Positions 1-37,331 of a DNA stretch of 37,331 bases are shown here, piece by piece. Under the pieces are notes generated by a model. That model had not been told where the DNA came from and made no database searches. It saw nothing but the letters and a program-made list of their open reading frames with translations. The stretch is from Balneolaceae bacterium (GTDB taxonomy: Bacteria > Bacteroidota > Rhodothermia > Balneolales > Balneolaceae): contig SKRC01000215.1 of the NCBI GenBank assembly GCA_007118695.1, positions 1-37,331 of the forward strand. Direction: 5' to 3'. The stretch's first letter is position 1. Every line of letters starts with the position of its first letter. Both the position numbers and the translations under genes were made by a program.

Positions 1-1
1 A

Positions 2-97
2 CAAGATGGGATCTTTACCCTGAATGATGATTTTTATAAACAAAGCGGCGGCATTTTTGAAAATTCACCACACTATATGTCTGCATTTGAAAAGTAG
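2..97 (+). CDS. C-terminal end of an unidentified protein (partial)
   Basis: An open frame enters from the left edge and runs 31 codons to TAG, followed in frame by a second TAG. The visible end includes DDFYKQSGGIFENSPHY and finishes SAFEK. It is hydrophilic and aromatic-rich, with no motif I recognise. It reads in the same direction as the downstream genes. It could equally be a chance frame, but its composition is protein-like and no start codon is needed because it is cut by the window edge. No function is proposed. Confidence 0.4.
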   Translation, partial: QDGIFTLNDDFYKQSGGIFENSPHYMSAFEK

Positions 98-442
98 TAG
101 CTAGGGCAAAGCGTATGAGCGTCATGACAGCCTAGTAATGACAGGTATAGACCCGGCAACTGGGGGAGTGGAATGGTTATCCTCAAACATCCGATTGAAA
201 CACTTGGAATCGTGACGGGGCGTAATGCGAACTCCATTATCCGTCTTTTAATTAGTAACAAGGATCGTTGTACGACACTAATTTCACCGGGGTTAGTCCC
301 CGCTGGATGCAGCGTAATTTTCATTTATTCTGATACCCCATCTGCTTGCAGCGGGGTAGTTCATGTAATATATAATTCAACCTGATTATACCTAATAAGT
401 CTCCGTTTACTGGTACTGGCGACTACTTAAAAATTATTATTT
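98..442. other. gene-free stretch with GC-rich hairpins
   Basis: This 345-base gap holds no convincing gene; small frames on both strands look random. Two short inverted repeats are visible. One is GGGG-TTAG-TCCCC near 289-301. The other is near 335-359, with outer arms TACCCC and GGGGTA and inner arms CTGC and GCAG. They could form a transcription terminator for the left-edge gene or a leader structure for the transporter. No T-run follows either one. Confidence 0.35.
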
Positions 443-2143
443 ATGATTGATGACGAACATAACAAGGAAGAAACCAGGTTATTAAAAGATGTTCAGAACA
501 AAAGCCTGTCGGTTCGTCTTAGAACCTATCTTAAGTTATCCGGTCCCGGTTTTTTGCAAAGTGCACTATCGTTGGGCGGAGGGTCGCTTGCGAGCAGCTT
601 GTATCTGGGAGTGCTGGCCGGCTACAGCATGTTATGGCTGCAGCCGATTGGAATGTTGTTGGGCATCATCATGCTCAGTGCACTTGGCTATATTACACTT
701 GTCACCAATGAACGGCCTTTTCAGGCGATAAACCGTCATATAAATCCGGTATTGGGCTGGGGCTGGGCACTGGCATCACTGCTTGCAAGTGTCGTTTGGG
801 CGCTGCCCCAGTTTTCCCTGGCCAATAGTGTGATGCAGCAGAATCTGATGCCGGCAACTTTTGGACAGGATGGATCACTTGCCGGCGTCCCTGGAATGAT
901 CGTTGTCTCTGTCGTTATTTTGGCAATTACCCTTGGCATTAGCTGGAACTACGACCGGGGAAGAACAGGTGTACGGGTTTACGAGTGGATACTTAAAGGA
1001 GTAGTAGCTTTGATTGTACTCAGTTTTATAGGTGTGGTAGTCCGTCTGACCTTTGTCACCGGCGCAATTGAATGGTCAGAGCTGGGTCGTGGCTTTATTC
1101 CCAATCCGGCGCTTTTATTTCGCCCGGCTGATGGATTTCTGCCAATTTTGGCTGGTTTTTCTGAAATATCCCAGTCCTACTGGACAGATTTGATTGTTAA
1201 CCGCCAGCAGGATGTAATGGCCGCGGCACTATCGAGCGCTGTAGGGATTAACATGACATTTCTCTTTGCCTATTCGATGTTGCGCCGCAAATGGGGAGCT
1301 GAATACCAGGGGATGATGAAGTTTGATCTCGGCGTCGGCATGCTGATTCCGTTCATGTTGGCCACAAGTTGTGTCATGATCGCTGCAGTCAGTCAGTTTC
1401 ATACCGTTCCTCAACCTGGAATTGTTGAAGAGTATACGGCTGATTGGGAACCGGATGCCACTCAGGTAAACGAGTATAACCGACTTCTTGAAGGGCGCGT
1501 GTTATATGAAGCTGCCGGGTCCGATCTGACTGCTCAGCAGATGGCCGATCAGATAGAAAACCTTAGCAGGGAAGATCACATTATGGCTGCCACCCTGATC
1601 ACCCGCGACGCCTTTGATCTGTCGTTTTCCCTGGAACCGTTACTTGGAAGTGTATTCGGGCATATTATTTTCGGGATCGGTGTATTGGGAATGGCACTTT
1701 CCAGCATCACTTTAATGATGATTATATCCGGATTCGTTTTCTGCGAGGTATTTAATAAACCCAAAAACAGTTGGCTGTTTCGATTTGGTGCTTTGGTGCC
1801 GGGGTTAGGAATTCTCGGTCCGTTTTTCTGGGATCAGGCTTATTTCTGGCTGGCAATTCCCACGTCAATTATTACTCTGTTATTGCTTCCTATCGCTTAT
1901 GTCACTTTCTTGTTGATGATGAACAATAAGTCGCTTATGGGCGAATTTATGCCCAGAGGCAGGAGCCGGGTAATCTGGAATACACTGATGATCGGAGCGG
2001 TAACTTTAATCTCTTCAGCCAGTCTGTACATGTTATGGATGCGGGGTGGCTCATGGGGCCTGGGAGCCCTCTTGCTGTTCCTGGGAGCAGTTGGCATTGC
2101 CCATTGGCACAAAAGGAGCCGGGGAAAGGATGATGAAATTTAA
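443..2143 (+). CDS. Nramp-related multi-pass membrane transporter
   Basis: A 566-residue inner-membrane protein with about 11-12 hydrophobic segments. The first segment reads GPGFLQSALSLGGGSLASS, which fits the start of Nramp TM1 (GPGF). The metal-binding DPGN motif of true Nramp proteins is replaced by LGGGS. The MPH motif expected in TM6 is also not visible; that region reads SSAVGINMTFLF. A hydrophilic stretch at about residues 318-385 is probably an exposed loop. As I recall, similar GPGW/F..LGGGSLA proteins are common in Planctomycetes and marine Bacteroidota and are annotated as divalent metal transporters. With those ligands absent, the substrate is unknown and could be organic. It is the only transporter in the window and precedes the lyase/sulfatase genes. 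No Shine-Dalgarno is seen; the leader is AT-rich. Confidence 0.75.
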   Translation: MIDDEHNKEETRLLKDVQNKSLSVRLRTYLKLSGPGFLQSALSLGGGSLASSLYLGVLAGYSMLWLQPIGMLLGIIMLSALGYITLVTNERPFQAINRHINPVLGWGWALASLLASVVWALPQFSLANSVMQQNLMPATFGQDGSLAGVPGMIVVSVVILAITLGISWNYDRGRTGVRVYEWILKGVVALIVLSFIGVVVRLTFVTGAIEWSELGRGFIPNPALLFRPADGFLPILAGFSEISQSYWTDLIVNRQQDVMAAALSSAVGINMTFLFAYSMLRRKWGAEYQGMMKFDLGVGMLIPFMLATSCVMIAAVSQFHTVPQPGIVEEYTADWEPDATQVNEYNRLLEGRVLYEAAGSDLTAQQMADQIENLSREDHIMAATLITRDAFDLSFSLEPLLGSVFGHIIFGIGVLGMALSSITLMMIISGFVFCEVFNKPKNSWLFRFGALVPGLGILGPFFWDQAYFWLAIPTSIITLLLLPIAYVTFLLMMNNKSLMGEFMPRGRSRVIWNTLMIGAVTLISSASLYMLWMRGGSWGLGALLLFLGAVGIAHWHKRSRGKDDEI

Positions 2144-2223
2144 ACAGGCCTTCGGGAAAAATTGGAAAATCGCACATTGCGAGTGAATCACTAACTTAAT
2201 GATCAACTCGACACAAACCGGAA

Positions 2224-2318
2224 CGACGAGCTTTTATATATTGAATAACCTGGCTCATCTGTAGCATGTTGGGTGGCATGTGTATGCTTCAGGCGCTCCG
2301 ACGAGCATTATATCTTGA
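2224..2318 (+). repeat. imperfect direct repeat upstream of the GH109-like gene
   Basis: CGACGAGC followed by an AT-rich tail ending TTGA occurs at 2224-2244 and again at 2299-2318. The two copies match at about 18 of 21 positions with one single-base gap. They lie 75 bases apart in the leader before the ATG at 2380. They could be tandem regulator sites, duplicated promoter elements or chance. Confidence 0.3.
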
Positions 2319-2379
2319 TTCAATCGATACCCTATCGGGTTTTAAAAAATTACTTCAATTAAACCACAAATTCTTAAAC

Positions 2380-3774
2380 ATGAATTTTAATCGCAGAGAT
2401 TTTTTAAAAAAAAGCGGACTTGCAACAGTTGGACTTACAGGCCTGGGTGCATTTGGGAGTAACAGGGAGAAAGCGCCAAATCAAATTACAAAAGATCATA
2501 AGCAGGTTTTCAATATGCATAACTATGCAGCACCTGCTATTGACCTGGTACGAATTGGTGTCATAGGAGTAGGAAACAGGGGGAGTAGTCATGTGAGAAG
2601 AATCAGAAGAATAGAGGGCACGGAAATCAGGGCTATTTGTGATATAGATGAAGCTGCCCTTAACAGGGTGCTCGAAGAATTCGATGAACCCGTGGATACC
2701 TACACAGGTAGTGAAAATGCGTGGAAAGAACTGTGTGAAAGAGATGATATAGACCTGGTTATAAATGCTACTCCATGGCATTTACATGCAACGATATGCA
2801 TTTATGCAATGGAGCATGGAAAGCACACTGCCACAGAAGTACCGGCAGCCCAAACTCTGGAAGAGTGCTGGTCACTGGTAGAAACATCTGAAAGAACCAG
2901 AAAGCATTGTATGATCATGGAGAATGTGTGTTATGACGAGTTCGAAATGGTGACATTGAATATGGCCAGAGAGGGATATTTTGGAGAATTGGTTCATGGA
3001 GAGGGTGCCTATATCCATCAGTTAATACGGCCAAAATTTGCCAGGGACAGGCATCCCGACATGTGGCGTTTCCGGGAAAATGCTACCAGAAATGGCAATC
3101 TTTATCCGATGCACGGGCTGGGGAGTATTGCACAGGCAATGAATATCAACTTTGGCGATCAAATGAAGTACATGGTCTCGGTTTCCAGTGCCGATTTCAT
3201 GATGCAAAAAAAAGCCAGGGAGCTCGCCGATACAGATCCGTTCTTTGAAGATTATGCAGAGTATGAATTTCGGGGAAATATGAATACCAGCATCATAAAA
3301 ACCTTTCAAGGGCGGACCATCATGCTTCAACATGATGTGACGTCACCACGCCCGTATTCCCGAATTCATTTATTAAGCGGAACAGATGCAATGGCCCGGA
3401 AATATCCCGAACCCCGAATTGCGAACAGTCATGAAGGATGGCTTGAACAAGAAGAGTTCGATGCAATTATAGAAAAATATACCCCTGAAATTTTTAAACG
3501 GGTCGGCGAAATAGCCCAACAAATAGGGGGGCATGGTGGTATGGATACAATTATGACATGGAGATTGATCGACTGTCTTAGAAATGGAATTCCATTGGAT
3601 ATGAATGTTTACGATACGGCTTCATGGAGTTCGGTAATTATGCTCAGTGAATGGTCCGTAGCGAATGAAGCAACCCCGATCCATTTTCCCGATTTTACGG
3701 CCGGAGCGTGGAAGTCGAACGAACCCAACATGGATATTGAGCTGGAAAGAGGCGGGACAACTCAATTTGTTTGA
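2380..3774 (+). CDS. Tat-exported Gfo/Idh/MocA enzyme, GH109-like (alpha-N-acetylgalactosaminidase type)
   Basis: An NAD-dependent oxidoreductase-fold enzyme of 464 residues. I start it at ATG 2380, not the in-frame ATG at 2266, because this places a twin-arginine signal (NRRDFLKKSG) at the N terminus. A Rossmann motif GVIGVGNRG follows at about residues 58-66. The stretch GNLYPMHGLGSIAQAMNINFGD is typical of GH109, where Tyr and His near this position act in the NAD-assisted oxidation/elimination mechanism. Length fits the family. GH109 enzymes remove alpha-linked GalNAc and act in the periplasm when Tat-exported. The following sulfatase and PL8-type lyase suit a galactosamine-containing glycan. 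Other Gfo/Idh/MocA activities, such as 3-keto-sugar formation, remain possible. Confidence 0.82.
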   Translation: MNFNRRDFLKKSGLATVGLTGLGAFGSNREKAPNQITKDHKQVFNMHNYAAPAIDLVRIGVIGVGNRGSSHVRRIRRIEGTEIRAICDIDEAALNRVLEEFDEPVDTYTGSENAWKELCERDDIDLVINATPWHLHATICIYAMEHGKHTATEVPAAQTLEECWSLVETSERTRKHCMIMENVCYDEFEMVTLNMAREGYFGELVHGEGAYIHQLIRPKFARDRHPDMWRFRENATRNGNLYPMHGLGSIAQAMNINFGDQMKYMVSVSSADFMMQKKARELADTDPFFEDYAEYEFRGNMNTSIIKTFQGRTIMLQHDVTSPRPYSRIHLLSGTDAMARKYPEPRIANSHEGWLEQEEFDAIIEKYTPEIFKRVGEIAQQIGGHGGMDTIMTWRLIDCLRNGIPLDMNVYDTASWSSVIMLSEWSVANEATPIHFPDFTAGAWKSNEPNMDIELERGGTTQFV

Positions 3775-3818
3775 GGCAGGCTTAATACACGAATGTCATA
3801 AATAGAATAATCAAGGTT

Positions 3819-5468
3819 ATGCGCAACACTTTTTTATTCATTGCCACAGCAGTAATGGTAGCACTTATTGGAACTTTATCTTCTTGCACACATGCGAATA
3901 ATGATCGCACTGAAGATAAGAAGCCCAATATCGTAATTATCTACACGGATGATGTAGGTTATGGGGACATAAGTTCCTATGGTGCAACCAGGGTAGAAAC
4001 ACCCAATATAGATCAGCTTGCGTCAAACGGACTGCTGTTTACAAATGCTTATGCACCGTCAGCAACCTGTACTCCTTCCAGGTATGGTCTTCTTACAGGA
4101 GAATATTATTGGAGAACGCCTCCCGAGTGGCGTGTAGGTGAAGTGGAAGGGGTAAGTATCGCGCCGGGTGATGCGGGAATGATCATAGACACTGAACAAC
4201 CAACGGTTGCTTCTGTATTGCAAAGTGCGGGGTATACAACTGCTGTGGTAGGGAAATGGCATCTGGGATTAGGTCCGCTTGGGAGTGGCCAGGATTGGAA
4301 TGATGTTATCAAACCGGGACCTGAAGAGATCGGTTTTGATTACTCATTTCTCATTCCTTCAACGGGTGACAGGGTTCCAACCGTTTATGTTGAAAACCAA
4401 AGGGTTGTGGATCTTGATCCTGATGACCCGATTCAGATCAGCTTTCATGAACCCATTGGACATGATTCGACGATATATAATCCAAATGTAACACCTGCAG
4501 AAATTGTCAGTTATCCTGAGTACCCGAATAATGATATTATAGATCCAGGCACGAGGGAAAGAGTCAAGATGCACCCCAGTTTTGGGCATGACCAAACCAT
4601 CGTCAATGGCATACCCCGAATTGGTTATATGACAGGAGGCTATTCTGCACGGTGGAAAGATGAGGATATGGCCGATGAGATTACTGGGAAAGCGTTGTCA
4701 TTTATTGATGAAAACAAGGACGACCCGTTTTTCTTATTCTTTTCAACCCACGATATCCATGTCCCAAGAGTTCCTCATAAAAGATTTGCCGGGCAGAGCG
4801 AAATAGGTGTTTATGGGGATGTTATCATTCAGATGGATTGGACTGTCGGTGAAATCATGAATAAACTTGATGAATTTGGTTTAACGGATAATACACTTGT
4901 GATTTTTTCCAGTGATAACGGGCCTGTTTTGGATGACGGGTATCATGATGGAACAGTGGAAGATACAGAAGGCCATGATCCTGCCGGTTCTTTAAGAGGC
5001 GGGAAATACAGCGCTTATGAAGCTGGTACCAAAGTACCGTTTATTGTACACTGGCCTGGTGAGGTAAAGCCCGGTGTTACCGATGCTCTCTTTAGTCAAA
5101 TTGATATTTTGGAATCTCTGGCAACATTCGTTGAATATGGTAATCCGGAACCGCTGACCTATGACAGCCATGATCATCTTGCTGCCTTGTTGGGAAATGA
5201 CCAAACGGGACGGGATTTTATCATTCAGCAAAATATGAACGGTACGTTATCAATCATCAAGGATAACTGGAAATATATTGAGCCCGCTGATGGCCCCAGG
5301 TTAAATCCATACACCAGACCAAGAATGGAACTTGGCAATGAACCGAATCCTCAGTTATACAATCTTTCAGAGGATATTTCAGAATCAAATAATGTGGCGG
5401 AAGAATATTCTGAAATAACCGAAAGACTGGCAATGTTACTTGAAAAAGTAAGAGATAAAGCGCTTTGA
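3819..5468 (+). CDS. sulfatase lipoprotein (S1 family)
   Basis: A 549-residue formylglycine-dependent sulfatase. The N terminus is a lipoprotein signal with LSSC, putting the lipidated Cys at 23, so the enzyme is exported and membrane-anchored. The N-terminal metal-site motif DDVGYGD follows at residues 44-50. The activation motif CTPSR is at residues 84-88, where Cys84 would become formylglycine. KWHLG and SSDNGP supply further active-site residues. The C-terminal small domain ends with NLSEDISESNN, typical of arylsulfatase A-like enzymes. It needs a maturase (anSME or FGE), which is not in this window. It starts 44 bases after the GH109-like gene and probably shares its transcript. The likely substrate is a sulfate ester on the glycan cut by the downstream lyases; the regiospecificity cannot be read. 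Confidence 0.93.
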   Translation: MRNTFLFIATAVMVALIGTLSSCTHANNDRTEDKKPNIVIIYTDDVGYGDISSYGATRVETPNIDQLASNGLLFTNAYAPSATCTPSRYGLLTGEYYWRTPPEWRVGEVEGVSIAPGDAGMIIDTEQPTVASVLQSAGYTTAVVGKWHLGLGPLGSGQDWNDVIKPGPEEIGFDYSFLIPSTGDRVPTVYVENQRVVDLDPDDPIQISFHEPIGHDSTIYNPNVTPAEIVSYPEYPNNDIIDPGTRERVKMHPSFGHDQTIVNGIPRIGYMTGGYSARWKDEDMADEITGKALSFIDENKDDPFFLFFSTHDIHVPRVPHKRFAGQSEIGVYGDVIIQMDWTVGEIMNKLDEFGLTDNTLVIFSSDNGPVLDDGYHDGTVEDTEGHDPAGSLRGGKYSAYEAGTKVPFIVHWPGEVKPGVTDALFSQIDILESLATFVEYGNPEPLTYDSHDHLAALLGNDQTGRDFIIQQNMNGTLSIIKDNWKYIEPADGPRLNPYTRPRMELGNEPNPQLYNLSEDISESNNVAEEYSEITERLAMLLEKVRDKAL

Positions 5469-5483
5469 TGGTCTGAAGCGGGT

Positions 5484-5510
5484 AGAGGTTCGAGTCCCAG
5501 CCTGGCTATT
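5484..5510 (+). other. tRNA T-arm-like fragment
   Basis: GGTTCGAGTCC has the consensus of a tRNA T-loop and is followed by an acceptor-like tail CAGCCTGGCTA. The T-stem pairs at only two positions and no D-arm or anticodon arm can be folded upstream, so it is not a functional tRNA. It may be a leftover attachment-site copy from an integrated element, or chance. Confidence 0.22.
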
Positions 5511-5562
5511 TGACGGACAGGAAGGAACAATTTCGATCCGGCTTTCGGGTAATTAGCATTAG

Positions 5563-5682
5563 TCTTTTATATGTCGCGTGCAGGTACGAGTCGCGATTCC
5601 TGAAAGAGGGCATTGGTATATTACTGTTCCATTTTTAAACAGCGCTGAAGCCGGGATGGAGTTTATCTCTGACATTGATTAA
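5563..5682 (+). pseudogene. C-terminal remnant of a lost protein
   Basis: A 39-codon open frame after an in-frame TAG, without a usable start. It reads like real protein, with a segment RVAIPERGHWYITVPFLNSA ending in FISDID before TAA. It has a beta-strand-like alternation. No family is recognised. It is most likely the tail of a gene whose front is gone. Confidence 0.35.
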
Positions 5683-5761
5683 TAGGAAATCGGAGCTGTA
5701 GAAAACTTGAGAGTATAACCGGATATCAATTATTGAAATGTAAAGCATATCTTATTTAAAC

Positions 5762-5827
5762 ATGAAAAAATCAACGTATATATTACACGCATTATTAATG
5801 CTTTTATTGGTTTCCTGTCAACCGTAG
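5762..5827 (+). pseudogene. orphan lipoprotein signal peptide
   Basis: An ATG opens a 21-codon frame that is a textbook lipoprotein signal: MKKS, then a hydrophobic core, then LLMLLLVSC with the lipobox Cys at 19. It ends in TAG two codons after the Cys. Nothing recognisable continues in any frame before the next gene 100 bases on. This looks like the surviving 5' end of a deleted or stop-mutated lipoprotein gene. A tiny secreted lipopeptide is the less likely alternative. Confidence 0.55.
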
Positions 5828-5926
5828 ATAGACATGAGACTATATATATGGAGTTTACATCAATACAATGCAGTTGAGGTTTTCAAAGCATCCTGCATAA
5901 ATTCATAATTTAAAAATTATTATGAT

Positions 5927-8218
5927 ATGAAATATCATCATAATCGTATCTCATTCCTGATGATTTATATTATCATCTTTTCTATCTATTTAGTGGTCAA
6001 TTTTGAAACCACGGAAGCTGCAATCATCGGTGAAGTTTTTTCGGATGATTTTCCGGTTAATGAAAAAGTAACAATATTCACTGAACCTGGAACAGAGGTA
6101 AACCTCAGCCAGGATCTGGAAATTGTCAGAAATCGTGTGATCGATGAACTTCTTGAACCGGCTGTCGATGAACAGGAGACGGAAGATTTGATCCGTACGA
6201 TTCGCGAAGATGGTACCTGGCCGGGTATCAATTATGTAGATACTTCGCGTACTGCGTTTGAGCACAGCATACACCTGGCAAATATGCTTGAGTTGAGCAG
6301 AGCATATAAAAAACCTGAATCCCCCTATTATCAAAATTCTGACCTCAAAAGAGTCATTTGGAGAGCTCTTGATTTCTGGATTGACCATGATTTTATATGT
6401 GAAAACTGGTGGTGGAACCAAATAGGGACTCCCGAACGAATCGGTGATCTGTTGTTGATCATAGATGAGGACTTGACGGATGAACAGATAAGAGGGTCGG
6501 CTCCTATAGTTGGACGGGCAAATCTGGATGCCTGGGGTGCCAGGCCTGGAGGGGACCTGATTAAAATTGCCGGCATTTTGGGTAAATATGCATTGTTTAT
6601 ACGGGATCTCGATGTTCTCGAAGAAGCAGTGACAGCGATAACGGGTGAAATCGGATTTGCCGCGGATAGAGGAGACCCTTCAGATGTAAGAGGGCTTCAG
6701 ACCGATTTTAGCTTCCATCATCGTCACGATCGTGTTACATCGACAATTACCTACGGGCAGGGATTTGCCAGTTACTTCGTAGACTGGGCTGAAAAAGTCA
6801 CCGGGACAGAGTACGAATTTCCGGATGAGGCCATTGAGCTCATTGTCGATTTTTACCTGGATGGCATTTCCAAATACCATGCCTATGGGAAGTACCCCGA
6901 CCCGGCCGGAAGAAACCGGGGTATTTCAAGATTGGGGGCTCTCAATCCGAGAAGTCCTGAATTGCCACAAAAATTACTCAGAATCACTGACTACAGACAG
7001 GATGAACTGGAAACGGTTGTGCAAATTCGCAAGGGCGAACGGGAACCGGATTTGCGGAGTAACAAATTTTTCTGGCATACAGAATATTTCAGCCATCAGC
7101 GGCCGCACTATTTTACTTCCGTACGCATGTATTCCTCCCGTAATCACAGTATGGAAGTTCCCTATAACAGTGAAGGGTTGAAGAACCATCATTTGGCAGA
7201 TGGCTATAACTTTATCACCAGAACGGGCGAGGAGTATATACATATTTTCCCGGTCTGGGACTGGCAGAAAATACCTGGCACTACCGTCGTCCAGAAACCA
7301 TCGCTGCCTGGTCCGGATGAAGTTCAACAGCCCGGGCTGACCGATTTTGTAGGTGGTGTGACGGATGGTATGTATGGGGCGGCTGCATTTGATTTTGAGA
7401 GTCCGTTGGATCCGCTCTCTGCCCGCAAATCATGGTTTTTTTTCGATGATGAGTTTGTTGCCCTGGGCGCGGATATCAGATCTGATTCCGATTATCCGGT
7501 AGCCACCACCCTGAATCAGAGCCTGTTGACAGGGGATGTTACAATAGGAACTACCGGCGGTGAATCGGTTTTGCGGAAGGGCAGACACGATCTGGAAGAG
7601 GTTCGTTGGGTACACCACGATAAAACGGCCTATCTTTTCACAGACCCCTCCTCTGCGCAACTTGAAAACAGACAGCGCAGCGGTTACTGGAAAGATATCA
7701 ATGAACAGACCTGGGCACTCGCGAGAGATAAAGAGTATAAAAATGTATTTACTTTATGGATAAATCATGGAGTAAAGACGCAACAATCTGAATATAAATA
7801 CATTGTGGTACCCGGCATAGAATCAGATGAGATCGCCCGGTACGAGTCGGCGAACCCTATTGAGATCCTGGCCAATTCCACGCAAATACAGGCGGTACAG
7901 CATACAGAGCTGGGAATCAGCCAGATCGTTTTTTATGAGCCAGGTGAAATTGAGATCATCGATGGTGTTACTATTAAGGCACAAAAACCGGGTATGGTTA
8001 TGGTCAGGCATTACGGTCATGATGTTCATGAGATTACGGTATCGGACCCATCCCGGAAGCTGGATGTATTTCCTTTAATGATAAATGCACAGGTAGAGAT
8101 TGATGACAGCCGCCTGGATATACGGTGGAATGAAAGGGAAGGGACCAGCACCGTTGAATTCAAATTGCCGGTCGATGAGTATGCCGGGCAAAGTGTAACT
8201 GTAAAATTATCCGGCTAA
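5927..8218 (+). CDS. PL8-type polysaccharide lyase (chondroitin AC/hyaluronate lyase-like)
   Basis: A 763-residue exported lyase. An N-terminal hydrophobic segment (about residues 8-24) is a Sec signal. The alpha/alpha barrel carries NWWWNQIGTP at 160-169, matching the PL8 catalytic-Asn region. The catalytic His region reads FSFHHRHDR (261-269), and YG at 276-277 places the catalytic Tyr. GRNRGISR supplies the catalytic Arg. The central beta-sandwich has WDWQKIPGTT, typical of PL8. The family cleaves hexosamine-uronate linkages by beta-elimination, giving unsaturated oligosaccharides. The His segment has one extra residue compared with the flavobacterial chondroitin AC lyase I recall, so the exact substrate (chondroitin, hyaluronan or another uronate polymer) is uncertain. 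Its neighbours favour a galactosaminoglycan. Confidence 0.85.
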   Translation: MKYHHNRISFLMIYIIIFSIYLVVNFETTEAAIIGEVFSDDFPVNEKVTIFTEPGTEVNLSQDLEIVRNRVIDELLEPAVDEQETEDLIRTIREDGTWPGINYVDTSRTAFEHSIHLANMLELSRAYKKPESPYYQNSDLKRVIWRALDFWIDHDFICENWWWNQIGTPERIGDLLLIIDEDLTDEQIRGSAPIVGRANLDAWGARPGGDLIKIAGILGKYALFIRDLDVLEEAVTAITGEIGFAADRGDPSDVRGLQTDFSFHHRHDRVTSTITYGQGFASYFVDWAEKVTGTEYEFPDEAIELIVDFYLDGISKYHAYGKYPDPAGRNRGISRLGALNPRSPELPQKLLRITDYRQDELETVVQIRKGEREPDLRSNKFFWHTEYFSHQRPHYFTSVRMYSSRNHSMEVPYNSEGLKNHHLADGYNFITRTGEEYIHIFPVWDWQKIPGTTVVQKPSLPGPDEVQQPGLTDFVGGVTDGMYGAAAFDFESPLDPLSARKSWFFFDDEFVALGADIRSDSDYPVATTLNQSLLTGDVTIGTTGGESVLRKGRHDLEEVRWVHHDKTAYLFTDPSSAQLENRQRSGYWKDINEQTWALARDKEYKNVFTLWINHGVKTQQSEYKYIVVPGIESDEIARYESANPIEILANSTQIQAVQHTELGISQIVFYEPGEIEIIDGVTIKAQKPGMVMVRHYGHDVHEITVSDPSRKLDVFPLMINAQVEIDDSRLDIRWNEREGTSTVEFKLPVDEYAGQSVTVKLSG

Positions 8219-8435
8219 ATTCAATAGATTTAGGTCAGAGCAAATGTGAATACGCACGATGATCATAATTTATTTGATTTTAGCAGTCAATGGATCTGTA
8301 TTTCCAATCACTGCTTAAAATAAGATGTTAAATAGTGAGGAGGAAAGCTCAGGTTAAATAAGAACCGATATGGAATAAAATAGAGGATTTTACAAATTCA
8401 ACATATTTCAAAAAAACGGGTGGAAGATTATAGAC

Positions 8436-10889
8436 ATGAATATAAGAATAATTGGATTTTTCGCTTTAATGGCTCTCGGTCTGAGTGCTTACGAGTCTCA
8501 GGCTGAAAATGAAATCGATCTGGACCGGCCTCCATCCGACCAGGAGGTGCGCTTTTCTCCTGATGATGGAGAGGAATCAGCAACCAATCCACCTGCATTT
8601 ATCTGGTTGCCTGCCGAAAATATCAATTCTTATATCGTCCAGTACTCCCGGTCCGATTCATTCGAGCCTGGTCAAACCGCCACGGTGCGTGATATTGACA
8701 TGACGGTATATATTCCCACGGAGATTATGGAGACGGGTACCTGGTATTGGCGTTATGGCTACAGTGATGTTGACGGGGACCATTTCAGCCGTATCCGTCA
8801 GTTTGAAATTCCCGAGACGGCCGTCGACTTTCCGTTAATGCCGGTCGACGAAGTCATTGCCCGTATTCCTGATCATCGCCCACGACTGTACTTTTCACCG
8901 GAGTTGGTCGATGACATCCGCAACGATGATGAAGGACAATATACTCATCTTACAACTCCGGTTGTTGAGGAGGCAGAGGAGATTCTTACGATGAATGAGC
9001 CGCTGTTCGAAGAGCCGGACCCCTGGCCTGAAGAAGACTACAGGGAAATGTATATAGAAGCCTGGCGATCCATGCGTCCTTATACCCAGCGAATGGTCAC
9101 CAGTGCCCTGGCTTACCTTTATACCGGTGATGAAAGATTTGCAGAAGAAGCCAGGCGAAGACTGATGCATTTTATGAGTTGGGATGTTGAAGGATCTTCC
9201 AGCACTCTTTGGCCGACTGAACTGGGAATGGATATCGCTGAAAACGCAACTCCTGTATTCGACTGGATCTACGACACACTCAGCGAGGAGGAACGCCAAA
9301 AATGTAAGGAGGTGCTGACTGCAAGGATGGTCCAGATCAACCGGGATGTGCATCGGGCCCGGCCGATGGAGGCCCGGCCTTATTCAAGCCATCCGGGCCG
9401 GATGGTAGGTTTTGCCCTGGAGGGTGGAATCGTACTGGCCCATGAAGCCCCGGAGGCACGTGATTGGCTGGATTATACACTGAAACTGGTTTGGAGCACC
9501 TATCCGGCCTGGGGAGGAGATGAAGGCGGATGGCATGAAGGGGTCAGTTACTGGAGCGGATATATGCGACGAATGGTACGCGTCGTTCATGAACTGGATC
9601 TGTATGGCGTTCCTCTGAAGGACAAACCGTTTTTTCAAAATACCGGATACTTCGGACTCTATGCAGCTTATCCCAACCGGCCAACCCGGGCGTTTGGAGA
9701 TGGGCATCATCAACCGCTTGGAACCGCGACGGGTGTGGTTAGCTATATGTTGTCCAATCTGTATGAGAATCCGTATTTCCGGTGGCACTCCGAACAGGTC
9801 GGTGCAGGCGCTTCGGGCCGCAAAGCTGCACGCATCTATAACCCGGAGCTGGAGGCACGGTCGCCTGACGAGCTCCCACAGTCGCACGTATTTGACGATG
9901 TGGGCATTGTGGCCATGCACAGTGAGATGGCGGATCCTGACAATAACGTCATGATGCTTTTCAAAAGTAACCCGTTCGGTGCGATGAGCCATAACCATGC
10001 CAGTCAGAATGCATTCGTGATCGAGGCCTTTGGAGAGCCACTGGCGATCAGCAGCGGTTACCGGACCACGCATGGCATCCCGCATCACCGTGAGTGGATC
10101 TGGCAGACCAAAGCGCATAATAGCATACTTGTAGACGGTGAAGGCCAGGTTCCTCGTCAGCGAAGCAGCCGGGGTGAGATTATTGACCATGAAGAGCATG
10201 ATGATTATGCCTATACGGTGGGTGATGCCACCGAAGCCTATGGTGGACGACTTGAAAAGTTTCACCGGCATGTGGTCTTCATCCGGCCAAACTATTTTGT
10301 CCTCATCGATGATGTGAAAACAGCGGAGGAGGACGGATCAACCTACCAGTGGCTGTTTCATGCCAAAAAAGAGCTGGAAGTGGACGATGAGAACCATGTT
10401 GTGGTAAGCAGATCCGGTAATGCACACCTTGTGCTGCGTTTTTTGAGGCCCGGGCCTCTCGAGTTTACGCAGACTACAGGTTTCGATCCGCCGACCGAAG
10501 ATCCGGAAGTGGCGCCTGACCAGTATCATCTAACGGCCGCAACACAGGATCCGGCAATAGTGCAGCGGTTTGTAACGGTTATGCAGGTCAATCAAAACAA
10601 TCAACCCGTTTCAGATACCGGGACAGATTCTAACCAAACGACCGGATCGGAATTTGAGAATAGCGGGGAGGATGCATTGGTGCGCACCCTGGAGAACCGG
10701 GGTATTGGTGACCAGCAGGTTTTGGATCAGGTTCTGCAGAATTCCGAATTGATTGAAGCTGAAGGTGGCATCGCTATTCGGGTGGGAAATGATTTGGTCC
10801 TTTGGAAAGAAGAGGGAAGGCCTCAGGTGCAGGCAGCAGGTGTAATTTCAGATAGGAGGCTGGAGGTGATACTTGATTTTTTCGATTAA
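8436..10889 (+). CDS. DUF4962/heparinase II-III-type polysaccharide lyase
   Basis: An 817-residue exported protein. Residues 1-23 form a Sec signal ending near SQA. A fibronectin-III-like beta domain follows (about 45-130, with FIWLPAENINSYIVQYS), as in DUF4962 proteins. Next comes an alpha/alpha toroid (about 150-420), then a beta-sandwich with SHNHASQNAF and EAFGEPLAISSGY, which are hallmarks of heparinase II/III-like lyases. This domain order occurs in glycosaminoglycan and alginate lyase families and in dermatan sulfate epimerase. The sequence shows a uronate-polysaccharide lyase or epimerase; the substrate is inferred from the adjacent PL8-type gene. A Q/N/T-rich insert (about 705-735) interrupts the C-terminal part. 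A GGAAG lies ten bases before the ATG. Confidence 0.82.
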   Translation: MNIRIIGFFALMALGLSAYESQAENEIDLDRPPSDQEVRFSPDDGEESATNPPAFIWLPAENINSYIVQYSRSDSFEPGQTATVRDIDMTVYIPTEIMETGTWYWRYGYSDVDGDHFSRIRQFEIPETAVDFPLMPVDEVIARIPDHRPRLYFSPELVDDIRNDDEGQYTHLTTPVVEEAEEILTMNEPLFEEPDPWPEEDYREMYIEAWRSMRPYTQRMVTSALAYLYTGDERFAEEARRRLMHFMSWDVEGSSSTLWPTELGMDIAENATPVFDWIYDTLSEEERQKCKEVLTARMVQINRDVHRARPMEARPYSSHPGRMVGFALEGGIVLAHEAPEARDWLDYTLKLVWSTYPAWGGDEGGWHEGVSYWSGYMRRMVRVVHELDLYGVPLKDKPFFQNTGYFGLYAAYPNRPTRAFGDGHHQPLGTATGVVSYMLSNLYENPYFRWHSEQVGAGASGRKAARIYNPELEARSPDELPQSHVFDDVGIVAMHSEMADPDNNVMMLFKSNPFGAMSHNHASQNAFVIEAFGEPLAISSGYRTTHGIPHHREWIWQTKAHNSILVDGEGQVPRQRSSRGEIIDHEEHDDYAYTVGDATEAYGGRLEKFHRHVVFIRPNYFVLIDDVKTAEEDGSTYQWLFHAKKELEVDDENHVVVSRSGNAHLVLRFLRPGPLEFTQTTGFDPPTEDPEVAPDQYHLTAATQDPAIVQRFVTVMQVNQNNQPVSDTGTDSNQTTGSEFENSGEDALVRTLENRGIGDQQVLDQVLQNSELIEAEGGIAIRVGNDLVLWKEEGRPQVQAAGVISDRRLEVILDFFD

Positions 10890-10890
10890 G

Positions 10891-10909
10891 TATTGTTTTG
10901 TAAACAATA
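10891..10909 (+). terminator. perfect AT-rich hairpin after the lyase stop
   Basis: TATTGTTT-TGT-AAACAATA is a perfect 8-bp stem with a 3-base loop, one base after the stop codon. There is no T-run after it, so it is a weak intrinsic terminator at best. It could also be a dyad operator or an mRNA-stabilising 3' structure. Confidence 0.4.
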
Positions 10910-11051
10910 GAAAATCGGGCAAATCAGCGGCAGATGAATTTTCAGGTAGTGAATCATAACCACTATTTTTACGGGTAAATCCCTCAACCGGCGGATTATC
11001 TTTGATACGACACGATTCCCGGGAACCTAGACAGATTAAAAATGGAAAAAA

Positions 11052-12083
11052 ATGAAAAACCAATCCAAATTTTCCGGAAATGAAAACAATAGTCAGCTGG
11101 AAAATCAGATAAGAGGTAATGGAAATAATCAAAAGGACGGTGGCATCTCAAGGGATACACAATCCAATAATTGGGTCATGACAAGGCGGGTGTTTCTCAA
11201 GTCGACTTTGCTCTTTGCTGCTGCACCATTTTTTTCCTCATTGAGAGCTGCGACGGGTATGTATGGTCTGGAATCAGAACTGGGACGATCTTTATTGAAG
11301 TTTGGCCTGGTAACAGACTCACACTATGCTGATATCGATACAGCTGGAACTCGTTTTTACCGTGAATCCGAATATAAAATGAAGGAATGTATCGGGTTGA
11401 TGAACCAGAAAAAGGTTGATTTCATTGCCCATCTGGGGGACTTTAAAAACGGTGCACCGGAACGGAATCTTGAAAATTTAAAACGGATTGAATCCCTTTA
11501 CGCCAGGTTCAATGGGCCACGGTACCACGTACTTGGCAATCACGATATGGATAGTATATCAAAGGAAGATTTCCAGTCGGTGGTTAACAACACAGGAATC
11601 TATCCGGAGCGGACATTCTACTCATTTGAACGGGGCGGTGTACATTTCGTTGTACTGGATGCGAATTTTACGAGTGACGGGGCAGCCTATAGTCAGGGAA
11701 ACTTCCATTGGACGGATGCAAATGTTCCTGAACATCAACTGGCATGGCTGGATAAAAATTTAGCAGACACCGATAAACCGGTAGTTATCTTTATTCACCA
11801 GCTGCTCGATGGAGATGAGGGCAACCATTATATAAAAAACGCTGCAGAGGTACGTCAGGTTTTGGAACAAAATAATAACGTAGTCGTTGTTTTTCAGGGA
11901 CATCAGCATGCCGGCCAATACAGCGAGATCAATAACATTCACTACTATACGCTTAAAGCAATGGTGGAAGGTTCAGGGGAAGAAAACAATGCCTATGCGA
12001 TTGTTGAGATTTTTGACGATTTGACTGTGGCGATCTCCGGTTACAGAAAAGCCAAAAATAAAGAACTTCAGGCAGCAGGTTAG
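11052..12083 (+). CDS. Tat-exported calcineurin-like metallophosphoesterase
   Basis: A 343-residue two-metal phosphoesterase. The motif set is complete: TDSHYAD (D-x-H), GDFKN (GD), GNHDMD (GNHD), FIHQ (His) and GHQHAG (GHxH). A twin-arginine motif TRRVFLKS appears after about 42 hydrophilic residues, unusually deep for a Tat signal. An alternative ATG at 11178 sits directly before it but has no ribosome site, while the ATG at 11052 follows GGAAAAAA. The export signal suggests a periplasmic enzyme. The family covers phosphomonoesters, phosphodiesters and nucleotides, so the substrate is not assignable. It opens a run of several phosphoester-cleaving proteins and is 4 bases from the next gene. 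Confidence 0.85.
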   Translation: MKNQSKFSGNENNSQLENQIRGNGNNQKDGGISRDTQSNNWVMTRRVFLKSTLLFAAAPFFSSLRAATGMYGLESELGRSLLKFGLVTDSHYADIDTAGTRFYRESEYKMKECIGLMNQKKVDFIAHLGDFKNGAPERNLENLKRIESLYARFNGPRYHVLGNHDMDSISKEDFQSVVNNTGIYPERTFYSFERGGVHFVVLDANFTSDGAAYSQGNFHWTDANVPEHQLAWLDKNLADTDKPVVIFIHQLLDGDEGNHYIKNAAEVRQVLEQNNNVVVVFQGHQHAGQYSEINNIHYYTLKAMVEGSGEENNAYAIVEIFDDLTVAISGYRKAKNKELQAAG

Positions 12084-12087
12084 TGTC

Positions 12088-12921
12088 ATGTCAATTGTAA
12101 GGATTACCCGTAAAATTCTAAGAACAGTAATAACTCCTTTTGAACTTTTACGCCTCAGGAAAAATGAGAATAATACCGGCCCTTCTTTATATACATCTAT
12201 TCGAAGAGCCCGAAGGGTAGATTTTTTAGATCATGAAATTGCCTGGATTAAAAAAATTGAAGATCAACGGTCTCAACTTTTGGAAACGGATGATACGATC
12301 AAGGTTGATTTTTCATTGAATAATGATCCTGAAACAAATAGTGATGAAAGCAAATCTGAAAACATAAGGGATGTGTGTTTTGCAAGTGTGAATTCTTCCT
12401 ATGGTTCACTTATGCACCGGCTGGTCAGAGATTTTGCTCCAAAAAATTGTCTTGAACTCGGGACTTGCTTGGGAATTTCGACAGCCTATATTGCTTCTGC
12501 ATTGAAGCTGAATGGATCAGGCCGCCTGGTAACACTCGAAGGAAGTCCGTCACGATCAAAATATGCAGAATCCATTTTGTCAAAGATAAATTTACCTGAT
12601 ATCGATTTTGTCGTTGGGCCGTTCAATCAAACATTGGATCCTTTGCTTGAGGAGTATCAGAATATCGATTTTTGTTATATTGACGGTCATCATGATGGTG
12701 ATGCAACCATTGAGTACTTTGAAAAGATATCTCCGGTTTTGACTGATGGGGCAATAGTTGTTATCGATGACATAACCTGGTCGGAGGATATGAAAAGAGC
12801 CTGGAATACAATACGGGAAAAACATGAGGTTGCTCTTACAGTGGATACATACATGATGGGAATTTGTATAGTTGGAAAGAACGGAATGGAGAGGCAGTCG
12901 TATCAAATCATGTATTGGTAG
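12088..12921 (+). CDS. class I SAM-dependent methyltransferase
   Basis: A 277-residue cytoplasmic protein with a Rossmann-type methyltransferase core. Motif I is LELGTCLGISTAYIA (about 122-136), the acidic post-I residue is VTLEGS, and FCYIDGHHDG and VVIDDITWSEDM fit the O-methyltransferase (family 3/24-like) layout with an acidic metal-binding cluster. A basic N-terminal extension of about 90 residues is not recognised. It follows the metallophosphoesterase by 4 bases, so they are probably cotranscribed. It is the only gene here with no obvious role in polymer breakdown. Its DNA is visibly more AT-rich than the downstream genes. Confidence 0.8.
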   Translation: MSIVRITRKILRTVITPFELLRLRKNENNTGPSLYTSIRRARRVDFLDHEIAWIKKIEDQRSQLLETDDTIKVDFSLNNDPETNSDESKSENIRDVCFASVNSSYGSLMHRLVRDFAPKNCLELGTCLGISTAYIASALKLNGSGRLVTLEGSPSRSKYAESILSKINLPDIDFVVGPFNQTLDPLLEEYQNIDFCYIDGHHDGDATIEYFEKISPVLTDGAIVVIDDITWSEDMKRAWNTIREKHEVALTVDTYMMGICIVGKNGMERQSYQIMYW

Positions 12922-13043
12922 TATTTATTCGTGGCAGAGCTTAAATTGCCATGTTTAAACGACCGGTGGACTGACAGGCAGCCATGGAAATACTGAAGCA
13001 GCAACGACCGCCCGGTAGTGCCCCGGCCCCAACATTGACACAC

Positions 13044-13047
13044 GGAG
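13044..13047 (+). promoter_or_regulatory. Shine-Dalgarno for the BNR_4 lipoprotein
   Basis: GGAG, 10 bases before the ATG at 13058. It supports that start even though 24 residues precede the hydrophobic signal core. Confidence 0.45.
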
Positions 13048-13057
13048 AACAGTTGAA

Positions 13058-14536
13058 ATGAATGTAGATAAATTAAAAAATCATGGTTCTTTATATCACC
13101 TACATCATTTATATCCTTATTGGATTAAATCATTTTTTCTTTTAATAGTCATACTAACTACCTGTTTACTTTCATGTCAGCAAAACGATGATAGGGAGGA
13201 GTCCGATAGCATAACCAATACCTCGTTGAGTGATAAAGTCGATGGATATCGGGGTATCTGGTTTACTCTGGGTCAATTTTCCGAATATGGAGACAAGTAT
13301 TCAGGAGGCTTGGGAACCTACACCGCTAATCATATCCCTTTAGCCATTTACGCAGAAGAAACAGATAAAACTTTCTTTGTGTATGGTGGTACGAAAGGCC
13401 CGGAAGATCGTTATTTATTGGTAATGGCTTCATACTACGATCATGAAAATCACCGAGTGCCGCGTCCAACGATCGTACATGATAAAGAAGGGGTGGACGA
13501 TCCGCATGACAATCCAAGTATAGCAATAGACGGTGATGGTCATATTTGGGTGTTTGTCAGCGGCCGCGGAACCGGCCGGCCCGGATTCAAGTATCGCAGT
13601 GTTGAGCCTTATAGTGTGGAAGAATTTGAGCTTGTAGCCGAACAGGAGTTGACATATCCACAGCCCTGGTGGATCGAGGGTAAGGGGTTTATTCACTTGT
13701 TCACGAAATACACAAGAGGACGAGAACTTTATTTCGAAACCAGTTCAGACGGCTATGAATGGAGTGAAGACCAAAAACTCGCAGGAATTCGTGGCCATTA
13801 CCAGGTCAGCTCAGTAATTAATGGAAAAATTGGCAGCTTCTTTAACCGGCACCCAGAAGGAAGTGTTGACCAAAGAACAGATTTATACTATGTGCAGACG
13901 ACAGACTTCGGTCAGACATGGACGACGGTAGATGGTCAGCCATTGGAAATACCACTTGAGACGGAAGACAATCCGGCCCGGGTCATTGAATATTCAGCTC
14001 GGGATCGACTGCAATACACCGTGGATCTCAACTGGGATAAAAATGGGAATCCCATTCTGCTATATGTTACCAGTGAGGGCCATCAACCGGGGCCGGATAA
14101 TGAGCCCCGCTTCTGGGAGATTGCACACTGGTCTGGAAGTGAGTGGAAAAACCACATTGTAGCTCGATCGGATCATAATTACGATCTGGGCAGCCTTTAT
14201 GTTTTCGACGATCGATGGCTGATCATTGGTCCTTTGGGCGTTGGCCCACAGGCCTGGGGTACTGGTGGCGAGATGGAGATGTGGGAAAGCCGGGATGAAG
14301 GTGAAACCTGGAGAAAGATTCGTCAGATCACAGTAAACAGTGAGCGAAATCACAAGTTTGCGCGGCGACCGGTCAATGCGAAAGATCCATTCTTCGTATT
14401 CTGGGCTGACGGCAACCCGGATGAAATGAGTATATCCAGGCTCTATTTCGGTGATTCGTCCGGAGAGAAGTATTGGGCTTTACCCTATGATATGGAAGAG
14501 GAATATGCTGAGCCTCGCAGAGTTAAACCCAATTAA
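13058..14536 (+). CDS. BNR_4-type beta-propeller lipoprotein (possible lyase or glycan hydrolase)
   Basis: A 492-residue exported protein. After a 24-residue basic lead comes a hydrophobic core ending LLSC (Cys40), a lipobox. The mature part begins near GYRGIWFTLGQFSEYGDKYSG and continues with repeated Asp-box-like strands such as SSDGYEWSED, TTDFGQTWT and SRDEGETWR, which mark propeller blades. This matches the BNR_4 family. Some related seven-bladed propellers are ulvan lyases (PL24/PL25) and others are uncharacterised, so an enzymatic role in polysaccharide cleavage is plausible but unproven. The downstream gene begins 8 bases after its stop, suggesting an operon with the GDPD-type gene. 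Confidence 0.72.
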   Translation: MNVDKLKNHGSLYHLHHLYPYWIKSFFLLIVILTTCLLSCQQNDDREESDSITNTSLSDKVDGYRGIWFTLGQFSEYGDKYSGGLGTYTANHIPLAIYAEETDKTFFVYGGTKGPEDRYLLVMASYYDHENHRVPRPTIVHDKEGVDDPHDNPSIAIDGDGHIWVFVSGRGTGRPGFKYRSVEPYSVEEFELVAEQELTYPQPWWIEGKGFIHLFTKYTRGRELYFETSSDGYEWSEDQKLAGIRGHYQVSSVINGKIGSFFNRHPEGSVDQRTDLYYVQTTDFGQTWTTVDGQPLEIPLETEDNPARVIEYSARDRLQYTVDLNWDKNGNPILLYVTSEGHQPGPDNEPRFWEIAHWSGSEWKNHIVARSDHNYDLGSLYVFDDRWLIIGPLGVGPQAWGTGGEMEMWESRDEGETWRKIRQITVNSERNHKFARRPVNAKDPFFVFWADGNPDEMSISRLYFGDSSGEKYWALPYDMEEEYAEPRRVKPN

Positions 14537-14544
14537 TTTCAATT

Positions 14545-15393
14545 ATGATGCTGCAAATGAAAAACCATTTTATCAGAGTTGAATTCGTCATCACAGCCGT
14601 TTTCCTGATCACCATAGCTCCTTTGTTTTTTGCCGGGTGCAACAATGGGACTGACGGCGAGGATGTCAAAATTGTTGCCCACCGGGGAGCGATTTCAGAG
14701 CGTCCCGAAAATACCATGGCGGCGTTTAAAAGAGCTCATAAACTGGGAGCAGACATTGTTGAGATTGATCTGTATACCAGCCGGGATGGGCATCTGTTTA
14801 TCCTGCATGATTCCACCTTAGACCGCACCACCGACGGAGAGGGAGAAGCCACTGATTTTACTCTGGAAGAGCTTCAGGCATTGGATGCCGGTTCCTGGTT
14901 CGGTCCCGAATACGCCGGTGAACGAATCCCGTCGTTCAGAGAAGTATTGCAGTGGGCCACCAAAAATGATGTGGTTTTACTGTTGGATCTGAAGGAATCC
15001 GGCCGAGAGTTTGCCGAAAATGTGGCCAGTGATGTTCAGGAATATGGAATTGAAGAAAATATGGTGGTTGGTGTGCGTTCGCCTGAGCAGGCAGGAGAAT
15101 TTCGGGAACTCCTCCCTAATTCCGGGCAGTTGGCATTCATGGGGTTTCCCGGGGATATCCAAGCATATGCTGAAGCCGGGGTGGACGTCATCCGTCTGTG
15201 GCTGCGATGGCTGGATGAAGACCCGACCCTGGCCGATCAGGTTCGCCAGACCCAGAGAAAACTGATGATTAACGGGACATTGGGGGAATTGGAAGAGGCC
15301 AGAGCGATTATGAACTTTTCCCCGGACTGGATTTTGATCGATGATGTCGCACAGCTACAGGAGTCATTGCGAGTAATTGATTCAGAAGGGTAA
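14545..15393 (+). CDS. glycerophosphodiester phosphodiesterase lipoprotein (GDPD)
   Basis: A 282-residue TIM-barrel phosphodiesterase. The signal ends FFAGC (Cys32), so it is a lipoprotein. Catalytic and metal residues are in place: AHRG (His46, Arg47), ERPENT, EIDLYTSRDG (Glu73, Asp75) and LHDSTLDRTT (His88). LLLDLKE and the late WLRWLDED loop match the family. It would hydrolyse glycerophosphodiesters, or structurally similar polymers such as teichoic-acid-like chains, outside the cytoplasm. Starts at 14548 and 14557 are also possible. It lies 8 bases after the BNR_4 gene and 6 bases before the frame of the next gene, an operon-like arrangement. Confidence 0.9.
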   Translation: MMLQMKNHFIRVEFVITAVFLITIAPLFFAGCNNGTDGEDVKIVAHRGAISERPENTMAAFKRAHKLGADIVEIDLYTSRDGHLFILHDSTLDRTTDGEGEATDFTLEELQALDAGSWFGPEYAGERIPSFREVLQWATKNDVVLLLDLKESGREFAENVASDVQEYGIEENMVVGVRSPEQAGEFRELLPNSGQLAFMGFPGDIQAYAEAGVDVIRLWLRWLDEDPTLADQVRQTQRKLMINGTLGELEEARAIMNFSPDWILIDDVAQLQESLRVIDSEG

Positions 15394-15501
15394 AACGAAA
15401 TGTCTCAAACCGAAGGAGCGCTTACATCATTTTCAATGAACTTGAAAAACACCACTTTCCAAAATCTTTTTAAAAAACACTTGGTAAAAAACACCTGCTT
15501 T

Positions 15502-17076
15502 ATGCGTATTACCCAATGCCCGAAGCTCTATGCGTCCTGCATCGTGCTTACACTGCTCATCCTGATGTTCAGCACTATACCCACTCTGGCCCAGGAGAAA
15601 AAAGTTCTGATTATCGGTATTGACGGATTGATGCCCGAGGCAGTGGAGTTACCTGAAATGTCGAATATCAATTCTCTTTACCGGGATGGAGACGGATTTT
15701 TGACCTATGGATATACCGAAGATCTGACCTTCAGCGGGCCAAGCTGGTCTAGTATTTTGCACGGAGTTCACAGGGACCGCCACGGAGTGGATTCCAATCA
15801 GTATCACGGTCACGATTTTTCGGACTACCCTCATGTGTTAAAGCGTCTGAAAGCTCACAACCCTGATCTGTACACGGCAGCATTTGTCACATGGTCGTTG
15901 CTTCAAAATAACTTCAGCCAGCCTGATGGCACGCCGGTAGGGGTGGATCAATTGGTGTACCATGCACGACAGGAGGATGGAGATGAAAAGGTCACTGAAG
16001 ATCTTGTCGAGCTGCTGGAAACCGGAGATCCGGGTGCCGTCTTCTATTATCAGAACGATATTGACGGGGCAGGCCATGGATATGGCTTTTCGATTGACGT
16101 TCCAGAATACCGGGAACAACTTCAGGTCACTGATGCCCGCGTTGGCCGGGTGTTGGTCGCACTTGGCAACCGGCAGCAAGTCGTGGATGGACAGGAAGAG
16201 TGGCTGATTATCCTTGTTACCGACCATGGCGGGGTTGGCACCGGACACTCCGGAAATTTGTACAGGCAGCGGTTTATTCCTTTGATTGTCAGTAAAGTAT
16301 CTGTAAACCGTCAGGGTACTTTGGACACTCCTCCTTCCTCCCTGATCCGTTCTCGCAACGTATATGTCACCAGAACGGTGCTTTCTTTCATGGGTGTTCC
16401 GGAAGCGGAATTTTCAGAACTGGATGGCCACAATATGATGGTTTTATCAGAAATAAACATCCCGGAAACCGGCTATGGAACAAATCTCCTTTTTAATGGA
16501 GATGGGGAGTTTGATCGCGGGTTTGCAGACCGGCAACTGGATCAGGCCATTACAGGGTGGCGCGATCAGGAGCATACCGGCCACAAGGACGGTTACCATA
16601 GTATGACATTGATTCAGACTCCACCTGAGGTCAGGCATATCGGCTCTGATGGCTCGATACATGAAGTACACAGTTCCAATCTGTTTACAGGTGGCAGGAA
16701 AGGAGTATCCAGCAGAATGACACAACTTTTGGATCTCAGTGATCTGCAGGATGATATAGACTCTCGTCATGTGAACTTTCTCTTTTCCGGATACTTGGGT
16801 GGAACCGGCAGCAGTGAAGCCCGCATGGAAGCGAGCGTCACTTTTCTGGATGAAAACGGTGATGTGATCGACTCGGGCGTCCTTGAAACAGTCAGCCGGG
16901 AAGATTGGGAAGGCGAAACGGTACTTATCTATCGGGAAACCGAAGGATTTGTTTCACCGGGCACGAGATCAGCGCTGATTGAACTTCATGCCATAGGTGT
17001 ATCTGAAATAGAGGAAGGAATCAAGGCATTGGCCGATCAACTTTCATTTAAGCTGATTCGAAATGACCGACAATAG
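15502..17076 (+). CDS. exported alkaline phosphatase/NPP-type phosphodiesterase with C-terminal beta domain
   Basis: A 524-residue protein of the alkaline-phosphatase superfamily, closest to nucleotide pyrophosphatase/phosphodiesterases. I use ATG 15502 because it directly precedes a Sec signal (cleaved near TLAQ); an ATG at 15400 would add 34 residues. Asp41 (GIDG) is the first metal ligand. By alignment with the usual Thr, the nucleophile is Ser78 in FSGPSW. DIDGAGHGYG and TDHGG plus GTGHSGN supply the other metal ligands. After about residue 330 comes a separate beta-rich, probably carbohydrate-binding domain (from LLFNGDGEFDRGF). This suggests a phosphoester or phosphonoester substrate attached to a glycan. 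The preceding GDPD-type gene is probably cotranscribed. Confidence 0.82.
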   Translation: MRITQCPKLYASCIVLTLLILMFSTIPTLAQEKKVLIIGIDGLMPEAVELPEMSNINSLYRDGDGFLTYGYTEDLTFSGPSWSSILHGVHRDRHGVDSNQYHGHDFSDYPHVLKRLKAHNPDLYTAAFVTWSLLQNNFSQPDGTPVGVDQLVYHARQEDGDEKVTEDLVELLETGDPGAVFYYQNDIDGAGHGYGFSIDVPEYREQLQVTDARVGRVLVALGNRQQVVDGQEEWLIILVTDHGGVGTGHSGNLYRQRFIPLIVSKVSVNRQGTLDTPPSSLIRSRNVYVTRTVLSFMGVPEAEFSELDGHNMMVLSEINIPETGYGTNLLFNGDGEFDRGFADRQLDQAITGWRDQEHTGHKDGYHSMTLIQTPPEVRHIGSDGSIHEVHSSNLFTGGRKGVSSRMTQLLDLSDLQDDIDSRHVNFLFSGYLGGTGSSEARMEASVTFLDENGDVIDSGVLETVSREDWEGETVLIYRETEGFVSPGTRSALIELHAIGVSEIEEGIKALADQLSFKLIRNDRQ

Positions 17077-17173
17077 ATTCCATGATATGGTAACCGGAAC
17101 AAATAGTTAGTTGAAAATCGAGTATTAAAGCAGAAGGCAATTAGAGGCGTGACTAAAACTTCAATATGCTTTT

Positions 17174-17188
17174 TAAATCGATTCCAAT
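17174..17188 (+). promoter_or_regulatory. candidate operator TAAATCGATTCCAAT (copy 1)
   Basis: An exact 15-mer shared with 31682-31696, both in long leaders. It contains the palindrome AATCGATT, the kind of central CG dyad that LacI-family regulators bind. A single shared 15-mer is roughly what chance gives in a window this size, so this is weak. Confidence 0.2.
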
Positions 17189-17205
17189 TTAACAATTGAT
17201 GATAA

Positions 17206-17334
17206 ACGCATCCAAACAGTCAAAAAACGGATTTACCCGCGCTGGCCAGTCAGGTGAATATTGAACGTCTGTCAAATAACCCGAGAAAAATTGATGTCCC
17301 GGCATTAATCACCCTTCTTGAAGGTATTATCTGA
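17206..17334 (+). pseudogene. C-terminal remnant of an unidentified protein
   Basis: A 42-codon frame opens after an in-frame TAA and ends in TGA without a usable start. It reads like the tail of a soluble protein: ASQVNIERLSNNPRKIDVPA and then an amphipathic LITLLEGII. I do not recognise the family. It lies directly before the truncated asparaginase, so a deletion or rearrangement here is plausible. Confidence 0.35.
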
Positions 17335-17432
17335 ATTTCGAGGGAATCATCTTCTTATCCGGTGAAAAGTTGGGATGGTTATGAAAGAATTGTGTAATCT
17401 CATGTAAATATGAATCCTCAAATCCACACACC

Positions 17433-18023
17433 ATGTCGTTTACCCGCCTTGATTTTCTTAAGTTAGTTACCGCTGCAGGTGCAGGCAGTACGTTTCCGCT
17501 GAAAGACATTGTCCAATACCGCCGGATATCAAAACGTAACAGTGATCGACCCGTGATAATCGCTTCAAGAAATGGATTACGCGGAGTTGAAGTGGCCTAT
17601 AACATGATAACGGAAGACGGATCTGATCCTTTGGATGCGGCCATTGAAGGTGTCAAGATCCAGGAACTGGATCCTGAGGACCATAGTGTAGGTATTGGGG
17701 GGCTTCCCAACGAGGAGGGAGTTGTCCAACTGGATGCATCTTGTATGCACGGTCCAACCAAAAGAGCCGGTTCGGTAGCAGCTCTTGAAGATATTGCCAC
17801 CCCATCCATGGTGGCAAAGGCCATTATGGAATATACCGACCATATTATGCTGGTTGGCCCGGACGCAAAACGTTTTGCCCTGAACCTGGGATTTAAAGAG
17901 GAAAAACTGCTGACCGAACAGAGCAGACAAATGTGGCTGAGATGGAGATCCAGATTGAATCCGCACGATAACTGGCTGGAACCGATCGCCTGGATGTACC
18001 GGTACGATCAGCGCCCGGATTAA
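17433..18023 (+). pseudogene. truncated glycosylasparaginase (N4-(beta-GlcNAc)-L-asparaginase), catalytic half missing
   Basis: Residues 1-196 match the alpha-subunit part of glycosylasparaginases, N-terminal-nucleophile hydrolases that free GlcNAc from Asn in N-glycoproteins. Recognisable pieces are an N-terminal signal-like segment (TRLDFLKLVTAAGAG, Tat-like with a single Arg), ASRNGLRGVEVAYNM, HSVGIGGLPNEEG, LDASCMHGP and the late SRLNPHDNW. The frame then stops after YRYDQRPD. The catalytic Thr motif (GT or DTIG) and the whole beta subunit, about 130-150 residues, are absent. Only about 205 bases separate the stop from the next gene, too little for the missing half, so this is a deletion and not a frameshift. 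It should be inactive. A regulatory or dominant fragment is the unlikely alternative. Confidence 0.8.
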
Positions 18024-18108
18024 TTCTCCGGTATTTACATCCCAATGACCGGCATACACTAAACAGTGAAATGGCAAAGATGAAAAGGAACAAGTGCTCC
18101 GAGCGAAG

Positions 18109-18139
18109 CGTTTTCCCCCCAAGCGTTCTGGGAAAACCC
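18109..18139 (+). repeat. hairpin GTTTTCCC...GGGAAAAC
   Basis: An 8-bp inverted repeat with a loop of about 14 bases, in the gap between the truncated asparaginase and the next gene. It is followed by a low-complexity, pyrimidine-rich run of CCTTCNA- and TACTCA-like units (about 18172-18246) that reaches the start at 18229. It may act as a terminator, or may be an intergenic repeat of the genome. Confidence 0.35.
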
Positions 18140-18228
18140 GGATACTTCCGAGGAGGGGACTTCATGCTGTCCCTTCTACCTTCAAATTTCTGCCTTCAAT
18201 CTCAACTTACTACTCAATACTCACCCCT

Positions 18229-19749
18229 ATGACCCACTATTCACAACTTAAATCTTTTGTCATTGTCACATTGACAGTATCCCTGTCTCTGCTGTTTTGT
18301 GCAGCATGTGAACCCGCAGATGACGATCAGCGTCAGCACCTCGTCATCGTCTTTGACGGGCTGCGGGCCGATTATATTACACACGATATCATGCCCAATT
18401 TATACCGCCTTGGACAGGAAGGGGTTGTCGCTGACAATCACCATGTGGTCTATCCGCCTGTTACCAGAGTCAATTCACCGTCTCTTGCCACCGGCTCCTA
18501 TCCGGGCACCCACGGTTTGATGCACAATCAAATCTACCTGCCGGAAATATCCGATGAACCGATCCATACTGGTAACGACGTGGAGTCTTTGATGGCAGTT
18601 GATCCGCTGCTTACGGCAACCTCACTTGGCCAGTGGATGGAAATGGAGGATCTAACTCTGTTTGCCGGGAGTTCGGGGTCTTATGGCAGCAGTTTTCTGC
18701 TCAACCCTGCGGTGTCCGGTGCCGGGGTATGGAACTCCAGAGGGTTCTTTGTTCCGGATGAAAATAGAAACATGGCTTTGGAAGCATTTGGTGAATTGCC
18801 GGAAATAAGCACACCCAATTACGAACAGAACCGCTGGGTGATAAATACCTGGTTGCACTTTGCCGTCGACGAATTTACAGCAGATGCATCGATTCTCTGG
18901 ATTACCGATCCGGATCGTACCGCCCATACATATGGGATTGGAGCTCCGGAAACCCTTACTGCACTTCGTCATGTGGATGAAGAGCTGGGGCGGCTGCTTG
19001 ATGAACTCGATGAACGGGGCCTGCTTGAACAGACCAATATCTTTATTACTACGGATCATGGGTTTTCTACACATAAAGGAGGATTTAATGTATCCGATAT
19101 TCTCCAGGAACAGGATCTTCTAGAGGGTGCTCGTGTTATCGGCAATACACAAATCTACCTGGAGGAACCCGATGAAGAACGAATCCGGCAAATCGTACAG
19201 GTGCTTCAGCAACATCCGGCTGTTGGAGCGATCTTTACCCCGCCGGGAGAACAGGATGAGACAGACGGCCGGGTGGAAGGCACTCTTTCCATGGAACTTA
19301 TTTACTATAACCACGAACGGGCTGCCGATATTTTCGTGACCGCCGCCTGGAGTGATGAAACAAATGAATTCGGGTATGCCGGGACTTCGACCCAGGGTGG
19401 TACAGCCGGGCACGGAACAGCAAGTCCCTATGAGTTGCAGACTGCTATGATTATATCCGGTCCGGATTTTAAAAATGGTGTTGTAAGCCCTGTTCCAACC
19501 GGAAACGTGGATCTTGCCCCGACCATCCTTTATTTATTGGGGCTTTCCTTACCGGAATCCATGGATGGTCGTATCATGCATGAATTATTGGTTGATGGGC
19601 CCGATCCCGAATCCATCTCCGTACAGATCGACCGGTATGAAACCGGTCCGGTTGAATGGGATCCCGATTACAAAATGACACTTGAGAAGGCCCGTACAGG
19701 TGAGTCGGCATACCTCAGACAAGCGCGGATTGTCAGGAATAACGAATGA
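18229..19749 (+). CDS. NPP/alkaline phosphatase-family phosphodiesterase lipoprotein
   Basis: A 507-residue ectonucleotide pyrophosphatase/phosphodiesterase-like protein. I start it at ATG 18229, not the in-frame ATG at 18094, because it begins a lipoprotein signal ending CAAC (Cys27) and the upstream residues look like translated intergenic repeat. Metal ligand Asp43 (VFDGLRADY), nucleophile Thr79 (PPVTRVNSPSLATG), WITDPDRTAHTYG and TTDHGFSTHKGG are all present, so the active site looks complete. GTAGHGTASP near the C terminus gives the last His. It is a second enzyme of the same type as the gene at 15502 but clearly diverged, with Thr instead of Ser as nucleophile, so the two probably cut different phosphoesters. 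Confidence 0.88.
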   Translation: MTHYSQLKSFVIVTLTVSLSLLFCAACEPADDDQRQHLVIVFDGLRADYITHDIMPNLYRLGQEGVVADNHHVVYPPVTRVNSPSLATGSYPGTHGLMHNQIYLPEISDEPIHTGNDVESLMAVDPLLTATSLGQWMEMEDLTLFAGSSGSYGSSFLLNPAVSGAGVWNSRGFFVPDENRNMALEAFGELPEISTPNYEQNRWVINTWLHFAVDEFTADASILWITDPDRTAHTYGIGAPETLTALRHVDEELGRLLDELDERGLLEQTNIFITTDHGFSTHKGGFNVSDILQEQDLLEGARVIGNTQIYLEEPDEERIRQIVQVLQQHPAVGAIFTPPGEQDETDGRVEGTLSMELIYYNHERAADIFVTAAWSDETNEFGYAGTSTQGGTAGHGTASPYELQTAMIISGPDFKNGVVSPVPTGNVDLAPTILYLLGLSLPESMDGRIMHELLVDGPDPESISVQIDRYETGPVEWDPDYKMTLEKARTGESAYLRQARIVRNNE

Positions 19750-20148
19750 TTTTCAGTTATTTCATTTCCGTCCCTTTATAACACGATCACTTCTATTTTG
19801 AGACAGTGGAATCGGGTATGTTTATAAGTGCATGGACAATGATAAATATCGTTGATCAAAACGGGCCAATCACCAGGCCCCGGCCGGAGTGAGAGTCGAT
19901 CAACCGACTCAATTCCTGCTAATCAATCATTTTCATCTTATTAAAACACCTTTGAATCGGTACACCCGGTCGGGGTGGCGTGTCATAATAAATGCTTCAA
20001 TAACAATTTTGGGATACACTTCAATAAGTTGTTAAACTTCTTTACTCTTCGGGATAAACTCCTTGAAGAAATTAAATTTTGCCGGTGAAGGTTGTTTTTT
20101 TTGCCTCCCATTTCATATTTACATGATCAAATGCTTTACACACATAAG
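19750..20148. other. gene-free leader region with inverted repeats
   Basis: About 400 bases without a gene. It contains GAGTCG-ATCAAC-CGACTC (19893-19910, perfect 6-bp stem) and CACCC-GGTCG-GGGTG (about 19963-19977). Either could terminate the upstream gene or serve in a leader. The T-tract TTTTTTTT just before 20103 is within the preceding frame and does not follow a hairpin. Confidence 0.35.
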
Positions 20149-23100
20149 ATGAAATTACGTATAGGAATGAATGTAAAAGCGGTTTTGACTCTGGCCGGGC
20201 TGGTCGTAATCGGCTTAAGTCTGCTCCAGTGTACCCCATCTGACCCGGATGTTATCGGGCTGCAGGAGGATGCAAGTATCGTTCTGATTGGCAATAACCT
20301 GGGCTCAAGAATGATGTACTTTGGTCAATTTGAAACTGAAATGCACCTGCGCTATCCGGATTATTCGCTTTTGATTCGCAACCAGAGCATTCCGGGTGAT
20401 ACGCCCGGCTTCAGGCCCCATTCATCGCGTGATAATCCCTGGGCATTTCACGGGGCGGAAGCCTTTCAAACCGAGCTTGCCACAAATTCGGGAAGCCAAG
20501 GCCATTTTCCCTCCCCGGATGAATGGATTGCCAAATTTGCCCCGGACGTGATCATCGCCTTTTTCGGGTATAATGAATCGTTCCAGGGAGAAGAGGGGCT
20601 GGAAAACTACAAAGCGGAACTGGATGCATTCATCCGGCATACGCAAAGCCAAAATTACAAAGAGAATTCCTCATCTGAGCAACTGGCAGATTCACCCACG
20701 CAGCTTGTCCTTGTATCGCCTATTGCCTTTGAGGATCTGTCTGATACGTATGATCTACCGGACGGCACCCGGGTAAATGCAAATCTGGAACTCTACATGG
20801 AGGCTATGCGGGAGGTTGCTGCCAACCATAATGTTCGTTTTGTGGACGCTTTTTCGCCAACCAAAGAGTGGTTTGATGCCGGCGAAGGGCCGCTGACCAT
20901 TGACGGCTCACAGCTGAACGACGACGGCTATGAACGTTTTGGGAAGCTGCTTGCCGACGAGATTTTTGGCCGTACAGAGACCATGGCAGAGGAACACCGC
21001 GAGCTGGTCCGCGCCGCCGTGCTCGACAAAAACTGGATGTGGCATCAGGATTACAAAATCCCGAATGGCGTTCACGCCTACGGCCGGCGCTTTGAGCCTT
21101 TCGGGCCGGATAACTACCCGTATGAGATTGAGAAAATCCGCCAGATGACCGAAATCCGTGACCGGGCCATTTGGCAGGCAACTCGCGGGCAGGTCAAGGA
21201 TGTGGTTGCGGCCGATGAGCAGGAAACCAGGGAGCTTCCGCCGGTTGAATCCAACTTTGATCCTGAAAGACATGGAAATCCCGAATACCTGTACGGACAG
21301 GATGCACTTGACAAACTTTCTGTCCCCCCCGGTTACAAGATCGAACTCTTCGCATCGGAAGAAGATTTTGCAGACATGGCCAACCCGGTTCAAATAACGT
21401 TTGACAACAAAGGCCGGCTCTGGGTGGCGACCCTGCCGAGTTACCCGCATTACAAACCCGGTGATACGCGGCCTGACGACAAACTCATCATTCTGGAAGA
21501 TACCACCGGCGATGGCAGGGCAGACAAGCAAACCACATTTGCCGATGGGCTGCATCTGCCCCTTGGGTTTGAATTCGCCCCGGGAGGCGGAGTTTACGTC
21601 TCACAGGGCCCCGACCTTGTGCTTTTGACCGATACGACGGGAAATGATCAGGCCGACACCAAAGAGATTGTTATTAGCGGCTTTGATGACCACGACACCC
21701 ATCACGCCCATAGCACCTATACCGTGGATCCTTCGGGCGCTATCTATATGGCCGAAGGGGTGTTCCTGCATACCAATGTGGAGACTTCCTACGGGCCGGT
21801 CCGGGCGACCAACGGGGGTTTTTATCGATTCAATCCGCAGCGGCGGCACCTTGAACGCACCGCCCAGCTGTCGATACCCAATCCGTGGGGAATTGCCTTT
21901 GACAAGTGGGGGCAAAATTTCTTTGCCGAAACCTCCGGCCCGGATGTCCTCTGGATGATGCCCGGAACTGTCAAGCCCCGGTATGGTGTAGCCACTCCCA
22001 AATCCAGGAACCTGATAGAGGATGAGCACCGGGTACGGCCAACCTCTGGCCTGGAATTTGTTTCGAGCCGCCATTTTCCGGACGAAGTGCAGGGAGATTT
22101 TCTGATCAGTAATACGATCGGGTTTCTGGGTACCAAGCAGCATACGCTGGAGGATGACGGCACCGGGTACAGGAGTCGTCACCGCCAGGACCTGGTGCGT
22201 GGGGATGATCCGAACTTTCGCCCTGTGGATATGGAATTTGCCCCGGATGGCTCTCTTTATATTGTGGACTGGCATAATGTTCTGATTGGCCATATGCAGC
22301 ATAATGCCCGTGACCCGCTGCGAGATCATGTGCACGGGCGGATCTATCGCATTACCTATCCCTCACGGCCATTGGTTGAACCGGCCAACATTGACGGGGC
22401 TTCTATCGGGGAATTACTCGATAACCTGAAACTGCACGAATACCGCTCGCGAGACCGTTCACGCCGTGAACTGCGGGGCCGGGATGCCCCGGAGGTCCTT
22501 TCCCATATCGAAAGATGGGTTGAAAACCTCGATGAGTCCGATGAAAATTATGAACACCATAAGCTGGAAGCCTTATGGGTAAGCTGGGGACTCAATCAGG
22601 TGGATGAATCCCTGCTGCGCCGGCTGCTCGGGGCGGATGATTTCCGGGTACGGGCCGCTGTAGCACGTGTGTTGCGGTACACGGGGCATCAGATAGCCGA
22701 CCAGGTGGAGCTGCTGACACGGGCAGCCGCGGATGACCATGGACGTGTCCGTCTGGAAGCGATTGTCGCGGCCTCCTGGCTGGATATGGAAGATGGCTTG
22801 GCCATATTAAACGAAGCTGCCAATCATCCGATCGACGACTGGATGGCGGATTCCTATGAAACGGCCATGGCACATTTGGTTGGAGAGGCCCCGGAAGATG
22901 AAATCGCTGAGGAAGTCGAAACCCATCTGGCCGGTGACGATCTGGAGCTGTATAACAAAGGCAGGGACATCTATTTGCGGGATGGATACTGCGGGACTTG
23001 TCATCAGCCCGACGGGCAGGGCCTGACTGCAGCCGGTTTTCCGCCCCTGGCCGGAACACGGTGGGTTACAGGCAGCGAGGAACGCCTCATCAAACTGACC

Positions 23101-23352
23101 TTGCATGGTATGTCCGGCCCGATGGAAGTTCTTGGCGTGCAATACCCTGGGAATGTCCCTATGACGCCCTTCCGGGGCCTGCTCAATGATGAAGAGATGG
23201 CTGCGGTGCTGACGTACGTGAGAAATGCCTTTGGCAATGAAGCCTCAGCCATTTCTCCGGAGAAAGTCCGGGAAGTCCGGGAATCTACCGGTGACCAGCG
23301 CGGTTTCTATTCAGCCGAAGAGTTACTGGGAGAGTATCCGCTTGAGGAGTGA
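20149..23352 (+). CDS. four-domain membrane-bound dehydrogenase lipoprotein: GDSL/SGNH, beta-propeller, HEAT, cytochrome c
   Basis: A 1067-residue exported fusion. I start at ATG 20149, giving a lipoprotein signal with SLLQC (Cys28); upstream in-frame starts exist at 20131 (ATG) and 20092 (TTG). Domain 1 (about 35-285) is SGNH hydrolase-like, with IGNNLGSR and FFGYNES. Domain 2 (about 375-740) is a PQQ-dehydrogenase/sorbosone dehydrogenase-like propeller (PPGYKIELFASEEDF, FDNKGRLWVATLPSYP, FAPDGSLYIVDW). Domain 3 (about 755-920) is helical and HEAT-like. Domain 4 is cytochrome c with CGTCH (948-952) and a likely axial Met near 1005 (VPMTPF). Such proteins pass electrons from sugar or sugar-lactone oxidation to the respiratory chain. 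It heads the oxidative cassette. The substrate is unknown. Confidence 0.85.
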   Translation: MKLRIGMNVKAVLTLAGLVVIGLSLLQCTPSDPDVIGLQEDASIVLIGNNLGSRMMYFGQFETEMHLRYPDYSLLIRNQSIPGDTPGFRPHSSRDNPWAFHGAEAFQTELATNSGSQGHFPSPDEWIAKFAPDVIIAFFGYNESFQGEEGLENYKAELDAFIRHTQSQNYKENSSSEQLADSPTQLVLVSPIAFEDLSDTYDLPDGTRVNANLELYMEAMREVAANHNVRFVDAFSPTKEWFDAGEGPLTIDGSQLNDDGYERFGKLLADEIFGRTETMAEEHRELVRAAVLDKNWMWHQDYKIPNGVHAYGRRFEPFGPDNYPYEIEKIRQMTEIRDRAIWQATRGQVKDVVAADEQETRELPPVESNFDPERHGNPEYLYGQDALDKLSVPPGYKIELFASEEDFADMANPVQITFDNKGRLWVATLPSYPHYKPGDTRPDDKLIILEDTTGDGRADKQTTFADGLHLPLGFEFAPGGGVYVSQGPDLVLLTDTTGNDQADTKEIVISGFDDHDTHHAHSTYTVDPSGAIYMAEGVFLHTNVETSYGPVRATNGGFYRFNPQRRHLERTAQLSIPNPWGIAFDKWGQNFFAETSGPDVLWMMPGTVKPRYGVATPKSRNLIEDEHRVRPTSGLEFVSSRHFPDEVQGDFLISNTIGFLGTKQHTLEDDGTGYRSRHRQDLVRGDDPNFRPVDMEFAPDGSLYIVDWHNVLIGHMQHNARDPLRDHVHGRIYRITYPSRPLVEPANIDGASIGELLDNLKLHEYRSRDRSRRELRGRDAPEVLSHIERWVENLDESDENYEHHKLEALWVSWGLNQVDESLLRRLLGADDFRVRAAVARVLRYTGHQIADQVELLTRAAADDHGRVRLEAIVAASWLDMEDGLAILNEAANHPIDDWMADSYETAMAHLVGEAPEDEIAEEVETHLAGDDLELYNKGRDIYLRDGYCGTCHQPDGQGLTAAGFPPLAGTRWVTGSEERLIKLTLHGMSGPMEVLGVQYPGNVPMTPFRGLLNDEEMAAVLTYVRNAFGNEASAISPEKVREVRESTGDQRGFYSAEELLGEYPLEE

Positions 23353-23458
23353 GTTTTTGCACGTTATTAAAGCAGATAAAAAAACAGTATAATGCAAATA
23401 TTTTCAGCTTATTTAAGCCATTCAATTAACAACAACGATATATTGTGTTGATCAAAAC

Positions 23459-24949
23459 ATGACTTATTATATTAACAGTGAGTTAAACGGCAAAAAAAAG
23501 GTGCAATCATCCAAATACACTCCGGATCAATTTCAATTTGAGATGATTCGCAGTGAGCTGGAGGAGGTTGTCGGCCAGAAGCATATAACGACAGAGGGGC
23601 CGGCAAAGCTTGTCTATTCGAACGACTGGTCATGGATGCCACAAATGTGGCTGGACCGGGGCCAGCCGCTAAAGACTCCCGATTATATTGTCCATCCAGG
23701 TACGCCTGAGCAGGTGGCGGCCATCATGAAGATTGCCAATACCTATAAGATTCCTGTGATCCCCTGGGGCGGTGGTTCAGGTACTCAGGGAGGGGCACTG
23801 TCGATTTTTGGGGGTATTATCATGGATGTTAAGCGGATGAACCGCATTCTTGAAATCGATGAGCAGTCGATGTCGGTGACTGCCGAGGCAGGCATCAACG
23901 GCAGCCAGCTGGAGATGCGGCTCAACGAGAAGGGCCTGACCCTGCCGCACTATCCGGCCTCGGCCAACTGCGCAACACTGGGTGGCTACCTGGCCCCGCG
24001 GGGTACCGGGACGATCAGCACCAAGTATGGCAAGAGCGAAGACCTGGTCATGAGCATGGAGGTGGTCCTGCCGGACGGGTCGATCATCGAGACACCCCGG
24101 GTGCCAGACCATGCTTCGGGGCCGGATTATATGGGATTATTTTTGGGCTCAGAGGGGGTTTTCGGGACGATTACCAAAGCAACCATGCAGGTGGATTACC
24201 TGCCCGAGACCCGTCTGTTCCGGGCACTGCTCTTCGATGATTTGACCGCAGCCATTGAAGCCGGCCGCAGGCTGATGGTCAGACGGCTGGACCCGACGGT
24301 CATCCGGCTCTATGACCCCGGATCCACGGCCTCGCGCGTCAAGGATATATTGGGCTATAAGCTGGAAGGCGCCTATATGGTGGTCGGCTTTGACGGGGAT
24401 AAGGACATCGCCGCCCTGCAGGAGAAAAAGGCCATGGACATTTTTAAAGAACTGGGAGCAAAAGACCTTGGCCGCGAGCCGGGTGAGAAATGGTGGGATC
24501 ACCGCTATGACTTTTACTACCCGCCGACCAATTTGAAACTACCCTGGATGTACGGGACGGCCGATACGGTAATGCGCTACAAGGATGTGGAAAAAGTCTA
24601 TTATGCCCAAAAAAAAGCTGTCGAGCAGACCTACGGCGACTGGAATGTGAAGTTTATCGGCCACTTTTCCCACTGGTTTCATTGGGGAGCGGCCATGTAT
24701 ACCCGCTTTATCATCGAAAATCCGCCGGAAGATGCGCGTGATGCCCTGCGGCTGCATAACCGGGTCTGGAATACGGCGATAACTGCCTCGCTGGACAACG
24801 GGGGAACGATCAACGAACATCACGGGATCGGGTTGAAACTGGGCCGCTATATGCGACGCCAATACGGAGAGGCATTCGATTTGCTGGAAAATATCAAAGG
24901 CGCCATCGACCCGAATGGAATCATGAATCCCGGCAAAGTTGGGTTTTAA
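23459..24949 (+). CDS. FAD-linked oxidase (GlcD/D-lactate dehydrogenase-like, VAO family)
   Basis: A 496-residue cytoplasmic flavoprotein. The PCMH-type FAD-binding domain (about 65-245) shows PWGGGSGTQGGALSIFGG, the pyrophosphate-binding loop, plus GGYLAPRGTGTISTKYGKSED and GSEGVFGTITKATM. The C-terminal oxidase domain ends NEHHGIGLKLG and IKGAIDPNGIMNPGK, matching GlcD, D-lactate dehydrogenase and alkyl-DHAP synthase relatives. It would oxidise a 2-hydroxy acid to the 2-keto acid. The iron-sulfur protein starting 100 bases downstream is the probable electron acceptor, as in GlcDEF. The DNA is GC-rich compared with the left part of the window. No Shine-Dalgarno precedes the start. Confidence 0.88.
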   Translation: MTYYINSELNGKKKVQSSKYTPDQFQFEMIRSELEEVVGQKHITTEGPAKLVYSNDWSWMPQMWLDRGQPLKTPDYIVHPGTPEQVAAIMKIANTYKIPVIPWGGGSGTQGGALSIFGGIIMDVKRMNRILEIDEQSMSVTAEAGINGSQLEMRLNEKGLTLPHYPASANCATLGGYLAPRGTGTISTKYGKSEDLVMSMEVVLPDGSIIETPRVPDHASGPDYMGLFLGSEGVFGTITKATMQVDYLPETRLFRALLFDDLTAAIEAGRRLMVRRLDPTVIRLYDPGSTASRVKDILGYKLEGAYMVVGFDGDKDIAALQEKKAMDIFKELGAKDLGREPGEKWWDHRYDFYYPPTNLKLPWMYGTADTVMRYKDVEKVYYAQKKAVEQTYGDWNVKFIGHFSHWFHWGAAMYTRFIIENPPEDARDALRLHNRVWNTAITASLDNGGTINEHHGIGLKLGRYMRRQYGEAFDLLENIKGAIDPNGIMNPGKVGF

Positions 24950-24991
24950 AGCAGGATACAAGATACATAATTACAGGTGGAGCGCAGCGAC

Positions 24992-25011
24992 ATCCCGACC
25001 GCCGTCGGGAT
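24992..25011 (+). repeat. perfect hairpin ATCCCGAC-CGCC-GTCGGGAT
   Basis: An 8-bp perfect stem with a 4-base loop in the gap between the FAD oxidase and its iron-sulfur partner, preceded by GGAGCGCAGCGAC. A related GAGCGAAGCG lies beside the hairpin at about 18100. This looks like a REP-like intergenic palindrome. It could also modulate the relative expression of the two genes. Confidence 0.45.
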
Positions 25012-25049
25012 TGGAGGATTTTGATTACTAATTTTTTGACTTACGAACC

Positions 25050-26144
25050 ATGACTCAAACCAACGCTCTGGATACAACTGAAAACTGCCGGTATTGCCTG
25101 ATGTGCAGGCATCTATGCCCGGTAGGTAACTTGACCCATAACGAGGCACTTTCACCTCATGGATGGGCTCAGATGGTGGCCTCGGAGCGGCGCGGGCTGT
25201 TGGAGTGGAATGAGCAGTCCATTGACGCATTGTACAAATGCGCCGACTGCGGGCAGTGTGAGTCTCATTGTGTGACCGACCAGCCGCTTCCAAATGCAAT
25301 TGCAGCAGCTCGCACGCTTTTGGTTGAAAACGGTAAAGCACCGGAGGAGGTCAAACAATTGGCTGAAATGCTAACGGCTTCATCCAATCTGTATAACGGA
25401 CAAGTCTCCCAACCACCTTCAGGCAAGGGAGATATTGCACTTTTTATAGGTGATGAAGCCGACCATTTTGCCCCGGGTGCAGTAGAAGCTGTTCTCAAAC
25501 TATTAAAAAATACAGGGATTGAGCCGGTACTCATTGGCCGTGGCAGAAATGACGGTTTGATTCCAAGTGGTTTAGGGCTACGATCAAAGTCCATTGAATT
25601 GGCCAACGCTACCATCGAAGATCTTGAATCAACCGGGGCAACTACGCTGCTGGTGCTTTCGCCCGGAGCTTTTTTTACGTTTACACGAATTTATCCAGAG
25701 CGGCTTAACATTGAGCTAGACCCGAAGGTGGAAGTAGTTGAGGTGACCTCGCTGCTGGCCGATAAGATGGAGTCAGGGGACATGAGTGTGAACAAAACCT
25801 CGCTTACAGATAAGTTTGCCTATATGGACCCGGAACACTCGGTGCGGGTACCATCTCGATTTGCGGCACCTAGAACATTGATGGATACTGCTTTTGAGGG
25901 CGAGCGGGTTGAGCTTTTTTGGCGCAAGGAGCGTTCCGGGTCAGGTGGTGCAACAGGATTGCAGTTCACCCACAAGGATATGGCAGATGACCTGACCAGG
26001 TTTCGACTGGCCGGAGCAGGCGAGGCCGGAGTGAAGACAGTGTTTACGGAAGACTCAGCTACGTTCGGGCGCTTGAATCAGTTTGCCGGGCACAATGGCA
26101 TAGAGGTTCGCAACCTTTATCAATCCCTGGCCGGCCAACTATAA
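25050..26144 (+). CDS. two-cluster ferredoxin-type iron-sulfur protein, GlcF-like, with cysteine-free C-terminal half
   Basis: A 364-residue protein. The N terminus has two complete 4Fe-4S motifs: Cys13/16/19/23 (CRYCLMCRHLCP) and Cys64/67/70/74 (CADCGQCESHC). This is the GlcF/HdrD-type electron-transfer module that partners GlcD-like flavoproteins. The C-terminal half keeps the layout of a CCG domain: AYMDPEHSVRV stands where YHDPC is expected, and GSGGATG where CCG.GG is expected. It contains no Cys after residue 74, so it cannot carry the usual CCG-domain cluster. It probably relays electrons from the FAD oxidase to the quinone pool. It sits 100 bases after that gene. Confidence 0.85.
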   Translation: MTQTNALDTTENCRYCLMCRHLCPVGNLTHNEALSPHGWAQMVASERRGLLEWNEQSIDALYKCADCGQCESHCVTDQPLPNAIAAARTLLVENGKAPEEVKQLAEMLTASSNLYNGQVSQPPSGKGDIALFIGDEADHFAPGAVEAVLKLLKNTGIEPVLIGRGRNDGLIPSGLGLRSKSIELANATIEDLESTGATTLLVLSPGAFFTFTRIYPERLNIELDPKVEVVEVTSLLADKMESGDMSVNKTSLTDKFAYMDPEHSVRVPSRFAAPRTLMDTAFEGERVELFWRKERSGSGGATGLQFTHKDMADDLTRFRLAGAGEAGVKTVFTEDSATFGRLNQFAGHNGIEVRNLYQSLAGQL

Positions 26145-26320
26145 GGGGTGAGAAGTCAAAACAGTGGGCTGAAAACGCCGACCAATAGAATGAGTAAAAG
26201 TTAGCTTTGCCTGCCAGGAGTCAGGATCACGACTCTGCACATTGAGGTGTACTCCTGGTATAAAATTAGTTAAACAGTTTACATACACGTAATAATCATA
26301 ATAGTAAACAAAATGATAAC

Positions 26321-26327
26321 GAGGTAA
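26321..26327 (+). promoter_or_regulatory. Shine-Dalgarno GAGGTAA before the creatininase-family gene
   Basis: GAGGTAA ends 6 bases before the ATG at 26334, one of the few strong ribosome sites in the window. It fixes the start. Just upstream (about 26277-26309), GTTTAC and GTAAAC form a 6-bp dyad 21 bases apart, a weak operator candidate. Confidence 0.5.
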
Positions 26328-26333
26328 TACGAA

Positions 26334-27260
26334 ATGACTTACGAAAACGAACGAGGAGCCAAAGATATCGAACCCATTACCAGTGGGGATGAGAAGTTCA
26401 GAAAGAAGTTTGTCTCCTGGCAGCTCGCCCATCTGACTGTCACCGACATTAAAGAATATTTGAAAGAAAAAGATACCGTTTTGGTCCCCATTGCCAGTAC
26501 CGAGCAGCACGGCCCCCATCTGCCCTTGTGGACAGACACGGTAACAGCCCTGGAGATTTCCCACCGCGTTGCACATAAAATCGGGGTCCTTTACGCCCCG
26601 GCAATCTGGACAGGATATTCTCCCCAGCACATGCATGAGGCTGGCCAGGGCCGCGGAACGATCACCGTCCGCAGCACGACACTGTTAAATCTGATGTATG
26701 ATGTGGCACGCAGCCTGATTCACCACGGATTTAACCGCATTATATTTATCAACGGCCATGGCTCGAACATCAAGGTGGTCGATCCGATCCTGCGCAAACT
26801 GCGTTATGAAACCGGGGCGCTTATCAGTTTCGTCAAGCCGTATATGGAGAACTATGTGGGATTGATGGAAGGGCTGCTTGACAACCCGCCGGAAGAGACC
26901 CCGGGCTGGCATGCCTCGGAGCTGGAGACTTCCCAGGATCTGGCCTGGAATGAAAAGTACGTGCGAATGGAACGCGCCGAGTTTACCAAGGCGCACATCC
27001 CGGAGTTCCTGCCCAAGTCGTTCGAGAAAAAAGACGGCATGCCGGATGTAGAGTTTGACGGGTACAAGTATTTCAATTTCCCGATGGATCATCACGAATT
27101 CATAGAAAGTGGTGTGATAGGCAACCCGACGCGGGCGACCAAGGAAAAAGGTGAAGAAGCCTTTCGCCGGTATTCCGACCATGTGGCCCGGGGCATCCTG
27201 GAACTGATGAAAATCGATGTTGAAGTCAAAAACCGGGAGTTTACTGACCGGGCCTTTTAG
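26334..27260 (+). CDS. creatininase-family metal-dependent amidohydrolase/lactonase-like enzyme
   Basis: A 308-residue cytoplasmic protein of the creatininase superfamily. Metal ligands are visible: STEQHGPHLPLWTD supplies Glu57, His59 and Asp68; FINGHGSN supplies the later His; and GWHASELETS supplies the late Glu. Family members open cyclic amides such as creatinine or deformylate riboflavin/F420 precursors. No creatine or cofactor genes are nearby, and the sugar-oxidation neighbours suggest opening a cyclic sugar product such as a lactone, by inference only. The extended N terminus (about 45 residues before the first strand) is hydrophilic. The start is supported by GAGGTAA. Gap to the next gene: about 325 bases. 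Confidence 0.85.
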   Translation: MTYENERGAKDIEPITSGDEKFRKKFVSWQLAHLTVTDIKEYLKEKDTVLVPIASTEQHGPHLPLWTDTVTALEISHRVAHKIGVLYAPAIWTGYSPQHMHEAGQGRGTITVRSTTLLNLMYDVARSLIHHGFNRIIFINGHGSNIKVVDPILRKLRYETGALISFVKPYMENYVGLMEGLLDNPPEETPGWHASELETSQDLAWNEKYVRMERAEFTKAHIPEFLPKSFEKKDGMPDVEFDGYKYFNFPMDHHEFIESGVIGNPTRATKEKGEEAFRRYSDHVARGILELMKIDVEVKNREFTDRAF

Positions 27261-27359
27261 GCGAAGGGCATTGCCCGTGGAGGTTGGAAGAGCAGGGAAA
27301 CTTTTAAGAGTATGAATCCGCCCTATTCAGATGCTCTGTATTGCATCATAGATCAATGT

Positions 27360-27383
27360 ATAAGCTCCGGGCCCAGGGCTTAT
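27360..27383 (+). terminator. 24-base imperfect palindrome, possible terminator
   Basis: Arms ATAAGC and GCTTAT flank a GGGCCC centre, with two imperfect pairs between. It is GC-rich in the middle and is followed by CCTATTATTTTT, a late T-run. It probably ends the creatininase-family transcript, or is an operator of the next gene. Confidence 0.42.
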
Positions 27384-27405
27384 CCTATTATTTTTAAATG
27401 ACTAT

Positions 27406-27428
27406 CCGGTTTTTGTAACAAAAGCCGG
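27406..27428 (+). terminator. hairpin CCGGTTTTTG-TAA-CAAAAGCCGG
   Basis: A 10-bp stem with one G-T wobble and a 3-base loop, symmetric enough to act on both strands. No T-run follows on the + strand. It is an alternative terminator or regulator-binding dyad upstream of the Tm-1-like gene. Confidence 0.42.
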
Positions 27429-27584
27429 TTGGCAAAATTTTGCAGGCAGTGAATCCAACAGCAGACAGTTAGGTGGCTTTTCGTATGCCGATATTTATTG
27501 CATTCGGCTACAAAGTTAGAGAAAACGGATACTCATTTATTTTTAAATAACAGGAAAACCGAAACTCAAACACATACCGACTCC

Positions 27585-28838
27585 ATGTCAAAAAACGTAC
27601 TTGTTGTCGGCACCCTTGATACAAAGGGTCCCGAATTTGCCTACCTTCGTGACCGCTTAAACGAGCTGGGCGTGAACACGACGGTCGTTGATATCGGGAT
27701 TCTTGACGAGCCCCTGGAAATCGAACCCGATATCGGCCACGAAGAAGTTGCCAAAACCGGTGGTACTACAATTGAGACCTTACAACAAGCCGGCAGCCGC
27801 GGCAAAGCTGTCGAGGGTATGCGAAAGGCGATCCGTATCTTGACGCGCAAACTTTATAATGAAGGAAAAGTTGACGGAATCATCAGCATGGGTGGCGCCG
27901 AAGGGGCGGTAATGGGGGCGGCGGCCATGATGCAGCTCCCGGTTGGTGTACCAAAGATTTTGATTTCACCTATTGCCTCGGGCAAACACTATTTTGATCC
28001 GCTGGTGGGAACAAGCGATGTCATGATAATACATTCGGTGGTCGATATTCTTGGGTTGAACCCGATTGCCTGCACGGTTTTCGATAATGCGGCTGCGGCC
28101 ATGAAAGGGATGATCGAACATGGAAACCTGCTGCCCGACCCGGATCCCGGCCAGCGATACGTAGCCGTGACCATGCTCGGCAATACGACCCGGGCTGTGA
28201 TGGCTATGAAAAATCGCCTGGCAACGTCGGGATACGAAGCGGTCATTTTCCATTCGAACGGTGTTGGTGGGCCGGCCATGGAAGAGTTGGCCGGGATGGG
28301 CCAGTTTGTGGGTGTGATTGATTATACCACCAATGAGGTCAATGATCCACTTGTCGGTGGTATTCATGATGCGGGCCCGGAACGGCTCAAACGGATCGGG
28401 TTGTTGGGCCTTCCTCAAGTGGTCGTGCCGGGCTGTATCGATTTCAGTGTATTCCATACCGGAGCGGTCCCCTCGCAGCTGCAGGGCCGGCCTGTCTATG
28501 ACCACAACCCGGAGTATACTCTGGTGCGGACCTCTCCCGGGGAGATGAAACAACTCGGCCGGATTTTTGCCGAGCGCCTTGGTCAGGCGAAAGCCCCGGT
28601 CCGGATCATGGTTCCGACAGGAGGATTGTCGATACCGAACCATCCCGACGGAGGCGTGTTTTGGGATCCGGCCTCTGACGCCGGGTTTTTGGAAAGCTTA
28701 CGCAAGGAGCTTGGCCGCAGCCGGCCCGATATCCCGATCAAAACCTATCAGTACCATGTCAACGATCCTGCCTTTGGAGAACTTGTGGCCGATGAGTTTA
28801 TCCGGCTTATGGACAACGAGGCCGGTTATGAACATTGA
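27585..28838 (+). CDS. Tm-1-like ATP-binding protein (UPF0261 family)
   Basis: A 417-residue cytoplasmic protein. It starts at ATG 27585, giving the family N terminus MSKNVLVVGTLDTKGPEFAYL; a TTG at 27498 would add 29 odd residues. Family blocks are clear: SMGGAEGAVMGAAAM, ISPIASGKHYFDPLVGTSDVMIIHSVVDILGLN, FHSNGVGGPAMEEL, VPGCIDFSVFH, and MVPTGGLSIPNHPDGGVFWDP. The plant homologue Tm-1 N-terminal domain binds ATP; the bacterial role is not established. Proteins of this family often sit with TIM-barrel partners in sugar or carboxylic-acid clusters. Here it lies between the creatininase-family and ThuA genes, which implies a catabolic role for an acid intermediate. It is GC-rich like its neighbours. 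Confidence 0.88.
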   Translation: MSKNVLVVGTLDTKGPEFAYLRDRLNELGVNTTVVDIGILDEPLEIEPDIGHEEVAKTGGTTIETLQQAGSRGKAVEGMRKAIRILTRKLYNEGKVDGIISMGGAEGAVMGAAAMMQLPVGVPKILISPIASGKHYFDPLVGTSDVMIIHSVVDILGLNPIACTVFDNAAAAMKGMIEHGNLLPDPDPGQRYVAVTMLGNTTRAVMAMKNRLATSGYEAVIFHSNGVGGPAMEELAGMGQFVGVIDYTTNEVNDPLVGGIHDAGPERLKRIGLLGLPQVVVPGCIDFSVFHTGAVPSQLQGRPVYDHNPEYTLVRTSPGEMKQLGRIFAERLGQAKAPVRIMVPTGGLSIPNHPDGGVFWDPASDAGFLESLRKELGRSRPDIPIKTYQYHVNDPAFGELVADEFIRLMDNEAGYEH

Positions 28839-29014
28839 CTCGTTCTCTTTCAACCATCCCCAAAAAAGCTGGGAGGTGGTCCCAATACCGCTTCTACTCC
28901 TTCATCTCCGCCGGCCGCTGACGGGTGGACGGAGCTTCCAAAGAAAAGTGAGGAGAGCTGTTGTTTTTGAGGACTCAACCATCAATGAATAATGACTAAA
29001 CGTAGATCAACACC

Positions 29015-30046
29015 ATGAAAAACCACATCCTTTCTATTGCAACATTCCTGTCGGTTCTTTTGCTCTGCTTGTCCTGGCAGGCTCAAACGGCGCATGGCCA
29101 AGAAGGCGATCTGTGGATCACCTTTGAACCTGGCGAAGGGCCGGGCAACGGCCACCATATCGTACTGGTCAGCGGCGATGAGGAATACCGCTCTGAAGAG
29201 ACCCTGCCGATGCTGGCAAAAATATTATCCACTCATCACGGGTTTAAAACGACGGTCTTGTTTGCCATCGATCCGGAAACCGGATATATCGACCCGGATA
29301 ACCAGACAAATATTCCGGGCATGAAGAATCTACAGCAGGCAGATCTGATGATCTTGTTTACGCGGTTCAGGGAACTGCCGGACGAAGATATGGCCTATGT
29401 CGAGGAGTACCTGTTGGCCGGCAAGCCGGTCATCGGATTGCGGACGGCCACCCACGCTTTTTATTATCAGCGCAATCCCGATAGCCCATATGCCGGCTAT
29501 GACTGGAGAAGTGATGTGCCGGGATGGGAAGATGGATTTGGCCGGCAAATTCTGGGTGAAACCTGGGTCGATCACCATGGGATTCATTTTGAGGAGGGCA
29601 CACGGGGTTTGGTTAACGGTATCCCGGAGCGGAATGATCATCCGGTTCTGCGCGGGGTAAGCGATCTATGGGGTCCGACGGATGTTTATGGAACCCGGGA
29701 ACTGGAAGGCAATGTGGAGGTGCTGGTCTGGGGGCAGTCGACTCTTGGACTGAGCCAGGATGCGCCGGTCAACTGGGAGAAATCGATTATGCCTATAGCC
29801 TGGACCAAAGACTATCGCATCGAAGGTGGGTCCACGGGCAAGACATTTACCAGTACGATGGCCTCATCGGTCGATTTTGAAAGTGAAGATTTGCGCCGGC
29901 TGATTGTCAATGCCAGCTACTGGTTACTGGAGATGGGGGACCAGGTATCGGACAAGAGCAATGTAGATATTGTAGGCGATTATGAGCCTACCATGTTCGG
30001 TTTTGGTGAATTTCGCCAGGGGATGACACCGTCAGATTATAAATAA
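29015..30046 (+). CDS. exported ThuA-domain protein
   Basis: A 343-residue protein with a Sec signal (about 1-29, ending near AHGQ) followed by a ThuA domain, a class I glutamine amidotransferase-like fold. Typical blocks are GHHIVLVSGDEEYRSEETLPMLAKIL, ADLMILFTRFRELPDEDM, GLRTATHAFYY, WVDHHG and PIAWTKDYRIEGGSTGKTF. ThuA proteins take part in trehalose/sucrose use through 3-keto-sugar intermediates in Agrobacterium/Sinorhizobium and are widespread beside Gfo/Idh/MocA and TIM-barrel genes in Bacteroidota and Planctomycetes. A periplasmic role in handling an oxidised sugar fits the upstream dehydrogenase. The exact reaction is not known from sequence. No Shine-Dalgarno is present; the ATG follows CAACACC. 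Confidence 0.87.
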   Translation: MKNHILSIATFLSVLLLCLSWQAQTAHGQEGDLWITFEPGEGPGNGHHIVLVSGDEEYRSEETLPMLAKILSTHHGFKTTVLFAIDPETGYIDPDNQTNIPGMKNLQQADLMILFTRFRELPDEDMAYVEEYLLAGKPVIGLRTATHAFYYQRNPDSPYAGYDWRSDVPGWEDGFGRQILGETWVDHHGIHFEEGTRGLVNGIPERNDHPVLRGVSDLWGPTDVYGTRELEGNVEVLVWGQSTLGLSQDAPVNWEKSIMPIAWTKDYRIEGGSTGKTFTSTMASSVDFESEDLRRLIVNASYWLLEMGDQVSDKSNVDIVGDYEPTMFGFGEFRQGMTPSDYK

Positions 30047-30713
30047 AAGAAAGAGACGTGTCTATTATAGGCAGAGGCTGTAATTTTGAGGATCACGCAT
30101 GTGAGATGGATTTATGAACATTAACTTTGTTAATATCCTGCATTACGACACCCTGTTTCCCGAAACCAAAACTAATATTTTGAAGAGGAATGAATGATGT
30201 TAGAACACTTTGCAGTGAATGTTGAAGAGCCTGTGCTTATGTCTGATTGGTATAAGGAGCATTTAGGATTACAAGTCGTAAAAAATCAACTCAACCTCCC
30301 TATAAGACTTTTTTAGCTGACGATAGTAAGCGTATCATGATTGAAATTTACAAAATAAGAAAACCATTATTATGAGAGGTGTCTTTAATTTATATTTTCA
30401 AAGTGTGGTGATAACGATTTTTTAATGGATAAGCGATCTGTCAAGGTTAACCGTTCGTTAGATGCCGAAAAAGGATTCGTTTAACGTCGTGAGTCATACT
30501 CCAGATTTAAATGAAACGCACCCAATCAACCGAAGGAAAAAATCCTGAAAGTTCGCGAGTTATAACCCGAACGTAATGAGATACAAATCCTTGATAATTA
30601 AAAGAAGCACATTGCCTTTAATTATGGAGTTTAGAGTCTCACAGATTTAATTATTTTTATAAGTACTCATGAAAAGTGGATATTTTTACTACAAATCTTA
30701 AATCAACAAATCT
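30047..30713. other. 667-base gap with a decayed VOC gene
   Basis: The longest gene-free stretch. It contains a frameshifted VOC-family gene (30194-30375). A 27-codon frame (30114-30197) just before it overlaps its ATG as ATGA and could be a translationally coupled leader or chance. The stretch 30376-30713 is AT-rich; I see no further gene, terminator or promoter with confidence. Confidence 0.55.
30194..30375 (+). pseudogene. frameshifted VOC/glyoxalase-family gene
   Basis: From ATG 30194, after a good GAAGAGG ribosome site, the frame encodes MMLEHFAVNVEEPV and SDWYKEHLGLQVV, a typical VOC-family start, then breaks and hits TAG at 30314. The next frame continues as KSTQPPYKTFLADDSKRIM and EIYK, the expected continuation, until TGA at 30373. 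The break lies in an A6 run at 30280-30285; one added A would restore the frame. The C-terminal half after EIYK is not recognisable, so the gene is also truncated. A sequencing error alone would not explain the missing second half. Confidence 0.78.
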
Positions 30714-31595
30714 ATGAAGATCTCACGAAGAAATGCACTTGCAAAATTAGGAGCACTGGCAGGGTCAACGGCCGCTTTAGGCCTGGCTAATCCATTTAAA
30801 ATGCCGGAAAAGCGAATAGAAACATTGGATTTAAAGGGGAGAATTAACCATTCGGTTTGCAGATGGCCATATAATAATGTCTCTTTGGAGGATTTGTGCC
30901 GTGCTTCTGTAGAAATCGGAATAAAATCGGTAGAAATTGTAGGTCCGGAAGACTGGCCGGTTTTAAAAGAATACGGTTTGAGCTGTGCCATGCCCAGAGC
31001 AGGAGATATTGGTTTGGAAAGAGGATTCAGTGATCCAAAATATCATGATGAACTGGAAGCAAGTTTCAAAGAGTCGATTCCGAAAGTCGCGGAAGCGGGT
31101 CACGATATTGTGATTCTGTTTTCCGGAAACAGGGATGGAATGGATGATGAAACCGGATTGAGAAACTGTGAGGAAGGCATCAAACGTATTATAAGTACTG
31201 CTGAAAGACATAATGTTACGTTATGTTTGGAACCTCTGAACAGCAAGCGGAATCATCCGGATTATTTTGTAGATAACACACCGCTGGGAGTTGAACTGTG
31301 TGACCGGATCGGATCAGACAGATTCAAACTACTGTATGATATTTATCACATGCAGATCATGGAAGGGGACGTGATCCAGACCATTCGGGATTATCATGAA
31401 TATATTGCTCACTATCATACCGGTGGTGTACCGGGCCGGAATGAATTGGATGAGTCGCAGGAACTGTATTGGCCGGCCATCATGGAAGCTATCGTTGAAA
31501 CCGGGTATGATGGGTATGTCGGCCAGGAATTTGTTCCGACCTGGGATGATCCTATTGAAGCTCTGAGACACGGTGTGGAAGTTTGTGACGTGTAA
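30714..31595 (+). CDS. Tat-exported hydroxypyruvate isomerase-like TIM-barrel enzyme
   Basis: A 293-residue sugar-isomerase/epimerase-fold protein with a twin-arginine signal at the N terminus (SRRNALAKLG and a hydrophobic stretch). The barrel matches hydroxypyruvate isomerases: INHSVCRWPYNNVSLEDLCR, CLEPLNSKRNHPDYFVDNT, LLYDIYHMQIMEGDVI and HYHTGGVPGRNELDES, with Glu, Asp, His and Glu metal residues visible. The family interconverts hydroxypyruvate and tartronate semialdehyde, but many exported relatives act on larger keto-sugars, and the Tat signal argues for a periplasmic substrate. It is AT-rich compared with the cassette before it. The D-2-hydroxyacid dehydrogenase 280 bases downstream could use its product. 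Confidence 0.84.
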   Translation: MKISRRNALAKLGALAGSTAALGLANPFKMPEKRIETLDLKGRINHSVCRWPYNNVSLEDLCRASVEIGIKSVEIVGPEDWPVLKEYGLSCAMPRAGDIGLERGFSDPKYHDELEASFKESIPKVAEAGHDIVILFSGNRDGMDDETGLRNCEEGIKRIISTAERHNVTLCLEPLNSKRNHPDYFVDNTPLGVELCDRIGSDRFKLLYDIYHMQIMEGDVIQTIRDYHEYIAHYHTGGVPGRNELDESQELYWPAIMEAIVETGYDGYVGQEFVPTWDDPIEALRHGVEVCDV

Positions 31596-31681
31596 AAACA
31601 TTTTGCATATAGCAATAAGTGTTTTACTTGTTAATTTTCTGCATTGTCGCTTATTTCTGCAATAACCATATTGTTATTGTG

Positions 31682-31696
31682 TAAATCGATTCCAAT
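31682..31696 (+). promoter_or_regulatory. candidate operator TAAATCGATTCCAAT (copy 2)
   Basis: Identical to 17174-17188; here it is preceded by TG and lies about 180 bases before the dehydrogenase start. The core AATCGATT is palindromic and suits a LacI-type regulator. Evidence is weak. Confidence 0.2.
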
Positions 31697-31875
31697 GTGA
31701 ATCATGTCGTTCTGCCTGGTTTTGCTATAGTGGTGATTACAAACTAAGTGAGGACATCCTTTATGACAATTGCAGAAGGGCGTTCATCCAGAAACCTTGC
31801 ATGCCGGGGTCCATATGCAAAACACTATGCTTTTTTTATACAGCCAATTAATGAAGTAAATTGATCCATCCATCC

Positions 31876-32814
31876 ATGAACATCGTTTTTCTGGACTTTA
31901 AAACAATCGGGAAGGTTCCGAATGAAAACATTCTAGATTCGCTGGGTGATGTAACCATGTATCAGACAACCGGCCCGGATCAGACGGCGGAGCGGATCAA
32001 AGGTGCAGATATCGTCATCACAAATAAAGTGGTGCTCGACAAGGATTTAATCAGGCAAGCCGAACAGTTGAAGCTGATCTGCGTAGCCGCTACCGGGATG
32101 AATAACATTGATCTGTCTGCTGCCGAAGAAAAGGGAATTCCGGTCAAAAATGTTGAAGATTACGCTTCAAAAAGTGTCGCCCAGGGGACGTTCGCGCTCA
32201 TCCTGCACCTGCTGTATAACATCCCGTTCTATGATGAGTATGTAAAAAGCGGTGAATATTCCGGAAGTGATATTTTTACAAACGTCGACAGGCAGTACCG
32301 TGAGATCAGCGGAAAAAGATTTGGCATCATCGGCCTGGGTAATATCGGGAGCCAGGTTGCCCGGATTGCCGATGCGTTCGGGGCGGAGGTGGTGTACTAT
32401 TCCACATCGGGCAGAAACACCGATCAGCCCTGGCAGAGACTGGAATTAGAGGAGTTCCTGCAGACTTCGGATATCATCTCCATTCACGCTCCCCTCAACG
32501 AGAATACAGCCAACCTGATTGATTATAAACGCCTGAAGCTCATGAAGCCCTCGGCGCTTCTGATCAATACCGGAAGAGGGGGCATCGTCAATGAAACCGA
32601 CCTGGCCCGGGCGCTGGATGAGGATGTGATCGCCGGGGCAGCAGTTGATGTGTTCGAACAGGAACCGATTGACCGGCAGAACCCGCTGATGGAGGTGAAA
32701 AAGAAAGAGAAGCTGATTCTCACTCCCCACATGACCTGGGCCAGTATTGAGGCGCGCACTTCGCTGATGGAAGGGGTCAGGCAGAATATTGAGCAGTTTT
32801 TGAGGGATGATTGA
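31876..32814 (+). CDS. D-2-hydroxyacid dehydrogenase (glycerate dehydrogenase/hydroxypyruvate reductase-like)
   Basis: A 312-residue cytoplasmic NAD(P)-dependent enzyme. It starts at ATG 31876 (MNIVFLDFKTIG); a TTG at 31861 is also in frame. The Rossmann motif GIIGLGNIGSQVA is followed by the substrate/catalytic set: Arg in INTGRGGIVNE, Glu in VDVFEQEP and His in LTPHMTWAS. ATGMNNIDLSAAEEKGI is typical of the family and closest in style to glycerate dehydrogenase. It would reduce hydroxypyruvate to glycerate or a related 2-keto acid, feeding central metabolism. It closes the + strand cassette; the next genes face it. Confidence 0.9.
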   Translation: MNIVFLDFKTIGKVPNENILDSLGDVTMYQTTGPDQTAERIKGADIVITNKVVLDKDLIRQAEQLKLICVAATGMNNIDLSAAEEKGIPVKNVEDYASKSVAQGTFALILHLLYNIPFYDEYVKSGEYSGSDIFTNVDRQYREISGKRFGIIGLGNIGSQVARIADAFGAEVVYYSTSGRNTDQPWQRLELEEFLQTSDIISIHAPLNENTANLIDYKRLKLMKPSALLINTGRGGIVNETDLARALDEDVIAGAAVDVFEQEPIDRQNPLMEVKKKEKLILTPHMTWASIEARTSLMEGVRQNIEQFLRDD

Positions 32815-33072
32815 TAAACTAATTTTATCAGCCGAGAGGCCTGTTGCACCGGCAGTTTATTCACACTGCAGCAGTGGCCGGGTTTGCCGCTGTCAGACCG
32901 CGATCAGCGGTTGGGGAACCCGCTGTGAAATCAAACAGAAAATCGATGAACATTATCAATAGAGTTGAAATCGGATTCATTGCACCTTATACCTTCACTG
33001 GACTGAGCCGGGACGCAGCAGAGTTACCTGGGTTTGGACAAAGACGGTACCTAGCGCATTTTTTCATTCAGT

Positions 33073-33969
33073 TTATTGCATTTCCGGCCAAAAATCCCGC
33101 ATTTTAGTGCGCAAAAATTCCACACTGCGTTCAAGCTGATCCATGCCCTCCACGCCATCTTCAATACTGATCCAGCCGTCGAAGCCCACCCGTTTCAGTT
33201 CAGTGAAGATTGCATCGTAATCATTGAGACCCCGGCCGATCTCTCCGTGTGCAAGTCGTTTTGCATAACCTTTCGAGCCACTTTCCTCACGGCGAAGGTC
33301 CTCAAGGGTTCCTTCTTTCAGGTAGCGGTCACTTGCATGCATGGTGAGAACCCGGTCTGACACGCGGCGAAGCAATTCCAAAGGGTCTTCACCTGCCAGC
33401 CAGGTGTTACTCGGATCATAATTGACGCCGAAAGATGGATGATCGATGTTATCAACAAGCTTGCAGAACAGATCCATTTTATGGGCAAATTCAGGATACT
33501 CCCAGAAATCGTCCTTATAATGGTTTTCAAGGATCAGTGATATCCCCCGTTTCTGTGCATAGGGCAGACAGGCTTCAATACATTCCGTGGCAAGTTTGAT
33601 TCCCTGTTCCATTGACAGCCCGGGCCTGGCCTGCCCTGAAAGGACACGGCAATAGCTGCCGCCCAATGCCTGGGTCATATCAATACATCTTTTCTGCCTG
33701 GTGATCTCATTTTTACGATACGATGCATCGGGATGGGTGAAATCTGGTGAGCAGCACATCATCGGAATTTCCTTTCCATGCCCCGAAACCTGTCGGCGAA
33801 ATTTTGTCCAATTGCTTTCGTCCTCCATTTCCAGGAATCCCGCATACCATTCCAGCCCATCCACATCGAGTTGCACAGCAAGCTCGATCCATTGCGAAAG
33901 GGTCATACTTCCATCGCTGCACAGAGCCTGCATAAACGCTTTCGGGAAAACAGCTAATTTTGGGGCCAT
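33073..33969 (-). CDS. sugar phosphate isomerase/epimerase-type TIM barrel
   Basis: A 298-residue protein of the AP-endonuclease-2/xylose-isomerase-like TIM-barrel family. I start it at ATG 33969 (MAPKLAVFPKAFM), which avoids overlap with the upstream SDR gene; a start at 34035 would overlap by 41 bases. Metal-site residues appear in ILENHYKDDF (Glu), GVNYDPSNT (Asp), TMHASDRY (His) and ISIEDGVEG (Glu), the expected strand positions. There is no export signal, unlike the similar-fold gene at 30714, so it probably works in the cytoplasm on a later intermediate. It follows the SDR gene by 25 bases on the same strand. Confidence 0.85.
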   Translation of the reverse strand: MAPKLAVFPKAFMQALCSDGSMTLSQWIELAVQLDVDGLEWYAGFLEMEDESNWTKFRRQVSGHGKEIPMMCCSPDFTHPDASYRKNEITRQKRCIDMTQALGGSYCRVLSGQARPGLSMEQGIKLATECIEACLPYAQKRGISLILENHYKDDFWEYPEFAHKMDLFCKLVDNIDHPSFGVNYDPSNTWLAGEDPLELLRRVSDRVLTMHASDRYLKEGTLEDLRREESGSKGYAKRLAHGEIGRGLNDYDAIFTELKRVGFDGWISIEDGVEGMDQLERSVEFLRTKMRDFWPEMQ

Positions 33970-33994
33970 AACCGGATCTGCAAATATATTAGGA

Positions 33995-34807
33995 TTAACG
34001 TTTGTTTTTAGATGCCCTGGACATTGTTTCAACATCTTTAGGCAGGTTGCGTCCTATAAACGGATGCTGCTCCAGGTCCATAACCTGGCCGCTGACGGGC
34101 CCGCATTCATCAGAAAGCCAATAGATGGCAGCGGCAGCAATCTCTTCCGGCTGCAGGATACGGCCCGAGGGTGCAAATTCGGGAGGAATATCTTTGTACC
34201 AGTCATCCGGCAGACCCTGTTCATTTTTGCGAAGGGCTTCGTTTTCTGTCAGCACCCACCCTGGATTGATCTGATTGACGCGTACCCCGTCCTCGCGATG
34301 GAGTGTGTCGCCAAGATTTCGTGTCATGGTCATAAGTGCACCTTTCGACACACTGTAACTGAACAGACCGGGTTCGCCGCACCAGGCATTTACCGATCCG
34401 ATATTCAACACACAACCACGGGTGTTGCGAAGGTGGGGAAGGGCGGCTTTGATCAGTGCAAACGGTGCAAGGGTGTTAACGTCAAGCATCCTGCGGAAAA
34501 ATGGCAGATCGGTTGTTTGGAGATTTGACGATTTCACCATCGCCGCATTGTTTACGATAGCATCAAGCCTGCCGAAAGCATCTGTTGCCGCCTCCACAAG
34601 ATGTTCCGGAGCGTTCTCTGCCGTGATATCCTCTATGTGCAGTACAGTTTTTGCCTTGCCAAGATTAGCCACGACAGATTCACCCAAATCTTTTTCCAGC
34701 CCGTGAATCACCACGCGGGCACCTTCCTCCACACAACGTTCGGCGATGGCTTTACCGATTCCGGTACAACTACCTGTAACGATGATGACCTTATTTTTGA
34801 GTCTCAT
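33995..34807 (-). CDS. SDR-family oxidoreductase
   Basis: A 270-residue short-chain dehydrogenase. The start at 34807 (MRLKNKVIIVTG) matches the family; a start at 34891 would add 28 residues. TGSCTGIG (11-18) binds the cofactor, NNAA follows, and the catalytic set is Ser in NIGSVNAW with YSVSK. The loop ENEALRKNEQGLPDDWYKDIPP is long and polar, as in sugar-alcohol or keto-acid dehydrogenases. The C-terminal tail (ASKNKR) is basic. KduD-like 2-keto-3-deoxygluconate dehydrogenation is possible given the lyases upstream but is not shown by the sequence. It is the first gene of a two-gene unit with the TIM-barrel gene. Confidence 0.88.
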   Translation of the reverse strand: MRLKNKVIIVTGSCTGIGKAIAERCVEEGARVVIHGLEKDLGESVVANLGKAKTVLHIEDITAENAPEHLVEAATDAFGRLDAIVNNAAMVKSSNLQTTDLPFFRRMLDVNTLAPFALIKAALPHLRNTRGCVLNIGSVNAWCGEPGLFSYSVSKGALMTMTRNLGDTLHREDGVRVNQINPGWVLTENEALRKNEQGLPDDWYKDIPPEFAPSGRILQPEEIAAAAIYWLSDECGPVSGQVMDLEQHPFIGRNLPKDVETMSRASKNKR

Positions 34808-34973
34808 GGTTAAATGAAGTTCCTGGTCTAGGGATTTAAAACCCCAATAAAGTCGTGAAACGGTTTGGTGTTTCTGCGGCCGGGCTATCAACTTAAAAAT
34901 TTAGCAAGAAACCTGAACTGGTCCGCAGGCTCATCTTTTGCACGCGAAGCGAAACACTTGATGTACACCCGGT

Positions 34974-35210
34974 CTAAAGTTTATCGAATTCTTCCGGTTC
35001 CGTGTCCGGTACCTTTTCCAACAACTCTTCAAAGGTTTTGCGATCGCCTTTTTGAGCTCTTTCCTTCAGGTAGTCTACGGTTAAAAGGGTAGAGACTTTT
35101 TCGGTGATCGCAAGTGTGATAAACTGATTCATCGATACACCTTCCTTGTCGGCCATCTCTTTCAGGCGCTTATGAAGAGATTTGGGAAGTCGTACGCTTA
35201 ATGTGCTCAT
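34974..35210 (-). CDS. ribbon-helix-helix antitoxin
   Basis: A 78-residue protein. MSTLSVRLPKSLHKRLKEMA is the DNA-binding beta strand plus first helix of an RHH repressor, and EGVSMNQFITLAITEKV is the second helix, HicB/CopG-like. The acidic tail (ELLEKVPDTEPEEFDKL) is probably the part that wraps the PIN toxin. Its ATG is one base after the toxin stop (TGA-T-ATG). A strong Shine-Dalgarno lies inside the end of the toxin gene. It would neutralise the toxin and, with it, repress the palindromic promoter upstream of the toxin. Confidence 0.85.
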   Translation of the reverse strand: MSTLSVRLPKSLHKRLKEMADKEGVSMNQFITLAITEKVSTLLTVDYLKERAQKGDRKTFEELLEKVPDTEPEEFDKL

Positions 35211-35211
35211 A

Positions 35212-35637
35212 TCAGATCACCTCTATAGCTTTTAAAAATTCTTGTGCTGTTACAACCTGGATTCCAAATTGGTTAACGCCAGAGAAATCACGGGTGTTGT
35301 ATGTGATGATGTGTTGGCAATTTGCCCGTACTGCCAGATCCAAAATCATGTCATCTTTGGGATCGTTCAGGATTGGTCGCCACAAAAAATGTACTTCATG
35401 CAAATTGGCGACTCGGCAAATATAATCCAGAATTTGTCCAATTTCTTTATCAGTAAAGTTTAACGATGGTTGTTTTCTGAGTAATACCTCCTCGTATTCT
35501 AAAACAAGAGGCACAGACAGATTGATTTCAAATTTTCCTGAATTCAGATGATTCAAGAGCTTGTATGAGGCACCTCGTTTTGATCGAAGTCCGGCATAAA
35601 GCACGTTGGTGTCCAGGACGATTTGAATCGGTTTCAT
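35212..35637 (-). CDS. PIN-domain toxin (putative ribonuclease)
   Basis: A 141-residue PIN-domain protein of the group annotated as TA-system toxin. The acidic active-site residues are visible: Asp in VLDTNVLYAG, Glu in VLEYEEVL, Asp in DPKDDMILDLA, and the late TYNTRDF. Such toxins cut RNA in an Mg-dependent way. The toxin gene precedes its antitoxin, the reverse of the usual order, and its start codon sits at the predicted transcription start. Chromosomal PIN/RHH pairs often travel horizontally, which fits its insertion between two sugar-dehydrogenase units. Confidence 0.88.
   Translation of the reverse strand: MKPIQIVLDTNVLYAGLRSKRGASYKLLNHLNSGKFEINLSVPLVLEYEEVLLRKQPSLNFTDKEIGQILDYICRVANLHEVHFLWRPILNDPKDDMILDLAVRANCQHIITYNTRDFSGVNQFGIQVVTAQEFLKAIEVI
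35218..35224 (-). promoter_or_regulatory. Shine-Dalgarno AGAGGTG for the antitoxin
   Basis: AGAGGTG lies inside the toxin's last codons and ends 7 bases before the antitoxin ATG. It is the best ribosome site in this part of the window and contrasts with the toxin, which has none. Confidence 0.6.
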
Positions 35638-35950
35638 GTATGGTATTATATATCATACCAATATGAAATGCAAGGGGAGTGATTCAATAGTGTGTATAAC
35701 CATTATTCTCCGAATGACGGAAAATACTTGACAAAAACATATTGTACGGAGCTGTTCTCGAGCCCGCCGGTCGGGGTGCCGATAAAACCCATACGGTTAG
35801 GAATTTTAGTCAAAATAAGAAATCCTGTCGATTTCAATGTCGGGGTTAAAGTAATCAAAGCAGAGGTTCAAAATGTTTCTTGGTACTGTTTTCATAATCA
35901 ATACCGGAGGAATTAAATATGAAAAAGTTCGGGCGAATCCCGGTTCTATT
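35638..35950. other. gap between the MDR gene and the TA operon
   Basis: Apart from the TA promoter, the 313 bases hold no clear gene. Frames on both strands stay open (35692-35916 on +; a tail MGFIGTPTGG...SFGE on the minus strand, 35703-35792), which looks like a decayed gene or a repeat with coding-like character. No family is recognised. Confidence 0.4.
35641..35673 (-). promoter_or_regulatory. sigma70-type promoter with overlapping palindromic operator for the TA operon
   Basis: On the minus strand TTGCAT (35668-35673) is followed after exactly 17 bases by TATAAT (35645-35650). The -10 is embedded in TGGTATTATATATCATACCA (35641-35660), a palindrome matching at 9 of 10 arm positions, as expected for RHH autorepression. 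The predicted transcription start (about 35637-35639) coincides with the toxin ATG. Confidence 0.7.
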
Positions 35951-36976
35951 TTATCCGGGTTTGAGAATGCTTTTGACCACAGTCCCGTCGTGCATTTTTT
36001 CAAACGCTTCCTGCCACTCCTCAAGTGGCCAGACGCCACCGATGATCGGCTTCACATCAAGCCGGCCGCTGGCAAGCAATACGATCACCCGTTCCCAAAT
36101 GGGCCAGTTATGGCTGAAACTGCCCTGAAGGGTTACATTTTTTTGAACAATCGGGTCGAGGGAAAACCCGAGGGGACGGGGACCCCAGCCGACCTTGCTG
36201 ATATGACCCTTCGGCCGTACAAGTTGCATTGCAGTCTCCAGGCTTTTGCTTACACCGGTGGCATCTATTACAGAATCTGCCCCAAGACCATCACGCTGCA
36301 TAGCCCATTCCGTGCCGTCACCCACCAACGTGTCGCACCCATATTTTTCAGCGATTTCAAGACGTTTTTTATCCGCCTCCAGGCCGATAACAGCTACCTC
36401 GGCTCCGCATAATTTCGCAACAGCTGCGCAGAGGATCCCGATTGTGCCGGGGCCGAGTACCAAAACACGATCGCCCGGTTTGATGCGTGTGTTTTCAACT
36501 ACCGCATTAAAGGCCACACAACAGGGTTCGGTAAGGCAGGCCTGTTCAAATGCAAGTGAGTCCGGTACCCGGTGAAGGCAGCGTGCAGGCACGGAGACAT
36601 AACGTGTCATCGCTCCATCAACGCCATTACCGAAACCCTTGCGGGTCGGATCAAGATTATAAAAACCCTGCCGGGTCATGGGATTGCCCTGATCAATAAT
36701 GCCCGCTGTTTCACTCACCACGCGATCACCTTCCTTCCAGCCTGTTACATTTTTCCCGGACTCTCTGATCGTACCGCCAAATTCGTGGCCCAGTACAACA
36801 GGATAATTCACTGGCCAGCTGTGATCACCCGTCCACTGGTGTAGGTCACTCCCGCAGACGCCAACATTGGCAACCTCAAGCAATACATCTTCATCCCCAA
36901 TTTCGGGCCTGGGAACTTCGCGAATTTCAACTGAGCCTTTTTCAGGGGCAAAATTAACAACAGCAGTAGATTTCAT
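35951..36976 (-). CDS. zinc-type medium-chain alcohol/polyol dehydrogenase without structural-zinc cysteines
   Basis: A 341-residue MDR dehydrogenase. It starts at ATG 36976 (MKSTAVVNFAPEKG); 37045 is an alternative adding 23 residues. Catalytic zinc residues are Cys in GVCGSDLHQW and His/Glu in GHEFGG; the later EPCCV belongs to the same domain. The NAD-binding motif is VLGPGTIGILCA. The lobe that normally carries four structural-zinc Cys reads ETAGIIDQGNPMTRQGFYNLDP with none, so only the catalytic zinc is expected. It resembles sorbitol/threonine/galactitol-type dehydrogenases and would oxidise a polyol or sugar acid. It is on the same strand as the TIM-barrel and SDR genes but separated from them by the TA operon. 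Confidence 0.87.
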   Translation of the reverse strand: MKSTAVVNFAPEKGSVEIREVPRPEIGDEDVLLEVANVGVCGSDLHQWTGDHSWPVNYPVVLGHEFGGTIRESGKNVTGWKEGDRVVSETAGIIDQGNPMTRQGFYNLDPTRKGFGNGVDGAMTRYVSVPARCLHRVPDSLAFEQACLTEPCCVAFNAVVENTRIKPGDRVLVLGPGTIGILCAAVAKLCGAEVAVIGLEADKKRLEIAEKYGCDTLVGDGTEWAMQRDGLGADSVIDATGVSKSLETAMQLVRPKGHISKVGWGPRPLGFSLDPIVQKNVTLQGSFSHNWPIWERVIVLLASGRLDVKPIIGGVWPLEEWQEAFEKMHDGTVVKSILKPG

Positions 36977-37192
36977 AGGCAGATTTTTTGGTGGATATTG
37001 TTTCAGGAATTTTTCGGACAGAATAAACGGAATATCAAACTTCATGAAAGGTAATTTGTTTAACCTGTCAGATCTATTTTTACATGAGTTATGTATTAGT
37101 GAAATAATAAGTGAAATTAATCGTAGATCACAAGCTTAATTCATTGTAGTTCAGTTAATTACGTTCTGATATTCTCCTGAATAAAATGATTG

Positions 37193-37331
37193 TCATCTGA
37201 CCGTTTTATTAACAGCAACATCGCCATAGGCGTGGACTTTTTCACAAATCAAGCGCAGGGAACTTTCAAGATCCCCATCCGCTGTCTTGAAAGCATCGGC
37301 ATCGATGGCCAGAGGTGCACCGATCACGACC
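37193..37331 (-). CDS. C-terminal 45 codons of an unidentified protein (partial)
   Basis: An open frame enters from the right edge and ends with TGA at 37193-37195. It reads VVIGAPLAIDADAF, then DGDLESSLRLICEKVHAYGD and ends NKTVR. Composition is protein-like, with an amphipathic final helix. Being cut by the window, it cannot be identified. It would be upstream of the MDR gene on the same strand, with about 215 bases between. Confidence 0.5.
   Translation of the reverse strand, partial: VVIGAPLAIDADAFKTADGDLESSLRLICEKVHAYGDVAVNKTVR

Follow-up and report, generated by a model that had tools for sequence, protein, structure and literature searches.

Genes at the locus

The window, that is, the whole stretch of 37,331 nucleotides analysed here, contains a creatininase-fold gene beside a gene for a UPF0261 (Tm-1-like) protein (Table 1). 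Both open reading frames were found at the coordinates and on the strand first stated for them, and their domains agree with the original prediction: the product of the former exceeds the Pfam gathering cut-off for PF02633 (31.3 bits) by far, and the open frame 27498–28838 scores 181 bits against PF06792 and 224 bits against PF23189. Judged from an alignment and the sequence, the UPF0261 gene is more likely to start at the ATG at 27585 than at the TTG at 27498. Pfam matches also bear out the predicted layout, with a gene carrying FAD_binding_4 and FAD-oxidase_C domains and one for a two-[4Fe-4S] protein on one side and ThuA on the other. The GDSL/DUF7133/cytochrome c gene stops 106 bp before the FAD gene. 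As had been predicted, neither creatine nor mycofactocin genes occur among the window genes with a Pfam or NCBIfam match.

Table 1. Genes of the operon and its surroundings in the window
Feature	Position	Strand	Evidence and proposed place
GDSL + DUF7133 (sorbosone-dehydrogenase-like propeller) + HEAT + cytochrome c protein, likely exported	20092..23352	+	Pfam; associated, not core
FAD dehydrogenase, GlcD/D-2-hydroxyacid dehydrogenase/ADPS-like, VAO fold	23459..24949	+	Pfam, PDB comparison; operon core
Fe-S electron-transfer subunit	25050..26144	+	Pfam, sequence; two CxxCxxCxxxC motifs, C-terminal CCG motif absent
Creatininase-fold (PF02633) metal-dependent hydrolase, uncharacterised subfamily	26334..27260	+	PF02633, 207 bits; ring-opening step proposed
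UPF0261 (Tm-1-like) protein, creatininase-partnered clade	27585..28838	+	PF06792 and PF23189; ATP-using partner enzyme proposed
ThuA-family protein, accessory	29015..30046	+	Pfam

Elsewhere in the window, consecutive sulfatase, PL8 chondroitinase-like and heparinase II/III-like genes (3819–10889) form an upstream locus for a glycosaminoglycan or similar sulfated polysaccharide. The Asparaginase_2 match of a 196-aa open reading frame (17433–18023) spans model positions 23–155 of 309, approximately the first half, and the frame is probably truncated or frameshifted. Further IolM/IolO-like hits at 30714–37045, a Zn alcohol dehydrogenase and TIM barrels, score far below the cut-offs, and no link between them and the operon was found.

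Conservation of the operon

Public genomes were scanned with an alignment of the creatininase-like protein alone, so that the resulting set of loci was not conditioned on UPF0261. The scan gave 105 relatives, 80 of which were retained, from Chloroflexota, Actinomycetota, Rhodothermota, Deinococcota, Poribacteria, Gemmatimonadota and Planctomycetota. Neighbours were clustered over the 78 loci with a called creatininase-like gene, the window among them; these are not evolutionarily independent counts, although they span at least seven phyla. The adjacency noted in the original prediction is not unique to this genome: in 70 of the 78 loci a UPF0261 gene lies on the same strand less than 400 bp from the creatininase-like gene, the two genes overlapping by 4 bp in 29, and the exceptions are mostly contig ends or cases where a small open reading frame was called in between.

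The conserved order is FAD dehydrogenase, Fe-S subunit, IolO-like TIM-barrel epimerase, UPF0261 and creatininase-like protein, and across the 78 loci the neighbours comprise UPF0261 (75), the FAD gene (64), the TIM barrel (AP_endonuc_2, 58) and the Fe-S gene (37). An extended cluster adds a Gfo/Idh/MocA dehydrogenase related to levoglucosan and inositol dehydrogenases (29 loci), a GntR/FCD regulator (29), a second, IolE-like TIM barrel (24) and Liv-type transport genes (16–19), and ABC transporters, xylose isomerase/xylulokinase or LarA are found near some operons. ThuA adjoins the operon in six loci, all from Rhodothermota. In the same class as the window but another family, six genomes encode a creatininase-like protein of 74–77% identity, each within a tight run of FAD, Fe-S, UPF0261 and creatininase-like genes. 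This conservation makes the FAD and Fe-S genes part of the unit rather than the unrelated neighbours they had been taken for, and an IolO-like epimerase normally belongs to it too. The association between the creatininase-like protein and UPF0261 is thus real and functional, as the original prediction implied, but the unit is larger than the pair. Literature searches on the gene pair yielded no paper.

The window departs from this pattern in several ways. Among the loci compared, it alone has the creatininase-like gene before UPF0261, with wider gaps of 189 bp and 324 bp flanking the former. Its operon has no TIM-barrel epimerase, and no remnant of one was recognisable in the gaps 26145–26333 and 27261–27584. 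On another contig of the same genome, a relative of the epimerase, 59% identical to the barrel of the nearest operon, is surrounded by genes for a glyoxalase, a Gfo/Idh protein, an enolase-superfamily protein and a 2-hydroxyacid dehydrogenase. Close orthologues of the extended cluster's Gfo/Idh and IolE-like genes were not found in this genome, nor was one of the creatininase-like protein in the sampled relatives of the window's own family. The unusual order and gaps and the missing orthologues could be read as a coincidental adjacency in this genome, but such a coincidence is next to impossible given the co-oriented neighbours in the 70 loci, the 29 overlaps and the single clade formed by the UPF0261 partners, and chance was rejected on the 78 loci. 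A second, short creatininase-fold gene (L057, 9386–10147, on G000:C293) represents a type often found in this order (GATEAHNYHLPYATD, NGHGGN) and has no recognisable operon partners beside it.

The creatininase-fold protein

Score, fold and metal motif place the window protein in the PF02633 creatininase superfamily. Its best NCBIfam match is creatininase (TIGR04448, 126 bits, cut-off 235), the second-best whole-protein match is MftE (TIGR03964, 106 bits, cut-off 172), and IolN (NF041098) scores 104 bits (cut-off 245). In a PF02633 tree whose deep joins are uncertain and carry long branches, the operon proteins form one clade (100/100) that is separate from IolN (100/100) and other PF02633 proteins and is not sister to IolN. 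The AlphaFold model is fair, with weak loops (pLDDT 82.6), and the nearest solved folds are creatininase (Foldseek E 1e-14) and its putative relatives 3lub and 3no4.

The creatininase ligands had been called complete, which holds for E57, H59, D68, H142, H193 and E198 but not for the second-metal ligand Glu122 of creatininase (NGHYEN), replaced by Ser144 (NGHGSN) in the window protein and in all operon members displayed in the alignment; most relatives have Gly or other residues at this position. Across the 41 rows of the alignment, six residues (E57, H59, H142, H193, E196 and E198) do not vary and D68 hardly does. Like creatininase (1q3k/3a6j), with which it shares the fold, the protein has the E-H-D-H metal motif (E57/H59/D68/H142) and, in H193, an equivalent of His178; unlike creatininase, it combines the serine with surroundings devoid of creatine genes. 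In an otherwise typical operon member (L085, 10001–10927), a Tyr replaces the metal ligand D68 (PIYTYTITC), which is a sequencing error or marks an inactive copy. Four loci (L036, L037, L040, L041) have PF02633 within open frames of 760–800 aa, as fusions with another domain.

With its score below the cut-off, the replaced Glu122 and the lack of creatine genes, the window protein is in all likelihood not a creatininase, in line with the original prediction. MftE, which has the PF02633 family in common with it, was rejected on score and because the window has no mycofactocin genes, and an IolN orthologue on score and the separate clade. The fold does have a settled role in the use of sugars or cyclitols, contrary to what had been supposed: IolN (NF041098) is the creatininase-fold enzyme of Thermotoga inositol catabolism and hydrolyses a C–C bond of 3-dehydro-scyllo-inosose.

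The epimerase and the inositol genes of host genomes

The operon TIM barrel is a member of the ketose 3-epimerase group, with TM_0416 as the closest structure solved. Two copies match IolO best (142 and 153 bits, cut-off 300), with D-psicose 3-epimerase scoring nearly as high; for the copy in the window's genome, D-psicose 3-epimerase is slightly above IolO. IolO of T. maritima is a 5-keto-L-gluconate 4-epimerase (PMC12632266). A search with the IolN model recovered true IolN (~310 bits) from 4 of 46 host genomes, apart from the operon studied here and, in the loci checked, next to true IolM and IolO. The trio of dehydrogenase, creatininase-fold hydrolase and IolO-type epimerase therefore occurs twice in such genomes.

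Two types of UPF0261 operon

The window UPF0261 protein has both Pfam domains and the Tm-1 fold of its family, and its AlphaFold model is good (pLDDT 92), with tomato Tm-1 (3wry, TM ~0.75) and Saro_1862 (9mpy) as the nearest solved structures. In plant Tm-1, an antiviral protein, UPF0261 is fused to a PF09370 barrel. UPF0261 proteins encoded beside a creatininase-like gene group in one clade (99/97), and proteins partnered with PF09370 in the other (99/97 without the distant L205 row), the sole apparent exception being L134, where both operons touch. Both types occur together in nine loci, from Chloroflexota as far as the records name them, in the order, with variations, UPF0261, PF09370, usually a cupin or glyoxalase, TIM barrel, Gfo/Idh, FAD, Fe-S, epimerase, UPF0261 and creatininase-like gene.

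The window's genome encodes both types on separate contigs. No PF09370 gene was found adjacent to the window UPF0261, which is thus not a member of that pair; contig C102 (L199: 6512–10943) has a second UPF0261 with PF09370, cupin and ThuA-DUF7133-cupredoxin genes. Two unrelated open reading frames, one nucleotidyltransferase-like, interrupt the C102 cluster. Each of the seven PF09370-type clusters examined from the window's phylum encodes a multidomain protein with DUF7133, in most cases together with ThuA and cupredoxin domains; one cluster adds a 3-keto-disaccharide hydrolase, a GMC oxidoreductase and gluconate 2-dehydrogenase subunit 3. Together with the DUF7133-cytochrome c gene upstream of the window FAD gene, this DUF7133/ThuA context points to oxidised sugars.

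No report of an enzyme activity of UPF0261 was found in the literature consulted for this protein family. Acetovanillone, in 9mpy (Saro_1862), is the only ligand in the title of a UPF0261 structure among the structure matches. Acetovanillone catabolism in N. aromaticivorans is reported to start with a single-component kinase, MarK (PMC13101465), which is likely to be Saro_1862 since organism, ligand and year are the same. By analogy with 9mpy and the MarK report, a role of UPF0261 as a small-molecule kinase appears likely. UPF0261 with PF09370 was ruled out as an HpeHI/AcvAB two-component kinase because HpeHI is another type, a PEP-synthase/rifampin-phosphotransferase-type dikinase (PMC12167813).

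Proposed pathway and alternatives

The operon, widely shared among bacteria and uncharacterised, probably opens an oxidised ring sugar or cyclitol, as far as its genes tell; most likely it serves to open the ring of a cyclic polyol or keto-sugar oxidatively, by reaction types that we infer. The fuller reading that we favour, catabolism of an oxidised cyclic polyol or keto-sugar of the cyclitol or 3-keto-pyranose type, is tentative and has somewhat under an even chance of being correct. From gene content, conservation, subfamily separation and active-site residues, which are observed, we infer the reactions, their order and the substrate class as follows. The FAD/Fe-S dehydrogenase would make a dicarbonyl intermediate, with electrons passing through the Fe-S subunit, and the metal-dependent creatininase-fold enzyme would hydrolyse the ring, most likely at a C–C bond in the manner of IolN and otherwise at a lactone. 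The IolO-like epimerase, encoded elsewhere in this genome, would correct the stereochemistry of the open-chain keto-acid, and UPF0261 would act with ATP on a carbonyl/enol intermediate, probably as a kinase.

Ring opening is suggested by the conservation of the operon in at least seven phyla, the two IolO-matching barrels with TM_0416 as nearest structure, the true IolM-IolN-IolO trio in some host genomes, the Gfo/Idh/MocA (29 loci) and IolE-like (24 loci) members of the extended cluster, and the GntR/FCD, ABC transporter, xylose isomerase/xylulokinase or LarA genes nearby. The invariant or nearly invariant metal-site residues, the company of the other UPF0261 type (ThuA, DUF7133 and, in one locus, sugar-oxidation genes) and the acetovanillone bound in the Saro_1862 crystal point the same way. 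Against it stand the distance to IolN in both tree and score (104 vs 245 bits), the merely family-level similarity of the epimerase to IolO, with D-psicose 3-epimerase close or better, the fact that no gene of the operon fixes the substrate, and, in this genome, the lack of Gfo/Idh and IolE-like orthologues and the different neighbours of the epimerase relative. In a further, quite unlikely variant, the FAD/Fe-S enzyme produces a cyclic dicarbonyl whose enol, a vinylogous acid comparable to a hydroxyphenyl ketone, is phosphorylated by UPF0261 as a kinase before the creatininase-fold protein opens the ring; if true, it would show the ancestral chemistry of the Tm-1 family, the plant antiviral protein included.

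The main rival, somewhat unlikely in our view, dispenses with C–C cleavage: the FAD/Fe-S enzyme would oxidise a sugar or 3-keto-sugar to a lactone, the creatininase-fold protein would be a metal-dependent lactonase and the epimerase would act on the sugar acid. Sugar-lactone oxidases do occur in the fold family of the FAD protein, genes typical of oxidative sugar pathways (SMP30 lactonase, FAA hydrolase, SDR) are neighbours in some loci, and the ThuA/DUF7133 context within the window's phylum would fit; however, the best matches of the FAD protein are ADPS, D-lactate and glycolate types rather than lactone oxidases, and the precedent for the fold is the C–C hydrolase IolN, whereas we know of no characterised creatininase-fold lactonase. 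It is decidedly unlikely that the operon instead degrades lignin-derived aromatic ketones, with UPF0261 as a phenolic kinase like Saro_1862 and the creatininase-fold protein cleaving a later intermediate. The acetovanillone in 9mpy, the MarK-initiated pathway and molybdenum hydroxylase genes near a few Chloroflexota loci favour this route, but the enzymes that recur beside the operon are dehydrogenases and epimerases of sugar type, Acv/Hpe biotin carboxylase or phosphatase genes were not recognised among the recurrent neighbours, and the UPF0261 clade of the operon is far from Saro_1862.

Very doubtful, finally, is an amide-type hydrolase (creatininase, formamide or peptide hydrolase) acting on a nitrogen compound. 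In Actinomycetota the operon lies next to ABC transporters of the Liv type, whose cargo is often amino acids or amides, and both the ranking of the NCBIfam matches (creatininase, then MftE) and the nearest folds would agree with it. Yet both curated cut-offs are missed, Glu122 of creatininase is not conserved, the companions are sugar-type enzymes, and creatinase, mycofactocin and flavin/deazaflavin biosynthesis genes were not recognised among the recurrent neighbours.

For the ring-opening reading, the findings suggest that this use of the creatininase fold may extend beyond inositol. Across at least seven phyla, several of which include culturable members, the operon gives two orphan subfamilies a defined set of partners, and its company is the first genomic clue to the role of one UPF0261 branch. 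The existence of two old types of UPF0261 operon is also relevant to the function of the ancestor of plant Tm-1.

Comparison with known systems

Saro_1862 (9mpy) matches UPF0261 over its whole length (315-bit profile match) but sits on a distant branch and in an aromatic context, as opposed to the sugar context of the operon. With Tm-1 and the UPF0261-PF09370 pair, the window protein shares the full-length fold, core motifs and ~32% identity to Tm-1, whereas it belongs to a separate clade and the partners in its operon type are a creatininase-fold protein and an IolO-like barrel. The IolM-IolN-IolO system has a Zn alcohol dehydrogenase where the studied operon has an FAD/Fe-S dehydrogenase; the operon adds UPF0261, and both shared members score well below the IolN and IolO cut-offs. 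Analogues, not equivalogs, of IolM (FAD/Fe-S) and IolO (TIM barrel, 58/78) are present in most operon loci, with the epimerase off the contig here. By analogy, the operon nevertheless resembles the logic of the inositol operon, combining a dehydrogenase, a creatininase-fold hydrolase and an IolO-type TIM barrel in one operon, with the same fold for two of the three steps.
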